64,000 nucleotides of DNA from contig NZ_JABTEZ010000001.1 in the NCBI RefSeq assembly GCF_015711605.1, positions 710,001-774,000 of the forward strand, in the 5' to 3' direction. Below the pieces are notes generated by a model. It had not been told where the DNA came from, did no database searches, and saw nothing but the letters and a program-made list of their open reading frames with translations. This document shows, piece after piece, positions 1 through 64,000 of this stretch (its first letter is position 1; each line of letters begins with the position of its first letter). This DNA comes from Planomonospora sp. ID67723 (GTDB lineage: Bacteria; Actinomycetota; Actinomycetes; Streptosporangiales; Streptosporangiaceae). The position numbers and the translations under genes were made by a program.

Positions 1-170
1 CCGACCCACTGCCTGACCAGGTAACCGCTCCGGTCGCCGACGGTCGCCTCCTCCCCCTCCCCCTCGTCGCGGTACTCCCGCACGCGCTCGTCGATCCCCT
101 GGACGGCCCCGCCTTCGTAGACGGAGATCTGGACGCAGTAGAACCCGCCCGCGGATCCGGAAGGGCTCAG
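1..170 (-). CDS. Partial hypothetical protein, 3' end beyond the window
   Basis: The minus strand is open in one frame to the left edge, and almost every codon ends in G or C, the normal coding signature here. The visible translation includes GGFYCVQISVYEGG followed by an acidic run (REYRDEGEGEE). No ATG or GTG is seen in this frame near the expected 5' end (only a CTG at 170), so the start is uncertain and the gene may be broken at its 5' end. No family is recognised. Confidence 0.35.
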   Translation of the reverse strand, partial: MSPSGSAGGFYCVQISVYEGGAVQGIDERVREYRDEGEGEEATVGDRSGYLVRQWV

Positions 171-277
171 GGGCCGGGATCGCGTCCCGGGACGGGCGCA
201 CCGCGCGGACGGGACTCCGCCCGCACAACGGCGGAGATCACGCGCGGCCTGTGCGGAGGAGATGCATACTCGGCGTC

Positions 278-1108
278 ATGGTGCGCCCCTTCCAGCAGGT
301 CGACGTCTTCACCACCACCCCCTACCGGGGCAATCCCCTGGCCGTCGTGCTCGACGGCCGGGGCCTGACGACCGAGGAGATGCAGAGGTTCGCGAACTGG
401 ACGAACCTGTCGGAGACCACCTTCGTGCTGCCGCCCGGCGAGCCGGGTGCGGACTACCGGGTACGGATCTTCACACCCGACTCGGAACTGTCGTTCGCGG
501 GCCACCCGACGCTGGGCACCTGCCATGCCTGGCTGGCGGCGGGCGGCACGCCGCACGACCCCGAGGTGATCGTGCAGGAGTGCGGAGCCGGACTGGTGCC
601 GATCCGACGCGGCGGTGAGGGACTGGCCTTCGCCGCACCGCCGCTGCTGCGTTCGGGGCCGGTCGAGGAGTCGCTGGTGGAGCGCGTCGCGCAGATGCTG
701 GGCATCTCGCGCGGTGAGATCGCAGATGCCCGGTGGGTCGACAACGGGCCCGGGTGGGTGGGCGTGCTGCTGGAGAGCGCCGAAGCGGTCCTCGCTCTGA
801 CGCCGGGCCTCGTCAGCTGCGACGTGGGCGTGGTGGGACCCCATCCCCCGGGGTCGCCCGAGGCCTTCGAGGTGCGGGCGTTCTTTCCCCATAACGGTTG
901 CACGGTCGAGGATCCGGTGACGGGGAGCCTGAACGCCTCGCTCGCGCAGTGGCTCATCGGCACGGGGCGGGCCGAAGCGCCGTACGTGGCCGCTCAGGGG
1001 ACCGCGCTGGGGCGGGCCGGGCGGGTGCACGTCTCATGTGACCGGGACGGCACGGTCTGGGTCGGCGGCGGCACGGTCACCTGCATCGGCGGCGAGGTCG
1101 ATCTGTGA
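278..1108 (+). CDS. PhzF family isomerase/epimerase-like protein
   Basis: This 276-residue protein begins with the hallmark PhzF N-terminus (FQQVDVFTTTPYRGNPLAVV). It has the conserved Glu in LSETTFVLPP, the GHPTLGTCHAWL motif, and the second-lobe motif NGCTVEDPVTGSLNASLAQWL. PhzF proteins have a diaminopimelate-epimerase-like double-barrel fold and isomerise or hydrolyse small metabolites; the catalytic acid is the Glu of the first lobe. The substrate cannot be read from sequence. An in-frame GTG lies at 251, but the family start matches ATG 278, which has a GGAGGAG stretch upstream at a rather long distance. It sits next to the tRNA-Thr integration site and is probably ancestral chromosome. 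Confidence 0.9.
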   Translation: MVRPFQQVDVFTTTPYRGNPLAVVLDGRGLTTEEMQRFANWTNLSETTFVLPPGEPGADYRVRIFTPDSELSFAGHPTLGTCHAWLAAGGTPHDPEVIVQECGAGLVPIRRGGEGLAFAAPPLLRSGPVEESLVERVAQMLGISRGEIADARWVDNGPGWVGVLLESAEAVLALTPGLVSCDVGVVGPHPPGSPEAFEVRAFFPHNGCTVEDPVTGSLNASLAQWLIGTGRAEAPYVAAQGTALGRAGRVHVSCDRDGTVWVGGGTVTCIGGEVDL

Positions 1109-1162
1109 GGAAGACTCCGGGAAGCCCGGTGCGGCTGACACCGCCGGCGGGAGCGCCGACGA

Positions 1163-1187
1163 GAAGGCCCCACCGGTGGGGGTCTTC
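1163..1187. terminator. Hairpin between phzF-like gene and tRNA-Thr remnant
   Basis: GAAGGCCCCACC pairs with GGTGGGGGTCTTC to make a long GC-rich stem. It lies in the same relative place (just beyond a tRNA-Thr 3' end) as the perfect hairpins at 6199 and 22545, so it probably ended the original tRNA-Thr transcript or the phzF-like transcript. Confidence 0.6.
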
Positions 1188-1195
1188 CGACCCGG

Positions 1196-1240
1196 AGCCG
1201 CCCCGGGGAATCGAACCCCGGACCCCATTCATCACGAGCG
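1196..1240 (-). repeat. Diverged 3' half of a tRNA-Thr gene (old att remnant)
   Basis: Read on the minus strand this matches nucleotides from the anticodon loop (CGT) to the acceptor end of the intact tRNA-Thr at 22587-22660, with a few substitutions and one inserted base in the anticodon-stem region. The T-loop (TTCGATT) and a fully paired T-stem remain. It is interpreted as the outermost att scar of a tRNA-targeting element. Confidence 0.7.
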
Positions 1241-1249
1241 GGGACACGA

Positions 1250-1551
1250 TCGTCCAGGACCGTCCACGGCCGTCTTCCGGTCCTGGTCGAGTGGGGTCTA
1301 CAGGGTTCCTCAGGCCACGGTCGTCCAGAGCTCTTCTTAGCAAGATCACTTGATTGGGTGCTCGTGTGGGAGAAGGTCACGCACCTTGGTGATGGACCGC
1401 TTACTGCTCGCGCCGAACCTGGCGGAGTTACGCCGTCCCCGGGCGAGGCTCAGCTCATCGTTGGGACCACCACGGACCTCGTCGGTGTCATGCTCGTCCT
1501 CCCAGAAGCACACCGGTGAACCGCGCCGGGTCTGGTGGAAGGCGGGGAACA
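1250..1551. other. Gene-poor stretch left of the IS982 remnant
   Basis: No convincing gene is seen. A short minus-strand frame (ending LLPHEHPIK) is open but resembles no family I recognise. It joins the truncated 3' end of the IS982 transposase and may be another insertion scar. Confidence 0.4.
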
Positions 1552-2088
1552 TCAGCGGAGCACATCACTTTCGCGCTCGTCGAGCTTGGGGTTCGCCAGA
1601 GCCCACAGGATCGGCATTCCGGTCGGGGTGCATACCAGGAGCAGGCGAAGGCCCCAGAAGAACCGGCTGTGGCTGGCGCAGTATCGTACCCGCCGGCCCA
1701 GCTGGCCATGTCCGAGCGTTTCACCGTCGGGCGCGAGCGACCGCATTCCACCGGGGTGGAGTCGACGATCCAGCGGCTGTCGAACCAGAAGCCGGTGCCG
1801 ATGGCCAGCAGTCGTACGGCCTTCTTGACCAGCGGTAACGCAGCCCTCAGCCGCTTGTTCCAGCCCGGTTGCCTTGGCACGTACGGGAACATCCCGCCCA
1901 GGCGGGAGTCCACAAACCGCAGCCACCGCGACTCGGAGGTGAAACCTAGCATGGCCCGGGCAACGGCAAGCGTGACCAGCTCGGCATCCGTCAACCGTGG
2001 TGGACGGCCCCAGCCATCGATCCCCTCCGATCTCGTCGTCGATCTTCACGTAAAGCGCTGTCAGCGGGGCGTCCAGGCTGTTCGCCAC
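1552..2088 (-). pseudogene. IS982-family transposase remnant, frameshifted and 3'-truncated
   Basis: Three minus-strand pieces line up as one protein: an N-terminal segment (MANSLDAPLTALYVKIDDEIGG), a middle segment in another frame (TDAELVTLAVARAMLGF, GMFPYVPRQPG, WIVDSTPVECGRS, TVKRSDMA) and a return to the first frame (YCASHSRFFWGLRLLLVC). The DSTPVECGRS and FFWGLRLHL-type motifs are typical of IS982 DDE transposases. At least two frameshifts are needed, and the C-terminal third after KLDERES is missing, so it is inactive. Confidence 0.85.
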
Positions 2089-2211
2089 ATAACGATCTTG
2101 GATACCCTGGGCGTGTTCCCGGACACACCGTCAGCATTCGCATCACCGCGACGAGAACGCGGCCCTCGAGTCGAGCCGACTGCCTCCACCTACCCGTGGC
2201 AGGGTGGACGG

Positions 2212-2817
2212 ATGACGACGAACCGCGAGTGCTCATCCGATCTCGAACCGTGGTTGGACACCGCCTCGGCCCACGGAGATCTCATTGCGGCGAAGGCGCT
2301 CATCTACGACCCCTGCGGGTTCACGTGCTCGCAGCCGGTGCCCGAAGCCGAGGGTGCCGCCTACGCCGCCCACGAGTTCACCCTTGACGGCCTATCCATC
2401 CGGTTCCGCGCAGCCAAGACGACCCCCACCAAGGTCGGCCAGTTCGTCACCGTCTGGAAGAGGTCCCCGGCCGGCCCCATCCAGCCCTTCGACGCCACGG
2501 ACCCCGTCGACCTCTTCGTCATCAGTATCCGCGACCATCACCACTTCGGTCAGTTCGTCTTTCCCGTGGACGCGCTCCGCGAACACGGCGTCGTATCAGC
2601 AAACGGTTCCGGTGGGAAACGCGCCTTCCGTGTCTACCCGCCCTGGGTGATCACCACGAACCGCCAGGCCGGCAGTGCGCAGGCGTGGCAGGTGGACTTC
2701 TTCTTGAACCTGCACCAGGACAGGCCTTTCGACCTGGCCCGCGCCCAAGGGCTCTACCACCCGCAGGACGGCGCTGGCACAACCACAGGGCCGTCCAGCC
2801 GGTCACTCGATCACTGA
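2212..2817 (+). CDS. MepB family protein
   Basis: The 201-residue product has the MepB signatures in order: AAKTTPTKVGQFVTVWKR, GPIQPFDATDPVDLFVI, FGQFVFPVDALREHGVVS, GGKRAFRVYPPWV and QAWQVDFFL. MepB is a small domain of unknown biochemical role, named after the mepRAB multidrug operon of Staphylococcus; here no efflux gene is adjacent. ATG 2212 is chosen because homology begins there, although the frame is open far upstream into the transposase remnant. The flanking transposase debris suggests it arrived on mobile DNA. Confidence 0.85.
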   Translation: MTTNRECSSDLEPWLDTASAHGDLIAAKALIYDPCGFTCSQPVPEAEGAAYAAHEFTLDGLSIRFRAAKTTPTKVGQFVTVWKRSPAGPIQPFDATDPVDLFVISIRDHHHFGQFVFPVDALREHGVVSANGSGGKRAFRVYPPWVITTNRQAGSAQAWQVDFFLNLHQDRPFDLARAQGLYHPQDGAGTTTGPSSRSLDH

Positions 2818-2845
2818 TCGCCTACGATCATTCGGAATGACTCGT

Positions 2846-3242
2846 CTAGTGCTCCCCGGAGACGGTGCCGTGTGCAATCCTCTCGGCTGTTCGCTGAGAT
2901 CGGAGAGACACCGAGAGCCGCATCTCCTGGCTCTCGGCGTCGAAGATCACCCCATCACCGATGCCGGGCCCATGCGGGAGACCAGGACCGGCCGGCAGCC
3001 GTCGACACCAGCGGTGCCCGTGATGCCCAAGCTCTCCGCGCAGTGTGGCGATGCGCTGGCGTTCCAGCAGCGACAGGTAGCGATCGAAGCGTGCCGACTC
3101 GGCCAGGCGGGTCGGTGGAAGCCCGCCGTTCTCCGCTCGCCATCGGCATCCGGTCTTGCGGCCGATACCGACCTGTTTGCACGCCTTCACCGTTCCTACC
3201 CCGGAAAGGATCAGCCGCCAGTACTCCGACTCGAGCTCGAGT
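2846..3242 (-). pseudogene. IS30-family transposase N-terminal fragment
   Basis: The minus strand encodes SEYWRLILSGVGTVKACKQ followed by VGIGRKTGCRWRAENGGLPP and RYLSLLERQRIATLRG, the N-terminal helix-turn-helix part of actinobacterial IS30 transposases. After LRG the frame departs from the expected LG.REIA..LGR continuation, and the catalytic DDE half is absent. No start codon is needed upstream because the piece is a fragment. Confidence 0.75.
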
Positions 3243-3341
3243 CACCGCTTGGGTTCGCGAACAGCCATCAACACGCCCATCATGATCAGGTGTGTTGCGG
3301 CAAACACCAGAGCCCGCGCGTCGTCTGGAAGTCAGTTTTCA

Positions 3342-4234
3342 CGGCGCTGCTGTACAGCACTCCTCCATAGGAGGCGGCATGGTCTCTTGGTCAGCGCCCG
3401 CTGTGCAGGATCTCCATCGCTTGGAGCACGTCCGTGACAACGTGGTCCGCCCTGTGCTCCTGATCCGGCCACGTTCCCCGGTCGACCCAGACCGTACGCA
3501 GGCCGGCGGCTCGTCCCCCGCCGATGTCGGCGACCAGGTGGTCACCGATCATCCATCCTCCATCGGCAAGGCTCATCCCGCACCGCTTGGCGGCGATCTC
3601 GAACAGACCGGCATCGGGCTTGCGGATGCCTTCGAGCCCGGAGAGCGCGTAGGCGTCGACGGCCTCGGCCAGGCCCGTCCGCTGAATCTTCCCGAGCTGG
3701 TTGTCCGCCGTCCCGTTGGTGACGATGGCCACCTTCCATCCGGCCGCGCGAAGCCTCTCCAGCCCTTCCCTCACCTCGGATCGGCAGCGGACAAGAGACG
3801 GCATACGCTTGCGGTAGCGGCTCCACAGCTCCTCAACCGACTCGGAGAGGGCGAAGTGCTCGCGAACCTTGCCGAAGAAGACCTCACGATGCGGGTAACC
3901 CGCCTGGTCGAGAGCGAGCAGCCAGTCAACCGCACCCGGCTCAAGACCGTGCTCCTCGACGAACCCAGCAGTCCACACCCGGAACGCCTCGCCCAGGTTC
4001 ACGAGCGTGTTGTCCAGGTCGAAGAGCGCCAACCGTTGCACGCCAACACCCTACGTGCACACCTTCCGATGGATCATCCGCGCTATGGAGCGAGGACTAC
4101 CCGCACTTCGGCAAGGGCGGCGGCTGAGACCGGGGCCGACATCGCAGGGTGATACCCGGCCTGCGGTCCGACCTCTCGTCAATTCTCAATGTCTCCGGCC
4201 GTCTCACACTCTCGTGTGTCCTCGTTGTGCCCTG
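3342..4234. repeat. Copy 1 of a duplicated HAD-hydrolase cassette
   Basis: About 890 bp from a CGGCGCTGCTGTACAGCAC sequence, through the whole HAD gene, to a CACACTCTCGTGTG element upstream of it is closely matched at 6371-7266. Coding, flanking and promoter-side sequences are all duplicated, with many synonymous and some nonsynonymous differences, so the duplication is not recent. Confidence 0.8.
3391..4041 (-). CDS. HAD family hydrolase, copy 1
   Basis: This 216-residue HAD-IA hydrolase has motif I LFDLDNTLVN (nucleophile and acid Asp) near residue 8, motif II VTNGT near 109, motif III Lys in GIRKPDAG near 138 and motif IV MIGDHLVADIGGG near 164. The helical cap lies between motifs I and II. 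Such enzymes are small-molecule phosphatases or dehalogenases; the substrate is unknown. It differs from the copy at 6424-7074 at scattered sites but keeps every catalytic residue, so both copies appear functional. Confidence 0.92.
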   Translation of the reverse strand: MQRLALFDLDNTLVNLGEAFRVWTAGFVEEHGLEPGAVDWLLALDQAGYPHREVFFGKVREHFALSESVEELWSRYRKRMPSLVRCRSEVREGLERLRAAGWKVAIVTNGTADNQLGKIQRTGLAEAVDAYALSGLEGIRKPDAGLFEIAAKRCGMSLADGGWMIGDHLVADIGGGRAAGLRTVWVDRGTWPDQEHRADHVVTDVLQAMEILHSGR

Positions 4235-4266
4235 CCCGCGGAGATCCAGGTCATCTCCCATCTCGC

Positions 4267-5070
4267 TCACGCGTAGTCGGCGCGCGGCTGGACGATGCCG
4301 GGCCCGCCCGTGTGCGGCGTCGGCACATAGCCCTCCGCGGGAGCCGGAAGAGCATCGATGCAGGCGGGTGAGCAGGCGTTGACCAGGAGAGGCAGCACAT
4401 CGGTGCCGACCCGCAAGGAGATCCAGACCTGGTGGAGCCCGGCCGCTGCGATCGACCGGTCGCAGACGCTGCACGCCCCGATCGCGTCGGTACCCCACAC
4501 CCTGGGGTCGAGATCGCTGGTGTCGAGGTCGCGGGTCGATTCCCTGCCCGGCTGGAGGGGAGGGAACGGCGGACGGATCTTGACGTTGCCGTACAGCGAG
4601 CGGGTGCTGACCGTGCTACCCCTCAGCTGCGGGCACCGGGTCAGCTCGTAGGGGAACCAGTGCAGGCGGTGCGAGGTGTAGGGGGTGAACTGCCGCAGGC
4701 CGGTCATGGAGCCGATCTCCGGCGGGATGCGCACCAGGTTGCTGCCGTAGAGCACCAGGTGTTTGACCTCGGTGAGTTTGGCGATGGTCGGAGGCAGGGT
4801 GATGATCTGGCGCCGTTCGTCCGGGCTGAGCTCGGCCAGGGGCCGGAACTCCTCCCGGCCGTCGGCCGCCGCTTCCTCCACGAGATCGAGCAGGCGGTGC
4901 CACGCAGCAGACGCCGTGTCCTGACGTTCGGCGTGGAAGCGCACCACGCGCGGCCGTCGGCGGACCCTGTGCTGGTCGAAGCACCGGCAGATCTCCTTGC
5001 CGGCCACCCGTCCGCCTCCACCGACGGCACCGGCCGGTCGGCTCGCGGGCGGGGTGGCGTCGTCCTGCAT
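4267..5070 (-). CDS. Leucine-rich repeat domain protein
   Basis: The 267-residue product has short LRRs in its centre (ITLPPTIAKLTEVKHLVLYG, NLVRIPPEIGSMTGLRQF, RLHWFPYELTRCPQLRG), preceded by a charged helical region. The C-terminal part contains cysteine pairs (CSVCD, CSPAC) that could bind a metal. LRRs mediate protein-protein contact; no catalytic domain is visible. It lies inside the decayed element with other accessory genes, so a role in conflict or immunity is possible but unproven. Start ATG 5070 (MQDDATPP). Confidence 0.75.
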   Translation of the reverse strand: MQDDATPPASRPAGAVGGGGRVAGKEICRCFDQHRVRRRPRVVRFHAERQDTASAAWHRLLDLVEEAAADGREEFRPLAELSPDERRQIITLPPTIAKLTEVKHLVLYGSNLVRIPPEIGSMTGLRQFTPYTSHRLHWFPYELTRCPQLRGSTVSTRSLYGNVKIRPPFPPLQPGRESTRDLDTSDLDPRVWGTDAIGACSVCDRSIAAAGLHQVWISLRVGTDVLPLLVNACSPACIDALPAPAEGYVPTPHTGGPGIVQPRADYA

Positions 5071-5225
5071 AGACGCACGCTAGCGTGATCCGTCCTGACT
5101 CGATCAACCGCCGCGGCGAGCCGCACGAGATGTCCCCCGGCTTGTGCGGCGTCATCCGGGCAGACCGGCACGTCCCGATCCTGCAGGAGGAAGCGTTGTC
5201 GTGCCCGGTGGGTACCCTCCCGAGC

Positions 5226-5681
5226 GTGGCAGTACCCGAGCTCATCCCCATCGCATACGAACCCGACTATCACACCGACACGATCGGCCACTGGGACGGC
5301 GGACAGTTCCTCGGCTCCGTCGTGACCGCCTTCCCCGAGGGCTACACCCACACCGACGACTGGCCGGCGCACGAACGCTGGTACGCCGTTCTGCACACCT
5401 TCGACGCCTCCGGCCACCATCTCGGCTCCCGCATCGAGCGCACCGGAACCGAAGCCGACCATCGGGCGTCCGCCGACACCGCCCAGGACCTGGTGAAGCG
5501 GTGGCTCGATGCGCTCCCCGGCCACCGCTTCGGCGACATCGCCATCCGACCCTTCCGGTACGAGTTCGACGGCGTGCTGTTCGGCCTCGTCATCGAGACC
5601 TTCGAAGGCGACCAGCACGCCGAGCTCTATCCGGAGGGCATCGGCTTCTACGAGCCCTGGGACGGGTCCTACGACACCTGA
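5226..5681 (+). CDS. Hypothetical acidic protein
   Basis: This product of about 151 residues begins MAVPELIPIAYEPDYHTDTI if the GTG at 5226 is used; an upstream in-frame start at 5085 would add a stretch without coding-like composition. Segments such as IGHWDGGQFLGSVVTAFP and HERWYAVLHTFDASGHH suggest a small alpha/beta cytosolic domain. There are no signal peptide or membrane segments. It lies next to an Imm21 gene and could be a second immunity-type protein, but no family is assigned. Confidence 0.65.
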   Translation: MAVPELIPIAYEPDYHTDTIGHWDGGQFLGSVVTAFPEGYTHTDDWPAHERWYAVLHTFDASGHHLGSRIERTGTEADHRASADTAQDLVKRWLDALPGHRFGDIAIRPFRYEFDGVLFGLVIETFEGDQHAELYPEGIGFYEPWDGSYDT

Positions 5682-5729
5682 CCGCTTGGTCCGTATGGCG
5701 GGGTACCGGCGTGCAGCGTGCCCAGGGGT

Positions 5730-6197
5730 TCAGGGTGTCGGCTGGAGGTGGACGAGGATCATCCGGTTGTCCTCGTCTTGCCTGTAGGTGGCGCGGACCC
5801 TGTACCGGCCGGGTTCGAGATCGATGGTGAGCCGGTCGGCAGCCTCCAGCTCGGCGCCGGGAATCGTGGAGTCGAAGGGCACGACCGCCTCCTGTACCTG
5901 CCAGATCAGGTCTTCTTCACCGTCCCAGTCCGGTTGCCCGGTGAGGGCTCGCTTGGCCGCCGCGACCGACTCGGTTTCGGAGTATGCGGCGGCCCAGCGC
6001 ACGAAGAGGCGTTCAGTCGTCAGGTAGGTCGTCATGGCCGGTTCGTCGCCGAGGACGAGGGCCTGTTGCGTACCGACGGCGATGAGGCCGATGTAGCCCT
6101 CAACGGCACAGGCGCGACCGTAGTCACCCCAGGTCTCTACGGGACCGTCGTTGTCGTCCACGCCCGCCCAACTGCGCGGTCCAGACTCAGGAATCGG
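5730..6197 (-). pseudogene. Imm21 immunity protein, 5' end removed by att junction
   Basis: The protein contains the Imm21 core: GDYGRACAVEGYIGLI, ALVLGDEPAMTTYL, RLFVRWAAAYSE. Upstream of the GTG at 6161 the frame still reads like Imm21 (IPESGPRSWAG) up to 6191, and then runs into the 88-bp att repeat that starts at 6198. The usual N-terminal strand is therefore replaced by att sequence. Translation from GTG 6161 would give a 143-residue shortened protein. Imm21 proteins neutralise polymorphic toxins; no toxin partner is in the window. Confidence 0.75.
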
Positions 6198-6285
6198 AAA
6201 AGGCCCTCCGGGATCATCCCGGAGGGCCTTTCACCTGCGGAGCCGCCTTGGGGAATCGAACCCCAGACCCCTTCATTACGAGTGA
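6198..6285. repeat. attL-like copy, 88-bp perfect direct repeat
   Basis: The sequence is identical to 22544-22631. It contains a perfect 15-bp-stem hairpin and then the tRNA-Thr 3' half from the anticodon stem to the acceptor end (6241-6285). The identity ends at 6286, where the tRNA 5' half is replaced by element DNA. This is the standard layout for a tyrosine-integrase element that targets a tRNA 3' end. Confidence 0.92.
6199..6231. terminator. Rho-independent-type hairpin in att copy
   Basis: AAAGGCCCTCCGGGA pairs perfectly with TCCCGGAGGGCCTTT across a TCA loop; the flanking A and T runs make it work in both directions. Confidence 0.85.
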
Positions 6286-6366
6286 GAGGCGGTGCCCAGG
6301 TCGGCGGGCTCGCGCCCTGGCCGGACGGTAGGTACGGGCCGGTGGGGTGTGATCGTGTAAGGCGGT

Positions 6367-6390
6367 GTTGCTGTACGGCGCTGCTGTACA
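6367..6390. repeat. Left copy of 24-bp TGCTGTA double repeat
   Basis: Two TGCTGTA heptamers spaced by a short stretch. The right copy at 22513-22536 matches it at all but three positions. The last part, including CTGCTGTACAGCAC, also occurs at 3347-3360 before HAD copy 1. The place beside both att cores suggests arm-type integrase or Xis sites. Confidence 0.6.
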
Positions 6391-7266
6391 GCACTTCCCG
6401 TGAGCTGCGGGGTGATCTCCCGGTCAGCGCTCGCTGTGCAGGATCTCCATCGCCTGGATTACGTCGGTGACGACGTGGTCGGCCTCGTGCTCCTGGACCG
6501 GCCGCGTTCCCCGGTCGATCCAGACGGTGCGGAGGCCGGCGGCTCGTCCCCCGCCGATGTCCTTGACGGGATGATCACCGACCATCCACCCGCCATCGGC
6601 CAGACTCATGCCGCACCGCCGAGCGGCGATCTCGAACAGGCCGACATCGGGCTTGCGGATGCCTTCGGCTCCGGAGAGCGCATAAGCGTCGACGGCCGCG
6701 GCCAGGCCTGTCCTCTGGATCTTGCCGAGCTGGTTGTCCACCGTTCCGTTGGTGACGATGGCCACCTTCCACCCGGACGCATGCAGCCGCGCCAGCCCGT
6801 CCATCACCTCAGGCCGGCAGCGCACCAGATACGGCATGCGCCTGCGGTAACGGCCCCACAGCTCCTCAACGGTGCCGGTGAGAGCGAAACGCTCACGGAC
6901 CTTGCCGAAGAAGACCTCACGATGCGGATAGCCGGCCTGGTCGAGAGCGATCAGCCAGTCGATCGCCTCGTGCCCGAGGCCATGCTCGTCAATGAACTCC
7001 GCAGCCCACATCTGGAATGCCTCATCCAGATTGATGAGCGTGTTGTCCAGATCGAAGAGCGCGAGCCGCTGCACGCCAATACCCTACGTGCACGTCTTCC
7101 GATGGATCACCCGCGCTACAAACTGAGGACTACCAGCACTTCAGCAAGGGCGGCGGCTGAGACCTGGGCCGACGTCGTGGGATGGCCCCTGACCTGCGGT
7201 TCAGCATCTCATCAGTTCCCGGTGTTTCCCACCGTCTCACACTCTCGTGTGCCCTCGTTGCGCCCT
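6371..7266. repeat. Copy 2 of the duplicated HAD-hydrolase cassette
   Basis: This is the partner of 3342-4234. The match runs from the CGGCGCTGCTGTACAGCAC sequence next to the att region to the CACACTCTCGTGTG element upstream of the HAD gene. Confidence 0.8.
6424..7074 (-). CDS. HAD family hydrolase, copy 2
   Basis: The 216-residue product is a close paralogue of the protein at 3391-4041 with the same length and start (MQRLALFDLDNTLINL). Motifs are VTNGTVDNQ (II), GIRKPDVG (III) and MVGDHPVKDIGGG (IV). It is the first gene inside the att site, transcribed outward toward it. A promoter probably lies in 7075-7344, which both this gene and the divergent gene at 7345 could share. Function is presumed phosphatase-like; the repeated presence in two tandem elements suggests a useful cargo or a backbone role. 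Confidence 0.92.
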   Translation of the reverse strand: MQRLALFDLDNTLINLDEAFQMWAAEFIDEHGLGHEAIDWLIALDQAGYPHREVFFGKVRERFALTGTVEELWGRYRRRMPYLVRCRPEVMDGLARLHASGWKVAIVTNGTVDNQLGKIQRTGLAAAVDAYALSGAEGIRKPDVGLFEIAARRCGMSLADGGWMVGDHPVKDIGGGRAAGLRTVWIDRGTRPVQEHEADHVVTDVIQAMEILHSER

Positions 7267-7344
7267 AGGCAGCTAGAGGCGAAGTCGGCAAGGTGCTTCC
7301 AAAGCGAGTTGCAAGTGTAGGTAAGGCATGGAAATATTTCCCGG
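7075..7344. promoter_or_regulatory. Divergent promoter region of HAD copy 2 and the 7345 gene
   Basis: These 270 bp carry no gene. A short inverted repeat, CACAC-TCTC-GTGTG (about 7240-7253), is conserved in the copy-1 cassette (about 4205-4218), so it may be an operator or hairpin for the HAD genes. The right half becomes AT-richer before the start of the 7345 gene. Confidence 0.45.
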
Positions 7345-8001
7345 GTGAACCTACACCCCCGTGACGTCGTCCAAGAGATCTTGAAGCGGCACCTCAACAC
7401 GCTCGGGAAGGCACGACACCTTCTCGATGAGGGCATCCAGTACACGGCAGCTCAGTGGGAAGACAAGATCCCCAGGTTCCGGGAGATGGACGCCTGCGCC
7501 AGGGCGAGCGACATCCGCCAGTACGTCAGTGCTTGCTGGGCTCGCTCCCCGAAAGACACTCTCGACTTGGAGGTCCGCTTCAACAACGGCCTCCTGCTGC
7601 ACGACGACTCGGCCGGTAGGCGCATGAGGGTGAAGACTCGCCCACGCAGCCCCAAGACCGGTGCACCCCTTCCCGTCACCGACGCCTCACCCCAGATGGA
7701 TTTGTTCGGCAACGTGGTTTCCCCTGCCCTGTACGAGATAGCAGTGTTGTGGTCAATCGACTTCCGTACCGCAACCTTGGGCGCGGCCACCCTCGCAGCC
7801 GTGGACTTCGGCATCGACGACAACGGACCCGTGTTCATCTACGCCGAAGAGGAGATCCCGGCCCTTTCGGCCGGTGACGACAGAGGGGGCGAGGAGGGCG
7901 GGCAGCCTGCCGACCCGCAGCCTGCCGGCTTCGGTCCCACCGATGACTTCAACGAATTCCTGGGCGACCAGGAGGAAGATTTCGGCCCCAACCCGGCCTA
8001 A
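7345..8001 (+). CDS. Unknown protein, partner of the HTH-ImmA/IrrE protease
   Basis: The 218-residue soluble protein starts at GTG 7345 (MNLHPRDVVQEILKRHL). It has an N-terminal helical part, a strand-rich centre (TLDLEVRFNNGLLLHDDSAG, YEIAVLWSIDFRTATL) and a very acidic tail. No domain is recognised. It is followed after 61 bp by the HTH-protease gene on the same strand and is probably co-transcribed. Pairs of an HTH-ImmA/IrrE antitoxin or regulator with a neighbouring toxin are known (for example RosmerTA), so this could be the toxin or effector; that is inference from position only. Confidence 0.75.
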   Translation: MNLHPRDVVQEILKRHLNTLGKARHLLDEGIQYTAAQWEDKIPRFREMDACARASDIRQYVSACWARSPKDTLDLEVRFNNGLLLHDDSAGRRMRVKTRPRSPKTGAPLPVTDASPQMDLFGNVVSPALYEIAVLWSIDFRTATLGAATLAAVDFGIDDNGPVFIYAEEEIPALSAGDDRGGEEGGQPADPQPAGFGPTDDFNEFLGDQEEDFGPNPA

Positions 8002-8062
8002 CCGTAAAACAGGGTGCGCCTACCCAGCGCACCCTTCCAGATACTGTGAGTAATATATAATT

Positions 8063-9283
8063 ATGTCTATGATTTATGGAGACCGAATTCGTCAAGCGCG
8101 GATCCTTCGACAGGAAAAGGTTGGCGATATAGCCGGCGTCCTCTCATGCAGCCCTTCCACTCTATCGAAGTGGGAGCGGGCTGAGAGGTTCTACATGCCT
8201 CCCGATAAGCTCGCTCTTCTAGTGAGCCACCTACGATTCCCGTCTGAGTTCTTTACATATCCTCCCAGCGCCCCCATCACGGATACGGACCTCCTATTCA
8301 AAGCACCTAAGAGTACTTCCAAGAGAGAGAAAGATTTCCTTCGGGAATTCATGCACTTCATCTCGGAGATTATAGGTTGGCTGGACAACCGGCGCCCTCT
8401 CCCACCCGTGGTGATTCGACCACAGCGAGCAGACTCTACCTCCATGGAAGAGATAGCAAGAGAGGTTCGCAAGAGCATCGGCCTTAGCATCAACGAGCCA
8501 ATCGACTATTTAACGCATCCGATTGAACGCGCTGGCGTCGTCGTTGCAGTGCGGCGCCGGAAGATCAGCGAAGCTTCCATGGATGCTGACGACTCCCCTG
8601 GACCGCGCGAGCGCCATGAAGGATGCTCGACATGGGTGGGAGAGTTCCGGGAACGACCTCTAATCATGATGCGTGCGGTAGACACCTGGGAAAAAACACG
8701 ATGGGTTCTTAGTCATGAACTCGGCCACATCGTGCTTCATGCTGGCCGCATGCCCGTAAATGAAACGGCAGAGGAAGAAGCTAGCCAATTTGCTAACGAA
8801 TTCCTTGCACCCATCGAGTCAGTTACAAATGATCTACCGAGAACAATCACTCTCGCTGCACTCGCAAAGGCGAAAATGAAGTGGGGCATCTCTATTTCTG
8901 CTCTTATTCGCCACTTGCACCACAATAAGGTGATTAGCGACCAGCGAAAGCAAACTCTTTACGCGCAACTATATACGCGCAGAAATCCCGAAACAGGTCG
9001 TTCTTACGGGGTGACGGAACCAGGATGGGATGCACGCGTTCCCGAAAGGCCCAGGCTGATAGCCGCATGGTTAAGCCATACGGTAGGCAGCACAATCCCG
9101 GAGATAGTTTCCCACACCTCTGAGATCTGGCCTTCGGATCTACTCTCTGAGGTCATTGCTGAACAGAGATCTGCTCCAGCGCGCGCCCGGTTTACAGGAA
9201 AACCAAAGGTCACACCGCCTAGCGGAGCCCAGATAATTCCTATGCCTACCCGCGGCAGCTTCGGGAGTCGCCAAGCCCAGTAA
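8063..9283 (+). CDS. XRE-family HTH / ImmA-IrrE metallopeptidase fusion
   Basis: The 406-residue protein has an N-terminal XRE helix-turn-helix (DRIRQARILRQEKVGDIAG, CSPSTLSKWERAE, residues about 5-45) and a central ImmA/IrrE zinc peptidase with HELGHIVLH near residue 218 and a downstream EEEASQFANEFLAP helix that supplies the third ligand. This family cleaves or senses repressors and toxins. The coding sequence has many A/T third positions (ATA, TTT, AAT codons), unlike the GC-rich neighbours, which marks recent transfer. ATG 8063 follows an AT-rich leader. Confidence 0.92.
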   Translation: MSMIYGDRIRQARILRQEKVGDIAGVLSCSPSTLSKWERAERFYMPPDKLALLVSHLRFPSEFFTYPPSAPITDTDLLFKAPKSTSKREKDFLREFMHFISEIIGWLDNRRPLPPVVIRPQRADSTSMEEIAREVRKSIGLSINEPIDYLTHPIERAGVVVAVRRRKISEASMDADDSPGPRERHEGCSTWVGEFRERPLIMMRAVDTWEKTRWVLSHELGHIVLHAGRMPVNETAEEEASQFANEFLAPIESVTNDLPRTITLAALAKAKMKWGISISALIRHLHHNKVISDQRKQTLYAQLYTRRNPETGRSYGVTEPGWDARVPERPRLIAAWLSHTVGSTIPEIVSHTSEIWPSDLLSEVIAEQRSAPARARFTGKPKVTPPSGAQIIPMPTRGSFGSRQAQ

Positions 9284-9626
9284 ATACGATCTTCCTGTCG
9301 CCATACAGTCCAAGGCGAAACCAAGATCGCGATTTCAAAGTTTGCGATGCGGTCCGCTTCCAAGGCGGGCCGCTAACAAATTAACCCCCTCGATAGCGCA
9401 CTCATTTATTCTCCGGCAATGCGTCCTTTATTGCAGGGCCCAGGTCCGGGATATACGATGGGCGGGGCGCGTTAACCCGGTCCGGAGCGATCGCCGGCGC
9501 GAACGGCGAGTAGTGGACACGACAGCGGGCGCGCCGGGGGTTGCTCCGGCGCGCAGGGGTCTGGGGGCTGCGAAGCCCCCCAGCGATAGCGGTGCCCAGC
9601 CCGGCCATCGTCCGAACATGCCATTT
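9284..9626. other. Intergenic stretch with hairpins between convergent genes
   Basis: No gene is supported. The first half is moderate in GC and the second half is very GC-rich with two hairpins (see 9529-9583). It separates the 3' ends of the HTH-protease gene and the HEPN gene. Confidence 0.6.
9529..9583. terminator. Paired GC-rich hairpins
   Basis: Hairpin one is GCGCGCCGG (9529-9537) with CCGGCGCGC (9546-9554). Hairpin two is CTGGGGGCT (9561-9569) with AGCCCCCCAG (9574-9583) across a GCGA tetraloop. Neither has a clear T-run, but they lie between convergent genes. Confidence 0.5.
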
Positions 9627-10403
9627 TTAACGCCCCTCAAGCCGTGAAATGTGAAGTCGAATCAGTGAAATTATTCTTTCCAGCTCGGCTCGATCAACTC
9701 TTCCTCTAAATCCATGCGCTACATTGTTGCGCATTTGCAGAATCTCTCGCAGTTCCGCGACTTCTTGCTCACTCAAGCTCGCCTGCTTTGAGTATGTTTG
9801 AATCAGCTGGCCAACCCCGATATATCTGCGTGAATCCTTAGACTGGCTTCCGTATCGATCAAGAAGCATCTTTTCCAGGTGAGCCCACCCGAAGATTAGC
9901 TGAGCTTGCATTCCGGAGAGTGCTGCTAGCTCGACTGCATTTGAAGCCTTTTCCCTGGCGCGATAACTCGAAGTTGCAGCACGCACAGAGAATATCGCGG
10001 TCGCTGTCGCGGCAAGCGAAACAAGGATTCCCAGAGACGATGCGAGTTGATCGGCCTCGCTAAATCCACGATTAACTGCTATAAGAACAGTTGCAGCAAG
10101 AACTAGTACCGCCAACGCAGCCGCTGATATTGCAATAGCGGTTCTTTGAAATCGATGACGATTGATTCTAACCTGACTCGCCGCCGCCTCTTGGTTGATC
10201 GCGAATCCAATTTGATCCAAAGCTGAAATTATCTCTTGCAATGTGATTTCTTTAGATGATGTGACGCGAGAGGCCTGCTCTTTACGTGCAATCTCTATGA
10301 GACTGCTACGGAACTCAGCTACCGACTGATCGAGAAGCTCCTCAGCTTCTCTAGTCATAGCCGGGTCTCCTGATGACGGTTCGCGTATATCATTATCGGT
10401 CAT
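9627..10403 (-). CDS. Membrane-anchored HEPN-like putative RNase
   Basis: The 258-residue protein starts at ATG 10403 (MTDNDIREPSS), overlapping the stop of the upstream gene in ATGA. It has an N-terminal cytosolic helical region, two TM helices (about 86-110 and 121-141), then a helical C-terminal domain with EILQMRNNVAHGFRG. RNNVAH (residues 225-230) is an R-x4-H motif as in HEPN ribonucleases, placed in a helix just before the end as is usual. HEPN proteins are common toxins and Abi effectors. A long upstream ORF extension to 10469 has no coding support. The lower-GC codon use signals acquisition. HEPN activity is inferred, not shown. Confidence 0.75.
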   Translation of the reverse strand: MTDNDIREPSSGDPAMTREAEELLDQSVAEFRSSLIEIARKEQASRVTSSKEITLQEIISALDQIGFAINQEAAASQVRINRHRFQRTAIAISAAALAVLVLAATVLIAVNRGFSEADQLASSLGILVSLAATATAIFSVRAATSSYRAREKASNAVELAALSGMQAQLIFGWAHLEKMLLDRYGSQSKDSRRYIGVGQLIQTYSKQASLSEQEVAELREILQMRNNVAHGFRGRVDRAELERIISLIRLHISRLEGR

Positions 10404-10786
10404 CTTGAGCCCCAATGTATGCTTAGCAGCAGAAGAACCGCACATACAACAAACCCTATGGCACCCCAAGGTGTGGTGATATTGTTAACGAAAACACCAC
10501 CAACAAACGTTGAGGACCCACCAACGACTGCAGCAATTACCTGTTTCTTATCTGGACTCCGGCGCACGTATCCATTCCGCACCCAGTACGCCATGTTTAC
10601 TACCATTCCTGGGGTGATCATGGGATCACCGCTTCCAAGATGCTGGCCAGCGGCGACTCGCGAAGCCTCGGTGAGGACCTCCTGGCCATGTTCAGCAAGG
10701 GCCTCGCACAAAGCTTTGCGCGTCTGCTCGGGGAGCTGGGAGCTACCTTGTATCAGAACATGCAGCTCGTCCGACGGCTCGACCAC
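10400..10786 (-). CDS. Small two-TM protein coupled to the HEPN-like gene
   Basis: The 128-residue product from GTG 10786 (MVEPSDELHVLIQG) has a soluble N-terminal half and two C-terminal hydrophobic segments (VIAAVVGGSSTFVGGVFV and WGAIGFVVCAVLLLLSI). An in-frame TAA lies just before the GTG, fixing the start. It overlaps the next gene by ATGA, implying translational coupling and probably a physical partner of the membrane HEPN-like protein. No known family is recognised; an immunity, sensor or membrane-scaffold role is possible. Confidence 0.7.
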   Translation of the reverse strand: MVEPSDELHVLIQGSSQLPEQTRKALCEALAEHGQEVLTEASRVAAGQHLGSGDPMITPGMVVNMAYWVRNGYVRRSPDKKQVIAAVVGGSSTFVGGVFVNNITTPWGAIGFVVCAVLLLLSIHWGSR

Positions 10787-11150
10787 AATCAGAGCTTAGC
10801 GGCACCAGGATTCGCCTGCACGGCTTAGGGTTTAACCGCAGATGCTACTAACGTTGCGAACTTGACGGCTGGAAGCGCGTGGGCGGCGCGGCCGCGACCG
10901 GCCGAAGAGCCGCAGCGCGGCCGGCGACCGCCCGACGCGCGGCGGGCCGCGGAGCGGACCGCCTTTAAAGACGTAGAGAAAGTTCTCACCCGATTCGGGA
11001 TCATGCTCCTGACCTGGATGGTTCTAGCTGCGCTTCGGCTGTGAGGTCTCAGGTGATACTTGACACCTGATGGGCTGTCTCCGATAGCGGTCAAACCTGT
11101 TCCGGCGGGTGAGGCGTGCTCGTTGGGGAGCAGTCCGGCATTGTGGGGGC
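10787..11150. other. GC-rich intergenic stretch upstream of the HEPN pair
   Basis: No gene is supported. Positions about 10870-10970 are extremely GC-rich (runs such as GCGGCGCGGCCGCGACC), in contrast to the AT-richer HEPN pair. The stretch is followed by the interrupted Imm32-like gene. It should contain the HEPN-pair promoter. Confidence 0.5.
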
Positions 11151-11450
11151 GTGGGCAAGGTGGACACAGAACCGGTCACGCTTGAGGTACCGAGGTACTC
11201 CGCGGATAGGGGGCTACCGCGTCTGTGGCCGGCTGAGTACTTCCTTTAGGTCCTGAGCAGCGACGGCTATGTGACTATCGAGGGCGACTCGGCTGGGCTG
11301 CGGGGTCTGGCGGTGCAGTTGCTGTCTCTGGCGGGGGCTGACGTACCCCCCGGGTATGCGCATGATCTAGAGGGTTATCTACCGGCGGAGCTTGAGCCTG
11401 GATCAGTCCCCCTCGTGTTGCTCAGAACTCTTGAGACCAACCGTTCCTAG
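11151..11450 (+). pseudogene. Imm32-like small protein gene with in-frame amber stop
   Basis: Reading from GTG 11151 gives 99 codons with one TAG at 11247-11249 in phase. The first part reads VGKVDTEPVTLEVPRYSADR and PRLWPAEYFL; after the stop it continues VLSSDGYVTIEGDSAGLRG, LAVQLLSLAGADVPPGYAHD and PGSVPLVLLRTLE. The GDxAGLRxLAxxLLxLA pattern resembles Imm32-type small immunity proteins that are frequent in actinomycete elements. A single nonsense change would explain it, so the gene is probably dead or makes only fragments. Confidence 0.6.
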
Positions 11451-11493
11451 CCGGTGCGTTCCGATCAGCTCTGCTGATCTCAGGTGGTAGCGC

Positions 11494-11760
11494 CTACTCG
11501 GCTGCTTCACCGGCTTCGGCTGCGCGCTCTTCTTCGGTGGTGACGAAGCTGCCCATGCCGCGTTCGGTGCGGATCCATCGATCCTTGCGGAGGGCGTTCA
11601 TGACCTTCTGCGCGGTTTGGGTGGCGATGCCGAACTCTTGGGTCAGGTCGATGACCGAGGGGATTCGCTGACCGGGCCTGTACTGACCATCCTCGATGCG
11701 CTCAACGATGATGTCTCGCACCTGTCGCCACCTGGGCAGATCGTCGCGCAGCTCGGTCAT
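11494..11760 (-). CDS. Short GntR-type winged-helix regulator
   Basis: The 88-residue protein (MTELRDDLPRWRQVRDIIVE) is a GntR DNA-binding domain: RIEDGQYRPGQRIPSVIDLT, FGIATQTAQKVMNALR, GMGSFV. No ligand-binding domain follows. ATG 11760 is preferred to an upstream start at 11793 because the GntR domain starts right after it. The AT-rich divergent region to its right has imperfect repeats (GTGTTCTATGGTGTACTACGGT) that may be its operator. It likely controls AICE accessory or transfer genes. Confidence 0.85.
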   Translation of the reverse strand: MTELRDDLPRWRQVRDIIVERIEDGQYRPGQRIPSVIDLTQEFGIATQTAQKVMNALRKDRWIRTERGMGSFVTTEEERAAEAGEAAE

Positions 11761-11976
11761 GACCACACGGTAGAAGCCGATAGTGCAGGGCACTCCAGCG
11801 GAACATACTGCGGTGTTCTATGGTGTACTACGGTATTGCGAGCTTATGATGCGGACATAGCGACGATGGCAGAGCGATTAGCAACCCGTTGTCCGATCCG
11901 TACGACCTGCGGTGATGCCTCCGCCTCCCTGGCATCGCCGCCCTGTTCCTGATCGGCGAGTCTGCGAGGTGACATC

Positions 11977-12276
11977 ATGTCCGGGCCGAGCTTCGACATC
12001 GCGCCGTATCACAGTACGCATCCTGTCCCCGCTCGGGCCGGTCATGAGCGGGTGGAGTGGCGTAAGAGCGTCCCTCGGGCGGATCGGGTCCGAGTCATTG
12101 AGCACACCTGCGAGTGCCGCACGGTGGTCTACGAACTGTGTGCGGCGGCGGGGGTGGTCTTCATCCGACGATAACACCGCAAAGACGGCGTGATCACCGT
12201 GCGGGAGAGCGAGTGGCTGCGCACGACGGAAGGCGAACGGTTGTGGACGGCGATCCTTCAGGGGCTCGCTCGTTGA
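11977..12276 (+). pseudogene. Conserved AICE small protein split by in-frame ochre stop
   Basis: From ATG 11977 the product MSGPSFDIAPYHSTHPVPAR, HTCECRTVVYELCAAAGVVFIRR ends at TAA 12172-12174. The same frame then continues HRKDGVITVRESEWLRTTEG and ERLWTAILQGLAR to a TGA at 12274. Related small actinomycete proteins, as I recall them, have both halves in one chain, so this looks like a nonsense mutation. The short 65-residue product could still be made. The Cys pair CEC is visible. Confidence 0.6.
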
Positions 12277-12316
12277 CCACTCCCCCGGCAGGGGCATCGA
12301 GAACGGAGAGCAACCC

Positions 12317-12886
12317 ATGTCCAGCATGCCCGGATGGATCGCTCAGGCTCTTCCGGCCGCGCCGACTGCGAGCGCCGTGAACACCGCGACCGACACTCCC
12401 GTGATCGAGGGGTGGCGTACCGAGTTGAGCGGGTGGGGTGTCTTCTACGCGCGCCGCGATCCCGAACGGCCGCTGACCCCGCATGAGGTGGCCTGCGGGC
12501 TGGTGCGTCACCTGGTCGCGGACACAGCAGCGGAGCTGGTGCGGCTGGCCGAGGAACAGCGCCGGATCAACGATGAGCTACGGCGCCCGTTGGTGTGCCC
12601 GTTCTGCGGGCGTGGCCCCGGGGATGCGCCGGTGATCGTGACGGTGGATGAGTCATCGATCACGGCGGAGCGCTGTGCCCGCGGCGGTGATGGGGGCGGG
12701 GTCGCGTGCGAACACGAGGATGTCGAGTGGACCTATCAGCGTCCCCTGCCGGACGGGGCGCGCTGCCGATCGTGTGGCACCTGGTGGCGACTCGACCTGA
12801 TCCCGGACGCCGTCGCCGCCCGGCTCAGCGGGGGCATCCCTCCTCGTGAGGGCATCCGGCCGCCCGCAGACGATCGTAGGCCGTGA
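12317..12886 (+). CDS. Zinc-ribbon-containing element protein
   Basis: The 189-residue soluble protein has CPFCGRG near residue 95 and a second pair CRSCGTWW near 152, a likely bipartite zinc site. The N-terminal half is helical (HEVACGLVRHLVADTAAELV, RLAEEQRRINDELR). The function is unknown. Its 3' end overlaps by about 60 bp the 3' end of the split kinase gene on the opposite strand; this overlap was present before the IS insertion. Confidence 0.75.
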   Translation: MSSMPGWIAQALPAAPTASAVNTATDTPVIEGWRTELSGWGVFYARRDPERPLTPHEVACGLVRHLVADTAAELVRLAEEQRRINDELRRPLVCPFCGRGPGDAPVIVTVDESSITAERCARGGDGGGVACEHEDVEWTYQRPLPDGARCRSCGTWWRLDLIPDAVAARLSGGIPPREGIRPPADDRRP

Positions 12887-13016
12887 TGATCTCGCGTGCC
12901 GCCGCGTCCGGGTTCAGGTGGTCGGTGTGCAGGCGCAGGTGAAAGAACCCGGCGTCGGTGTGGGCCTCCAGGTCGGTGAGCGTCTCATCCCACGCGCTCA
13001 GGCGCTTTTCGGTGTC
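12825..13016 (-). pseudogene. 3' part of P-loop kinase gene cut by IS3-family element
   Basis: The minus strand encodes DTEKRLSAWDETLTDLEAHT, DAGFFHLRLHTDHLNPDAAA and REIITAYDRLRAA to a TGA at 12825. It joins in frame with the 5' part at 14590-14996 if 13017-14594 is removed. It has no start of its own. Confidence 0.8.
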
Positions 13017-13093
13017 CCTTCCTGTCAAAATGGGTAGAGGTGGAAAACAAGCACGAAACTCTGTCGTGAGGGCGGGGAAGGAGACATCCCCTC

Positions 13094-13501
13094 GTGGACG
13101 CACAGCAACCAGAGCACGAGGTTCCCGACCCTGAGGTACGCGAACGGCCCGTGGCCCGTCGCTACAGCGCGGCCTACAAGGCCCGGATCCTGGCCGAGTA
13201 CGAGCAGCTCGACAAGGCCGGCAAGGGCGCGCTGATGCGCCGCGAGGGCCTGTACTCCTCGCTGATCTCCGGCTGGAGAACGGCCCGCGACCACGGCGCG
13301 GCCCAAGCGCTGGCCCGGCCGGTCGGACGCCCGAAGGCCGACCCGAGGGACAAGAAGATCGAGGCCCTGGAAGGGGAGATCGAACGGCTGCGCGCCGAAC
13401 TCGGCACGACCCGCCAGGTGATCGAGGTGCAGGGAAAACTCTTCGCACTGCTGGATCAGCTCGCCACCAGCAGCGAGACACCGGATCGGGGCGAGAAGTA
13501 G
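13094..13501 (+). CDS. IS3-family transposase OrfA
   Basis: The 135-residue OrfA has a helix-turn-helix ([34 protein letters not shown]) and a C-terminal coiled coil / leucine zipper ([20 protein letters not shown]), the usual OrfA layout. The start is GTG 13094. Its 3' end overlaps the upstream open part of orfB in the -1 frame. Confidence 0.9.
13432..13438 (+). promoter_or_regulatory. Putative -1 ribosomal frameshift heptamer GGGAAAA
   Basis: In the orfA frame this reads G-GGA-AAA, a canonical X-XXY-YYZ slippery site. Slipping back one base enters the frame of orfB, which has no ATG or GTG near its 5' end. IS3 elements normally make the OrfAB transposase this way. Confidence 0.75.
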
Positions 13502-14553
13502 AGGCGGCCCGCCTGATCGAGCAGGCCCAGTACGCGGCGGTCACCGAACTGGAGCCGGTCATCGGCCGCAAGCAGGCGCTGGCCGCGTACGGTGTCGCGC
13601 AGGCCACCTGGTACCGCCGCCACCGCAAGAGCCCGCTGCCCGAGCGGCCCGCCCGAGCGCGCCGACCGCACCCGGCCACCCTCAGCCCGGCCGAATGCGA
13701 GCACATCCGCGGCCTGCTCAACAGCGAGCGATTCTGGGACCGCTCGCCGACGTCGGTCTACTACATGCTGCTGGATGAAGGGCTCTACCTGGCCTCGGAG
13801 TCGACGTTCTACCGGATTCTGCGGCGCCATGGCGAGGTCGGCCGCGATCGCCGCCGCCAGGCCACGCCTGCGAACGCCTCGGTCCCGCACCTGTTCGCCG
13901 ATGCGCCCAACCGGGTGTGGGCCTGGGACATCACCAAGCTGCGCGGCCCGGACAAGGGCATCTGGTACCACCTGTACACGATCATCGACATCCACAGCCG
14001 CTACGTCGTGGGCTGGATGGTCGCCACCCGTGAGTCCGCGACCCTGGCCAGGCGCCTGATCACGGCCACCGCCCGCGCCCAGGGCATCGACGAGGGCACT
14101 TTGACGCTGCACGCCGACCGGGGCAGCTCGATGAGGTCCAAGACCGTCGCCGAGTTGCTCATCGACCTGGGCGTGGCCAAGTCCCACTCCCGTCCGCGCA
14201 CCAGCAACGACAACCCGTACATCGAGGCGAGTTTCAAGACCCTGAAGTACTGTCCAGAGTTCCCGGGCCGGTTCGGCTCCAAAGAGCATGCCCGCCAGTT
14301 CTGCGCCGGGTTCTACCGCTGGTACAACCATGATCACTACCATTCCGGGATCAAGTACCAGCATCCCGTCGATGTGCACTACGGCCGCGCCGCGGCCGTG
14401 CGCGACCAGCGTGCCGCGGTCCTGGCCGCCGCGCACGCGGCCCGTCCCGAGCGTTTCCCCCACGGCCCGCCCACTCCACCGGCCCTGCCCGGACCCGCGT
14501 GGATCAACAAACCCCGACCAGAGCCCGAAACAGATAACCGGGCACAGAATTAA
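13438..14553 (+). CDS. IS3-family transposase OrfB (DDE integrase core)
   Basis: OrfB is read as the C-terminal part of an OrfAB fusion. It has an HTH_21-like region ([29 protein letters not shown]) and then the rve domain with catalytic D in [10 protein letters not shown] in [11 protein letters not shown] and E in [15 protein letters not shown]. The C-terminus is complete (TAA). All three acids are present, so the transposase looks active. The annotated start is the frameshift point, since the frame lacks its own start codon. Confidence 0.88.
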
Positions 14554-14589
14554 CTGAAGCTAACAACCTAAGATCATTTGACAGGTTCC

Positions 14590-14996
14590 GTGTCGGCGTC
14601 ACCACGGTCGGCCGATCGCTGGGCGGTGACCTCGCGCGGGACCCACAGCAGCACGCGCAGCCAGGAATCCGGCTCCCGGCCGATCAGCTTACGCAGGTCG
14701 GGGATGTTGCCCATATGCACGATGGGCACATGACCGGCGGCGTGATGGTCCTCGATGGCCTGCCGGTCGACGGCGTAGACGTTGCCGTACCGGTGGGTCT
14801 CGGCCAGCAGGCGACCCGCATCCCGGAGTGTGGCCAGGTGCTCGGCCGAGACGAACTCATAGCCGTCCGGCCGGCCGGTGCCGACCTTGAGCTTGGGCAG
14901 CCGGACGAACCGGGAATCGGCGTGGGCAAGGGCGGTGGTGAGGGTGTCCTTGCCGCTGGCGGGCGGGCCGTACAGGACGATTCCGCGCACGCTCAT
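14590..14996 (-). pseudogene. 5' part of P-loop nucleotide-kinase-like gene
   Basis: ATG 14996 (MSVRGIVLYGPPASGKDTLT) starts a guanylate/adenylate-kinase-like protein with Walker A GPPASGKDT and VLLWVPREVTAQRSADRGDA, a lid-like stretch. The native gene would be 197 codons; the IS insertion separates the last third. An alternative short product reading into the IS end (EPVK and stop) is possible. The gene overlaps the upstream ATPase gene by ATGA, so both belonged to one operon. Confidence 0.8.
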
Positions 14997-16030
14997 GTCA
15001 GGATCCGCTTGAGTGCTTCGCGGGTCTGGTCGGCCAGACTGATCGCTGCGCCGAGCCGGTTGTCGATCGTGACGTGGGCGGTGGGTGGGCTGACCTCGAC
15101 GGCCAGGCCGTCGACGTAGTGCTCCCAGTTCTCCAGCTTCCAGGAGTCACGGGCGGCGCCGCGGAACTCGATGTACTCGCGCATGGACTCGGCGTCGCAG
15201 CGGACCCAGATCGCGGCCACGTCGATGCCTTTGGCCGCGCACCGGTTCTCCAGGCGGGTGAACCACGCAGTGTCCTTCATCTCGGAGATGAACGGCGCGG
15301 ACAAGATGGTGGAGGTGCCCACATGGAGGTTGTCCCAGGCGGTCTCCATCAGGCACCGGTACTCCAGCGGCCGGACCTCTTTGAGGTACAGGTCGGTGTG
15401 GCGGTCGTTGGGGTCGCCGCCCAGGGAGACGAGCAGCCGTTCGACGATGCACCGGGTCAGGGAGTCTTTGTCCAGGAAGGCCCAGCCGGTGATGTCGGAC
15501 AGGAAGCGGGAGAACTCGGTCTTGCCCGATCCGGCGTACCCGCCGACCAGGACGAGGATGGGTTTGGGGCTGCCTCCGCCGTGGCGCCGGCACCAGGCGT
15601 CGACCACCCGCTTGCGGATGAGCGCTTGGGGGGAGCCGTCGGAGGGGACGCCGCCGATGGAGACCTTGGTGAACGCTTCCTTGATGACCTCGGCGGCGGC
15701 GTTGTCAGCGGCGGGATCGCTGGGCGCGGGCAAATCGGAAATCACAATTTCCGCTTTCTGTGATTCACCGGGCAAAGGAGGGCGAAAGCCGAGGTCGGGT
15801 TCGGTGGCCTGGTAAAGCAGGCAGTAAGCGCGCCGGTAGTGCGGTCCGGGGAACACCGTTCCCTGTTCGTGTCCCCACAGGGTTTGGAAGTTGGCCGCCG
15901 GGACGCTCAGGCCGTGCCGGCTGGCCGCCTGGCGGAGCCGTTCGCCTGCGGCCTCCAGGGTCAATCCGTGGGCTTCACGGTGTTCTCGCAGGCGGGAGGG
16001 GGTCCAGCCGGGTCGCTGGGTCGTCTTCAT
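14993..16030 (-). CDS. HTH / P-loop ATPase (zeta-toxin-like kinase fold)
   Basis: The 345-residue protein has an N-terminal XRE-like region (PSRLREHREAHGLTLEAAGE, FQTLWGHEQG) and a C-terminal P-loop kinase/AAA_33-type domain with Walker A GGYAGSGKTEFSR near residue 165, followed by LDKDSLTRCIVERLL and IWVRCDAESMREYIEFR. Such HTH-kinase fusions are frequent AICE regulators or nucleotide-modifying proteins. It is first in an operon with the IS-split kinase. A direct repeat GCATGTG in the upstream region (about 16081-16100) may be a binding site. Confidence 0.8.
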   Translation of the reverse strand: MKTTQRPGWTPSRLREHREAHGLTLEAAGERLRQAASRHGLSVPAANFQTLWGHEQGTVFPGPHYRRAYCLLYQATEPDLGFRPPLPGESQKAEIVISDLPAPSDPAADNAAAEVIKEAFTKVSIGGVPSDGSPQALIRKRVVDAWCRRHGGGSPKPILVLVGGYAGSGKTEFSRFLSDITGWAFLDKDSLTRCIVERLLVSLGGDPNDRHTDLYLKEVRPLEYRCLMETAWDNLHVGTSTILSAPFISEMKDTAWFTRLENRCAAKGIDVAAIWVRCDAESMREYIEFRGAARDSWKLENWEHYVDGLAVEVSPPTAHVTIDNRLGAAISLADQTREALKRILT

Positions 16031-16219
16031 TGCATACCTTCGCCTTCACGCTTCGAGGGGTCGTGCGCGGTGTGCGGTCGTGCATGTGAAAACGCATGTG
16101 TAAAAGGTCGTTGAGACGGGCTGAAGAAGCTTAACTAGATCCGCGTGATACCGGAAACCCCCAGCTCACGGTGAACTTGAGCCATCTCGAAAGGCGAAAA
16201 GAACCACAGAGCAGGGGAG

Positions 16220-16372
16220 ATGGCCATGAAGCCGGACAAGCAGCGGATCATCTGGGAACTGTCCTCGATCCGGGCAGAGCTGGAGGAGTTGGCCTGCCGG
16301 ATCGGTGAGATCACTTCGGCTCTGGAAACACCGCCGCCTCCAGCACGGCAAGCCGGTCCCCGAGATCCTTGA
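16220..16372 (+). CDS. Small coiled-coil ORF
   Basis: This 50-residue ORF (MAMKPDKQRIIWELSSIRAE, LEELACRIGEITSALE) starts with ATG 16220 after AGGGGAG. It has heptad-like helices. Its 3' end overlaps convergently the end of the GntR gene at 16311. Good Shine-Dalgarno spacing and coding-like codons support translation; the function is unknown. Confidence 0.55.
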   Translation: MAMKPDKQRIIWELSSIRAELEELACRIGEITSALETPPPPARQAGPRDP

Positions 16373-16676
16373 GGCCCTGGCGCATCGCGGCGAGCTGGCT
16401 GAGGATCTCACCGGTCTCTCCGGCGGCCGGCGGCTCGGAGAGTGCGGCGGGGCTCTGGTGGACGAACACGCCCTTGCCCTGCTGACCGATCACCAGGCCC
16501 TGGGTACGCAGGACACTGATCGCGGCCTTGACCACGCTGGCGGAGACGTCGAATCGCTCGCAGAGCTGGGCGATGGACGGCAGCGCCGTACCGGGTGCGA
16601 GTGAGCCGGTGCGGATCTGCTCGCTCAGCTCGTCGACGATCTGCAGGTAGGCCGGTCGGCCGGTCTTCTCCACCAT
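16311..16676 (-). CDS. GntR-family transcriptional regulator (KorSA-like position)
   Basis: The 121-residue protein has a GntR wHTH (PAYLQIVDELSEQIRTGSLA, LPSIAQLCERFDVSASVVKA, GKGVFVHQ) and a C-terminal helical tail (LSQLAAMRQGLKDLGDRLAV) that likely dimerises. In pSAM2-like elements a GntR protein (KorSA) represses replication and transfer. It is divergent from the SCO3933-type gene with a GCGTCTG inverted repeat in between, consistent with autoregulation and repression of the tra-rep operon. Confidence 0.88.
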   Translation of the reverse strand: MVEKTGRPAYLQIVDELSEQIRTGSLAPGTALPSIAQLCERFDVSASVVKAAISVLRTQGLVIGQQGKGVFVHQSPAALSEPPAAGETGEILSQLAAMRQGLKDLGDRLAVLEAAVFPEPK

Positions 16677-16712
16677 CTGGGTTCATCTCGTCTCGTTGCG
16701 TCGCCTCATGTC

Positions 16713-16746
16713 GCGTCTGACGCGCCAGACGCATCAACTGCGTCTG
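16713..16746. promoter_or_regulatory. Putative GntR operator
   Basis: GCGTCTG (16713-16719) and CAGACGC (16726-16732) form an inverted repeat, and a third GCGTCTG half-site lies at 16740-16746. The position is between the GntR gene and the divergent transfer operon. Confidence 0.6.
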
Positions 16747-16866
16747 ATCTCCAGTTCAGCACACCCCGGTAAAGAAACCAACCAGGAAGCCAAAGCACTC
16801 ATTGACAGCTTAGAATTCCAAGTGTTCTATGAGTTCTAGGCGTTCCATCAAGCAAAGGAAACGATC

Positions 16867-17205
16867 ATGCGCACCATCCCCATCCCCGTCGACGTCACCA
16901 AGCTCAACATCACCTGCGTCAAGCCGCCCAAGCCGCGCGTGGTCAACAAGGACACCGGCGAGATCAAGCGCGACAAGGACGGCAACGTCATGTACGAGCT
17001 CACGCTGTTGATCGAGGACGAGTTCAACCGCATGGAGCTGGTCAAGGTCTCCACCTCACCCGAACCGCCGGTGATCGCCGGTGAGGAGGTCGTCCCGGTC
17101 GGCCTGGTCGGCTACGTCTGGGAGCAGAACGGCCGGTGGGGCATCTCCTACCGGGCGCGCTCCTTCGCTCCGGCCGCTGCGGTCAGGACGGGGGCCGAGC
17201 TGTGA
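16867..17205 (+). CDS. SCO3933-family regulatory protein
   Basis: The 112-residue protein (MRTIPIPVDVTKLNITCVKP, GNVMYELTLLIEDE, WEQNGRWGISYRARSFAPAA) matches the small conserved protein that precedes the translocase gene in actinomycete elements. It is probably a DNA-binding or plasmid-control protein; the molecular role is not settled. It starts the transfer-replication operon and overlaps the translocase gene (stop TGA within GTGATC). Confidence 0.85.
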   Translation: MRTIPIPVDVTKLNITCVKPPKPRVVNKDTGEIKRDKDGNVMYELTLLIEDEFNRMELVKVSTSPEPPVIAGEEVVPVGLVGYVWEQNGRWGISYRARSFAPAAAVRTGAEL

Positions 17206-18575
17206 TCGACCTCAGCCACCCCCTGGTCAAGGTCCTGGCCGTCGTGCTGGTGTTGATCGCCTGGCGGCGCTGGGCTCCCATCTCCTACTGGTACGTCCTG
17301 GTCTTCCCGCGCAAAGCACTGTGGCTGCGCTGGACCTGGCGGCATGTCGCTTCGGGCTGCGGGCTGACCAAGAAGCGCCACCGCTGGTGGTTCACCACCG
17401 TTCCCGGCCTGATCGCCTCGACCGGCGTCGTGCGGGTCAAGCGGCGCTTTCAGCGGGTGGAGGTCGACACCAAGCCGTGGATGGGCCTGCCCCGGCCCAC
17501 CCGCAGCGGCTTCCGCATCACCTTCCACCTGCTGGACGGCCAGGTGCCCGACGACTACGCCAAGGTGTGCGAGCGCCTCGCGCACGCCTGGCGCATCGAA
17601 GCGGTCCGCGTCGTGGGCTCCCGGCCCGGCCGCGTCACCCTCCAAGGGATCACCTACGACCCTTTAACGCACGTCGCGCCCGCCGCCTCTCCATCTGAGC
17701 CGTCCGGCGGCTGGCGCACCGAGGACCTGCTGCGGCCGGTCGTCGGGGTGCTGGAGACCGGCGCGGCCTGGCGGATGGATTTCCGGCTCATCCCGCACTG
17801 GATGAACGCCGGCGCCACCCAGTCCGGCAAGTCCAACCTGATCAACGCGCTCCTGGTCGGGCTGGCGCCGCAGCCGGTCGCCCTGATCGGCTTCGACCTC
17901 AAGGGCGGCATGGAGCTGTCGGCCTACGCGCCGCGGCTCTCAGCGCTGGCCACCACCCGCGCCGAATGCCTCGACCTGCTCAGTGACCTGATCGCCGTGA
18001 TGGGGGCGCGCATGCTGGCCTGCCGCCGCTACAGGGTGCGCGACATCTGGCAACTGCCCGACGCCTGCCGTCCCATCCCGGTCGTGGTCCTGGTCGATGA
18101 GCTGGCCGAGCTGTTCCTGACCGCAGACAAGGCCGAGAAGGACCAGGTGACCCGGACGGCGACCGCGCTGCTGCGCATCGCCCAGCTCGGCCGCGCGCTC
18201 GGCATTCACCTGGTGCTGTCCGGTCAGCGGATCGGCTCCGATCTCGGCCCCGGCGTGACCGCGCTGCGTGCCCAGATCGGCGGGCGCGTCTGCCACCGGG
18301 TCAACGACCCGGAAACCGCGGTGATGACCCTCGGCGACCTTGACCCTGAGGCGCTGGTGGCCGCCCGTTCCATCGCGCCGGAGCTGCCCGGCGTGGCGGT
18401 GATCACCGGTTCGGACGGTCGCTGGTCGCGGGCGCGCTCGGGCTACGTCTCCACCACGGCCGCCGAACGGGCCGCCCAGACCTTCGCCGATCTCACCCCC
18501 TCGTGGGCTCAGGTGGCCGCCTCCGGTCTCGGTCACGAACTGCCCTACGACGCCAATCCCGAGATCGCCGCCTGA
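17202..18575 (+). CDS. FtsK/SpoIIIE-type DNA translocase (TraSA/TraB-like)
   Basis: The 457-residue protein has one or two N-terminal TM segments (VLAVVLVLIAWRRWAPISYW), then an FtsK ATPase domain with Walker A GATQSGKSNL (about 204-213) and Walker B PVVVLVDELAELF (about 292-304). It is the single conjugation protein of AICEs and moves double-stranded DNA between hyphae. GTG 17202 overlaps the previous stop (GTGA), so the two are coupled. All core motifs are intact. The length is in the normal range for the family. Confidence 0.93.
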   Translation: MIDLSHPLVKVLAVVLVLIAWRRWAPISYWYVLVFPRKALWLRWTWRHVASGCGLTKKRHRWWFTTVPGLIASTGVVRVKRRFQRVEVDTKPWMGLPRPTRSGFRITFHLLDGQVPDDYAKVCERLAHAWRIEAVRVVGSRPGRVTLQGITYDPLTHVAPAASPSEPSGGWRTEDLLRPVVGVLETGAAWRMDFRLIPHWMNAGATQSGKSNLINALLVGLAPQPVALIGFDLKGGMELSAYAPRLSALATTRAECLDLLSDLIAVMGARMLACRRYRVRDIWQLPDACRPIPVVVLVDELAELFLTADKAEKDQVTRTATALLRIAQLGRALGIHLVLSGQRIGSDLGPGVTALRAQIGGRVCHRVNDPETAVMTLGDLDPEALVAARSIAPELPGVAVITGSDGRWSRARSGYVSTTAAERAAQTFADLTPSWAQVAASGLGHELPYDANPEIAA

Positions 18576-18613
18576 ACCGCTGACCACTGACTGATGGAAG
18601 GGAGGAACCTGCG

Positions 18614-19294
18614 ATGACCACGAGCGCGCCCCGCCTGGCCGTACGGCTGGCCGACTCGGCCCCGGTGCTGATCCTCGCCTTGATCGCCGGGGCGGGAAGC
18701 TTCACCCACATCCGCGACACCGCCACTGAACACGGCCAATCCGGGCCGATGGCGTGGGCGGTGGCGGTCTGCGTCGACCTCACCTGCGTCATGGCCGCCC
18801 GGGAACGGCAGCGCGACAGGAAGACCGGCCGCGAGCGGACTGGGCCGATCTCTTGGCCCACCCTCGTCCTGGCCGGCGGAGTGGCCCTGTCGCTGGCGGC
18901 GAACCTGGCCCAAGCCGAACCGTCCGCCTGGGGGTGGATCTGCGCCGCGACTCCGGCCGGTGCGTTCCTGATCGCGGTCTCCATGCTGGAACGGCGCGCA
19001 TCCGGCCCCCGCCTGGAATCGCCCCCGGCACCCGTCCCCGCGGCGGAGGCCGTACCGCAGGCCGCCTCCGAACCGGCCGCGCTCGCTGCGCCGTCCGGCG
19101 GGGCCGTCCCCGACAAGAGCGAGACCGGCCCGGCCGCCGCGCTCATCGACTACGCCCGCCGCGTCGCCGACGAACACCACGCCCGGCACGGCACGCCCAT
19201 CACCCGCGACACGCTGCGCACCCGGCTCGGAGTGTCCAGCCAACTCGCCTCCGACCTGCTGCGCGTCCTGCGCGACAGTCCCGAACCCGCCTGA
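18614..19294 (+). CDS. DUF2637 membrane protein (Spd-like)
   Basis: The 226-residue protein has about four hydrophobic segments (PVLILALIAGAGSFTHI, MAWAVAVCVDLTCVMAA, WPTLVLAGGVALSLAANLAQ, WICAATPAGAFLIAVSMLE), the DUF2637 pattern, and a Pro/Ala-rich linker to a C-terminal helix-turn-helix-like part (DTLRTRLGVSSQLASDLLRV). DUF2637 proteins accompany tra genes in plasmids and AICEs and are linked to intramycelial spread. It follows the translocase in the same operon with its own RBS (GGGAGGAACCTGCG before ATG). Confidence 0.85.
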   Translation: MTTSAPRLAVRLADSAPVLILALIAGAGSFTHIRDTATEHGQSGPMAWAVAVCVDLTCVMAARERQRDRKTGRERTGPISWPTLVLAGGVALSLAANLAQAEPSAWGWICAATPAGAFLIAVSMLERRASGPRLESPPAPVPAAEAVPQAASEPAALAAPSGGAVPDKSETGPAAALIDYARRVADEHHARHGTPITRDTLRTRLGVSSQLASDLLRVLRDSPEPA

Positions 19295-19312
19295 ACCGAG
19301 AGGAACACCGCC

Positions 19313-19489
19313 ATGAAGATCCGCATCGACGGCACCTACGCCGAACTCGCCTACGCCATCAACAAGATCCGCACGATCCTGCCGGTCGGCTCGGTCACGC
19401 CGATCTTCCCGCTCCATGAACGGCCTCACACCTGGCGCGTGTTCATCGATACCGCGCCCAAGCGGGACGGAGGGAGGTGGATCACGTGA
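19313..19489 (+). CDS. Small element protein, 58 residues
   Basis: ATG 19313 (MKIRIDGTYAELAYAINKIR, TWRVFIDTAPKRDGG) follows GAGAGGAACACC. The protein is a compact alpha/beta unit of a kind common between spd and rep genes in AICEs. It overlaps the next gene by GTGA. The function is unknown. Confidence 0.75.
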   Translation: MKIRIDGTYAELAYAINKIRTILPVGSVTPIFPLHERPHTWRVFIDTAPKRDGGRWIT

Positions 19490-19623
19490 CCGACGACCCC
19501 GACAACCTCGCCCCGCCCGTCGACCCCGCCCCGAAGCGCTGGCTGTGCTGCCACTGCGGCGGAACCGGCGTCGACAGCTACGCAGAGAGCTGCCTGCACT
19601 GCGAGGGCCTCGGCTTCTGCTGA
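19486..19623 (+). CDS. Small zinc-ribbon protein, 45 residues
   Basis: GTG 19486 begins MTDDPDNLAPPVDPAPKRWL, followed by CCHCGGTG and CLHCEGLGFC. The two CxxCxGxG-like knuckles resemble half of a DnaJ zinc domain and probably bind one zinc ion. GGGAGGTGG provides a strong RBS inside the previous gene. It is coupled to the previous gene. The role is unknown; many AICEs have such a peptide before rep. Confidence 0.75.
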   Translation: MTDDPDNLAPPVDPAPKRWLCCHCGGTGVDSYAESCLHCEGLGFC

Positions 19624-19727
19624 GACCTTCAGCGCCCCCGACGTGACCACACATCCGCCAAGACGTCCGTCACGTCGGGGGCCATCCCGAACCGAACATC
19701 CACAGCCCGGAAGGGACAGCCCCCATC

Positions 19728-21098
19728 ATGCCAAGCACCTACGCGGTAGCCGGGATGATCGCCCGGCTCCACGACCCCCAATACGCCCGCTGGGCCTCGC
19801 AGATCCGCCGGACGGGCGGCTGCCGACAGCCCATCCACCTGCGCGGCCACGTCCAGCACGTCGACCCCGCCACCGGAGGGCGGCTGCACACCTACACCAC
19901 CGCCACCGAACCGGACGGCATCCTGCGCCTGCCGTGCAAGACCCGGCGGGCCTCACGCTGCCCGACCTGCGCCGAGACCTACCGGGCCGACACCTACCAG
20001 CTCATCCGCGCGGGCCTGGTCGGCGGCAAGGGCGTCCCCGAATCGGTGAGCACTCACCCGTGCCTGTTCGTCACCTTGACCGCGCCCTCCTTCGGCATCG
20101 TCCACACCCGGCGGGAGAAGAACGGCGCAGTACTGCCGTGCCACGCCCGACGGGACGCAGCCACCTGCCCGCATGGGCGGGTCATGTCCTGCACCGCCCG
20201 GCACGGCGCCGACGAGGGATGCCTCGGCGAGCCGCTGTGCGGCGACTGCTACGACTACACGGGAAGCGTGCTGTTCAACGCCCTGTCCCCGGAGCTGTGG
20301 CGGCGCTTCACCCTGGCCCTGCGCCGGCGACTGGCCAAGACCGCCGGCCTGACCCTGCGGGAGCTACGCGAACAGGCCACGGTCTCCTTCGCCAAGGTCG
20401 CCGAGTACCAGCGGCGCGGCCTGGTGCACTTCCACTCCGTCATCCGCCTCGACGGCCCCGATGGGCCGAACTCCGCTCCCCCGGCCTGGGCCACCGCCGA
20501 TGCTCTGACGGACGCCGTACGGCATGCCTGCGCGGCCGTGGCGGTCACCTCCCCCGCGGCGGCCGGGGAACCCGCGCGGGTACTGCGCTGGGGCGCCCAA
20601 CTCGACGTCCGGCCCATCACCATGGGCGGAGAGCTGACCGATCAGGCCGTGGCCGGCTACATCGCCAAGTACGCCACCAAGGCCGCCGAATGCGTCGGCA
20701 CCCTCGACCGGCGCATCAGTCCCGTGGAAGACCTGTCCGCGCTACCGATCCGAGAGCACGCCCGGCGGCTCATCGCCGAGTGCCTGCGCCTGGGGGCGCT
20801 GGAAGAGCTGGCCGAACTCCGGCTGACCCAGTGGGCGCACATGCTCGGCTTCCGCGGCCACTTCTCCACCAAGTCCCGCCGCTACTCCACCACCCTCGGC
20901 AAGCTACGCGCGGCCCGTGCCGAGCACCGGCACGCAGAAGCCATCACCACCGGACGACTTCCCCTCTTCGAGGAGGACACCGTCCTCGTGATCGCTCGCT
21001 GGGAGTACGCCGGACAGGGCTACTCAGCCGGTGACGCGCTTCTGGTAAGAGCCCTTACCGGAAACCGCCTCTCCGGCCCGGGAGGCACTCATGAGTAG
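19728..21098 (+). CDS. RepSA-like rolling-circle replication initiator
   Basis: The 456-residue protein has N-terminal Cys motifs (CPTCAETY, CGDCYDY) that likely bind zinc, the HUH-type motif GLVHFHSVIRL (about 230-240) and the catalytic-tyrosine region GYIAKYATKAAEC (about 309-321). It nicks the element's double-strand origin so the excised circle can replicate, as in pSAM2. GGAAGGGAC precedes ATG 19728. Its end overlaps xis. The double-strand origin itself was not identified. Confidence 0.9.
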   Translation: MPSTYAVAGMIARLHDPQYARWASQIRRTGGCRQPIHLRGHVQHVDPATGGRLHTYTTATEPDGILRLPCKTRRASRCPTCAETYRADTYQLIRAGLVGGKGVPESVSTHPCLFVTLTAPSFGIVHTRREKNGAVLPCHARRDAATCPHGRVMSCTARHGADEGCLGEPLCGDCYDYTGSVLFNALSPELWRRFTLALRRRLAKTAGLTLRELREQATVSFAKVAEYQRRGLVHFHSVIRLDGPDGPNSAPPAWATADALTDAVRHACAAVAVTSPAAAGEPARVLRWGAQLDVRPITMGGELTDQAVAGYIAKYATKAAECVGTLDRRISPVEDLSALPIREHARRLIAECLRLGALEELAELRLTQWAHMLGFRGHFSTKSRRYSTTLGKLRAARAEHRHAEAITTGRLPLFEEDTVLVIARWEYAGQGYSAGDALLVRALTGNRLSGPGGTHE

Positions 21099-21276
21099 TC
21101 CCAAGTTGCTCACGGTCCCCCAGGCCATGGCCGCTCTCCAGGTCAGCCGGTGGACCCTCTACCAGCTCATCCGCTCCGGCGAACTCGACTCGGTCATGGT
21201 CAACGTCCGCTGCCGCCGCATCCCGGAATCCGCACTCAACGACTACGTGACCCGGCTCTGTGAGGAGGCTGCCTGA
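21091..21276 (+). CDS. xis: Excisionase / MerR-like HTH protein
   Basis: The 61-residue protein (LLTVPQAMAALQVSRWTLYQ, LIRSGELDSVMV, RRIPESALNDYVTRL) is a typical winged-helix excisionase. It overlaps rep by 8 bp and int by 1 bp (TGATG), so rep, xis and int are made as a coupled set. It is expected to direct Int towards excision by binding sites near att, possibly the TGCTGTA repeats. Confidence 0.9.
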   Translation: MSSPKLLTVPQAMAALQVSRWTLYQLIRSGELDSVMVNVRCRRIPESALNDYVTRLCEEAA

Positions 21277-22508
21277 TGGGTAAGCGCGCGAACGGCGAAG
21301 GCTCGGTCTTCCCCTATCGGGACGGCTGGGCGGGCTATGTCTGGGTCACCACGCCGGAGGGCAAGAAGACCCGTAAATGGGCCTACGGCAAGACCCGCGA
21401 GGAGACCCACGAGAAGTGGCTCAAGCTCCACGAGCTGGCGAGCAAAGGGCCGGTGCCGACCAAGAACCCCACGATTGCCACGTACCTGACGCGCTGGCTC
21501 GCCGAGGTTGTGGAGCCCAACCGGGAGCCGACGACCTACGCCGGTTACGAGCCGCTCGTCCGGCTCTACATGATTCCCGGCCTGGGCAAGAAGCGGCTCG
21601 ACAAGCTCACCGTGCGGGACGTTCAGACCTGGCTCAACACGCTGCCGACGCTCTGCACCTGCTGTGACCAGAAGAAGGACCACCGGCGGCCGGAGGGCAA
21701 GCGGAAGTGCTGTTCCAAGGGGGAGTGCTGCAAGGACTACCCATCCCGGAGCACGATCGCCAGCATCCGCCGTGTCCTGCGATCGGCCCTCGGCAATGCC
21801 ATCCGGGAGGAACTGATCTCCAAGAACGTGGCCGCGCTGACGGTCCTGCCCAACGCGAGCAAGACCAAGAAGACACGGAACCACGGCGTGTGGAACGTCG
21901 ATGAAGCACGGAAGTTCCTTGAGCATCTGCGTGAAGCAAAGGAGCCGCTCTATGCCGCGTACGTCCTGATCCTGATTCTCGGTCTGCGACGGGGCGAGGT
22001 GCTCGGCCTCACCTGGGACTCCGTTGATCTCGACGGCGAAGAGCTCTGGGTCTCCCATCAGCTCAACCGGGTGCGCGGTCAGCTCCTCCACCGGGACAGG
22101 ACCAAGACAGAGGACTCGACGGATTCCCTTCCGCTGCTCGGGCTCTGCATCTCGGCTCTCCGGGAGCGCCAGCGGATCCAGGAGGAGGCACGCGAGGACG
22201 CCGGAGAAAAGTGGAAGAACTCCGATCTCGTCTTCACCACGAAGAACGGGACTCCGGTCGAGCCGCGCAACTTCTACCGGTCCTTTGAGCGCTACTGCGA
22301 GAAGGCCGGTGTCCCCCGTATCCGTGTCCACGACACCCGGCACACCTGCGCCTCGCTCCTGGCGGCCCTCGACGTCCATCCCCGCGTCGCGATGCGCGTC
22401 CTGCGGCACTCACAGATCTCGGTGACCATGAACGTCTACACCCAGGTTCCTTCGCCGGAGACCCGCAAGGCACTCGACCGGCTGAACAAGAGCTTCGAAG
22501 ACGGCTGA
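21276..22508 (+). CDS. int: Tyrosine site-specific integrase
   Basis: The 410-residue protein has an N-terminal AP2-like arm-binding part (GEGSVFPYRDGWAGYVWV), a SAM-like core-binding part and a catalytic domain with R in GLRRGEVLGL (near 236), HDTRH (near 353-357), LRHSQIS (near 379) and the nucleophile Tyr in NVYTQV (near 387). A Cys-rich insertion (CTCCDQKK ... CCSKGECCKDYP) lies between core-binding and catalytic parts. Its 3' end is 35 bp from the right att copy, as expected for an integrase of a tRNA-Thr element. Confidence 0.95.
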   Translation: MGKRANGEGSVFPYRDGWAGYVWVTTPEGKKTRKWAYGKTREETHEKWLKLHELASKGPVPTKNPTIATYLTRWLAEVVEPNREPTTYAGYEPLVRLYMIPGLGKKRLDKLTVRDVQTWLNTLPTLCTCCDQKKDHRRPEGKRKCCSKGECCKDYPSRSTIASIRRVLRSALGNAIREELISKNVAALTVLPNASKTKKTRNHGVWNVDEARKFLEHLREAKEPLYAAYVLILILGLRRGEVLGLTWDSVDLDGEELWVSHQLNRVRGQLLHRDRTKTEDSTDSLPLLGLCISALRERQRIQEEAREDAGEKWKNSDLVFTTKNGTPVEPRNFYRSFERYCEKAGVPRIRVHDTRHTCASLLAALDVHPRVAMRVLRHSQISVTMNVYTQVPSPETRKALDRLNKSFEDG

Positions 22509-22512
22509 TGCC

Positions 22513-22536
22513 GTTGCTGTATTTCGCTGCTGTACA
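22513..22536. repeat. Right copy of 24-bp TGCTGTA double repeat
   Basis: Partner of 6367-6390, three mismatches. It lies between the int stop codon and the att core. Likely recombination arm site. Confidence 0.6.
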
Positions 22537-22543
22537 AGATCGA

Positions 22544-22631
22544 AAAAGGCCCTCCGGGATCATCCCGGAGGGCCTTTCACCTGCGGAGCCGCCTTGGGGA
22601 ATCGAACCCCAGACCCCTTCATTACGAGTGA
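22544..22631. repeat. attR-like copy, 88-bp perfect direct repeat
   Basis: Identical to 6198-6285. The tRNA-Thr 3' half is part of it, so the element restores a complete tRNA gene on its right side. Confidence 0.92.
22545..22577 (-). terminator. Terminator of tRNA-Thr
   Basis: A perfect 15-bp stem (AGGCCCTCCGGGA arm) with A/T flanks directly downstream of the tRNA 3' end on the minus strand; it may also end int transcription on the plus strand. Confidence 0.85.
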
Positions 22632-22660
22632 AGTGCTCTGGCCGACTGAGCTAAGGCGGC
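22587..22660 (-). tRNA. tRNA-Thr (anticodon CGU)
   Basis: A 74-nt cloverleaf reads GCCGCCT acceptor, D-arm GCTC...GAGC, anticodon stem CTTCA/TGAAG with loop CTCGTAA, T-arm TGGGG-TTCGATT-CCCCA, acceptor AGGCGGC and discriminator T. CCA is not encoded. Its 3' 45 nt lie in the att repeat; the 5' 29 nt are chromosomal. Confidence 0.96.
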
Positions 22661-22727
22661 GTGCCACGCATGGTTCGCATGACTGATGGCAGTCTACAGG
22701 GTCCCGGCCCTTGTTCGCGCCGCCGGA

Positions 22728-24203
22728 TCACTCGATCTCGGGACACCGGGTGCCGTCCTCGGGGACGGCGAGGGTGATCAGGTATTCGTCGACCAGGCGG
22801 TCCACACACGGGGAGCCCGTCAGGTACGCGGTGTGCCCGTCGCCCTCGAACCCCACCAGGACACCGGAGGAGAGCTGGTCCGCCAGCGCCTCGGACCATT
22901 CGTACGGCGTGGCGGGGTCGCGGGTCGTGCCGACGACCATGATGGGCGGAGCTCCCAGGGCATCGATCTTCTCCCCGGCACCGCCTGCCACCGGCCAGGA
23001 GGCGCACGGCAACGATCCCCAGGCGACGAAGGCGCCGAACAGCGGCGCATCCGCGGTGGACGCGCGGGCCGCCGCCGCATAGGCCCGGGAGTCGGCGGGG
23101 AAGGGGGAGTCCACGCAGGTGACGGCCAGGCTCGCCTCGGTCTGGTTGCCGTAGGTGCCGTCCTCCCGGCGGTCGAGCAGGATGTCGGCCAGGCGCAGGA
23201 GGGTGGTCCCGTCGCCCTTCAGCGCCTCGGCCAGCGCCGACCGCAGGACCGGCCAGCTCTCCCGGTCGTAGAGGGGGGTGATGATCCCCAGGGTGGTCCA
23301 GGCCTCGCCGATCGCACGGCCGTCGCCGAGAGCGTTCTTCAGGGGCTCGCGGTCGGCTCGCCGGAGCAGGGCGGCGACCTCCTCCCTGGCGGAGGCGGCC
23401 GAGCCCTCGAACGGGCAGTCCTCGGCTTTCACGCAGTCGGCGAGGAACGCGTCGAGGGCGAGTTCGAAGCCCCGTGCCTGGGCGGCCCCCATCTCCAGCG
23501 GGGACAGCGAGAGGTCCACGGCCCCGTCCAGGACGAGGGCGCGGACCCGGCCCGGGAACAGGTCGGCGTAGACCGCGCCGAGCTGCGTGCCGTACGACTT
23601 GCCGAGGTAGGTGAGGCGGTCGTCGCCGAGGGCGGCGCGCAGCAGGTCCATGTCCCGCGCGGCGTCGGCGGTGCCGACGTACGGCAGGAGCCTGCCCGAG
23701 CGGGCCTGGCAGCCGGCGGCGAACCGCCGTGCACCCTCCTCCAGCGCGGTGACCTCACCGGGTGAGTCGGGTGATCCGTCCAGGCCGATGAAGGCGTCCA
23801 GCGACTCGGCGGGCAGGCACCGGACCGGCGCGGAGCCGCCGACCCCGCGCGGGTCGAACCCGACCACGTCGAAACGGTCCCGCACCGCCTCGCTGACCGC
23901 GGAGCGGGCGCTGCGGGCGTACTCCACCCCGGAGGAGCCGGGGCCGCCGGGGTTGACCAGGAGGGAGCCGATCCGCTCGCCCGACGCCGGGAGCCGGATC
24001 ACGCTGATCCCGATCTTCTCCCCGTCCGGCCTGTCATGGTCGAGGGGGACCGCGAGCTCCGCGCACTCGAAGCCGTCACCGCAGTCGGCCCATTCGAGCC
24101 CGGAGGCGGTACGGCCCGCCCCGGCACAGGACGTCACGGACAGGGCCAGCGCCGTGGCGGCAGCCGTACGGAGGACATCTGACCAGGTCGGCACCCGTCG
24201 CAT
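22728..24203 (-). CDS. Secreted lipoprotein alpha/beta hydrolase, TAP-like peptidase
   Basis: The 491-residue protein has a signal peptide with lipobox (LALSVTSC, Cys near 26). The hydrolase has an oxyanion region LLVNPGGPGSSG, nucleophile elbow GKSYGTQLGA, acid in TTRDPATPYEWS and His in EGDGHTAYL, with a TAP-like C-terminal domain including paired cysteines. Such tripeptidyl-aminopeptidase homologues trim N-terminal tripeptides outside the cell. ATG 24203 gives an Arg-rich n-region. It borders tRNA-Thr on its 3' side. Confidence 0.92.
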   Translation of the reverse strand: MRRVPTWSDVLRTAAATALALSVTSCAGAGRTASGLEWADCGDGFECAELAVPLDHDRPDGEKIGISVIRLPASGERIGSLLVNPGGPGSSGVEYARSARSAVSEAVRDRFDVVGFDPRGVGGSAPVRCLPAESLDAFIGLDGSPDSPGEVTALEEGARRFAAGCQARSGRLLPYVGTADAARDMDLLRAALGDDRLTYLGKSYGTQLGAVYADLFPGRVRALVLDGAVDLSLSPLEMGAAQARGFELALDAFLADCVKAEDCPFEGSAASAREEVAALLRRADREPLKNALGDGRAIGEAWTTLGIITPLYDRESWPVLRSALAEALKGDGTTLLRLADILLDRREDGTYGNQTEASLAVTCVDSPFPADSRAYAAAARASTADAPLFGAFVAWGSLPCASWPVAGGAGEKIDALGAPPIMVVGTTRDPATPYEWSEALADQLSSGVLVGFEGDGHTAYLTGSPCVDRLVDEYLITLAVPEDGTRCPEIE

Positions 24204-24388
24204 CCTACGCGCGGATGTTCATCGGCTCTGGCGGGGACACCTGTACGCCCGGAAGAAGGCATGTGTCCTCGGCCGGGGCCGGCCCGGACATCGCCTCGGC
24301 CTCGGAAGAAGGTTCTCCTGCGACTCCCCCACCCGGACATTACGATCTGCAAGTAGACGGTACATATGCCGCCCAGCGAGGAGGTCTC

Positions 24389-25117
24389 GTGTCCGGCAGA
24401 GCGGGTCATTCCAGGAACGGACCGGCCTGGCCTGCAGGAACCTTGCTCTCCATGCTCGACGAAGACGCACGCGGAGAGCTTCTAGCCCTGGGCAAGCCGC
24501 AGTCCCACGGACCCGGAGCGGTCCTGATCCGGCAGGGCGACTCCCGCTGCGACCATGTCCTACTGCTGCGCTCCGCCCGGCCGGGGACATACGCGTGCGC
24601 CAAAGTCACGGCGGCTCTCGGCAACGGCGCCGAGGTACTGCTCGGAGTGCGGGTGAGCGGTGATCTGGTGGGCGAGATGGCGGTGCTCAGGGGGACGGAT
24701 CGCTCCGCGACGGTCACAGCGTGTACGCCGACGCTGGCCTTCCAGATCCCCTCGGCCGTTTTCATCGCCTATCTCAACGAGCGTCCACGACTGTGGTCCG
24801 CGCTGGCCTCTATGGTCGCGAACCGACTGGATTGGGCGAATCACCGCAGGCTCGACTTCGCCGCCTTCTCCGTCCCGGTGCGACTGGCACGGGTTCTCAG
24901 CGACCTGGCGGCATGTCACGGGTTCCCGGTCGAGGAGGGGACCGATCTCGGCGTCGGACTGTCGCAGCCGGAGCTGGGGCGGCTGATCGGGGCCAGGGAG
25001 GCGGCGGTGAACAACGCGGTCCGGCTGCTCAAGAAGAACGGGTTGCTGATAATGCGGGGAAGACGGCTGGTCGTCACCGATCCCGAAGGACTCCGCGCCT
25101 TCGGTTCCGAGAGCTGA
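24389..25117 (+). CDS. Crp/Fnr-family regulator with intact cNMP cassette
   Basis: The 242-residue protein has a cNMP-binding domain with VLIRQGDSRCDHVLLLRS and a phosphate-binding cassette GEMAVLRGTDRSATVTA (the GE-x-A...RSA pattern expected for real ligand binding), a dimerisation helix, and a C-terminal winged HTH (LSQPELGRLIGAREAAVNNA). GTG 24389 is chosen because GCGAGGAGG ends 6 bp upstream. It lies 116 bp before the effector-like gene and upstream of a cyclase-like gene, so it could read the same nucleotide signal or control the locus. Confidence 0.9.
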   Translation: MSGRAGHSRNGPAWPAGTLLSMLDEDARGELLALGKPQSHGPGAVLIRQGDSRCDHVLLLRSARPGTYACAKVTAALGNGAEVLLGVRVSGDLVGEMAVLRGTDRSATVTACTPTLAFQIPSAVFIAYLNERPRLWSALASMVANRLDWANHRRLDFAAFSVPVRLARVLSDLAACHGFPVEEGTDLGVGLSQPELGRLIGAREAAVNNAVRLLKKNGLLIMRGRRLVVTDPEGLRAFGSES

Positions 25118-25233
25118 GGCCCGCCGCCACCCGGCGAAAAGCCTCCACCGGGAACCCGTGCTCGCCGCCGCGGGGCGGCCGAGGCATCCCGCGGCGGTGT
25201 CCGGCACCGCGCGCCGCGGGGTGCACCGTCCGT

Positions 25234-25773
25234 TCAACGCCAGGCTGCGACGAGCACCGTCCAGGAGATGACGGAGATCAGCATCAGCCCCGCCCATGGC
25301 ACGGCCCTGAACACGTGGCGGTACTTGCGTTCGGCGATCCGTGCGAGGAGCTCCGCCATCGCCCGCGCCTCGGCGGTCCTGGCCGGCAGGTCGTCGGCCG
25401 CCGGCGGGGAGGGGAAGCGCGTAACCCCGGTGATGCCGTACCGACTCCGTACGGCCGGCGGCCGCAGGGTGGGCCTGATGGTCTGGAGTATGTGGTAGCC
25501 GGAGACCAGGAAACCCAGTAGGAACAGGCCCAGCAAGCCATATCCGATGAGGGCGCCCGCGCCGCCGAGCCTGGCGCCCGCGCTGGACTGGGCGGCGACG
25601 ATCGCCGCAGCACCGGCGTGCAGGACGACGAGGATGCTCACCTTCCCGTCGGCATGCTGAACGTAGTTCTGAAATGAGGCGGCTACCGCCAGCGCATCAC
25701 TCAGATCCTCTTTTGTTGTCTTATGAGACTTCTGTCCGATCCACCGCACTGATTTACACCCCTTCTCTCGCAT
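25234..25773 (-). CDS. Three-TM protein resembling Pycsar effector (DUF5706-like)
   Basis: From ATG 25773 (MREKGCKSVRWIGQ) or GTG 25749, the protein has a helical N-terminus (SDALAVAASFQNYVQHADGK), TM1 ILVVLHAGAAAIVAAQSS, TM2 GYGLLGLFLLGFLVSGYHIL, a loop, an amphipathic helix (AELLARIAERKYRHVFRAV) and TM3 WAGLMLISVISWTVLVAAW. The ADGK-TM start, the R-P-x-L after TM2 and the helix with AERKY before the last TM match the pattern I know from DUF5706 Pycsar membrane effectors. Those disrupt the membrane on binding cCMP or cUMP. It is divergent from the cyclase-like gene. The assignment rests on pattern memory, not a search. Confidence 0.7.
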   Translation of the reverse strand: MREKGCKSVRWIGQKSHKTTKEDLSDALAVAASFQNYVQHADGKVSILVVLHAGAAAIVAAQSSAGARLGGAGALIGYGLLGLFLLGFLVSGYHILQTIRPTLRPPAVRSRYGITGVTRFPSPPAADDLPARTAEARAMAELLARIAERKYRHVFRAVPWAGLMLISVISWTVLVAAWR

Positions 25774-25950
25774 CAACCCCAGAGAAGGACACAAGGAGTG
25801 GTCTGAGTATGTATTAATACGTCTTACTGTCTTCTCTAACGTTCGATGGGGCCACATCCCCTATCGGTAGGGGATGTCCGCCTCCGGACCGCTCCATACT
25901 GGTAGGCCATGCAGACACAGGCGACGAGGATGGAGAACCAGAGGTACTTC

Positions 25951-26682
25951 ATGGAAAATGGTAATTTCGGGCGCGCCCTCGTCATGTCGAGCGATCTGAA
26001 GGGCTACGGAGGCGGTAGCGACAAACGGCATGAGGTCATGCAACGCGGCTTCATCGAGGTCCACCGGGCTGCGGCGGCGGAGGTCGGGATCGACCGCGCG
26101 ACATGGGCGATCCAGCCCGCGGGCGACGGCGAGCTCGCGGTCCTGCCACCGGGCGAGCACGAACCCGCCGTCGTCGACCGGTACGTACGCGCACTTCATC
26201 GCGAGCTCGCCGCGCGCAACAGAGACCTGCCCCCATCCGACCGGCTCCGCCTCAGGGTGGCGCTCGCCTTCGGCACCGCCTATCCGTCCGTCAACGGGTA
26301 TGCCGGCCAGGCAGTCGTCGAGGCGAGCCGGCTGGTCGACTGGGACCCGCTCAAGCAGCTGTTCGGCAAGAAAGACGAAGCGAATATCGTCCTCCTCCTC
26401 TCCGACCGACTCTTCAACGATGTGGTGCGCCAGGGACACACCTCCTACCGGGAAAGCGACTTCCGCCACGCCTCGATCAGGGTGAAGGAGTTCTCCGGTA
26501 GCGCCTGGGTCTGGGCCCCCGAGCTCGACGCGAAAGATATGGACCGCGTCCTCGACACCGCGGAAATGAACGGGAAGTCGCACCAGGCGACAGAGACCCC
26601 GTTCCAACGGGCCGAAGTCATCAACAATGTGAGCGGGGCGGTCGACGCCCGCGGAGCGGTCTTCGGGATCAACCGGAAATGA
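25951..26682 (+). CDS. Class III nucleotidyl-cyclase-like protein
   Basis: The 243-residue protein from ATG 25951 (AGAGG 6 bp upstream; in-frame ATGs at 25909 and 25930 have poor RBS) has a cyclase-homology domain: ALVMSSDLKGYG with metal-binding-type Asp15, IQPAGDGELAVLPPG with second Asp59, RLRLRVALAFGTAYPSVNGY and GQAVVEASRLVD with the conserved Arg. The usual Asn of the transition-state pair appears replaced by Glu. A C-terminal tail carries the motif VINNVSGAVDARGAVFGI shared with the next protein. It may make a cyclic nucleotide for the adjacent TM protein; degenerate non-catalytic use is also possible. It overlaps the next gene by ATGA. Confidence 0.75.
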   Translation: MENGNFGRALVMSSDLKGYGGGSDKRHEVMQRGFIEVHRAAAAEVGIDRATWAIQPAGDGELAVLPPGEHEPAVVDRYVRALHRELAARNRDLPPSDRLRLRVALAFGTAYPSVNGYAGQAVVEASRLVDWDPLKQLFGKKDEANIVLLLSDRLFNDVVRQGHTSYRESDFRHASIRVKEFSGSAWVWAPELDAKDMDRVLDTAEMNGKSHQATETPFQRAEVINNVSGAVDARGAVFGINRK

Positions 26683-28796
26683 CCGGAGAGGAAAGCGCCC
26701 AGGGCGACGGACGGCAGCCCGAGGTTCCGACAGAACCCGAGCCCGAACCCGGGCAGCAGTCGCAGGGGCAGGAGCCCTCCGCAACCGGCGAGCAGACCTC
26801 CGAGAGCGCCGGTGACGACCTCGACGAGAACGCCCTCGGTCAGACCGCCACCGTGATCAACAACTTCTTCGCCGGGGTCCAGGCCCAGGGAGCCGTCTTC
26901 GGGATGGCGGGCAGCACGGCCACTCGGGCGATCTCGGGCCGGCTGGACCGGGAGGACATCGAGCGCGCGCTCCGGGGGTTCGTCGAACCCGCCGACTTCC
27001 CGAAGGCATTGGAGGTGCTGCGCGAGCGACACCTGGCCGTTCTCGTCGGAGCGGAGGGCATCGGCAAGTGGACGAGCGGGATCGCACTCCTCGACGCCGC
27101 CAAGGCCGCCACGGACAAGGTCGTCGTCCTCGCTCCCAACCACAGGCTCGACGACCTGGTCTCCTCCGTCTCCACCAGGAGGAACCGCACCTACTTCATC
27201 CACGACTGGATCGAGGAGGGCACTGCGACGAGCGTGCGCCGCTTCACCTTCAAGGCGCTGAGCACCGAACTCGTGGAGGCGAACTCCTATCTGGTGATCA
27301 CTCTCAACCGGTCGGAGGCCCGTTCCGAGCTCGCCCCGTTCGAGATTCCGTGGGGCCCGCCCGATCCATCGACGCTGTTCGCCGCCTGTCTCGGCCAAGC
27401 CCGTCCGGCCGAGGAGATCACCCAGATTCATGATCACGTGGCCGGGCTGCGCACACCGCGGCAGGTCGTCGAGCTGGCCGGGCAGCTGCGCGACGGCACG
27501 CGGCCGGCCGAGGAGATCCTCGCCGACCTGAGCGGTGGCACCGTCTCCCAGTGGTTCGACGGCCTGCCGAAGCGTTCTGATGCGCTGACGGTCGCGGCCT
27601 TGGCCTTCGCGTACGGCCTGCCTGAACGCGTCTTCGAGCGTCTCGTGGTGGAGCTGAGGAACATCGCGGACGAGATCGAGTGCCAGGGGGCCGAACGTGA
27701 ACGGCGGCCGATCGAGGATGATCTACCCCAGGCGCGAATGTTGTGGAACAACCGGCATCCGCTGATCGGGACGTCGAACGGGCCGGGCGAGCGCCGGGTG
27801 GTCTTCTGCGGCGTCCGTCACCGCGAGCACGTGATCAATCAGCTGCACCGCCGCTACGACTACCGGCTGTGGGAGCCGCTGCGCGCATGGATCCGCGGGC
27901 TGGCCACGGACCGGCCGGAGATCCAGGTCCAGGTCGCAGCGGGACTGGCCCTTCTCTCCCGGATCAACCCTGAGGAGGTCCAGGAGTCGTTCCTGGAGAC
28001 CTGGGCCGGGGGAACCGTGCAGGAACGGCTCACCACCGCCAGCACCCTCTCCCTGATGTGCACCGACGACGCCACCGCGGCCGCGGCCCTCGCCGCCACC
28101 CTCGGCTGGGTGGAGAACGCCGGGCAGCCGCAGGCCATGACCGCGGCGCTCGCCTTCGCCGGTGGCCTCTCGATCCGTTATCCCGCCCAGGCCGTGAGCT
28201 GGCTGTGGTACTTGTCCCTGCGCGGGATCCGGGTGAGCACCGTGGCGCAGCGCGCCCTCGTCCTGGTGTTCCAGGGAGCGGCCGAGAGGGACGGCGACGC
28301 TTTGACGGAACTGCAGCTGCTCTCCCGGCACGTTGACCGCGACCTCACCGAGGGGATGGAGCCGCTGCTGGCGCGGCGGGCGCTCTCCACCGTGCTCGGC
28401 GTACTCGATGCCGACCGGTTGAGCGGCGAGTGGCCGAACGGCGACGGGCCGGAGAGCAGGCAACCGCTCATGGCCTCGCTCCTCCTCGCACAACCGGAGA
28501 GTGCCGAGCCGATCGGCGTGCTGTGGGCCTGGGCACTGCACAACGCCCACCACCGCGCTCGAGCGGTCCGGGCCCTCTGCCGGACTCTCGACGGGCTGAG
28601 CGGCCAGGACGGTGCGATGGCCGCCGCGGAAGCGCTGGGCCGCGCGGTGTGGTCCGTGCTGCCCGACGGCGTGACCGCACTGGTCAGGCGTGCGATCGGC
28701 CAGGCCGCCGACGGCCCGGCGCATCCACGGCACCGGCCCGCCAGAGAGATCGTCCTCACCCTCCTCAACGCGGGCATCCCGCGAAGCCAGTCATGA
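26679..28796 (+). CDS. STAND-like NTPase with C-terminal helical repeats
   Basis: The 705-residue protein has a disordered acidic/Gln-rich N-terminus (1-55), the motif VINNFFAGVQAQGAVFGM at 59-76, then a P-loop-like site LVGAEGIGKWTSGIALL (124-132 core; the expected Ser/Thr after GK is Trp, with Thr next), a Walker-B-like and arginine-rich region (SYLVITLNRSEAR), and a long helical, HEAT/TPR-like C-terminal half (about 330-700). The layout is that of STAND-type immune ATPases, in which repeats sense a trigger. No effector domain is fused, so it would act through neighbours. ATGA overlap couples it to the cyclase-like gene. Confidence 0.75.
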   Translation: MTGEESAQGDGRQPEVPTEPEPEPGQQSQGQEPSATGEQTSESAGDDLDENALGQTATVINNFFAGVQAQGAVFGMAGSTATRAISGRLDREDIERALRGFVEPADFPKALEVLRERHLAVLVGAEGIGKWTSGIALLDAAKAATDKVVVLAPNHRLDDLVSSVSTRRNRTYFIHDWIEEGTATSVRRFTFKALSTELVEANSYLVITLNRSEARSELAPFEIPWGPPDPSTLFAACLGQARPAEEITQIHDHVAGLRTPRQVVELAGQLRDGTRPAEEILADLSGGTVSQWFDGLPKRSDALTVAALAFAYGLPERVFERLVVELRNIADEIECQGAERERRPIEDDLPQARMLWNNRHPLIGTSNGPGERRVVFCGVRHREHVINQLHRRYDYRLWEPLRAWIRGLATDRPEIQVQVAAGLALLSRINPEEVQESFLETWAGGTVQERLTTASTLSLMCTDDATAAAALAATLGWVENAGQPQAMTAALAFAGGLSIRYPAQAVSWLWYLSLRGIRVSTVAQRALVLVFQGAAERDGDALTELQLLSRHVDRDLTEGMEPLLARRALSTVLGVLDADRLSGEWPNGDGPESRQPLMASLLLAQPESAEPIGVLWAWALHNAHHRARAVRALCRTLDGLSGQDGAMAAAEALGRAVWSVLPDGVTALVRRAIGQAADGPAHPRHRPAREIVLTLLNAGIPRSQS

Positions 28797-28812
28797 CTCC
28801 AAGGAGCCACCG

Positions 28813-29808
28813 ATGCCTCCGCACACCGGATATCCGATTGTGGAAGAGCGCACCCTGCGTCCGCCCCGGCGACGCCTGGGGCTGTTCGCCCGTCGCGACC
28901 CCGGCGAGCTTCCGGAAGCCCCGACCGGAACGGTTCTCGTCTTCGCCGTGAACGGGGGTTACAAGGTCTACCCCGACAGCGGTCACCTCCGGGGGTCCGA
29001 GGACGCCGTCGTGGAGGCACGCTCCGTGAGCGTCGTCTATGTCCGCAGCCGCCGGGTCATGGTCGACGTCGAGATCCCTTCCGGGGACATGGGTTACCAC
29101 TTCCTCGTCAGGACGACCTTCGAGTGCAGGGTGACCGACCCCGAAGCGGTGGTGGCCTCCGGAGTGGAGAACGCCACGGTGATCCTGGACCACCATCTCC
29201 GCAATGATCCGGAGCTGATGCGGCTCGGCGTGGCGTGGCCGGTCGAGGAGACGCACCGGCTCTCCTCTGAAGTCTCCGGCAGGATCCGGGCGTATCTGGA
29301 GTTCTACCCGGCGCGCATTCCCGGGATCGAGGTGAGCCTGGCCAACATCACCGTTCTCCCGCCCGCGGACATCCTCACCCACGGCCAGCAGATCAAGCAG
29401 CTCAAGTGGGAGACGGAGCGCAAGCAGATGGAGTGGGTGATCGAGAATCAGGACGTCGCGCGGATCGAGGAGATCTTCAAGCGGGGCGCCGAGGCCGCCG
29501 TGGCGCTCGGTGTCAGTCGCGACCAGCTGATGATGGGCGACGCGGTGAGCATCACCCGCGAGGCCGAGGTGAGCCGGATGAAGTACCTGGCGGAGCTGAT
29601 CGAGGGCCTTCCCGAAGGATCTCTGGACTTCCTGCCCGTCGACACCCACGCGCTCATCAACAAGGCCATGAAGTCGGTCGCCGGGGTCGAGCCCTTCATG
29701 GAGGACGCGCGCGGCGTCGAGCAGCCGAGGGCCGTCGAGGGCCGGCCGTCCCGGACCGGAGACGACGGCCACCCGCGGATGATCGGGCTGGAGGAGCTCG
29801 ATGACTGA
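28813..29808 (+). CDS. SPFH/band-7-like protein
   Basis: The 331-residue protein starts at ATG 28813 after AAGGAGCCACCG; longer ORF versions upstream lie inside the STAND-like gene. The centre is a beta-rich domain (TVLVFAVNGGYKVYPDSGHL, ARSVSVVYVRSRRVMVDVEI, HFLVRTTFECRVTDPEAVVA) followed by long helices (ILTHGQQIKQLKWETERKQM, VARIEEIFKRGAEAAVA), typical of SPFH scaffolds. No obvious TM is present. It overlaps the DUF4407 gene by 8 bp. It is expected to scaffold or oligomerise the membrane partner. Confidence 0.75.
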   Translation: MPPHTGYPIVEERTLRPPRRRLGLFARRDPGELPEAPTGTVLVFAVNGGYKVYPDSGHLRGSEDAVVEARSVSVVYVRSRRVMVDVEIPSGDMGYHFLVRTTFECRVTDPEAVVASGVENATVILDHHLRNDPELMRLGVAWPVEETHRLSSEVSGRIRAYLEFYPARIPGIEVSLANITVLPPADILTHGQQIKQLKWETERKQMEWVIENQDVARIEEIFKRGAEAAVALGVSRDQLMMGDAVSITREAEVSRMKYLAELIEGLPEGSLDFLPVDTHALINKAMKSVAGVEPFMEDARGVEQPRAVEGRPSRTGDDGHPRMIGLEELDD

Positions 29809-31186
29809 GAGCCCTCCCGAGCACCTGGCATCCACACACAGGCACCCGCGTATGCCGTCCACCGGCAGGCGGTTCGACCTCGGCAGGCGGCTGCGGGTCC
29901 TCGCCGGCGTCGACGAGGACATCCTGGCCCAGGTGCCGCTGGAGCGCACCCGCTACGTCGGCCTCGGCGGCGTGGTGCTGGGGACGGCGGTCGTGGCCGG
30001 GGCCTCCATGTGGTTCGCGCTGAGCCAGGTCCTGGGCGGCGCCCACATCGCGATGCTCGTTCCCACGGTGATCTGGGCGTTGATCGTGCTCAACCTCGAC
30101 CGCTGGCTGGTCTCGACCGTCACCGGGATGTGGCAGCGCAGGCTCCTCATGCTCTTCCCTCGTCTGCTCGTGGCCGTGGTGCTGGGCTTCATCATCGCCG
30201 AGCCGCTGGTCCTGCGCGTGTTCGAGACGGCCATCGTGCAGCACGTCGTCGATGAGCGTCAGGTGGCGCAGAACGCCGAGCGGGACCGGCTGGTGGCCTG
30301 TAATCCGACGACGCCGTCCGCCACTCCGCCGCAACGCGATTGCCGGAACGCGCAGCTCCTGGCCTCTACCGCCGCGGCGGACCAGACCAGGCTGGACAAG
30401 CTGGAGGCCGACGCCACGGTACTGCGGGCCCGGATCAGGACGGACGAGAGGGACCACAGAAAGCTGCTCCAGCAGGCGAACGACGAATGCGCGGGCAGGG
30501 CCACCAGGGGAACGAGCGGCAAGAGGGGCGACGGTCCGCTCTGCAAGCGTCTCGACGACAAGGTGAGGAAGCTCGAAACCGATCGCAACCTGGTGGCGAA
30601 CCGGAGGGAGCTCCGGGAGATGGAGAACCAGATCTCCGAGCTGCGCGGGCCGCTTGCCGCCAAGCAGGACGGTTACGGCCAGTGGGTCAAAGCCGAGATC
30701 GACAAGCGGGTGGCCGTGATGCCCGGCCCGGAGGACCCCGTCGGTCTCCTGGAGCGAATGCGCGCCCTGCACGAGGTCACTGCGGAGAACGGCTATCTGT
30801 TCGGAGCCAGCTGGCTGTTCCGGCTCTTCTTGATCATCGTTGACTGCCTGCCCATCCTCGTCAAGCTCATGGGCGGATCGACCACCTACGACCGCATGGT
30901 CGAGCAGGAGAACCGCATCCGGGAAAGGGTCCACGAGAGGGCGCTGCACTGCAAGGCCGACGTGCAACTGGGCGAACTCGAACTCCAGGCGTACCGGGAC
31001 TCCGAGGACCGCCGCAGACGGCGCCAACTGGTCGACGTCGAGAGCAAGGCGGCCGACGCCGAGGCACGGGCCGCGATCGAGGAAATGATCAAGGAACGGG
31101 CCGAGGAGCTGAGTCGCCAGAACGGCGGGGAGTGGCGTAACGGCGCCCGTCGGCGCACCGGGCTGACGAAGCCGTTCGTCAACTGA
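29801..31186 (+). CDS. DUF4407 membrane protein
   Basis: The 461-residue protein has TM segments at about 52-72 (YVGLGGVVLGTAVVAGASMW), 79-99 (HIAMLVPTVIWALIVLNLDR), 110-130 (LLMLFPRLLVAVVLGFIIAE) and 340-360 (WLFRLFLIIVDCLPILVKLM), with a long external or internal coiled coil between TM3 and TM4 and a charged C-terminal helix (DVESKADAEAR type). The NLDRW motif after TM2 and the PILVKLM motif in TM4 are DUF4407 hallmarks. It is the last gene of the four-gene set; it may be a channel or membrane platform. Confidence 0.85.
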   Translation: MTESPPEHLASTHRHPRMPSTGRRFDLGRRLRVLAGVDEDILAQVPLERTRYVGLGGVVLGTAVVAGASMWFALSQVLGGAHIAMLVPTVIWALIVLNLDRWLVSTVTGMWQRRLLMLFPRLLVAVVLGFIIAEPLVLRVFETAIVQHVVDERQVAQNAERDRLVACNPTTPSATPPQRDCRNAQLLASTAAADQTRLDKLEADATVLRARIRTDERDHRKLLQQANDECAGRATRGTSGKRGDGPLCKRLDDKVRKLETDRNLVANRRELREMENQISELRGPLAAKQDGYGQWVKAEIDKRVAVMPGPEDPVGLLERMRALHEVTAENGYLFGASWLFRLFLIIVDCLPILVKLMGGSTTYDRMVEQENRIRERVHERALHCKADVQLGELELQAYRDSEDRRRRRQLVDVESKAADAEARAAIEEMIKERAEELSRQNGGEWRNGARRRTGLTKPFVN

Positions 31187-31251
31187 GGCACCGCCCAGCG
31201 GGTCCGTCTTCGCCGAGGTACGGGGTCACCCGGCGAAGACAGACCCGGCGA

Positions 31252-32028
31252 TCACGCGAAGACCCTCCCGGTCGGGGAGGCCTCCCTCAGAGCGCCGTCC
31301 GGGGTGAGTTCGAGCACGGCGACCGCATCGGCCGGGGAGACGCCGTGCCTCACCTGCGACAGGCAGATCACCTCTGTCGATCCGATCCGCTCCCGGAAGG
31401 GCACGTGCATGTGACCGCAGATGTGCACCTGCGGCCTGAGGGTCTCGGTCAGCATGCGGATCCGGTCGCATCCCACGGCGAGCTTGCCGTGGTGCCGGTA
31501 GGACAGGCCGGCGGGCCAGTCATGGGTGATCAGCAGGTCGATCGTCTTCCCGCGTGCCTGGCTGAGCAGGCGGTCGACGTGCGGCTTGGTGAAGTAGCCG
31601 TACTCCTTCAGCCGCTCCGGCGTGACCGCGGGAGGCTTGTCGGGCTCGCTGAAGTAGCGCGAGTAGATCCCGGACAGGAACGCGACCCGGAGCCCGGCGA
31701 CCTCCGTCACGCCCGATCGTCCCAGGAAGTGGAAGCCCGGCGCCCACTCCCCCGGGCCGTGCGCGTCGAGCGCGGGCCACGGCTCATGGTTGCCGCCGAT
31801 GAAGTGCACGGGCGCGCTCATGGTCTGCAGGCCGGCGACGAACCGGGGAAAGTCGCCCACCTTGCGGTATTTGGCGGGGCCGCCCACGCCGAAGCTCTCG
31901 GCCTCGTCGCGGTTCGGCTCGGCGTCCCCGACGCTGAAGATGACGTCGACGGGATCGGCGTGCCGCCGGATCATCGCGTCGGCCAGGGTGAAGTCGGCGT
32001 GGATGTCGCCGATGGCCGCAAATCTCAT
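31252..32028 (-). CDS. Calcineurin-like metallophosphoesterase
   Basis: The 258-residue protein has the five metallophosphoesterase blocks: FAAIGDIHAD, FSVGDAEP, IGGNHEPW, LLITHDWP and ICGHMHVPF. It binds two metals and cleaves phosphate (di)esters; the blocks resemble the lariat-debranching (Dbr1-like) subgroup, but RNA activity is only a guess. It is cytosolic. Convergent with the DUF4407 gene. Confidence 0.9.
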   Translation of the reverse strand: MRFAAIGDIHADFTLADAMIRRHADPVDVIFSVGDAEPNRDEAESFGVGGPAKYRKVGDFPRFVAGLQTMSAPVHFIGGNHEPWPALDAHGPGEWAPGFHFLGRSGVTEVAGLRVAFLSGIYSRYFSEPDKPPAVTPERLKEYGYFTKPHVDRLLSQARGKTIDLLITHDWPAGLSYRHHGKLAVGCDRIRMLTETLRPQVHICGHMHVPFRERIGSTEVICLSQVRHGVSPADAVAVLELTPDGALREASPTGRVFA

Positions 32029-32081
32029 TCACCGATGATGACGAACCGCGCTCTCGGCCTACAACCGGATTTTCCGCCTGC

Positions 32082-32939
32082 TCACTCCGCCGGGCCGCTG
32101 CTCCCGGTGGTCGCCGCCTCGCCGTACATCTCGTCGTGCTGCTTGCGCGGGGAGCAGACCGAGGCCGAGGGGCACGCGCAGCGCCGGCCGCCGTCCTCCA
32201 GGCGGACCACGACGGAGTCGGAGGGGACATTGCGGCCGATCACGGTTCCCGGGCCCTCGGGGGTGTCCACCTTCAGGCCGGCACGCGGCATCCTGCTGTT
32301 CGCCTCGACGTAGAGCGGGTGCTCGTACTTCAGGCAGCACATCAGCCGCCCGCAGGCGCCCGCGATGCGCATCGGGTTGACCGGGAGGTCCTGGTCCTTG
32401 GCCATGCGGACGGAGACCGGCTCGAAGTCCTTGAGGAAGGTCGCGCAGCACAGGTCGCGCCCGCAGGGACCGATGCCGCCCTGGAGGCGGGCCTCGTCAC
32501 GGGGACCGATCTGGCGCAGCTCGACCCGGGCGCGGAGGTTGCGGGCCAGGTCGCGGACGAGGGCGCGGAAGTCGACGCGGTGCGGGGCGGAGAAGTAGAC
32601 CGTGTAGACGTTGTCGGCGTCGAGGTAGTCGACGCCGACGACCTTCATGGGCAGCGCGTGCCGCCTGATCAGCCGCTTGGAGACACTCCTGATCTCCGCG
32701 CGGCGGCGTTTGTTGCTCTCGTCGCGGGCCAGATGCTCCTCGGTGGCGATGCCCGCGCAGACCGGCAGCCCGCCGATCTCCTCGCTCGTCCACTGCGGCG
32801 CCCACACGCACTCGGCCACCTCGGGCCCGGCCTCGGTGGGGACGAGGACCTTGTCGCCGATCTTGGGGCTGTGCTCGCCGGGGTCGAGGTAGTACAGCCT
32901 GCCGTAGCGGGTGAAGCTCACGGCCATGATCATGCTCAT
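32082..32939 (-). CDS. ricT: PSP1 domain protein, RicT/YaaT-like
   Basis: The 285-residue protein has an N-terminal domain (MAVSFTRYGRLYYLDPGE) and a PSP1 domain (VYFSAPHRVDFRALVRDLAR, ARVELRQIGPRDEARLQGG) with the Cys clusters GPCGRDLCCATFL and ACGRLMCCLKYEH. In Bacillus, RicT with RicA and RicF carries Fe-S clusters and stimulates RNase Y processing. In actinobacteria ricT commonly follows holB; here about 4.3 kb of other genes lies between. The C-terminus has a Cys pair CACPSASVC, an extra possible ligand set. Confidence 0.92.
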   Translation of the reverse strand: MSMIMAVSFTRYGRLYYLDPGEHSPKIGDKVLVPTEAGPEVAECVWAPQWTSEEIGGLPVCAGIATEEHLARDESNKRRRAEIRSVSKRLIRRHALPMKVVGVDYLDADNVYTVYFSAPHRVDFRALVRDLARNLRARVELRQIGPRDEARLQGGIGPCGRDLCCATFLKDFEPVSVRMAKDQDLPVNPMRIAGACGRLMCCLKYEHPLYVEANSRMPRAGLKVDTPEGPGTVIGRNVPSDSVVVRLEDGGRRCACPSASVCSPRKQHDEMYGEAATTGSSGPAE

Positions 32940-33077
32940 GCGGCTCCCAGACCAAGCTAGGGGTACGGCTCACGCCCACCCTACGCGCCGTTGCCCTCCC
33001 GACGGGATAGCGCGTTCGCAGCCGGGGCGGCCGTCCACAGGCTGTGGACGACCACCCCGGCCGGCCGCCGTCCCGGA

Positions 33078-33865
33078 TCAGCACTCTTCCTTGTGGAGCA
33101 GGCAGAACTGGTCGGCGACGTGCGAGACACCGGGAAGCCCTTCCACGGCCTCCTTCACCCTCCCGGACATCCGGCGGTCGGCGGGGTCCGCGACACGGAC
33201 GCGGAAGGACTCCGGCATGTCCTCCACCCGGATCGCGCTCATCAGCACCGTGTTCTCCCTGTATTCCGCTTCGAACTTCTCGTAGGCCTCCTGGCTGTTC
33301 TCGAAGCCGACGGACACCACCTCCGCCAAGGCGCCGAGCGTGCGCCGGATCTCCGCTCTCCGTTCCTCCGTCGCCTCGCCCTCCACGCACTCCGGGAAGG
33401 GATCGTTCCTCTTGCAGAGGAAGATCGCGACATCGGCGGAGTCCGCCTGGTCCGGGGCGGCCCCGGCCATGGCCATGATGTGCTCCTTCGTCAGCTCCGG
33501 GACGAGGAGCCCGGTGCCGGCCGTACGACCACGAAAGCGACCACGGCCACCGCGGCCACCGCTGCGGCCGCCCGGCGGCGCAGCACCGAGCGGGCCCCGT
33601 TCAGCACCGCCGATCGCACGTAGGTCAGCGCCTTGCCCGGATCGCGCAGGCGGCGCCGCCCGGCGTGGGTCCGGGCGAACGCCTTCTGGACGACGTCCTC
33701 GGCCGTGGCCTGGTCGCCCACCATGAGCAACGCCAGCCGTACGAGCCCGAGCTGGTGCTCGGCGAACAGCGTCGCGACGTCCACGCGGTCCCTGGCCAGC
33801 GGCTCCCCGTGGGAGAGCAGCTCGATCTCGGGTTCCGGGGTGGTCCCCGTCCATGACATGGTCAC
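33078..33865 (-). pseudogene. Truncated sigma-70 factor joined out of frame to FtsX-like domain
   Basis: From ATG 33865 the frame gives a SigE-type region 2 (DVATLFAEHQLGLVRLALLM, AEDVVQKAFARTHAGRRRLR, ALTYVRSAVLNGARSVLRRR) and then runs into a TM-like stretch (AAAAVAAVAVVAFVVV) and a stop; region 4 is missing. In a different frame the same strand continues TGLLVPELTKEHIMAMAG, VAIFLCKRNDPFPECVEG, EVVSVGFENSQEAYEKFEAE and MSGRVKEAVEGLPGVSHV, a permease-like FtsX extracellular domain. Two neighbouring genes appear fused by a deletion that removed the end of one and the start of the other. Confidence 0.7.
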
Positions 33866-33926
33866 GTCACAGAGACGCCGTACCGGCCCGCCTGCTGCTC
33901 CCCGCGCCGGAATTCCTCCGCCCGGC

Positions 33927-35081
33927 TCAGCGGGCGAGCTCCGCCAGGGCGTTCTCCCAGCGGCCGGCGATCGCCGAGATGTCGTACTCGCGGGCCGTCC
34001 GCAGCGCGTTGGCGGCCATCCGGCGGCGGCCCTCCTCGTCGTCGATCATCCTGAGCAGCCCCTCGGCGAGGGCGTCGACGTCGTCCGGCGGGACGAGCAG
34101 CCCGTCGTGCCCCGGGGTGATGATCTCCCTCGGGCCGCGCGGGCAGTCGAAGCTGACCACCGGGACCCCGCAGGCGAACGCCTCGATGATGGTCATGCCG
34201 AAGCCCTCGAACCGGGAGCTGACCGCGTGGATCGAGGCCTTGGCCAGCTCGCCCTCGATGTCCCCGGTCGGGCCCATGAACACGACGTTGTTGTGCAGGC
34301 GGAGCTTGACGGCCAGCCGGACCAGCTTGTCACTGACCCGGCCCTCGCCGTAGATCCGCAGCCGCCAGTCCGGCCGGACCTCGACGACCCTGGCGAAGGC
34401 CTTCAGCAGCCGGTCGTAGCCCTTGACCGGCACCAGCCGCCCGGCGGCCAGCACGATCCGGTTCTCCTGCCGGGAGACCGGGCGCGCCCCTCCGGGCAGG
34501 CCGTTGCCGATGGTGAACACCTCGGTCCGCGTGCGGTCGAGCATGCCGCGGTAGTCCCGTTCGTCGGCCTCGGTGAGGGTGACGACCGCGTCCAGCTTCG
34601 GATACCACTGCCTGATCTCCTCGAAGAGCCCCGGCTTGTGGGCCTCGAAGTGCAGGTGCTCCTGGGCGATCGTGACGACCCGCCTGCGCGCGAAGCGGGC
34701 GGCCATGATGTTGAGCCCGGCCCGCGTGGTCACCAGCACGTCGGTACGGAGCCGGCGCAGCTCCCTCTGGAGCACCTCGTCGCTCCATGCGCTGAAGGAG
34801 GCGTAGGCGCGCTCCTCCGGGTGGATCAGCGCGCTCGGCTCCTTGCTCAGCCGCTCGGCCCTCTTCGTGTACGGCCAGCGGACCCTGGCCCCCTCCCGCA
34901 GGTCCACCAGCGAGCGGAGCCGCACCTTCGCGCCCAGCGGGAGGAAGGGCCGGTCGGTGTGCTGGAAGACGCTGACCACCTCGACGTCGTGCCGGGCGGA
35001 CAGCTCGGTGGCCAGGTCGAAGGTCGCCCGGATCGTTCCGCCCATGCCGTAGGCGTTGAGGATCAGAAAGGAGATCTTCAC
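33927..35081 (-). CDS. Family 4 glycosyltransferase
   Basis: The 384-residue GT-B enzyme starts at GTG 35081 (MKISFLILNAYGMGGTIRAT). N-terminal Gly-rich loop GMGGTIRATF, linker and C-terminal donor-binding domain with AAGRLVPVKGYDRLLKAF, VVFMGPTGDIEGELAKASIH and SRFEGFGMTIIEAFACGVPV (the EX7E type motif). It uses an NDP-sugar to build a cell-surface glycan or teichoic-acid-like polymer. GTGA overlap couples it to the upstream gene. In TagE-like enzymes a similar pair occurs. Confidence 0.9.
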   Translation of the reverse strand: MKISFLILNAYGMGGTIRATFDLATELSARHDVEVVSVFQHTDRPFLPLGAKVRLRSLVDLREGARVRWPYTKRAERLSKEPSALIHPEERAYASFSAWSDEVLQRELRRLRTDVLVTTRAGLNIMAARFARRRVVTIAQEHLHFEAHKPGLFEEIRQWYPKLDAVVTLTEADERDYRGMLDRTRTEVFTIGNGLPGGARPVSRQENRIVLAAGRLVPVKGYDRLLKAFARVVEVRPDWRLRIYGEGRVSDKLVRLAVKLRLHNNVVFMGPTGDIEGELAKASIHAVSSRFEGFGMTIIEAFACGVPVVSFDCPRGPREIITPGHDGLLVPPDDVDALAEGLLRMIDDEEGRRRMAANALRTAREYDISAIAGRWENALAELAR

Positions 35082-35824
35082 GCGTTCTCCTCCTCGATCG
35101 TGCACGCGACCGCCAGGCTGTCGCTGTCGGTGAAGTACGGCCGCACCCGCACGTGCCCCACGCGCTGCGCGGGGAACCTCACCCTGCTCTTCTTGTCCGT
35201 GACGTCGTCGAGCCGGGCGGCCAGCGGCAGCCGCACCCCGCGGATCTCGGCGAACAGGTCCCAGAAGACCCGCCGCCGCGCCTGGCCCGCGACCATCGGC
35301 TCGATCGCGACGCTCCCGGCGAACCGGCGTCCCGTCACGGTCCCGGCGCCGGTCGTCTCGGGCCCCTTCCTGGCCGCGGCCACCAGTCCGGCCGGGTGCT
35401 CGCCGCCGAGCGGCTCGCCGTACGCGATCAGGCCCTCGACCGCGATCACCCCGTCCTCCGGGCGGACCTTGATCACTTCCACGTACGGCTCGACCTCGCG
35501 AACCAGCACGGCGAGGGTTCCCTCCGCGGTCCGCACCGACCGCACCTCCCGGCCCCGCGACCTGCCCGCGTAGGCGAGCAGGCCGTCCAGCGAGAACCCC
35601 GGATCGTCGGTGGCGACGGGCTCGCCGTGCTTCCACACCGTCCAGGTTCCGGCCGTGAGCCCGGTGAGATCGGTGCCTTCGTGCTCCCGGCCCGTCTCCG
35701 CGTGCCGCAGGACGATCTTCCCGTCATCCGGCTCCGGCCACTCGATCCTCAGTGTGTCGTCGTCGTCCACTCGGCTCGTGACGGCCCGCCTGGCCCCTGG
35801 CGGCACCGCTCCCACATTGATCAA
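35078..35824 (-). CDS. Hypothetical protein coupled to glycosyltransferase
   Basis: The product of about 248 residues is rich in beta-strands (TLRIEWPEPDDGKIVLRHAE, TWTVWKHGEPVATDDPGFSL, VAIEPMVAGQARRRVFWDLF). Similar domains occur attached to teichoic-acid-type glycerophosphotransferases in actinomycetes. TTG 35824 or GTG 35815 are the available starts; the choice is uncertain. Not secreted. It is likely an accessory of the glycosyltransferase. Confidence 0.7.
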   Translation of the reverse strand: MINVGAVPPGARRAVTSRVDDDDTLRIEWPEPDDGKIVLRHAETGREHEGTDLTGLTAGTWTVWKHGEPVATDDPGFSLDGLLAYAGRSRGREVRSVRTAEGTLAVLVREVEPYVEVIKVRPEDGVIAVEGLIAYGEPLGGEHPAGLVAAARKGPETTGAGTVTGRRFAGSVAIEPMVAGQARRRVFWDLFAEIRGVRLPLAARLDDVTDKKSRVRFPAQRVGHVRVRPYFTDSDSLAVACTIEEENA

Positions 35825-36179
35825 CAGACCCCCGGCCCTCTCCGCTCATCCCCGTAGCGCAAAGCACACTTAGCTCATATGTAACGAATCGGCCTAATTT
35901 CGCTGTGAAATTCTAACGATCTACCCGTGAGCTTTGAGGGGAATCAAGGCGGTTTGGTTCCATTGATCGAGAAAATACGGAAAAGGACCGCTCGATCACG
36001 AACGGTCCTCTCCAGCTTCCCTGACGGCCCGGCTCCGGAGGGCCACTCCTCCTGGCCGCCGGTGAGTCCGTCCCGATACCCCCCATGAGCTGCGCCGGAT
36101 CCACCGGGCCCGCGCGGGGAGGGGCCGGGATGACGCGGCCGGGCGTCCGGTGTTTCGCGGGCGGGATCGCGCGGCGCGG
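35825..36179. other. Intergenic stretch between glycosyltransferase operon and tetR
   Basis: No gene is seen. It is AT-richer near 35870-35990 and contains the hairpin at 35984-36009; the promoter of the glycosyltransferase operon should lie at its left end. Confidence 0.5.
35984..36009 (-). terminator. Terminator after tetR
   Basis: On the minus strand AGGACCG/CGGTCCT pair across a 12-nt loop and are followed by a T-rich stretch (TTTTCCGTATTTTC). Confidence 0.6.
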
Positions 36180-36773
36180 TCAGGCGCGCGGGACCGGGGC
36201 GTCCAGGACCCGGGTCACGGCATCGCGGATGAGCGGGCGCAGCACGTCCGGGTCGTCGAGATCGCTGCCCACGACGATGCCGTCGCGGATCACCATGAGG
36301 ATGGTGGCGGTCCGCTCCGGGTCGGGGTGGCCGGCACCGGCCAGCAGGTCGCGGAAGAGCTCGCGGTTCCAGCGGCGGTAGTCGGCGACGGCCCGGCGCA
36401 CCGGATGCGCGGGATCGGGGTACTCGGCCGCGGCGTTGGTGAAGGGGCAGCCGCGGAACAGGGGGGCGGCACCGTTGTCACCCAGGTAGTCGAAGATCGC
36501 CAGCAGCATCTCACGAGGTCCCGCCGAAACCGCGCGCACCGTCTCGGCCGCGGCCCGCTGGCGCCGGTGCTCCGCCTCCAGGTAGGCGCGGACGAGCTCG
36601 TCCTTGGCCGGGAAGTGGTGGTAGAAGGTCGCCTTGGCAACGCCGGCCTCGGCGATGATCCGGTCGATGCCGACCGTGTGGACGCCCTCGGCGTAGAACA
36701 GGCGCGTGGCGGTGTCGAGGATGCGCGCGCGGGCGGGGCTCTCGCGGCGGCGTTCCATCGTTTCTGCGCTCAC
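36180..36773 (-). CDS. TetR-family repressor
   Basis: The 197-residue protein has an N-terminal TetR HTH (ARILDTATRLFYAEGVHTVG, DRIIAEAGVAKATFYHHFPA) and an all-helical ligand domain. GTG 36773 or ATG 36758 may be the start. It is divergent from ohr; the 82-bp gap carries TAGACAGA inverted repeats, so it probably represses ohr and itself. Ohr genes are more often controlled by MarR-type OhrR, so this pairing is less usual. A Cys (LFRGCPFTN) could sense oxidants. Confidence 0.9.
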   Translation of the reverse strand: MSAETMERRRESPARARILDTATRLFYAEGVHTVGIDRIIAEAGVAKATFYHHFPAKDELVRAYLEAEHRRQRAAAETVRAVSAGPREMLLAIFDYLGDNGAAPLFRGCPFTNAAAEYPDPAHPVRRAVADYRRWNRELFRDLLAGAGHPDPERTATILMVIRDGIVVGSDLDDPDVLRPLIRDAVTRVLDAPVPRA

Positions 36774-36786
36774 CCCTTGACGCTAC

Positions 36787-36839
36787 CAGACAACTCTGTC
36801 TAGTCTCCGTACCATCACCTAGACAGACAGGTCTGTCTA
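36787..36839. promoter_or_regulatory. TetR-type operators between tetR and ohr
   Basis: TAGACAGA-CAGG-TCTGTCTA (36820-36839) is a perfect 8-bp inverted repeat, 16 bp before the ohr start. A second site, CAGACAACTCTGTCTAG (36787-36803), has matching CAGA/TCTGTCTA half-sites. Confidence 0.75.
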
Positions 36840-36855
36840 CAACGAAGGGCAGGAC

Positions 36856-37266
<411 letters not shown>

Positions 37267-37273
37267 TCGGAGA

Positions 37274-38458
37274 TCAGGGCCTGCGCAGGGAGAGGGTCAT
37301 GGCCTCGACGGCCATCTGCGGGTTGACGTTGGCCGCCAGCCGCCTGCGGCACTGCATGATCGCGTCGATCCTGCGCAGCGTCTCCTCCGGCGTGGACGAG
37401 CGGGCCAGCGCGTCGAGGTCGGCCCGGCGGTCCTCGCTGGCCAGTTCCACCTGCGCGCCGAACTGCACGGCCAGCACGTCGCGGTAGAACGCCACCAGGT
37501 CGAGCAGGGCCGCGTCGATGACATCGCGCTTGGTCCGGGTGGCCCGGGACTTCTGCCGGTCCTCCAGGTCCTTGAGCGCCCCGGCCCCGCCGCGGATCAG
37601 CCCCCGGTTGAGCCCCTTGCCGGTGGACCCCTCGCCGTAGATCTTGCGCAGCTCGGTGATCTCCGACTCGTTCAGCGCCGAGGTGACCGCGGCGGCCTCG
37701 TCCTCGGCGGTCTTCACCAGCCGCTCCGCGGCCGTCACGCACTCGCCCACCCCGGTGAGCGCGGCGGGGATGGACAGCACCGCCTCACGCCGACCGCGCG
37801 CCTCGGCGTCCAGGGCCAGCCTGCGGGCCCGGTCGAGGTGGCCCTGCGCCGCCCTGGCGGCGAACTCCGCCAGGTCCGGCAGGACGTTCTCGCGGGTGGC
37901 CAGCACGTGGGCGACCGCGGAGGTCGGCGGGGTGACGAGGGTGACCACCCGGCACCGGGACCTGATGGTGATCATCATGTCGTCCGGGGAGGGCGCGCAG
38001 AGCAGCCAGACCGTCCGCGGCGGCGGCTCCTCGATCGCCTTGAGCAGCGCGTTGGAGGCCCCCTCGGTGGCCCGGTCGGCGTCCTCGAACAGGACCACCC
38101 GCCAGCGGCCCAGCGTCGGAGCCCCCGCCGCGCGGAGGATGAGCTGCCGGGTGTCCTTGATGCCGTAGGAGAGCCCCTGCGGGCGGACGGTCTCCAGGTC
38201 CGGGTGGGAGCCGACCATCACCTGGTGGCACATGTCGCAGTGGCCGCAGCCCCGGTCGGGGCAGAACAGCGCGGCGGCGAACGCCCGCGCCGCCTCCTCC
38301 CTGCCGGACCCGAGCGGCCCGGTGAACAGCCACGCGTGGGTCATCCCCGTCCCGGACCCCCCGGACAGCATCTCCGCCGCTCCGGCGGCGGCCCGGCGGA
38401 GCGTCTCCACCGCGCGTTCCTGGCCCACCAGGTCATCGAAGACTCCCACGGCGTCCAA
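37274..38458 (-). CDS. holB: DNA polymerase III subunit delta prime
   Basis: The 394-residue clamp-loader subunit has VFDDLVGQERAVETLRRAAA, a P-loop-like HAWLFTGPLGSGREEAARAF, a zinc-binding set CPDRGCGHCDMCHQ, DADRATEGASNALLKAIEEP and the arginine-bearing IRSRCRVVTL (sensor 1 / SRC motif). As usual for delta prime, Walker A is not canonical. It follows tmk with a 22-bp gap and is likely co-transcribed with it and topA. ATG 38458 (MDAVGVFDDL). Confidence 0.94.
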   Translation of the reverse strand: MDAVGVFDDLVGQERAVETLRRAAAGAAEMLSGGSGTGMTHAWLFTGPLGSGREEAARAFAAALFCPDRGCGHCDMCHQVMVGSHPDLETVRPQGLSYGIKDTRQLILRAAGAPTLGRWRVVLFEDADRATEGASNALLKAIEEPPPRTVWLLCAPSPDDMMITIRSRCRVVTLVTPPTSAVAHVLATRENVLPDLAEFAARAAQGHLDRARRLALDAEARGRREAVLSIPAALTGVGECVTAAERLVKTAEDEAAAVTSALNESEITELRKIYGEGSTGKGLNRGLIRGGAGALKDLEDRQKSRATRTKRDVIDAALLDLVAFYRDVLAVQFGAQVELASEDRRADLDALARSSTPEETLRRIDAIMQCRRRLAANVNPQMAVEAMTLSLRRP

Positions 38459-38480
38459 CCTACCGTCGCAGCCGCCGCGG

Positions 38481-40544
38481 TCAGTCGCGGATGGCGGGCA
38501 TGGTCCCGGTGATGTCCTCGGCCTCCTGCGGCACCGGGTCGGGCAGGATCTCCCGGACCCGGTCGTGGATGAGGCGGGAGATCTCCTCCTGGGCCAGGGT
38601 CCCGTCGACGACCGCGTAGCGGCCGGGGTCGGCGGCGGCCAGCGCGCGGAACTCGCGGCGCACCCGCTCGTGGAACTCCAGCGGCTCGGACTCGATCCGG
38701 TCGGCGGCCCCGCCCAGCCGGGCCAGGCCGACCGAGGGCGGGGTGTCGATGAGTATGGTCAGGTCGGGCACCAGCCCGCCGGTGGCCCAGGCGTTGATCC
38801 TCGCCACGTCCTCCTGCTCCAGCGCCCGGCCCGCTCCCTGGTAGGCGAGCGAGGAGTCGACGTACCGGTCGGAGATCACCATCGCCCCCCGGTGGAGTGC
38901 CGGGAGGATGACCTTCTCCACGTGCTCGGCCCGGTCGGCGGCGTACAGCAGCGCCTCGGACCGCGCGGAAAGGCCCTGGTGCACGGCGTCCAGCAGGATC
39001 GCCCGCAGCCGCATGCCCACCTTGGTCGAGCCGGGCTCGCGGGTCTGCACCACGTCGAAGCCCTGGTCGCGGAGCCAGATCGCGAGCAACCGCGACTGGG
39101 TGGTCTTCCCCGACCCCTCTCCGCCCTCGAAGGCGACGAAGACCCCGCGCGGCGGCTCGGCGCCCTCGTGCACCGGCCGTACCCCCCGGACCGCGGCGAT
39201 CAGGTCGGCGACGATCGAGACGCCCTTGCGGTCGTCCATCTGCCGCAGCGCGAGCAGGCCGACGCCGATCGCCAGCAGCGCGCCGACCAGCAGCACCAGG
39301 TTCGAGCCGTCGAACTCGTAGACCGGCTCCCGGGCGATCCTGATCTCGCGCTCGCCGAAGAGACCGGCCAGCACCGGCGCGACCGCGACCACCAGCAGCA
39401 GGGTGACCCGGGCGAGCGACTGCAGGAAGGCGAACGTACGGCCCCGCAGGCTGTCGTCCACCTCCAGCCCGATCATGGTGTAGCCGATGATCCAGGAGAT
39501 CCCGGCGAACGCGCCGAGCATCACCGTCAGCAGGACGACGATGACCAGGTTGTGGACGAGCGCGGCCGCGGCGAGCACCAGCCCGGCCGCGATGATCGAC
39601 AGTCCGAACAGCCGCCGCCGCGACAGCTCCCGCAGGAGCCTGGGCCCGAAGAACATGCCGGACGCCATGCCGACGAAGACCGCCCCGAACACCACGCCGT
39701 AGGCCGCGTCGCCGCCGTCCAGCTCCTGCACGTAGATCTTGGCCACGCCGACCACCGCGCCTCCGGCGGCGAACGCGCCGAGCATGCCGATGACCAGACC
39801 CCGGATCAGCCGGTTGCCGCCGACGAACCGCCAGCCCTCGACGATCTGCCGCAGTATCGACGGCGCGACGGCCGCGGCGGCGCCTCTGCCCGGGATGTCC
39901 CTGAGCGTGAAGATGAGGAACGCCGAGATCAGGTACGCGAAGGCGTTGATGACCAGGGCGAGGTAGGTGTCGCGCTCGGCGAGGTACGGCACCAGCCTGC
40001 CCAGGGCGTCGTCGGCGACCGAGAGCACGGCGAACAGCAGCGCGGCGACCGGGGCGGTGCCGTACGTGACCAGCAGGTTGAGCTGGTTGGCCTCCTCCAG
40101 CCGCTCCTTGGGCACCAGGTTCGGCACCGTGGCGTCCTTGGCCGGCACCCAGAACAGGTTGACGCACTCCACCAGGAACGTGGCGACGAGCAGCCACTGG
40201 TAGTTGGCGTCCGCCAGCGGGATCGACAGCACCAGCGCGAAGCGCAGCAGGTCGGCGGTGAACATCGTCAGCCGCCGGTCGAACCGGTCGGCGAACGCGC
40301 CCGCGAGGGGGCCCAGCAGGATGGCCGGGAGCATCTTCACCACGAAGACGCCGCCGATGGCCAGGCTCTGGTACTGGTAGCCCTCCCCGGCGGTGAGGTT
40401 GCCCGCGAGAGCGGTCAGCGCCAGGAGGTTCAGCCAGTCACCCAGGCTGCACACCGCCATGGCCGTCCACAGCTTGCGGAACGGGGCGTTGGCCAGCACG
40501 TGAGGAGGCTTGCGGCGCGCGGTGCTCCGGCCAGGGGAGGTCAT
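38481..40544 (-). CDS. tmk: MFS transporter-dTMP kinase fusion
   Basis: The 687-residue protein has an MFS domain (about 15-450; LGDWLNLLALTALAGNL, GPLAGAFADRFDRRLTMFTA) fused to thymidylate kinase (from about 465) with Walker A AFEGGEGSGKTTQSR, the DR(Y/H) motif VISDRYVDSSLAYQGAGR and the DRIE lid-like ADRIESE. dTMP kinase phosphorylates dTMP to dTDP. The fusion is known in several actinobacteria; the reason for coupling with a membrane carrier is unclear. ATG 40544 (MTSPGRSTARRKPP) is preferred to an upstream extension. Confidence 0.92.
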   Translation of the reverse strand: MTSPGRSTARRKPPHVLANAPFRKLWTAMAVCSLGDWLNLLALTALAGNLTAGEGYQYQSLAIGGVFVVKMLPAILLGPLAGAFADRFDRRLTMFTADLLRFALVLSIPLADANYQWLLVATFLVECVNLFWVPAKDATVPNLVPKERLEEANQLNLLVTYGTAPVAALLFAVLSVADDALGRLVPYLAERDTYLALVINAFAYLISAFLIFTLRDIPGRGAAAAVAPSILRQIVEGWRFVGGNRLIRGLVIGMLGAFAAGGAVVGVAKIYVQELDGGDAAYGVVFGAVFVGMASGMFFGPRLLRELSRRRLFGLSIIAAGLVLAAAALVHNLVIVVLLTVMLGAFAGISWIIGYTMIGLEVDDSLRGRTFAFLQSLARVTLLLVVAVAPVLAGLFGEREIRIAREPVYEFDGSNLVLLVGALLAIGVGLLALRQMDDRKGVSIVADLIAAVRGVRPVHEGAEPPRGVFVAFEGGEGSGKTTQSRLLAIWLRDQGFDVVQTREPGSTKVGMRLRAILLDAVHQGLSARSEALLYAADRAEHVEKVILPALHRGAMVISDRYVDSSLAYQGAGRALEQEDVARINAWATGGLVPDLTILIDTPPSVGLARLGGAADRIESEPLEFHERVRREFRALAAADPGRYAVVDGTLAQEEISRLIHDRVREILPDPVPQEAEDITGTMPAIRD

Positions 40545-40689
40545 GATGTCAGCGTATCCAGGTGCTCGCCGGACTTGGGAATACATGAGCCGGACTGATA
40601 TGTCCGGCTGCTCGTCGCTGAGAGTAGTACGACCCGCTTGTCCCCGCAGGCAGGCCGCCCGGAATGAATCCCCTGATGTCCGGGGGTCG

Positions 40690-42069
40690 TCAGGTGCGCA
40701 GTTCGAGAAGAGTGATCTCCGGGGGAGCGCCGACCCGGACCGGGGGACCCCAGAAGCCCGCACCGCGGGTGACGTAGACCCGGGTGCCGTCCACCTCGCC
40801 GAGGCCGGCGACGACCGGCTGCTGCAACGGGACGACCAGGTTGAACGGGACCATCTGCCCGCCGTGGGTGTGCCCGGACAGCTGGAGGTCCACGCCGTGC
40901 CGGGCCGCCTCGCGGGCCTGGAGCGGCTGGTGGGCGAGCAGGACCGTGGAGCGGGAGCGGTCCCGCCCGCCGAGCGCCCGCTCGAAGTCGGGTCCCTCGT
41001 CGACGGTGGTGCCGGTGAGGTCGTTGACCCCCGCGAGGTCGAGTACGGCTCCCGCATGGGCGATCTCGACGCGTTCGTTCGCCAGGGGGCGGACGCCGAG
41101 CTCGCGGAGCTCCTCGATCCACTCCCCGGGGCCGTTGGCGGTGTAGTACTCGTGGTTGCCGGTGACGAAGTAGGCGCCGTAGCGGGATTCGAGACTCGCC
41201 AGCGGGCGGGCGAGGGGGCCGAGCTCGGCCACCGTGCCGTCGACCAGGTCGCCGACGATCGCCACCACGTCGGCCTCCAGTGCGTTGATCATCCGGACGA
41301 TGCGCTCGGTGTGCCCGCGACCGGTGAGCGGGCCGAGGTGGATGTCGCTGACCACCGCGAAGCGCAGGCCGGACAGGCGCGGGTCGAGCCTGGGCAGGGC
41401 GACCCCGACCCGCTCGATCACCGGGTCGCCGAGAGCCGTCCGGACACCGGAGCCGACCGTGGCCAGAGCTCCGGCCCCGGCGATGGCGGCGGCCGTACGG
41501 GCGATGAACAGCCTGCGCCCGATCATCTCCGGGGTGCCGTCCCGCCCCGGCGTCCCGGAACCCGCCCGGCCGGGCTGGTCCCCTTCATCCCCCTCGTCCC
41601 CGGAGACCGCGGCCTCCGCCGGGGCGGCGGACGCGGCGGGCGCCGGGTCGGACATCGGATCGGACATCGGGTCGGACACGGTGGAGGCGGGGACCCGGTC
41701 GGGAGCGCGGGAACCGCGGTCGCCGGCCAGGCTCCGGGCCTGCCGGTCGGCCGACCCGCGGCGGTCCGAGCGGCGCAGGGCGAGCAGGGCCAGGGCTCGG
41801 GGGATCTCCAGGGCCACCAGGAACACCAGCAGGTAGAACATGGTCGCGAGCCAGAAGAACCCCGGCCAGGCCAGGAAGTGGCCCCATTCGGTGCGGGAGC
41901 CGATGAGGGTCACCGGGACGAGGGCGCCCAGGCCGACCAGGACCCGGGTCAGCACCCGGCGGCTCCGGCCGGGAAGCGTGGTGGCCCGGACCAGGCGGCG
42001 CCACAGGTAATAGTGGATCAGCAGCGTCACGCCGAAGACCAGTGCCACGAACCCCACGACCGCCACCAC
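40690..42069 (-). CDS. Membrane metallophosphoesterase (YkuE-like)
   Basis: The 459-residue protein has four N-terminal hydrophobic segments, a low-complexity acidic linker with a SDPM repeat, a Tat-like or TM segment (RRLFIARTAAAIAGAGALAT) and an outward phosphoesterase domain with VVSDIHLGP, IVGDLVDG, TGNHEYYT, LAHQP and SGHTHGGQ. It probably acts on lipid or nucleotide phosphoesters at the membrane. The start GTG 42069 gives MVAVVGFVALVFGVTLL. Confidence 0.88.
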   Translation of the reverse strand: MVAVVGFVALVFGVTLLIHYYLWRRLVRATTLPGRSRRVLTRVLVGLGALVPVTLIGSRTEWGHFLAWPGFFWLATMFYLLVFLVALEIPRALALLALRRSDRRGSADRQARSLAGDRGSRAPDRVPASTVSDPMSDPMSDPAPAASAAPAEAAVSGDEGDEGDQPGRAGSGTPGRDGTPEMIGRRLFIARTAAAIAGAGALATVGSGVRTALGDPVIERVGVALPRLDPRLSGLRFAVVSDIHLGPLTGRGHTERIVRMINALEADVVAIVGDLVDGTVAELGPLARPLASLESRYGAYFVTGNHEYYTANGPGEWIEELRELGVRPLANERVEIAHAGAVLDLAGVNDLTGTTVDEGPDFERALGGRDRSRSTVLLAHQPLQAREAARHGVDLQLSGHTHGGQMVPFNLVVPLQQPVVAGLGEVDGTRVYVTRGAGFWGPPVRVGAPPEITLLELRT

Positions 42070-42194
42070 TCACCTCTGTCGCGACGCCTGCCGCGTCCGG
42101 CGCTTTCCGGAAGAAACCGCGCCGGCCGTACCCGGCGCGTCTGGACAGAACGCCGGGAGCGGCGGATGCGTTCCCGCAGGCCCTGAGAGGGTTC

Positions 42195-44903
42195 TCAGGC
42201 TTTGGCCTTGGTGCTCTTGGTGGTGGTGCCCTTGGCGGTGGTGCTCTTCGTGGTCGTGCTCTTGGCACGGGTGGTGGTACGGGCCTTCTTGGGTGCCGGA
42301 CCGCGGGCACGGCGGTCGGCCAGGAGTTCGGCGGCCCGCTCGGTGGTGATCTGCTCGACCTCGTCGTCCTTGCGCAGGGAGGCGTTGGTCTCGCCGTCGG
42401 TCACGTACGGCCCGAACCGGCCTTCCTTGACCACGATCGGCTTGCCGGAGACCGGGTCCTGCCCCAGCTCGCGCAGCGGGGGCACGGCCGCGCGGCGGCC
42501 ACGGGCCTTGGGCTGGGCGAACAGCGCCTTCGCCTGCTCCAGAGTGACCGTGAACAGGTCCTCCTCGGAGGTCAGCGACCGTGAGTCCGTGCCCTTCTTG
42601 ATGTAGGGACCGAACTTGCCGTTGTGCGCCCTGACCTCCTCACCGTCGATCTCCCCCACCAGCCGGGGCAGTGAGAGCAGACGCAGGGCGTCGTCGAGCG
42701 TCACCGTGTCCAGGGACATCGTCTTGAACAGCGACTCGATCCTCGGCTTGGGCGCGTCGGCCTTCTTCGTCCGCTTCTTCGCGCCCTCGGCGGGCGGAGC
42801 CTCCTCGGGGAGGATCTCCGTGACGTACGGCCCGTAGCGGCCGTCCTTGGCCACGATCAGGTGCCCGGTCACCGGGTCGCGGCCCAGCTCGCGGTCACCG
42901 GTCGGGCGCGAGAACAGCTCCTCGGCCATCTCGGCGGTCAGCTCGTCCGGAGCCAGGTCCTCCGGGATGTTCACCCGGGCGCCGTCCCGGTCCAGGTAGG
43001 GGCCGTAGCGGCCGACCCGGATCATGATGTCGGTGCCCCGGATCGGGAAGGAGCTGATCTCCTTGGCGTCGATCTCGCCGAGGTCGGTGACCAGCTCCTT
43101 CAGGCCCTCGTCACCCTCCTCGCCGAAGTAGAAGCGGCGGAGCTCCGGCACCCGCTCCGCCCGGTCGTTGGCGATGTCGTCGAGGACCTTCTCCATGTCG
43201 GCGGTGAAGTCGTAGTCGACGAGGTGGCTGAAGTGCTGCTCCAGCAGGTTGACCACCGCGAACGCCAGGAAGGACGGGACCAGCGCGGTGCCCTTCTTGA
43301 AGACGTACCCGCGGTCGAGGATCGTGCCGATGATCGAGGCGTAGGTCGACGGACGGCCGATCTCCCGGTCCTCCAGCTCCTTGATGAGCGAAGCCTCGGT
43401 GTACCGGGCGGGCGGCTTGGTCGCGTGCGAGAGCGCGGAGAGCTCGGCCGCGGTGAGCCGGTCGCCCTCGGCCAGGGCGGGCAGGCGCTTCTCGGAGTCG
43501 TCGCGGTCGGTGGACGGGTCGTCCGCGCCCTCGACGTAGGCCTTGAGGAAGCCGTGGAAGGTGATCGTCCGGCCGGAGGCGCTGAACTCGACGCGCTCGC
43601 CCGCGCTGGACTCGCCGCCCACCTTCACGGTGATCGACTCGCCGACCGCGTCCTTCATCTGGGAGGCCACGGTCCGCTGCCAGATCAGCTCGTACAGCCG
43701 GAACATGTCACCGGTCAGCCCGGTCTCCCCGGGCGTGCGGAACTCCTCACCCGAAGGACGGATCGCCTCGTGCGCCTCCTGCGCGTTCTTCACCTTGCTG
43801 GTGTAGACGCGCGGCTTGTCGGTCACGTACGCCGCGCCGTACAGCTTGATGGCCTGGTTGCGGGCGGCGGCGACGGCGGTGTCCGACAGCGTGATGCTGT
43901 CGGTGCGCATGTAGGTGATGAAGCCGTTCTCGTAGAGGCGCTGGGCGACCTGCATGGTCGACTTCGCGGAGAAGCCCAGCTTCCGGCTGGCCTCCTGCTG
44001 CAGCGTGGTCGTCCGGAACGGCGCATACGGCTTGCGGGTGTACGGCTTGCGCTCGACGGAGACGATCGCGTACGCCGTGCCGGCCAGCCGGCCCGCGAGG
44101 GCGCGGGCGGCCTGCTCGTCCAGGTGGAGCACGTCGGCGTTCTTCAGCGTGCCGTCACTGGCGAAGTCGCGGCCCTGGGCGACGCGCCTGCCGTCCACAC
44201 CGGTCAGCATGGCGGTGAACTCGCGCGGGAGCTCGTCGCGGCCGGTGTCGAACAACGCCTGCAGGTCCCAGTAGCTCGCGCTGGTGAACGCCAGGCGCTC
44301 GCGCTCGCGCTCCACGACCAGCCGGGTCGCCACCGACTGCACGCGTCCGGCGGACAGCCTCGGCTTGACCTTCTTCCACAGGACCGGGCTGACCTCGTAG
44401 CCGTAGAGGCGGTCGAGGATGCGCCGGGTCTCCTGGGCGTCGACCAGCCTCAGGTTCAGGTCGCGCGGGTTGGCCACCGCGTCCTGGATCGCCCGGGGCG
44501 TGATCTCGTGGAACACCATGCGATGCACGGGCACCTTGGGCTTGAGCACCTCGCGCAGGTGCCAGGCGATCGCCTCGCCCTCCCGATCCTCGTCGGTGGC
44601 GAGATAAAGCTCGTCGGCTTCCTTCAGCAACTGCTTGAGCTTGTTGACCTGCGCTCTCTTGTCGGCGTTGACGACGTAGAGCGGCTCGAAGTTGCTGTCG
44701 ACGTTGACGCCCAGGCGGGCCCACGGCTTGGCCCTGTCCTTGTCGGGGATGTCGTCGGCCTTCTGAGGGAGGTCGCGAATATGCCCGATGCTGGACTCCA
44801 CGACGTAGCCGCGGCCGAGGTACCCGGCGATGGTCTTGGCCTTGGAAGGCGACTCGACGATCACCAGGCGGGTTCCGCCGGCGTTGCCGTTCTTGGCTGG
44901 CAC
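42195..44903 (-). CDS. topA: DNA topoisomerase I
   Basis: The 902-residue type IA enzyme has TOPRIM motifs LVIVESPSKAKTIAGYLG and YLATDEDREGEAIAWHL, the catalytic Tyr in FITYMRTDSITLS near 325, and the actinobacterial C-terminal repeats (GRYGPYVT, NGKFGPYIKKG, EGRFGPYVTDG) without zinc fingers, ending in a Lys/Thr/Ala-rich basic tail. It relaxes negative supercoils. It heads the topA-phosphoesterase-tmk-holB set. ATG 44903 with GAGGTAGGAAGC upstream. Confidence 0.97.
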   Translation of the reverse strand: MPAKNGNAGGTRLVIVESPSKAKTIAGYLGRGYVVESSIGHIRDLPQKADDIPDKDRAKPWARLGVNVDSNFEPLYVVNADKRAQVNKLKQLLKEADELYLATDEDREGEAIAWHLREVLKPKVPVHRMVFHEITPRAIQDAVANPRDLNLRLVDAQETRRILDRLYGYEVSPVLWKKVKPRLSAGRVQSVATRLVVERERERLAFTSASYWDLQALFDTGRDELPREFTAMLTGVDGRRVAQGRDFASDGTLKNADVLHLDEQAARALAGRLAGTAYAIVSVERKPYTRKPYAPFRTTTLQQEASRKLGFSAKSTMQVAQRLYENGFITYMRTDSITLSDTAVAAARNQAIKLYGAAYVTDKPRVYTSKVKNAQEAHEAIRPSGEEFRTPGETGLTGDMFRLYELIWQRTVASQMKDAVGESITVKVGGESSAGERVEFSASGRTITFHGFLKAYVEGADDPSTDRDDSEKRLPALAEGDRLTAAELSALSHATKPPARYTEASLIKELEDREIGRPSTYASIIGTILDRGYVFKKGTALVPSFLAFAVVNLLEQHFSHLVDYDFTADMEKVLDDIANDRAERVPELRRFYFGEEGDEGLKELVTDLGEIDAKEISSFPIRGTDIMIRVGRYGPYLDRDGARVNIPEDLAPDELTAEMAEELFSRPTGDRELGRDPVTGHLIVAKDGRYGPYVTEILPEEAPPAEGAKKRTKKADAPKPRIESLFKTMSLDTVTLDDALRLLSLPRLVGEIDGEEVRAHNGKFGPYIKKGTDSRSLTSEEDLFTVTLEQAKALFAQPKARGRRAAVPPLRELGQDPVSGKPIVVKEGRFGPYVTDGETNASLRKDDEVEQITTERAAELLADRRARGPAPKKARTTTRAKSTTTKSTTAKGTTTKSTKAKA

Positions 44904-45021
44904 GCTGCTTCCTACCTCGCTGTTCGCATTCGTTCCCCGTTAACTTTCCCTCAGGGCTACCCGATCTGGATCGGGGACACTCCCAAGGAAAGCCGCAAGG
45001 ACGCAGAATAAAGCCCAATGA

Positions 45022-45249
45022 GTGTCGACGTCCCCCAGCCCCACCCCTCGGAGACTAATCGCTGTGCTCGACTACTCCTACTTGGTTATCCATCTTCCGC
45101 GTGGCACCTCCAGAGACGCGGCCCGGCAACTGCTGACCGAACACGCAGAGTACGGCGGCTGGGAACTCGACCGTCTGCGACTGTATCCGGACGGCCGCCG
45201 AGACGTCCGGCTGCGTCGGAAGATCATACGTGCGGTCAAGACGATGTGA
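45022..45249 (+). CDS. DUF5703 family protein
   Basis: The 75-residue protein (RRLIAVLDYSYLVIHLPRGT, RQLLTEHAEYGGWELDRLRL, RDVRLRRKIIRAV) matches the small actinobacterial DUF5703 family. GTG 45022 or GTG 45064 may start it; the conserved part begins at LDYSYLVI. It is divergent from topA and shares its promoter region. Basic C-terminal end suggests nucleic acid or rRNA contact, not shown. Confidence 0.8.
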   Translation: MSTSPSPTPRRLIAVLDYSYLVIHLPRGTSRDAARQLLTEHAEYGGWELDRLRLYPDGRRDVRLRRKIIRAVKTM

Positions 45250-45390
45250 CCCCGAGTGTCCCTGTCCGATCCCGGACACATCACTCCCGTCCGATCCCGG
45301 ACATGTCACCCTCCCCCGAGTTCCGCCCGGTTCCGGGTACGGCTCTGCCCGCCCCGGGCCGCGCCCCCGGAACGGGCAGAGCGTCTGTGC

Positions 45391-45454
45391 CTTCCCCCGG
45401 CAGAACCGGGGGAAGGTCCCGCGCCGGGCCTGGCGACTGGCTGTCGCCAGGCCC
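45391..45454. terminator. Two strong hairpins between convergent genes
   Basis: CTTCCCCCGG/CCGGGGGAAG (45391-45415, 10-bp stem, CAGAA loop) and GGGCCTGGCGAC/GTCGCCAGGCCC (45426-45454, 12-bp stem, 5-nt loop). They lie between the ends of the DUF5703 and chaplin genes. Confidence 0.75.
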
Positions 45455-45505
45455 GTCCGGCACGGGACCTGATCTGTAGCGGGTTCAGCTGATGGCTACG
45501 GCGTG

Positions 45506-47059
45506 TTACCGCTTGCCGAAGCGGACCCGGCGGGTGAGCGCGAACATCGTGGCGGAGGCCGCAGCCAGCCCGCCGAACACCAGGGCGAGCAGCGAGCCGG
45601 AGTTCATCCCGGTCACGCCCGCGGGCTGGGCGGCGCTCATCAGGCCGATGTCACCGACGGGCAGGGCGCCGACCGGGGTGGAGGAGAGCAGACCGGCCGC
45701 GGGTGCCAGCGGGGAGGCGTCCTGCTGGGGCGACTGGCCGCGGGCCGGGACGACGGGCAGCTGGGTGAGGCTCTGCACGTCGCCGACGACGGGCAGGCTC
45801 GGGCCGTGCGCCTGCGGGGCACCGTTCAGCGCCGGGACGACGGGCAGGGCGGGAAGCATGCCGCTGGTCTTGTGCTTGCCGGCCTTCTTGCCCCAGTGGC
45901 CGTGGCCGTGCCCGTGACCGGAGCCGCCGACGTGCGCACCGCCGAGGCAGCCCGCCGCGGAGTCGCCCAGGATGGCCACGGCGTTGCCGCACACGTTGAT
46001 CGGAGCGGTGATCGGGGCGACCACCTGGTTGCCGCCCAGGATGCTGAAGCGGCCGTCGGTGCGGTTGCCGCCCGCACCGGAGCCGCCGTTGCTGACGGAG
46101 GCGCCGCCCTTGCAGCTCGCCTCGGCGTTGCCGACCGCGTTGCCGCACACGTTGATCGGAGCGGTGATCGGGGCGACCACCTGGTTGCCGCCCAGGATGC
46201 TGAAGCGGCCGTCGGTGCGGTTGCCGCCCGCCCCGGAGCCGGAGCCCCAGCCGTGGCCGCCGTGCCCGCCGTGGTAGCCGTGACCCGGCTTGCCGCCGTG
46301 CTTGCCACCGTGCTTGCCGCCGTCGGTGACCGAGGCACCGCCCTTGCAGCCCGCGAACGCCTCGCCGAGGACGGCGACCGCGTTCCCGCAGATGTTCAGC
46401 GGAGCGGTGATCGGGGCGACCACCTGGTTGCCGCCGCCGATGCTGAAGCGGCCGTCGGTGCGGTTGCCGCCCGCACCCTTGCCCTTGCCCTTGCCGGAGT
46501 TCTTGACCGAGGCGCCGCCCTTGCAACCGGCTTCGGAGTCGCCGAACAGGGACACGGCGTTGCCGCAGGCGTTGACCGGAGCGGTGATCGGGGCCACCAG
46601 CTGGTTGCCGCCCAGGATGGAGGAGCGACCCGAGGTGGTGTTCCCGCCCGCACCGCCCTTGCCGGAGTTCTTGACCGAGGCGCCGCCCTTGCAGCCCGCG
46701 TCGGCCTCACCGAAGATCGCGACCGCGTTGCCGCAGGCGTTGACCGGAGCGGTGATGGGAGCGACCACCTGGTTGCCGCCCAGGATGGAGGAGCGACCCG
46801 AGGTGGTGTTCCCGCCTGCGCCGCTCCCGCCGCCGTTCTCGACCGAGGCGCCGCCCTGGGAGCTCGCGTCGGCCTCGCCCAGGACCGCGAGCCCGTTGCC
46901 GCTGATGTCGATCGGCAGGGTGATCGGGAGGTTGGCCTGGTTGCCGCCGCCGATCGAGTGGCCGCCATCGGTGTCGGCGAAGGCCGTACCGGAGCCCAGG
47001 GACATGACGCCCAGGGCGAGCAGTGCCGCGGGACTGGCGTTCTTAACCCACGTACGCAT
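45506..47059 (-). CDS. Long multi-chaplin surface protein
   Basis: The 517-residue protein starts at ATG 47059 (MRTWVKNASPAALLALGVMS, AAGGAG 8 bp upstream) with a signal peptide ending at AFADT. It has six chaplin domains of the form GGNQVVAPITAPVNACGNAV followed by GDAAAGCKGGASV, separated by Gly/Asn- or Gly/His/Lys-rich linkers. Repeat 1 lacks both Cys. A Pro/Ala-rich stalk and a C-terminal TM (SGSLLALVFGGLAAASATMF) with RRVRFGKR tail follow; no LPxTG is seen, so it is held by the TM. Chaplins form amyloid-like hydrophobic sheaths on aerial hyphae. Six repeats is more than the two of classic long chaplins. Confidence 0.92.
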   Translation of the reverse strand: MRTWVKNASPAALLALGVMSLGSGTAFADTDGGHSIGGGNQANLPITLPIDISGNGLAVLGEADASSQGGASVENGGGSGAGGNTTSGRSSILGGNQVVAPITAPVNACGNAVAIFGEADAGCKGGASVKNSGKGGAGGNTTSGRSSILGGNQLVAPITAPVNACGNAVSLFGDSEAGCKGGASVKNSGKGKGKGAGGNRTDGRFSIGGGNQVVAPITAPLNICGNAVAVLGEAFAGCKGGASVTDGGKHGGKHGGKPGHGYHGGHGGHGWGSGSGAGGNRTDGRFSILGGNQVVAPITAPINVCGNAVGNAEASCKGGASVSNGGSGAGGNRTDGRFSILGGNQVVAPITAPINVCGNAVAILGDSAAGCLGGAHVGGSGHGHGHGHWGKKAGKHKTSGMLPALPVVPALNGAPQAHGPSLPVVGDVQSLTQLPVVPARGQSPQQDASPLAPAAGLLSSTPVGALPVGDIGLMSAAQPAGVTGMNSGSLLALVFGGLAAASATMFALTRRVRFGKR

Positions 47060-47292
47060 AGTTTCGTGCTCCTTGTAGCTTTTGGGGGGACCTGACATCT
47101 CGTGCACGGCGTGCGAGGGCATGCGAGGTCTCGGCGGGAGGCCGCACAGCGGACGCCCCGAGGCCGTCACGAGAAAGGGGGGGTTACTCCTCACCCGCAC
47201 CGCGGAACGGCACCCGGTGGGCGGAAGGCCCACGGCACGCTCCGCGTGACCGGCTGGTTCGGCGTGGGAACGGGCCGGTCGACAGGACGGGA

Positions 47293-47916
47293 TCAGTCAG
47301 GAGAGAAAGAAGGGTCGTCCGCCGCTGTGCGGACGACGGGAGGGAGCACACACGCCCGCGGGGCGCACTGCGCCCTCAGCTGCGGGTCATAGACGAAGCG
47401 TGCGACATCTCCCACGCCCGGCCCGAAGGGGCCGGTTCCACCGCCGGTCTGGGGCACGAATCCATTGGCGCCAGCACTGTGGTCAGCGGTGGAGGGAACC
47501 GGGAAATCAGGGGCCGACTGGCTGGTGAGCCCGTCGACACCACGCCCGGCCATTGCTTCGGCGTTTCCTGTCGCCGACAGCTCACCGCTCTCCGTGGGGA
47601 AACCGCCGACCTGGAAGGCCGGCTCGGAGGCGGTCTCGTCGAGGGTGCCGGAGTGGGCCGATCCCGCCACCGCGGTGGTTCCCGCGGTCGCCGGAGCGGC
47701 GCCGATGAATCCGAAGACGACGGCGAGCAGCCATCCGGCGGCCATCATGCCGCCGATCGCGAGAACCCGCCTGACGATCCGTCGGGCGCCGGCCGCGAAC
47801 CGCGCCATCCGATCGCCCCGAACGAAGGTCGCGCCGTCGACGGAGGCGGTCACGGGCACGCGCCGGACGGCGGCGGGCTCGAAAGCCCTCAACCGTCCGT
47901 GCGGCATGCGTGCCAC
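47293..47916 (-). CDS. Membrane-anchored exported protein next to chaplin
   Basis: The 207-residue protein has a basic N-terminal region, one TM or uncleaved signal (VLAIGGMMAAGWLLAVVFGF), then a Gly/Ser/Pro-rich external part with a Cys pair near the end (RAQCAPRACVLPP). GTG or ATG starts at 47916 or 47808 (MARFAAGARRIVRR). No domain is recognised; it may work with the multi-chaplin protein at the hyphal surface. Confidence 0.65.
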   Translation of the reverse strand: MARMPHGRLRAFEPAAVRRVPVTASVDGATFVRGDRMARFAAGARRIVRRVLAIGGMMAAGWLLAVVFGFIGAAPATAGTTAVAGSAHSGTLDETASEPAFQVGGFPTESGELSATGNAEAMAGRGVDGLTSQSAPDFPVPSTADHSAGANGFVPQTGGGTGPFGPGVGDVARFVYDPQLRAQCAPRACVLPPVVRTAADDPSFSPD

Positions 47917-48024
47917 GTGACCTCCCGAAGCTCCTGGCGGGCCGTGCGAACGCGGCCCAGCCTCTCGACGGAGAGTTACGTTAGCACTACATCGCGTCAG
48001 TGCAATGACTTTCCGGAGAACGCC

Positions 48025-49332
48025 TCAGCAGCCGTCCAGGAAGCGGTCAAGAACCCGGACCCCGAACTGGAGCGAATCGACCGGCACCCGCTCGTCCACC
48101 CCATGGAACATGCCGGAGAAGTCCAAGTCGGCGGGGAGCCGCAGCGGCGCGAACCCGAACCCGCGCATGCCCAGCTGGCTGAATGCCTTCAGGTCCGTCC
48201 CGCCCGAGAGCGTGTACGGCACCGCCAGCGCGCCCGGATCCTCGGCGACGAGCGCGTCGGCCATCGCCCGCACCAGCGGCCCGTCGAACCCGGTCTCGAC
48301 CGCGATGTCGTGGTAGACGAACTCCCTGGTCACGTTGGGCCCGAGGAGCTCGTCGATCGTCTCGAAGAACTCCTCCTCGTACCCGGGCAGGAACCGGCCG
48401 TCCACGTGCGCGGTCGCGGTCTGCGGGATGACGTTGGCCTTGTACCCGCCCGCCAGCATGGTGGGGTTGGCGGTGTTGCGGAGCGTGGCGCCGATCATCC
48501 GGGCCAGCGGGCCGAGCTTGGCCACGGTCGCCTCGACGTCGTCGGGGTCGAGTTCCAGGTCCAGGATCCCGGAGACCTCGGCGAGGAAGGTCTTCACGGT
48601 CTGCGTCAGCCGTACCGGCCACTCGTAGCGCCCGATCCTGCCGACCGCCTCGGCCAGTTCCGTGACCGCGTTCTCGGTGTTGAGCATGGAGCCGTGCCCG
48701 GCGCGGCCGTGGGCCGTCAGCCGCATCCAGGCGATGCCCTTCTCGGCCGTCTCGATGAGATAGAGCCTGCGCGCCTCGTCGATGGAGACGCTGAACCCGC
48801 CGACCTCGCCGATCGCTTCGGTGCAGCCCTCGAACAGCTCGGGATGCTTGTCGGACAGCCACTGCGCGCCGTACGCGCCGCCGGCCTCCTCGTCGGCGGT
48901 GAACGCCAGCACGACGTCCCGCGGCGGGCGGCGCCCCTGGCTGAGCCGCTGGCGGACGACCGCGAGGATCATCGCGTCCATGTTCTTCATGTCGACCGCG
49001 CCGCGTCCCCAGACGCAGCCGTCGGCGATCTCCCCGCTGAGCGGGTGGTGGGTCCAGTCGGCGGCGTTGAAGGGGACGACGTCGAGGTGTCCGTGAAGGA
49101 GTAGGGCGTCGCGGGAGGAGTCCTCCCCCGCGATGCGCGCGACCACGTTCGCCCGGCGGTCGTCCGACTCCAGGATCTGCGGCTCCAGGCCGACCTCGGC
49201 CAGCTTCTCCGCGACGTACTCGGCCGCGGCCCGCTCGCCGGGGCCCGTGTTGTCACCCGGGTTGATCGAGTCGATCCGGATCAGGTCACGGCACAGCTCG
49301 ACGACCTCGTCCTCACCATTGAGCGCGGTCAT
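48025..49332 (-). CDS. M20-family metallopeptidase
   Basis: The 435-residue protein has LLLHGHLDVVPFNAADW (metal His and Asp), WGRGAVDMKNMDAMIL (bridging Asp), AFTADEEAGGAYGAQW (catalytic Glu-Glu) and a dimerisation lid (AHGRAGHGSML), and the C-terminal metal His in SGMFHGVDERVP. It resembles DapE/ArgE/CPG2-type dipeptidases; the substrate is unknown. ATG 49332 follows GAAGGAGTCGAC. Confidence 0.95.
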   Translation of the reverse strand: MTALNGEDEVVELCRDLIRIDSINPGDNTGPGERAAAEYVAEKLAEVGLEPQILESDDRRANVVARIAGEDSSRDALLLHGHLDVVPFNAADWTHHPLSGEIADGCVWGRGAVDMKNMDAMILAVVRQRLSQGRRPPRDVVLAFTADEEAGGAYGAQWLSDKHPELFEGCTEAIGEVGGFSVSIDEARRLYLIETAEKGIAWMRLTAHGRAGHGSMLNTENAVTELAEAVGRIGRYEWPVRLTQTVKTFLAEVSGILDLELDPDDVEATVAKLGPLARMIGATLRNTANPTMLAGGYKANVIPQTATAHVDGRFLPGYEEEFFETIDELLGPNVTREFVYHDIAVETGFDGPLVRAMADALVAEDPGALAVPYTLSGGTDLKAFSQLGMRGFGFAPLRLPADLDFSGMFHGVDERVPVDSLQFGVRVLDRFLDGC

Positions 49333-49496
49333 GTCGACTCCTTCGGTTTGGTACGGCTTGCGCTCTCCATCCTGCCGCCGGCGAGCCGTCGCGGCATCTC
49401 CGCTGGACCTCGGCGGTTACCGATATGACGTGGGCTCAAAGGTTTGCTAACCTAGGTCCGCCGACGAGGGATGACGGTCCTCCGTGCAGGCACCAA

Positions 49497-49581
49497 GTCC
49501 GGGTGGCGGAATGGCAGACGCGCTAGCTTGAGGTGCTAGTGCCCTTTGCGGGGCGTGGGGGTTCAAGTCCCCCCTCGGACA
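49497..49581 (+). tRNA. tRNA-Leu (anticodon GAG)
   Basis: An 85-nt class II tRNA has acceptor GTCCGGG/CTCGGAC, anticodon stem CTAGC/GCTAG with loop TTGAGGT (GAG), a long variable arm (TGCCCTTTGCGGGGCG) and T-arm GGGGGTTCAAGTCCCCC. It reads CUC codons. It has no att-like duplication nearby. Confidence 0.95.
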
Positions 49582-49712
49582 CACTTGGTTCCCCGATGGG
49601 ACGTGTTGGAAGGTGCGAGGTCCACTGAGACCCGCACCTTTCGTCTTTCCGGATCGGCGCCGGCCCGCAGTCCCATTCCCGCGAACCGGCCGGGGCATCG
49701 TCGCAGGGGCCG

Positions 49713-50069
49713 TCATCTGTAGATCACCGGTTTCCGCTCCCCTCCCGGGAACACCATGATCAGAAGCTGGACGGTGCCGTCGGGCGCGTCGATGTCGTCG
49801 GCGGCCCAGACCTCCAGCACCCCGTCCCCGCCTCCGACCAGGTCCGCGACCCGGTCGGAGACCTCCGCGCCCTCCTGCCCCTCGTCCCAGGCTCCGATGG
49901 TCCAGAACTCCGTCCACATGGTGGCGCGGGCCTGCCGCACCGGCCTGGTCTTCGGGCGATGGCGGGGGTGGGCGGCGCAGGCGCGCTCCGCGGCGACGTA
50001 GAACGCCTTCTCCTCCGCCTGCCGCCGCTCGCCCTCGGCCTGCAGCACCCTGTCCACCGCCGGGCACAT
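49713..50069 (-). CDS. Hypothetical small protein
   Basis: The 118-residue protein (MCPAVDRVLQAEGERRQAEE, AACAAHPRHRPKTRPV, WTEFWTIGAWDEGQEGAEVS, VLEVWAADDIDAPDGTVQLL) begins with a charged helix and ends with two strands. It follows the membrane-protein gene at 50110 by 40 bp on the same strand, probably as an operon. No family is recognised. Confidence 0.65.
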   Translation of the reverse strand: MCPAVDRVLQAEGERRQAEEKAFYVAAERACAAHPRHRPKTRPVRQARATMWTEFWTIGAWDEGQEGAEVSDRVADLVGGGDGVLEVWAADDIDAPDGTVQLLIMVFPGGERKPVIYR

Positions 50070-50109
50070 CCCCGCCAGGGCCCCGGTCAGCGGCCCGCCA
50101 TCTCGCCCA

Positions 50110-50763
50110 TCATCTGCCGTACGGCCGGACGTCGCCGAACCCGGCGCAGTCGAGGTCGCCGGAGTCGCTCACCCGGTCCGGCCGGCCGTCACCCGCCGCG
50201 GCGAACAGCAGCGCGGCCACGACCGGCACCGTGACCGCCACCCGGGCCGGGCGGCTGCGCCGTACCGGCCGCGTCCTGACCGGCGGGCGGGCCGCGAGCG
50301 CCGTCAGGACCACGGGAACGAGAGTTGAGAAACCGTCCAGGAGGATCGAGTTCACCAGCCCCGGCGGACCCCACACACCCAGGCAGTCCCGGTCGAGGGC
50401 CGCGTCGACCGTGAGCAGCACCGGCGCGGGCAGCGAGACGACGACCATGATCCCGGCGGAGGCGAGGGCGGCGAGCCGGCCGAGCCGGGGCCGTCCGGCC
50501 CGGATGCTCAGCAGCCAGCCGGTGAAGGCCAGGCCGACCAGCGGCGCGAACCCGAACCAGAACAGCGGAAACCCCCGGGCGAGGCCGAGAACACCCCGCA
50601 CCTCGCGGTTGATCTCATAACCGGCGCACCATCCCGACGACATCCACGCGAAGACCCGTTCTCCCCCGTCTCCACCCAGGAGCGCGCTCACCCAGAAGTA
50701 CAGATCCGGAGCCAGAGCCGCCGCCAGGGCCGCGGCCCACAGGGCCAGTGATCGTCGAGACAT
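50110..50763 (-). CDS. Hypothetical polytopic membrane protein
   Basis: The 217-residue protein from ATG 50763 (MSRRSLALWAAALAAALAPD) has about five hydrophobic segments (FPLFWFGFAPLVGLAFTGWL, LAALASAGIMVVVSLPAPVL, VAVTVPVVAALLFAAAG). A longer upstream ORF extension lacks coding character. No domain is recognised. Confidence 0.7.
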   Translation of the reverse strand: MSRRSLALWAAALAAALAPDLYFWVSALLGGDGGERVFAWMSSGWCAGYEINREVRGVLGLARGFPLFWFGFAPLVGLAFTGWLLSIRAGRPRLGRLAALASAGIMVVVSLPAPVLLTVDAALDRDCLGVWGPPGLVNSILLDGFSTLVPVVLTALAARPPVRTRPVRRSRPARVAVTVPVVAALLFAAAGDGRPDRVSDSGDLDCAGFGDVRPYGR

Positions 50764-51289
50764 GAAAGCGAAGGGTATGCCGATTAATCCACAAAAGGTG
50801 AGCGACCGCTCCAGCATCGGCGAGGAATCTCCGCCAGCGGCGCTTCCCCTCCGCCCCGGCCTCGGGTCACTGGACAGCGGCGCCCTCCCGGTCGACATAC
50901 CGAAGGCCGGGTCTTCTCCGCGCCCCGTGGAACCCCCGCCGTCCCTCCCTCCGGTCCGACGGCCTCGGCGATCCTCAATCTCCAGCCACGGCGTCAGGAG
51001 AGGGCGTTCGGTTCGCCATCCGCAAGACCGGGAACCGCGAGCGCGGGAAAGCTCGGTTTCTTCCCAATCTCCACGGAGCCATGACGGCATACCATGAAAA
51101 GAAGGCGTGAGGGCGACCGGCTTCGGCGACGTCCAAATATGATCATGAGTCCGGGTATGGCGGCCGCGGCGCTTCTGGTAGCCGCTCTTACCGGAGGCTC
51201 CAAGGGCCGCGCCACCCCGAACCTTTGACTTGAAGAATTGCCGCGAACCGATAAGGTACGCCTCACCACAACATATTTTGGAGCATGAC
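50764..51289. other. Non-coding stretch upstream of lsr2-like gene
   Basis: 526 bp without a convincing gene in either strand. It must hold the promoters of the membrane-protein gene and the Lsr2-like gene. An inverted repeat GGTAGCCGCTCTTACC (51176-51191) and an AT-rich run before 51290 are the only visible structure. Confidence 0.5.
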
Positions 51290-51631
51290 ATGGCTAAGAA
51301 GGTCGTGGAGACTTTCATCGACGACCTCGACGGCGGCGAGGCCTCGGGCACCGTTTCCTTCACCCTCGAAGGAGCCGCCTACGAGATCGACCTGAGCGAC
51401 GAGAACGCCGACAAGCTGCGCAAGGCCTTGGCCCCCTTCATCAACGCCGCCCGCCCGGTCCGTCAAGAGCGGATCGGACGCGGCCGCAGAGGGAGCGCGG
51501 CCGGCAGCCGTACCATGGACCGCGAGAAGAGCGCCAGGGTTCGCGAATGGGCAAAGGCGCAGGGCCTGAACGTCAGCGAGCGTGGCCGGATCGCCTCGTC
51601 GATCGTGGAGCAATACGAAGCCGCCCATTGA
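51290..51631 (+). CDS. Lsr2-family nucleoid protein
   Basis: The 113-residue protein (MAKKVVETFIDDLDGGEASG, VSFTLEGAAYEIDLSDENAD, FINAARPV) has the N-terminal dimerisation domain and a C-terminal helical DNA-binding domain (REWAKAQGLNVSERGRIASS). The AT-hook-like RGR of Lsr2 reads SERGRI here, next to a basic linker RIGRGRRGSAAGSR. Lsr2 silences AT-rich, often horizontally acquired, DNA such as the cargo genes seen in this window. ATG 51290; an upstream in-frame start at 51230 is not needed. Confidence 0.93.
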   Translation: MAKKVVETFIDDLDGGEASGTVSFTLEGAAYEIDLSDENADKLRKALAPFINAARPVRQERIGRGRRGSAAGSRTMDREKSARVREWAKAQGLNVSERGRIASSIVEQYEAAH

Positions 51632-51795
51632 CGGCGCCCGCCCGACTGCTTTCTCCGGGAGACCTCGCCCGGCCCGGTCGGGGCTCCAGCGAAGCACATC
51701 AGGTAGAAATATGGATACATGGGGTCGCGCGGTTCGCGCCGGTTCAGCGCGAACCGCGCCGACGATCAGCGGAAGCAGTCCTCTGAGTCGAAAAG

Positions 51796-52560
51796 CTATG
51801 AGGCGGCTACGGAGAGGATCTCGTCCAGCCCCGATGGGTCAGAGAATATCTGCTCCGCCTGTTCCCGGCTGGGAGCTTTTCCGTTGAGTCTCACAGTAGG
51901 CGTGGAGGCCGCCTTCCGCTCCTCGGGGTACTTCGCCGCCTTCTCGATGTCCGCCGCCTTCTCGATGTCCGCAGCCTTCTCGATGTCCGCAGCCTTCTCG
52001 ATGTCCGCAGCCTTCTCGATGTCCGCAGCCTTCTCGATGCTCATCACGCACTTGTCGAACCCGGGACTGCAGAAGCCGGGATCCCGGGCCCAGTTGAGAA
52101 GCTCCTTGTTCTCGAATCCGTTCTTTCCCTCGATCGGCCGATAGGTGAACGGCGTCTTCGTGTACGAGGCCCGCTTGCCGGCGGGAGCGCAGAGGACCGC
52201 GTTCGCTCCGCGTCGGGACGCCGACGGAATCGGCTCGGACAACGCGGGAGCCCTGAAGAGCCCTGAAGAGCCGGAAGGGCCGGAAGACCGCTCTGGCCTT
52301 GCCGTCGGCGGCGGCCTTCTTGACCGCGTCGCCCACGGCCTCTCCGAGCCGTTTGCAAGCCGGGCGCTGAAAGCCCTCGAAGATTTCCAGCGCGGGTCCG
52401 GCGACCCCCTCCTCGGCCATGGGGATCGACGGCCATGAGGATCGCCCCGTCGTCCCGGCGGGTGGCGGCGGCCGCCGGGCCGGTGTACGCGACCGCCTTC
52501 TGATCGCTTTCGTTCGCCCCCGCCCTGGACGGCGATCGTCTGGTCGTGCAAGGAGCGCAC
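51796..52560 (-). pseudogene. DsbA-like thiol oxidoreductase pseudogene
   Basis: Pieces in two or more minus-strand frames add up to a thioredoxin-fold DsbA-like protein: GVAGPALEIFEGFQRPACKR with EAVGDAVKKAAADGKARAVF, then ANAVLCAPAGKRASYTKTPF, GFENKELLNWARDPGF, CVMSIEKAA, and TPTVRLNGK (cis-Pro loop). The expected FQCPAC active site reads FQRPAC, so the first Cys is lost. At least one frameshift splits the two halves, and an 18-bp repeat array interrupts the helix before KYPEERKAAS. The protein is unlikely to work. The upstream end (DDGAILMAVDPH) fixes the 5' limit only roughly. Confidence 0.7.
51935..52042. repeat. 18-bp minisatellite, six units
   Basis: Six head-to-tail copies of an 18-bp unit (GCAGCCTTCTCGATGTCC and variants), multiples of three, encode SIEKAA plus five DIEKAA units on the minus strand inside the DsbA-like pseudogene. 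The reading frame is kept through the array. Confidence 0.92.
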
Positions 52561-52793
52561 GCCTCGCTCCCCCCAGCCGCATGGCCTGGACGGGCGCCTC
52601 GCACACCACGAGCTTCGGGGGTTGGCTTCCACGGTGGCGAGCCCCACGGGCCGGTGAAAATCGGATGACATTTCGCGTCACTTGCCGGAGGGTTGAGCAC
52701 GGTCGACGAGTTTTGTCGGTGGGACCCGGCAAGCTTTGCAGGACCGCAACTTCTTGTGAGACCGAAGGCTGGGACGCCAGCCGTGACCATGTC
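52561..52793. other. Stretch between DsbA-like pseudogene and MFS gene
   Basis: No gene is supported; it should hold the promoter of the MFS gene. Short open frames on both strands lack coding character. Confidence 0.4.
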
Positions 52794-54299
52794 ATGTCCG
52801 ACAACCCAGATCGAGGTACCGTGTCCAGCCGACTGCTCGACCCACCCGCCAAATCCGCGGCCGCCGTCCCCGGCCGCACGCCGGCCGTGATCCGGCTGCT
52901 GGTGCTCGCCACGTTCGTGGTCATCCTCAACGAGACGATCCTGATCAACGCGATCCCGCGGTTGATGGGCGCGTTGAACATCACCGAGCAGACCGCGCAG
53001 TGGCTCTCGACCGCCTTCATGCTGACCATGGCCGCGGTCATCCCGATCACCGGGTGGTTCCTGCAGCGGGTGTCCACCCGCCGCGCGTACGCCACCGCGA
53101 TGGGTTTGTTCCTGCTCGGCACGGCGCTGGCCACCGTCGCGCCGTCGTTCGAGCTGCTGCTGGGCGCACGCATCATCCAGGCGTCCGGGACGGCCGTGAT
53201 GATGCCGCTGCTGATGACCACGCTGATGCAGGTGGTGCCCGAGTCGGACCGGGGCCGGGTGATGGGCAACGTCACGCTGGCCATCTCGGTCGCGCCCGCG
53301 ATGGGCCCGGCGATCTCGGGGGTGATCCTTCACTTCGGGTCCTGGCGCCTGCTGTTCGCCGTGGTGCTCCCCATCGCCGCCGTGATCACCTGGAGCGGTC
53401 TGAAGCAGCTCAAGAACATCGGCGAGCCCCAGTTCAGCACCGTCGACTGGTTCAGCGTGGTGACCGCCGCCGTCGGCTTCGGCGGCCTGGTCTACGGGCT
53501 CAGCCGGTTCGAGGGCGGTGACGTCCGCGTCGCCGCCGCGATCGTGGCGGCCGGCCTGGCCATCATCGCCGTCTTCGTCTTCCGCCAGCTGTCGCTGCAG
53601 AAGCGCGGCGCGCCGCTGATGGACCTGCGCACCCTGCGCCACCGCACCTACACGGTCGCGCTGATCCTGATGTCGGTGTCCTTCATGGCGATGCTCGGCT
53701 CGATGATCCTGCTGCCGCTGTACCTGCAGAACGTCCGCGAACTCAGCCCCCTGGAGACCGGGCTCCTCGTGATGCCGGGCGGCCTCGCGATGGGGCTGCT
53801 CGGTCCCACCGTCGGCCGTCTGTTCGACCGGTTCGGCGGCCGGGTCCTGGTCATCCCCGGCGCGATCGGGAGCATGATCGCGCTCGCTGGGTTCACCCAG
53901 GTCACGATGACCATGCCGTACTGGCAGCTCCTCGGCCTGCACGCACTGCTGATGGTGAGTCTGGCCGCGACCTTCACGCCGGTGTTCACCCTCGGGCTCG
54001 GAGCGGTTCCCCCGCAGCTCTACTCCCACGGCAGCTCGATCCTGAGCACGCTGCAGCAGGTCTCCGCGGCCATCGGCACCGCGCTCGTGATCACTGTGAT
54101 GGGCGCGCGTGCCGATGCCCTGAAGTCCGCGGGAGTCACCGAGGCGCTCGCCGACCTCGACGGCATGCGGCTGGCCTTCATCATCGGCGCGGTGCTGTCC
54201 GTGGTCGTGGTCGTCACCGCCCTGCTCCTACCGGCACGGGCGGACAACGCCGCCGAACCCGAGGGACCCCAGCCGGCGAAGCCGGCGGAAACGCCCTGA
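52794..54299 (+). CDS. DHA2-family MFS drug exporter
   Basis: The 501-residue protein starts at ATG 52794 (MSDNPDRGTVSSRLL; GTG 52821 is an alternative). It has about 14 TM helices, motif A-like QRVSTRRAYATAMGLFLLGT, LGARIIQASGTAVMMPLLMT (motif B region with Arg) and motif C-like AISVAPAMGPAISGVI, as in EmrB/QacA antiporters. The acidic or Pro-rich tail is cytosolic. It exports drugs or lipophilic compounds with proton exchange; the substrate is unknown. Confidence 0.93.
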   Translation: MSDNPDRGTVSSRLLDPPAKSAAAVPGRTPAVIRLLVLATFVVILNETILINAIPRLMGALNITEQTAQWLSTAFMLTMAAVIPITGWFLQRVSTRRAYATAMGLFLLGTALATVAPSFELLLGARIIQASGTAVMMPLLMTTLMQVVPESDRGRVMGNVTLAISVAPAMGPAISGVILHFGSWRLLFAVVLPIAAVITWSGLKQLKNIGEPQFSTVDWFSVVTAAVGFGGLVYGLSRFEGGDVRVAAAIVAAGLAIIAVFVFRQLSLQKRGAPLMDLRTLRHRTYTVALILMSVSFMAMLGSMILLPLYLQNVRELSPLETGLLVMPGGLAMGLLGPTVGRLFDRFGGRVLVIPGAIGSMIALAGFTQVTMTMPYWQLLGLHALLMVSLAATFTPVFTLGLGAVPPQLYSHGSSILSTLQQVSAAIGTALVITVMGARADALKSAGVTEALADLDGMRLAFIIGAVLSVVVVVTALLLPARADNAAEPEGPQPAKPAETP

Positions 54300-54426
54300 C
54301 GGGGCCGAGAAGATCCCGCACCCCGCCATTGGTCGCATGACCAGAGCCGCCGCCCGCCGAACCGGTGATCGTCGAGACGCGAAAGCGAATGATACGCCGG
54401 TTGATCCGTCGCAGACGAGTGATCAC

Positions 54427-55284
54427 TCAGCGGGCGGCGCCTGCGAGCAGCCGCTCGCAGGCGTCGAGCAGGCGCTGCCGCTGCGGCCGCGCCCGCTCGG
54501 CGAACCCCCGCTGCTCGGCGGCGTACTCGGCCCGCCCCTCGGGCGTCTCGATCCGGATCGCCCGATACCCCAGCGAGCTCAGGTCGTACGGGCTGGCCCG
54601 CATGTCCACGGCGCGGATGTCCCGGGCCAGCGCGAAGCAGTCGGCGACCAGCTCACTGTTCACCAGCGGTGACAGCTTGTACGCCCACTTGTACAGGTCC
54701 ATGTTGGCGTGCAGGCAGCCCGGCTGCTCCAGCTCCGGCTGCTGCTGCCGCGTCGGCTGCAGCGCGTTGAGCGGGCGCGCCTCAGGGGTGAAGAAGCGGA
54801 ACGCGTCGAAGTGACCGCACCGCACGCCCCGCTGCTCCACGACCTCCGCGATCTCCTCCCCGCTGAGCCGCATCGGCCAGGAGCCGTGCCGTACCTCCGC
54901 GGCCCTGTAGACCATCGCCCACTCGTGCAGGCCGAAGCAGCCCAGGTATGCCGGCCGTGCAGCGGTGGCGGCCAGCAGCCGCGCGATCCACTCGACGGTG
55001 GGCCTTCGTCTGTCCGACAGCGCCGCGGTGTCGAGAACGGCTCCTTCGGAGGTGTCGAGGTAGTCGCGGCCGAAGTCGCGCGCCCCCTTCAGGACGACCC
55101 CGGCGCCCGGGTGCCACTGCCGCAGCCGCGCGGGCCGGTGCTCGTAGTAGGTGAACAGGAAGTCCTCGACGGGATGGGCCTCGCCTCGCGCCCTGCGCGC
55201 GAGGTACGGCGCCGTCCACGCCTCGACCCGTCGCTGGTGGGTCTCCTCCCGCTCCCGCCACGCCTCCGGCTCCAAAACCTCCAC
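54427..55284 (-). CDS. Conserved actinobacterial protein (often annotated 3-methyladenine DNA glycosylase)
   Basis: The 285-residue protein (LEPEAWREREETHQRRVEAW, PVEDFLFTYYEHRPARLRQW, HPGAGVVLKGARDFGRDYLD, CGHFDAFRFFTPEARPLNAL, QPGCLHANMDLYKWAYKLSP) is highly conserved in actinomycetes. From memory, databases often label it 3-methyladenine DNA glycosylase, but I see no HhH or AlkA-type motif, so the label should be treated with caution. His, Cys and Asp in GCLHANMDLYKWAYK could form a metal or active site. It is cytosolic. ATG 55284. Confidence 0.75.
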   Translation of the reverse strand: MEVLEPEAWREREETHQRRVEAWTAPYLARRARGEAHPVEDFLFTYYEHRPARLRQWHPGAGVVLKGARDFGRDYLDTSEGAVLDTAALSDRRRPTVEWIARLLAATAARPAYLGCFGLHEWAMVYRAAEVRHGSWPMRLSGEEIAEVVEQRGVRCGHFDAFRFFTPEARPLNALQPTRQQQPELEQPGCLHANMDLYKWAYKLSPLVNSELVADCFALARDIRAVDMRASPYDLSSLGYRAIRIETPEGRAEYAAEQRGFAERARPQRQRLLDACERLLAGAAR

Positions 55285-55390
55285 CGCTGAATGGTATGCG
55301 CGGGCCGGCGGTGCCGGGCAGGGAGCCCAGCCGTTTAATCGCCTAAGCTACTATTCGCATAGTTGAATAGGTACTGGCGGAGGAGTGCCG

Positions 55391-56164
55391 ATGGGTTACC
55401 TGAGATACGTGGCGGTCGGCGACAGCCAGACCGAGGGCATGAACGACGGCGACGAGCTGGCGGGCTACCGCGGCTGGGCGGATCGGCTGGCCGAGCTGCT
55501 GGCCGAGCAGAGTCCGGGCCTCCTCTACGCCAACCTCGCGGTGCGCGGCCACCTCGCCGGGCAGGTCCGGGCCGGCCAGCTCGAAGCGGCGCTCGCCCTG
55601 GAGCCGGATCTGGTGACGGTCATGGCCGGGATGAACGACCTGGTCCGGCCGGGCTTCGACGCCGAGGCGGTGGCGGCGGACCTGGAGGCGATGTTCCGGG
55701 CGTTCACCGCCTCCGGCGCGACGGTGATCACCTTCACCTTTCCCGACGTCGCGCGGATCGCTCCGCTCGTGCGGCATCTGCGGCCGCGGCTGCTGGACTT
55801 CAACGAGCGGATCCGGGCGGCGGCGGACCGGTACGGCGTGCTGGTGGTGGACAGCTTCCCCTACGAGGTCACGGTCGACGCCCGGCTGTGGAGCCCCGAC
55901 CGCATCCACGCCACACCGCTCGGCCATGCCCGGATCGCGGCCGCCGCCGCCTGCGTCCTGGGACTTCCCGGCAGTGACACCTCCTGGACCGACCCGCTGG
56001 CGCCTCCGCTGCCGCCCCGGACACGATGGCGGCTCGTGCAGACCGAACTGGCCTGGGTCGGGACATTCCTGGCGCCGTGGCTGATGCGGCGGCTGCGGGG
56101 CCGTTCGTCGGGTGACGGCCGCGTGGCCAAGCGCCCGCTGCTCCTGCCGGTGCGGGAGTCCTAG
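55391..56164 (+). CDS. SGNH/GDSL hydrolase
   Basis: The 257-residue protein has block I YVAVGDSQTEGMND (Ser nucleophile near 12), block II Gly in LAVRGHLAGQV, block III MAGMNDLVRPG with Asn, and block V DRIHATPLGHARI with Asp and His. It is an esterase or lipase without signal peptide. A basic C-terminal tail (MRRLRGRSSGDGRVAKR) is present. ATG 55391 follows GCGGAGGAGTGCCG, an excellent RBS. Confidence 0.92.
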   Translation: MGYLRYVAVGDSQTEGMNDGDELAGYRGWADRLAELLAEQSPGLLYANLAVRGHLAGQVRAGQLEAALALEPDLVTVMAGMNDLVRPGFDAEAVAADLEAMFRAFTASGATVITFTFPDVARIAPLVRHLRPRLLDFNERIRAAADRYGVLVVDSFPYEVTVDARLWSPDRIHATPLGHARIAAAAACVLGLPGSDTSWTDPLAPPLPPRTRWRLVQTELAWVGTFLAPWLMRRLRGRSSGDGRVAKRPLLLPVRES

Positions 56165-56238
56165 AGGCCGGTCCGTCCCGGCAAGCGCCGCTCCGCAGGG
56201 GCCGATCCGGAGAGCAGGGAGAGCACGTCCCCGGGCCG

Positions 56239-57777
56239 TCAGGCGGTCTCGTGGAGCTCCTCTCCGATCCGGGTCCGGATCTCGGAGGTGTCCAGGCCGC
56301 GGACGGTGAGGGTGGTGCGGCGCCGTACGACGTCGTCGACCGTGACGGCCCACTCGTGGTCGCGGGCGTAGACGACCTGGGCCCAGATGTCGGGGCCGCC
56401 GGGGTGGATGCGCTCGCCCAGCGCGGGGTCCTCGCGGATCAGCCGCGCGAGGTCGAAGGCGATCGCCCCGTAGTGCGTGGCCAGGTGGCGGGCGACCAGC
56501 GGATCCATCCGGACGCCCGGCTCGCGGTCGGTCCACAGCCGCATGGCGACCGCGTCCGGGCTGGCCAGGCCGGGAAGCGGTACGGCGGGCAGGATCGCGG
56601 CCAGGTCGTCGCCGCCGAGCAGGCGGCCCAGCGTCCGCAGGACGACCTTGCCGATGTGCCGGTAGGTCGTCCACTTGCCCCCCGCGACCGACAACATCCC
56701 GCCCTTGCCGCGGGTGACGACGGTCTCCCGCTTGGCCGCGGTGACCTGGCCGGGACCGCCGGGCAGCACGCGCAGCCCGGCGAAGGTGTAGGTGACGTCC
56801 TCGCGGCGCAGCCCCTCGACGGCCATGCCCGCCTCGTCCAGGATCTGCGTCACGTCCGCGTCGGTGGCGCGCACGGCGGCAGGGTCGCCGGTGTACTCCT
56901 CGTCGGTGGTGCCCAGCAGCAGGTGGTCCTCCCACGGGATGGCGAAGGAGACCCGGTACCTGTCGATCGGCGTGGTCAGTGCGGCCTTCCAGTGGTCGGG
57001 GCGGCGCATGACCACGTGCGCGCCCTTGGACAGCCGGATGCTGGGCGCGGCCCCGGCGTCCTCCATCCGGCGCAGCACGTCCACCCACGGTCCGGTGGCG
57101 TTGAGCACCAGCCGGGCGTTCACCCCGAACTCGGCACCGTCGGCCCGCAGGTCTGCGCCGCAGACCAGGCCCCGGTCAAAGCGCAGGCCGACGACCTCGG
57201 CGTGGTTGAGCACGACCGCGCCCGCCTCGACGGCCGCGCGCACGGTCATGATCGCGACCCGGCTGTCGTTCATCTGGTGATCGCCGTAGACGGCGGCGGC
57301 CCGCAGTCCCTCGCGCCGGAGGGAGGGCACCCTGGCCAGTGCCTGACGCGGGGTGACGACCCGGCCCACACCGTCGCCGAAGGCCGACAGCGCCGAGTAC
57401 AGGAACACCCCCGCGCCCATCTTCGCCGCGCCGTGCGGGCCGTCCTTGTAGATCGGGACCACGAAGTCCAGCGGCTTGACCAGGTGCGGAGCGATGTCGG
57501 CGGCCAGCGCGCGGCGCTCACGGTGGTTCTCTGCGACCAGCTTGAGGTTGCCGGTCTGCAGGTAGCGCAGCCCGCCGTGGACCAGCTTGGAGGAGGCGCT
57601 GGAGGTCGCGCCGGCGAAATCGCCCGCGTCGACCATCGCCACCCGCAGCCCGGCCTGCGCGGCCATCCAGGCCACCGAGGTGCCCAGGATGCCGCCGCCG
57701 ATGACGAGCAGGTCGAAGGTGGTGCGCGACAGCTCTTCCCGGGTCTGGGCACGGCTGGAGAAGGTGGTGGTGGTCAT
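56239..57777 (-). CDS. glpD: Glycerol-3-phosphate dehydrogenase (FAD)
   Basis: The 512-residue flavoenzyme has the FAD Rossmann motif FDLLVIGGGILGTSVAWMAA, the family signature SSKLVHGGLRYLQTG, LLGTTDEEYTGDPAAV and AGGKWTTYRHIGK. It oxidises sn-glycerol-3-phosphate to dihydroxyacetone phosphate and feeds electrons to quinone. It follows glpK in the same direction; a short ORF in the gap overlaps its start (ATGA). AAGGAG precedes ATG. Confidence 0.96.
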   Translation of the reverse strand: MTTTTFSSRAQTREELSRTTFDLLVIGGGILGTSVAWMAAQAGLRVAMVDAGDFAGATSSASSKLVHGGLRYLQTGNLKLVAENHRERRALAADIAPHLVKPLDFVVPIYKDGPHGAAKMGAGVFLYSALSAFGDGVGRVVTPRQALARVPSLRREGLRAAAVYGDHQMNDSRVAIMTVRAAVEAGAVVLNHAEVVGLRFDRGLVCGADLRADGAEFGVNARLVLNATGPWVDVLRRMEDAGAAPSIRLSKGAHVVMRRPDHWKAALTTPIDRYRVSFAIPWEDHLLLGTTDEEYTGDPAAVRATDADVTQILDEAGMAVEGLRREDVTYTFAGLRVLPGGPGQVTAAKRETVVTRGKGGMLSVAGGKWTTYRHIGKVVLRTLGRLLGGDDLAAILPAVPLPGLASPDAVAMRLWTDREPGVRMDPLVARHLATHYGAIAFDLARLIREDPALGERIHPGGPDIWAQVVYARDHEWAVTVDDVVRRRTTLTVRGLDTSEIRTRIGEELHETA

Positions 57778-57917
57778 GGGGTCACTCCTTGGACGGGGGC
57801 GGGTTCTTCAACGGCTCTGTCCGTACGGCTGTCCGCACGGCTGCGCCGTACCGCCGCGGAGAGCGGAACGAGGCCGGCCGGGATCGGCAGATCGGCGCGG
57901 GCTCTCTGTCTGGTCAT
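57774..57917 (-). CDS. Possible small ORF coupled to glpD
   Basis: A 47-residue frame (MTRQRARADLPIPAGLVPLS, AVEEPAPVQGVTP) begins at ATG 57917 with GGAGGTGCC-type RBS nearby on the minus strand (GCACCTCC) absent, so initiation is weakly supported. Its TGA overlaps the glpD ATG (ATGA). Codon use is only fairly coding-like. It may be a leader for glpD translation or simply chance. Confidence 0.25.
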   Translation of the reverse strand: MTRQRARADLPIPAGLVPLSAAVRRSRADSRTDRAVEEPAPVQGVTP

Positions 57918-57967
57918 GGAGGTGCCGGCTTCCCCGGCGCTTCCTCTGCGCTGTCCCGGCGGCAGGG

Positions 57968-59425
57968 TTACGGCTCGGCCCAGTCCAGCGTGCGCTGCAC
58001 GGCTTTCTTCCAGTTCCGGTACTCCCGTTCCCGGACCGCCTGGCCGATCTGCGGCCGCCACTCGGCGGCCTTGTGCCAGTTGCCGCGCAGACCGGCGATG
58101 TCCGGCCAGTAACCGACCGCCAGCCCCGCCGCGTACGCCGCCCCCAGACAGGTGGTCTCGGCGACCATCGGCCGCACCACCGGGACCGCGAGCACATCGG
58201 CCAGGGTCTGCATGAGCAGGTTGTCGGCCGTCATACCGCCATCGGCCCTGAGCACCGTCAGCGGCAACCCGCAATCGGCGTTCATCGCGTCCACGACCTC
58301 GCGGGTCTGGAAAGCCGTGGCCTCCAGCGCCGCCCGGGCGATGTGGCCCTTGGTGATGTAACCGGTCAACCCGGCGATCACACCCCGCGCGTCGCTGCGC
58401 CAATAGGGGGCGAACAGGCCGGAGAAGGCGGGGACGAAGTAGCAGCCGCCGTTGTCGTGCACGGTTTTGGCCAGCGTCTCGATCTCCGCGGCGCTGGAGA
58501 TCAGGCCGAGGTTGTCGCGCAGCCACTGCACCAGCGAGCCGGTCACCGCGATCGCGCCCTCCAGCGCGTAGGCGGCCGGGGCCTCACCGATCTGGTAGGC
58601 GACGGTGGTGAGCAGGCCGTGGTGGGAGGCGACCGGCTCGGCGCCGGTGTTCATCAGCAGGAAGCTGCCCGAGCCGTAGGTGGACTTGGTCTCCCCGGGG
58701 GAGAAACAGGTCTGGCCGAACAGCGCCGCCTGCTGGTCACCCAACGCCGCAGACACCGGGATCTCACCGAAGTATCCGTACACCTCGGAGGAGGGACGGA
58801 TCTCCGGGAGCATCGCCCGCGGCACGCCGACGGCCTCGAGCAGCTCCTCGTCCCACCGCAGGCTGCGCAGGTCCATCAGGAGCGTACGGCTGGCGTTGGT
58901 CACATCGGTGACGTGGCGGCCGGTGAGGTTCCAGATCAGCCAGCTGTCCATGGTCCCGAACAAGACGTCGCCGCGCTCGGCGCGCTCGCGCAGGCCCGGC
59001 GTCTCATCCAGCAGCCAGCGGATCTTCGGCCCGGAGAAGTAGGTGGCCGGCGGCAGGCCCGCACGCCCGCGAAACAGCGGCTCGTGACCGGCCAGGTCGC
59101 GCACCAGCGCGTCGGTCCTGGTGTCCTGCCAGACGACCGCGTTGCAGACGGGCCGGCCGGTGCGCCTGTCCCACAGGACGGTCGTCTCCCGCTGGTTGGC
59201 GACGCCCAGTGCGGCGATCTCCAGGCCCTTGGTGGCCTCGGCGAGCACGGCCCGCACGTTGCGCCAGATCTCCTCGGCGTCGTGTTCCACCCAGCCCGGC
59301 CGGGGGAAGATCTGCCGGTGCTCGCGCTGGGCGACGGAGACGATGTTGCCGTCCCGGTCGAACACCATGCACCGGCTTGACGTGGTGCCCTGGTCGATCG
59401 CGGCGACGTAGTGCTGTCGAGGCAC
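57968..59425 (-). CDS. glpK: Glycerol kinase
   Basis: The 485-residue FGGY kinase has [40 protein letters not shown], the FGGY signature areas [20 protein letters not shown] and [20 protein letters not shown], and [13 protein letters not shown]. It phosphorylates glycerol with ATP. No glpF aquaglyceroporin gene is adjacent. A 17-bp inverted repeat lies 21 bp upstream of the start. Confidence 0.97.
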
Positions 59426-59445
59426 AGGGTTCCTCTTTTCCTACT

Positions 59446-59462
59446 GTTCGACATTGCCGAAC
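59446..59462. promoter_or_regulatory. Operator upstream of glpK
   Basis: GTTCGACATTGCCGAAC is an inverted repeat (GTTCG/CGAAC with a 7-bp centre), nearly identical to 59768-59784. It is probably the binding site of a glycerol-responsive IclR- or DeoR-type regulator located elsewhere. Confidence 0.75.
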
Positions 59463-59767
59463 AATACTGGAATGTAATTCGGCTCTCGGCGCATGTCAAC
59501 CGGTCGCGTCCGACGCCGCCCCGTCGAATCGGGACCGTAGGCGCAGGTCAGGCGGGCGGGTGATCCGGTCCGGGCGCGGATCGACGCTTACGATCCGCCA
59601 CCAGGGACGCTCCGGAAGCCGGTCGCCACCCGGACGCCTGACACCCCGGGCGGCCCTTCTCGGTGCCGCGCCTTGGCCCGGCCCCCGTGTGCCGGCCGGC
59701 CGCGACCGCGGAACCGCACGAGCCGCTCGCCCAGGGTTTCGCGATCGGTTCGGATAACGATGTCAGC
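59463..59767. other. Intergenic region between glpK and the lipase gene
   Basis: 305 bp, GC-rich, with no supported gene; the two operators lie at its two ends, one for each divergent gene. Confidence 0.6.
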
Positions 59768-59784
59768 GTTCGATATTGTCGAAC
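59768..59784. promoter_or_regulatory. Operator upstream of monoacylglycerol-lipase-like gene
   Basis: GTTCGATATTGTCGAAC, matching the glpK operator at 15 of 17 positions and more symmetrical than it. Confidence 0.75.
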
Positions 59785-59837
59785 TTTAGGGATGGGCGTA
59801 CGCTCGCCGCACCCATCCGACCCCTGTTGGAGCAGAC

Positions 59838-60629
59838 ATGAACTTCACCGGCACGCGTGGTGAGATCGCCGTTCAGGTGTGGCCGCATGAGCGCCCCCGC
59901 TACGTCGCGATCCTGGTGCACGGGTACGGCGAGCACATCGGCCGCTACGAGCACGTCGCCGCCGCACTCGTGCGGCACGGTGCCGCCGTCTACGGCCCCG
60001 ACCACCTCGGGCACGGCAGGTCCTCGGGCGAGCGGGCGCTGATCGAGGACTTCGAGGACGTCGTCACCGACGTGCACACCGTGGTGGAGCAGGCCAGGGC
60101 CGACCACCCCGGCGTCCCCGTGGTGGTCGTCGGCCACTCCATGGGCGGCATGATCGCCACCCGCTACGCCCAGCGCCACGGATCGGAGCCGGCCGCGCTG
60201 GTACTGTCCGGGCCGCTGATCGGCAAGTGGGCGGCGCTGGAGGTGCTGGCCGCGCTGGAGGAGATCCCCGACATCCCCATCGATCCGGCCACCCTCTCGC
60301 GCGACCTCACCGTGGGCGAGGCCTACGCAGCCGACCCGCTGGTCTGGCACGGCCCGTTCAAGAAGCCCACCGTCGACGCCTTCGCCCGGACCATGGAGGC
60401 CATCGCCGCGGCCGGCTCGCTCGGCGACCTGCCCACCCTGTGGATCCACGGCGAGGACGACCAGCTCATCCCGCTCGACGGCAGCCGCGTCGGCATCGAC
60501 GGCATCCGCGGCACGAACCTCACCGAGCGCGTCTACCCCGGAGCCCGGCACGAGGTCTTCAACGAGACCAACAAGGACGAGGTGCTCGCAGAGGTGGCCG
60601 GCTTCGTCGATCGCGTTCTCACCCCCTAG
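59838..60629 (+). CDS. Monoacylglycerol-lipase-like alpha/beta hydrolase
   Basis: The 263-residue protein has the oxyanion loop AILVHGYGEHIGRYEHVAAA, GPDHLGHGRSSGER, nucleophile elbow VVGHSMGGMIATRY, acid in WIHGEDDQLIPL and His in YPGARHEVFNE. The HGYGEHxGRY and DHxGHGxS motifs are those of monoacylglycerol lipases. It releases glycerol from lipids, which fits the operator shared with glpK. It is cytosolic. ATG 59838 after TTGGAGCAGAC. Confidence 0.92.
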   Translation: MNFTGTRGEIAVQVWPHERPRYVAILVHGYGEHIGRYEHVAAALVRHGAAVYGPDHLGHGRSSGERALIEDFEDVVTDVHTVVEQARADHPGVPVVVVGHSMGGMIATRYAQRHGSEPAALVLSGPLIGKWAALEVLAALEEIPDIPIDPATLSRDLTVGEAYAADPLVWHGPFKKPTVDAFARTMEAIAAAGSLGDLPTLWIHGEDDQLIPLDGSRVGIDGIRGTNLTERVYPGARHEVFNETNKDEVLAEVAGFVDRVLTP

Positions 60630-60707
60630 CGCGAGCCGCCGGCGGCTCCTCGGGCCCGGCCCCGGAGAGACGGGACCGGGCGCCGGGACCCGGCACGGGG
60701 GACGGCG

Positions 60708-61274
60708 TCACCGGTCCCGCGCGAGGAGCCGCCGCTCCAGGACGGCCGTGGCCCGTTCGGCCCAGCGGATGTTCTCCTGCTCGAAGCTCAGCCCGCGCAT
60801 GAGGGTCAGGTAGGGGCCGACGCGCTCGGCGTGGGCGAGGTACTCCTCCTCGGTGCGGCCGCCGAGGAGCCGGGCGCGCAGCCGCTCGTAGCGGGCGACC
60901 TTCGCCCTGGCCCACTCCATGCGCTCGCCGATCGCCGCCCGGACGGCGGTGACGTCGCCGGCGTCGACGGCCTGGACCTTCACCAGGAGCTCGTCGCGGA
61001 TCGCGCCCGGCCTGGACGGCTCGGAGGTGAACTCGCTCAGCGCCCGGCGCCCGGCCTCCGTCAGCGAGAACAGGCGCTTGTTGGGCCTGCGCTCCTGCTG
61101 GACGACACGGGCCTCGACGAGGCCGTCGGCCTCCATCTTCTCCAGCTCCCGGTAGAGCTGCTGGGGCGTGGCCATCCAGAAGTTGGCCACCGAGGCGTCG
61201 AAGCCCTTGGCCAGGTCGTATCCGGACGCCTCGCCTTCCAGCAGGGCGGCCATGACCGCGTTACGCAGTGCCAT
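60708..61274 (-). CDS. PadR-family regulator
   Basis: The 188-residue protein has a PadR winged helix (MALRNAVMAALLEGEASGYD, QLYRELEKMEADGLVEARVV, NKRLFSLTEAGRRALSEF) and a helical C-terminal dimerisation domain (Vir_C type). It is divergent from the NTF2-like gene. ATG 61274. Confidence 0.93.
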   Translation of the reverse strand: MALRNAVMAALLEGEASGYDLAKGFDASVANFWMATPQQLYRELEKMEADGLVEARVVQQERRPNKRLFSLTEAGRRALSEFTSEPSRPGAIRDELLVKVQAVDAGDVTAVRAAIGERMEWARAKVARYERLRARLLGGRTEEEYLAHAERVGPYLTLMRGLSFEQENIRWAERATAVLERRLLARDR

Positions 61275-61293
61275 GCGGCCACGCTATCACGAA

Positions 61294-61315
61294 GTTGAAT
61301 AGTCAATTTTGCAAC
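61294..61315. promoter_or_regulatory. Possible PadR operator
   Basis: GTTG...CAAC (22 bp, AT-rich centre) lies between the divergent padR-type and NTF2-like genes. The symmetry is short. Confidence 0.35.
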
Positions 61316-61390
61316 TAATCATGGACAGCGATCACCCACGCGGTTATCGTCCCAAGCACTTACTCAATTAATTCAGTAGGAGTTCAGGGG

Positions 61391-61783
61391 ATGAACCCGT
61401 TCCGCAAGGCCGTGGAAGCCGGAGACCTGGAGGCCGTCGAGGCGCTGCTGGCTGAGGACGTCGTTTTCAACAGCCCGATCGCGTTCAAGCCGTACCCGGG
61501 CAAGGCGATCACGGCGGCGGTCCTGCGGGGCGCCCTGCGCGTCTTCGAGGACTTCCGCTACGTCCGGGAGATCGCCAGTGCCGACGGCCGGGACCACGTG
61601 CTGGTCTTCGAGGCGAAGGTGAACGGCAAGGAGGTCAACGGCTGCGACTTCCTGCACTTCGACGAGAACGGCCTGATCGACGACCTCACGGTCATGGTCC
61701 GGCCCCTGTCGGGGGCCAACGCGCTCGCCGAGGCGATGGGCGCCCAGTCCGAGCGGATCCAGCGGGAGGCGCTGGGCGGGTGA
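61391..61783 (+). CDS. NTF2-like / SnoaL-like protein
   Basis: The 130-residue protein (FRKAVEAGDLEAVEALLAED, VVFNSPIAFKPYPGKAITAA, CDFLHFDENGLIDDLTVMVR) is a one-domain cone fold typical of SnoaL-like isomerases or hydrolases. It is probably repressed by the divergent PadR protein. ATG 61391 follows TAGGAGTTCAGGGG. Confidence 0.92.
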   Translation: MNPFRKAVEAGDLEAVEALLAEDVVFNSPIAFKPYPGKAITAAVLRGALRVFEDFRYVREIASADGRDHVLVFEAKVNGKEVNGCDFLHFDENGLIDDLTVMVRPLSGANALAEAMGAQSERIQREALGG

Positions 61784-61858
61784 ACGGCTTCGGCGCGATA
61801 GCCGCCCGGGCGGCGGGCGGCGCGGGCCCGATCTGGTCGCCGGCTGCCGGCCGGGATC

Positions 61859-64000
61859 TCAGCCGAGCCGTACGGTGACCGTCTTCGAGGCGCCGCCGCG
61901 GTCCGACAGCCGCCCGAACCTGAGGATGAGCCTCGCACCGGTCGCGGCACCCGCCAGCAGCGGGTGCCCGCGGATCAGGCGGGCCACCGGCCGGTCCCAG
62001 ACCACGGTCAGCTCGTCCAGGTCGCGCCGGGGATCCGAGACGGTCAGCGTCGCCGTACCGTCGCCTCGCTCCCTGACGAGGACGGAGCACGGGGCGGAGG
62101 CGGCCACGTCGCCGGCGGCTCCGCCGTTCCAGAAGTTGACCGCGGTGATCCCGAGCGACGGGATCCGGACGCCCTGCCGGCGGTCGCTGTTGGCGAGCAC
62201 GCACACCCATCCGGGGGCGGCGGCGCGGGCCCGGGTCTCGGCCAGGCTCGCCCCCGGCAGGAGCAGGTAGACGTACCCGGCCGCGACGGGGTCGACGCCG
62301 TGGTCGAGCCAGAGGGTCACGTAGCTCCGGGTCACCGGTTCCGAACCGCCGGTGCGCCGCTCACGCAGCGTGCGCAGGCGGGCGCCGCCGGGCAGGACGT
62401 AGCCGCCGTGCCCCTCGATGTGCGCCCAGCCCACCGGCCCGTCCGGGCCGCCGCGCGTGTCACCGTCCGTATCACCGTCCACGGTGAGCGTCGCGCCGGT
62501 CCTGCGGTTGTCCACGACGGTCTCGACCGGCACGCCGTCCTCGGCGGTGATCCCGGCACCCAGGCAGACCACCGCGTCGTCGAGGAAGAACCACGACTTG
62601 AAGGCCTCCAGCGTGCTCTCCAAGCCGCTCAGGTGCTGGCCGACCGCCGCGTACACGCCGTCGGTGGCACCGCCCACCCAGCGCCACGGCGGGCAGGTGT
62701 CGCCCCACGCGGTGCCGGCGCCGTCCGCCAGCCGCCGGGTGGAGACGGTCGTGCCCGGCAGGCGGTAGGGGTCGACGGTGGGCCAGAAGGAGTCGGAGTA
62801 CTGGTCGCCGTGGCCGTCGGCCCACCAGTAGAGCATTCCCGACCCGGTGTGCCAGCCGCGCAGGTTCTCACCGTTGCCGTGCTCGTAGTGGCCGATCCGG
62901 TGGGAGGCCATGCTGAGCCCCGCGCACCAGGACGGCCTGCGGTGGACGGCGCGGGCGCTCATCGCCAGCAACCGGTGCCCGTCGGGCTCGGCGGCCGCCG
63001 GGATCGCGTCGTCGTCCAGGATCGCGGCGAGGCGGGCGTGGAACCCCAGGTCGTTGCGCTCGGCCGCCTCCAGCATGGGCACGGAGGTCTCCCGCAGCGC
63101 CCACCCTTTGACCATGCCCTGCCAGCGGGCCCGCTCGGCGGTGGAGGCCGCCTCCCCCAGCAGCAGGATCGCCGCGGCGATCGCGTGCCCCCTGCGGTGG
63201 TCGCCGTACGGCTCCCTGCCGACCGCGCGACCGCTGAAGAGGTCCATGCAGAAGCCGTCGTGGACGACCGGCGCGAACGACCTCTCGACCATGTCGAAGA
63301 CGATCTGCCGGGCCGGGTCGGCGACCTCCCACGGCGAGCCGCTCACGACCGCGAACAGGGTCGCCAGGCCGGACAGCAGCGACGCTCCGTACGTGCCCTG
63401 GTAGGGGACGAAGGTGTGCTGGACGAACGAGCCGTCCCGGTAGAACCCGTCGCCCTCGGAGACGTGGCGGAAGACCGGGGAGAGCGCCGAGACCGCCAGG
63501 GCCGCCCTGTCCGGGTCGCAGCCGAGGACGGCGCGCAGCAGCGTCACCGTGCACAGGTCCACCCGGTTGGCCCCGGTGCTGGTGCCGCTGTAGTCGTCCA
63601 GGCGGCACTCCGGGACGAAGTGGTCCACCGCGTCCCGCAGCGCCGCGCTCTGCCGGTCCGTCAGGGGGGGGCCGATCAGCAGGGCCGCGTCGAGGAGCTT
63701 CCTGGGCGCGCCGATCTCCCAGTGCCACCAGTTTCCGGCCGGATCCGCGCCCGCGGCGTACACCAGCCGCCGATAGTGGTCGATGCCGGCGGCCACGGCG
63801 GCGGCCAGGTCCGCGTCACCGGCCAGGCCGGTCCCGGGCAGGGCGTACGCGCGGGCCATGGCCTGCAGCCGGGCGGGGGTGGCGACGAGCGAGGGGAACG
63901 GCAGGCCGGGCCAGAGCCTCGTGCCGGCCGGTGCCATGGCGTCCCGGTATCCGGCCGCTCTCACGCCCAGCTCGGCCAGCCGGGTCCGGTACGGCTCAGC
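61859..64000 (-). CDS. Polysaccharide lyase family 8 enzyme, 5' end beyond window
   Basis: At least 713 residues are encoded, and the frame is open to the right edge (RTRLAELGVRAAGYRDAMAP), so the true start lies outside. The N-terminal alpha/alpha part has NWWHWEIGAPRKLLDAALLI and the catalytic region GTSTGANRVD, FVQHTFVPYQGTYGASL (His and Tyr). The beta-sandwich part has MASHRIGHYEHGNGENLRGW, the Asn/Arg and Glu region, and SWFFLDDAVVCLGAGI. PL8 enzymes cleave hyaluronate, chondroitin or xanthan by beta-elimination. They are usually secreted; the signal peptide would be outside the window. Confidence 0.92.
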   Translation of the reverse strand, partial: AEPYRTRLAELGVRAAGYRDAMAPAGTRLWPGLPFPSLVATPARLQAMARAYALPGTGLAGDADLAAAVAAGIDHYRRLVYAAGADPAGNWWHWEIGAPRKLLDAALLIGPPLTDRQSAALRDAVDHFVPECRLDDYSGTSTGANRVDLCTVTLLRAVLGCDPDRAALAVSALSPVFRHVSEGDGFYRDGSFVQHTFVPYQGTYGASLLSGLATLFAVVSGSPWEVADPARQIVFDMVERSFAPVVHDGFCMDLFSGRAVGREPYGDHRRGHAIAAAILLLGEAASTAERARWQGMVKGWALRETSVPMLEAAERNDLGFHARLAAILDDDAIPAAAEPDGHRLLAMSARAVHRRPSWCAGLSMASHRIGHYEHGNGENLRGWHTGSGMLYWWADGHGDQYSDSFWPTVDPYRLPGTTVSTRRLADGAGTAWGDTCPPWRWVGGATDGVYAAVGQHLSGLESTLEAFKSWFFLDDAVVCLGAGITAEDGVPVETVVDNRRTGATLTVDGDTDGDTRGGPDGPVGWAHIEGHGGYVLPGGARLRTLRERRTGGSEPVTRSYVTLWLDHGVDPVAAGYVYLLLPGASLAETRARAAAPGWVCVLANSDRRQGVRIPSLGITAVNFWNGGAAGDVAASAPCSVLVRERGDGTATLTVSDPRRDLDELTVVWDRPVARLIRGHPLLAGAATGARLILRFGRLSDRGGASKTVTVRLG

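Follow-up and report, generated by a model that had tools for sequence, protein, structure and literature searches.

The genome of Planomonospora sp. ID67723 carries an Imm21 (PF15589) immunity gene that has lost its start codon next to an att repeat at a tRNA-Thr gene. We consider it probable that this gene is 5′-truncated, a pseudogene or becoming one, that a deletion-type join fused it to the DNA following the tRNA terminator, and that a pSAM2-like element integrated independently. The stretch analysed, referred to as the window, comprises 64,000 nucleotides.

The Imm21 coding remnant lies at 5730..6191 on the minus strand and is open to its stop codon, with no start codon at the 5′ end. 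Its identity, which had been predicted from the sequence, is borne out by the PF15589 profile, which matches the frame at E 3.9e-45 and 154.1 bits (curated cut-off 30.7) and is covered from position 7 to 157 of 159. The WxG and YxxxC motifs, described as absolutely conserved in Imm21 in PMC3482391, are both in the open frame, as WAG and YGRAC. The frame is free of stops and frameshifts over 166 codons, back to a stop within the att repeat; its first ATG, GTG or TTG is a GTG at 6159..6161, which the WxG precedes. The alignment of the Imm21 homologue of genome G216 begins at 6191 (query position 2 of window:5690-6192:-), confirming that the frame reaches this point, close to the repeat. No other Imm21 copy rises above noise in the same genome (second match E 4.28).

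We found 25 Imm21 relatives in named genomes and compared 23 of them, leaving out L081 and L082. An in-frame start-type codon is positioned 21 or 27 bases 5′ of the GGP codons in 22 of the 23; the exception, L071, has start-type codons 12 and 42 bases before GGP. A typical start region reads VLHTWVSTAGGPLIAVPKSELNSWAGVDDND, and its equivalent in the window, GGPFPIPESGPRSWAGVDDND, has no start. Where relatives have, for example, GGP-LIAV-PKS, the window has GGP-FPI-PES, and the 3′ arm of a terminator hairpin supplies the GGP codons and most of the F codon. The Pfam match extends to profile position 7 because this arm happens to read GGP in frame. Thus, while the profile match and both motifs in open frame are those of the Imm21 family, the window gene differs from the family in having neither its own start codon nor an N-terminal segment before GGP, its first residues being terminator-derived. 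Judged from these alignments, the start and about 16 codons of Imm21 have been lost or replaced. The N-terminal loss in the original prediction is upheld, and close relatives sharing the short N-terminus, which would have spoken against it, are absent among the 23 of 25 compared.

The hairpin belongs to a 93-base direct repeat. One copy, at 6193..6285, is the distal att copy of an element in tRNA-Thr and has one mismatch, at 6197; the tRNA-proximal copy is at 22539..22631, and the exact part spans 6198-6285 and 22544-22631. The repeat covers the 3′ part of the tRNA-Thr (CGT) gene, which is intact at 22585..22660 on the minus strand, plus the terminator-like hairpin after the tRNA, which in the distal copy occupies 6199..6231 (minus strand). 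Folding of the region 6180-6240 gives -35.7 kcal/mol (z -4.34); a strict terminator scan of 6100-7200 listed none. For Streptomyces ICEs, PMC9513070 reports a repeat of 93 nucleotides at tRNA-Thr.

The repeats delimit a 16.3-kb element encoding, all on the plus strand, a tyrosine integrase (21276..22508; PF00589, PF14659), a RepSA replication initiator of pSAM2 type (19728..21098; PF20199, E 5.1e-165) and an FtsK/SpoIIIE-type transfer protein (17136..18575; PF01580), together with two GntR regulators. With integrase, RepSA-type Rep and FtsK-type protein present, and direct repeats of which one copy lies in a tRNA 3′ end, the element is, on its gene content, a pSAM2-like AICE. It has the att-tra-rep-int-att order and tRNA 3′-end target set out for such elements in PMC3218068, which also reports that pSE211-type integrases enter tRNA-Thr, but differs from them by an IS3-like insertion at 13094-14553. 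This insertion holds a transposase pair with a weak HTH_Tnp_1 match and an rve match, and a segment 78% identical to it occurs at an Imm21 locus of another genome (L054 in G187). Also inside the element, at 14993-16030, is a gene whose product matches AAA_33 and, below threshold, a zeta-toxin model. A motif common to both element ends (6367-6390 and 22513-22536, 88%) looks to us like integrase arm sites.

The break between post-terminator DNA and Imm21 falls at 6188..6195, with CCTTTTCCG on the left, also present in the sister genome G001, and CCTGAGTCTG on the right, also present in G216. The CCTG at the break is assignable to either side, an overlap that is suggestive only. Imm21 homology ends 3-10 bases outside the exact repeat. 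The gene had been described as cut exactly at the att core; it does adjoin the repeat, but the break is outside the exact part and, seen from the tRNA, past the terminator hairpin. Between hairpin and break is an 11-base tail, CCTTTTCCGAT, that is one base off the sister site and one base off the element's own tail, and therefore does not decide which of the two is its owner. An 8-base run, GGAGGGCC, common to terminator and Imm21 and nearly in register, was considered as microhomology and rejected as evidence, since 3.6% of all breakpoints would do likewise; a shared run of this type reaches at least 8 bases in six of seven relatives and 3 in L066.

Comparison with G001 indicates what the element entered. 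Window positions 22531-24215, holding att, tRNA-Thr and a hydrolase gene, are 90% identical to G001, where the same tRNA-Thr is followed by the hairpin and then by CCTTTTCCGGTCCTG, and this element is absent from that tRNA. G001 contains one copy matching tRNA plus hairpin, and neither the arm motif nor an integrase was found after CCTTTTCCGGTCCTG. Since the other end of the element is an intact tRNA in a context that G001 has without the element, the target of the integrase was the tRNA and not Imm21. Imm21 is broken outside the element, which calls for another event, a deletion being the simplest. Hence the proposal that the junction dates the arrival of the second element does not hold; the break may be older or younger, a caution that the element bearing an att repeat is not necessarily the cause of a neighbouring break or a guide to its age.

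We propose that a deletion, or a similar illegitimate join, brought Imm21, from about codon 17 onwards, up to a point a few bases beyond the tRNA-Thr terminator. The gene would thereby have lost its promoter and ribosome site as well as the start codon and first strand. Separately, earlier or later, the pSAM2-like element would have integrated, presumably conservatively, into this tRNA at its 3′ end, duplicating the tRNA end and terminator, such that the Imm21 remnant now adjoins the distal att copy. Other comparisons bear on the history of the site. At E 1e-6, nothing in G001 matches window positions 1-1192; Imm21 has no match in that genome, and the post-tRNA DNA of G001 sits elsewhere in the window's genome, on contig C1 at 2.29 Mb (91% over 1748 bases) and at a second place on contig C5 (88% over 443 bases). 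Repeated rebuilding has therefore taken place left of the tRNA, and the site appears rearranged beyond what one deletion explains.

The original prediction called for an uncut Imm21 gene beside tRNA-Thr. We found no such case: none of 29 Imm21-matching loci has a tRNA within about 1.5 kb, and tRNA-Thr(cgt) is absent from L057 and from 12 loci for which wider stretches were taken. Among the wider loci, L047 has tRNA-Tyr, and L052 has tRNA-Ala as well as tRNA-Thr(tgt), the latter separated from Imm21 by about 3.9 kb. The 12 contain no att traces at E 1e-8. What they match in window positions 1-24500 is limited to Imm21 with part of its 3′ flank, 117 bases in L047 and the IS-like segment in L054. 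Full-length relatives occur in other surroundings, and the parental arrangement of the junction was not found among the Imm21 loci scanned. Nor did we find a paper in the open-licence PMC literature that describes Imm21 located at an att site.

Tentatively, and with somewhat less than an even chance, Imm21 may have come from an earlier element that formed part of a stack at this tRNA. Deletion of the integrase-side end of that element would then have run into Imm21, and a defective remnant would persist outside the newer element. This is compatible with the deletion we favour and merely names a larger one. A tRNA-Thr 3′ remnant at 1193-1238 could mark such an element, but it carries a different terminator tail; the HAD gene beside att at 6424 has a second copy at 3391-4041, but the left part of the window resembles a mosaic of separately distributed genes. 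Integrase loss in such elements is published (PMC9513070), but window positions 1-6192 contain no integrase trace (best E 2.2).

Family genomes provide a further point in favour of an older element. The tRNA plus hairpin is matched in 130 of 341 family genomes at E <= 1e-20. Besides the window's own, there are at least 22 partial copies among the matches listed. We read 19 of the 22, some of them on contigs other than that of the tRNA; a twentieth stretch, L173, was dropped as a full-length match to another tRNA. An arm-like tail, by our own pattern, follows in 13 of the 19 and is absent from 6, and a trace of the integrase of the window element lies within 2.2 kb in 5. All 19 include the hairpin; duplicated in this way with the tRNA end, it means that tRNA-Thr keeps its terminator whatever enters.

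The left part of the window holds other features of its own. The HAD-hydrolase module occurs twice, at 3341-4233 and at 6375-7266 (83% identical). The latter copy lies next to att, just within the element, and related DNA is present in many family genomes. The remnant at 1193-1238 resembles a tRNA-Thr 3′ half; it was considered as the distal terminus of a first element in the same tRNA, a reading that its different terminator disfavours. Its right flank (1228-1331) recurs on contig C1 of G001 beside a HAD gene, with about 2 kb more between the two in the window. The protein encoded at 4267-5070 has only sub-threshold leucine-rich-repeat matches, and its DNA is 86% identical to part of contig C11 of G001. 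Imm21 is listed in heterogeneous polyimmunity loci in PMC3482391, and the 4267-5070 gene with Imm21 nearby could be part of a polyimmunity remnant.

Convergent with Imm21 is an uncharacterised gene at 5226..5681 (plus strand), with no Pfam match (a longer frame was searched) and no NCBIfam match. In eight loci chosen for their match to it, protein identity is 74-83% in seven; the copy in G150 is partial, 70% over 89 residues. At this G150 locus (L196, 2387-2800), about 25 C-terminal residues of Imm21 remain, in convergent orientation to the partial copy and abutting it, and we found no tRNA in the 5-kb stretch. The truncation is an independent break of the same gene pair. DNA similarity continues 55-93 bases beyond the Imm21 stop in 4 of the 12 wider loci, including G216, partly into the end of the 5226-5681 gene, and no protein match to that gene was detected at E 0.01 in 37 Imm21 loci (several genomes represented twice). 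With the G150 pair broken away from a tRNA, and Imm21 loci lacking the partner protein, one-sided loss of the pair is therefore not special to the att site.

The leftover GTG had been suggested to allow a shortened protein. A restart there is possible in principle, but a working product is unlikely, and we regard it as improbable that initiation at GTG 6161 keeps the shortened gene active in immunity. The frame is open and the window branch has a ratio of nonsynonymous to synonymous change (omega) below 1, but the GTG aligns with an internal Val codon, that of WAGVDDND in relatives, and a start there would lose the WxG directly before it. A strong hairpin lies just upstream, and a consensus scan of 6100-7200 found no sigma-70-like promoter (0.2 expected by chance). 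AlphaFold2 predicts a confident fold for the full-length relative L058 (mean pLDDT 90.0, pTM 0.87), in which a strand (13-17) and a helix (18-23) precede the restart position and would be lost with it; the 143-residue restarted window protein, which also differs from L058 in sequence, is modelled with lower confidence (mean pLDDT 77.7, pTM 0.76). Pairwise omega over 143 codons is 0.14-0.36 between the window and 14 relatives, and 0.10-0.28 in the 36 pairs among nine full-length relatives. A branch codon model (one tree, 12 sequences, uncorrected for multiple testing) gives omega 0.39 for the window and 0.155 elsewhere, with 2dlnL 4.42 against a single omega and 4.0 against a window omega fixed at 1, such that the window value is below 1 at the edge of significance. 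This model suggests that Imm21 was constrained along most of its branch and has lately and partly been relaxed. In simulations of 36 neutral substitutions, stops averaged 0.98 and 37% of runs had none; the open frame is therefore weak evidence against a pseudogene.

Integration of the second element is very unlikely to have itself cut Imm21 at the att core, despite the mere 3-10 bases between break and exact repeat. On the opposite side, the element is flanked by the 5′ half of the tRNA, in surroundings that recur in G001 without the element at this tRNA, making the tRNA the target; the lost segment would have to be sought past the second att copy, in the place taken by the tRNA and hydrolase gene. 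There is a faint chance that translation from a non-canonical start in or just after the hairpin yields a near full-length Imm21 whose N-terminus, including GGP, is terminator-coded; if true, a mobile-element att site would have been recycled as coding sequence.

The structural model of the L058 Imm21 (L058:5012-5518) also resembles ComJ, the inhibitor of the NucA nuclease (4mqd; Z 7.1 over 116 residues, rmsd 3.8; next entry Z 4.2), a likeness that, at Z below 8, may be just a common arrangement. Foldseek alone gave the model no match at E <= 0.001, with ComJ absent from the best 50 matches listed, and the Imm21 alignment had no sequence match to solved structures at E 1. If real, the likeness would ally Imm21 with inhibitors of nucleases, in keeping with the HNH-fold partner given for it in PMC3482391.

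Accretion and cargo decay at AICE tRNA sites are already published (PMC9513070, in its account of such sites). The window shares with that account truncated genes and direct repeats at an insertion hotspot; it differs in that the broken gene is an immunity gene outside the younger element. We conclude that the Imm21 remnant is dead or dying cargo of an ordinary kind in an integration hotspot, most likely a recently dead gene, and that it offers a clear example of immunity cargo decaying at such a site.
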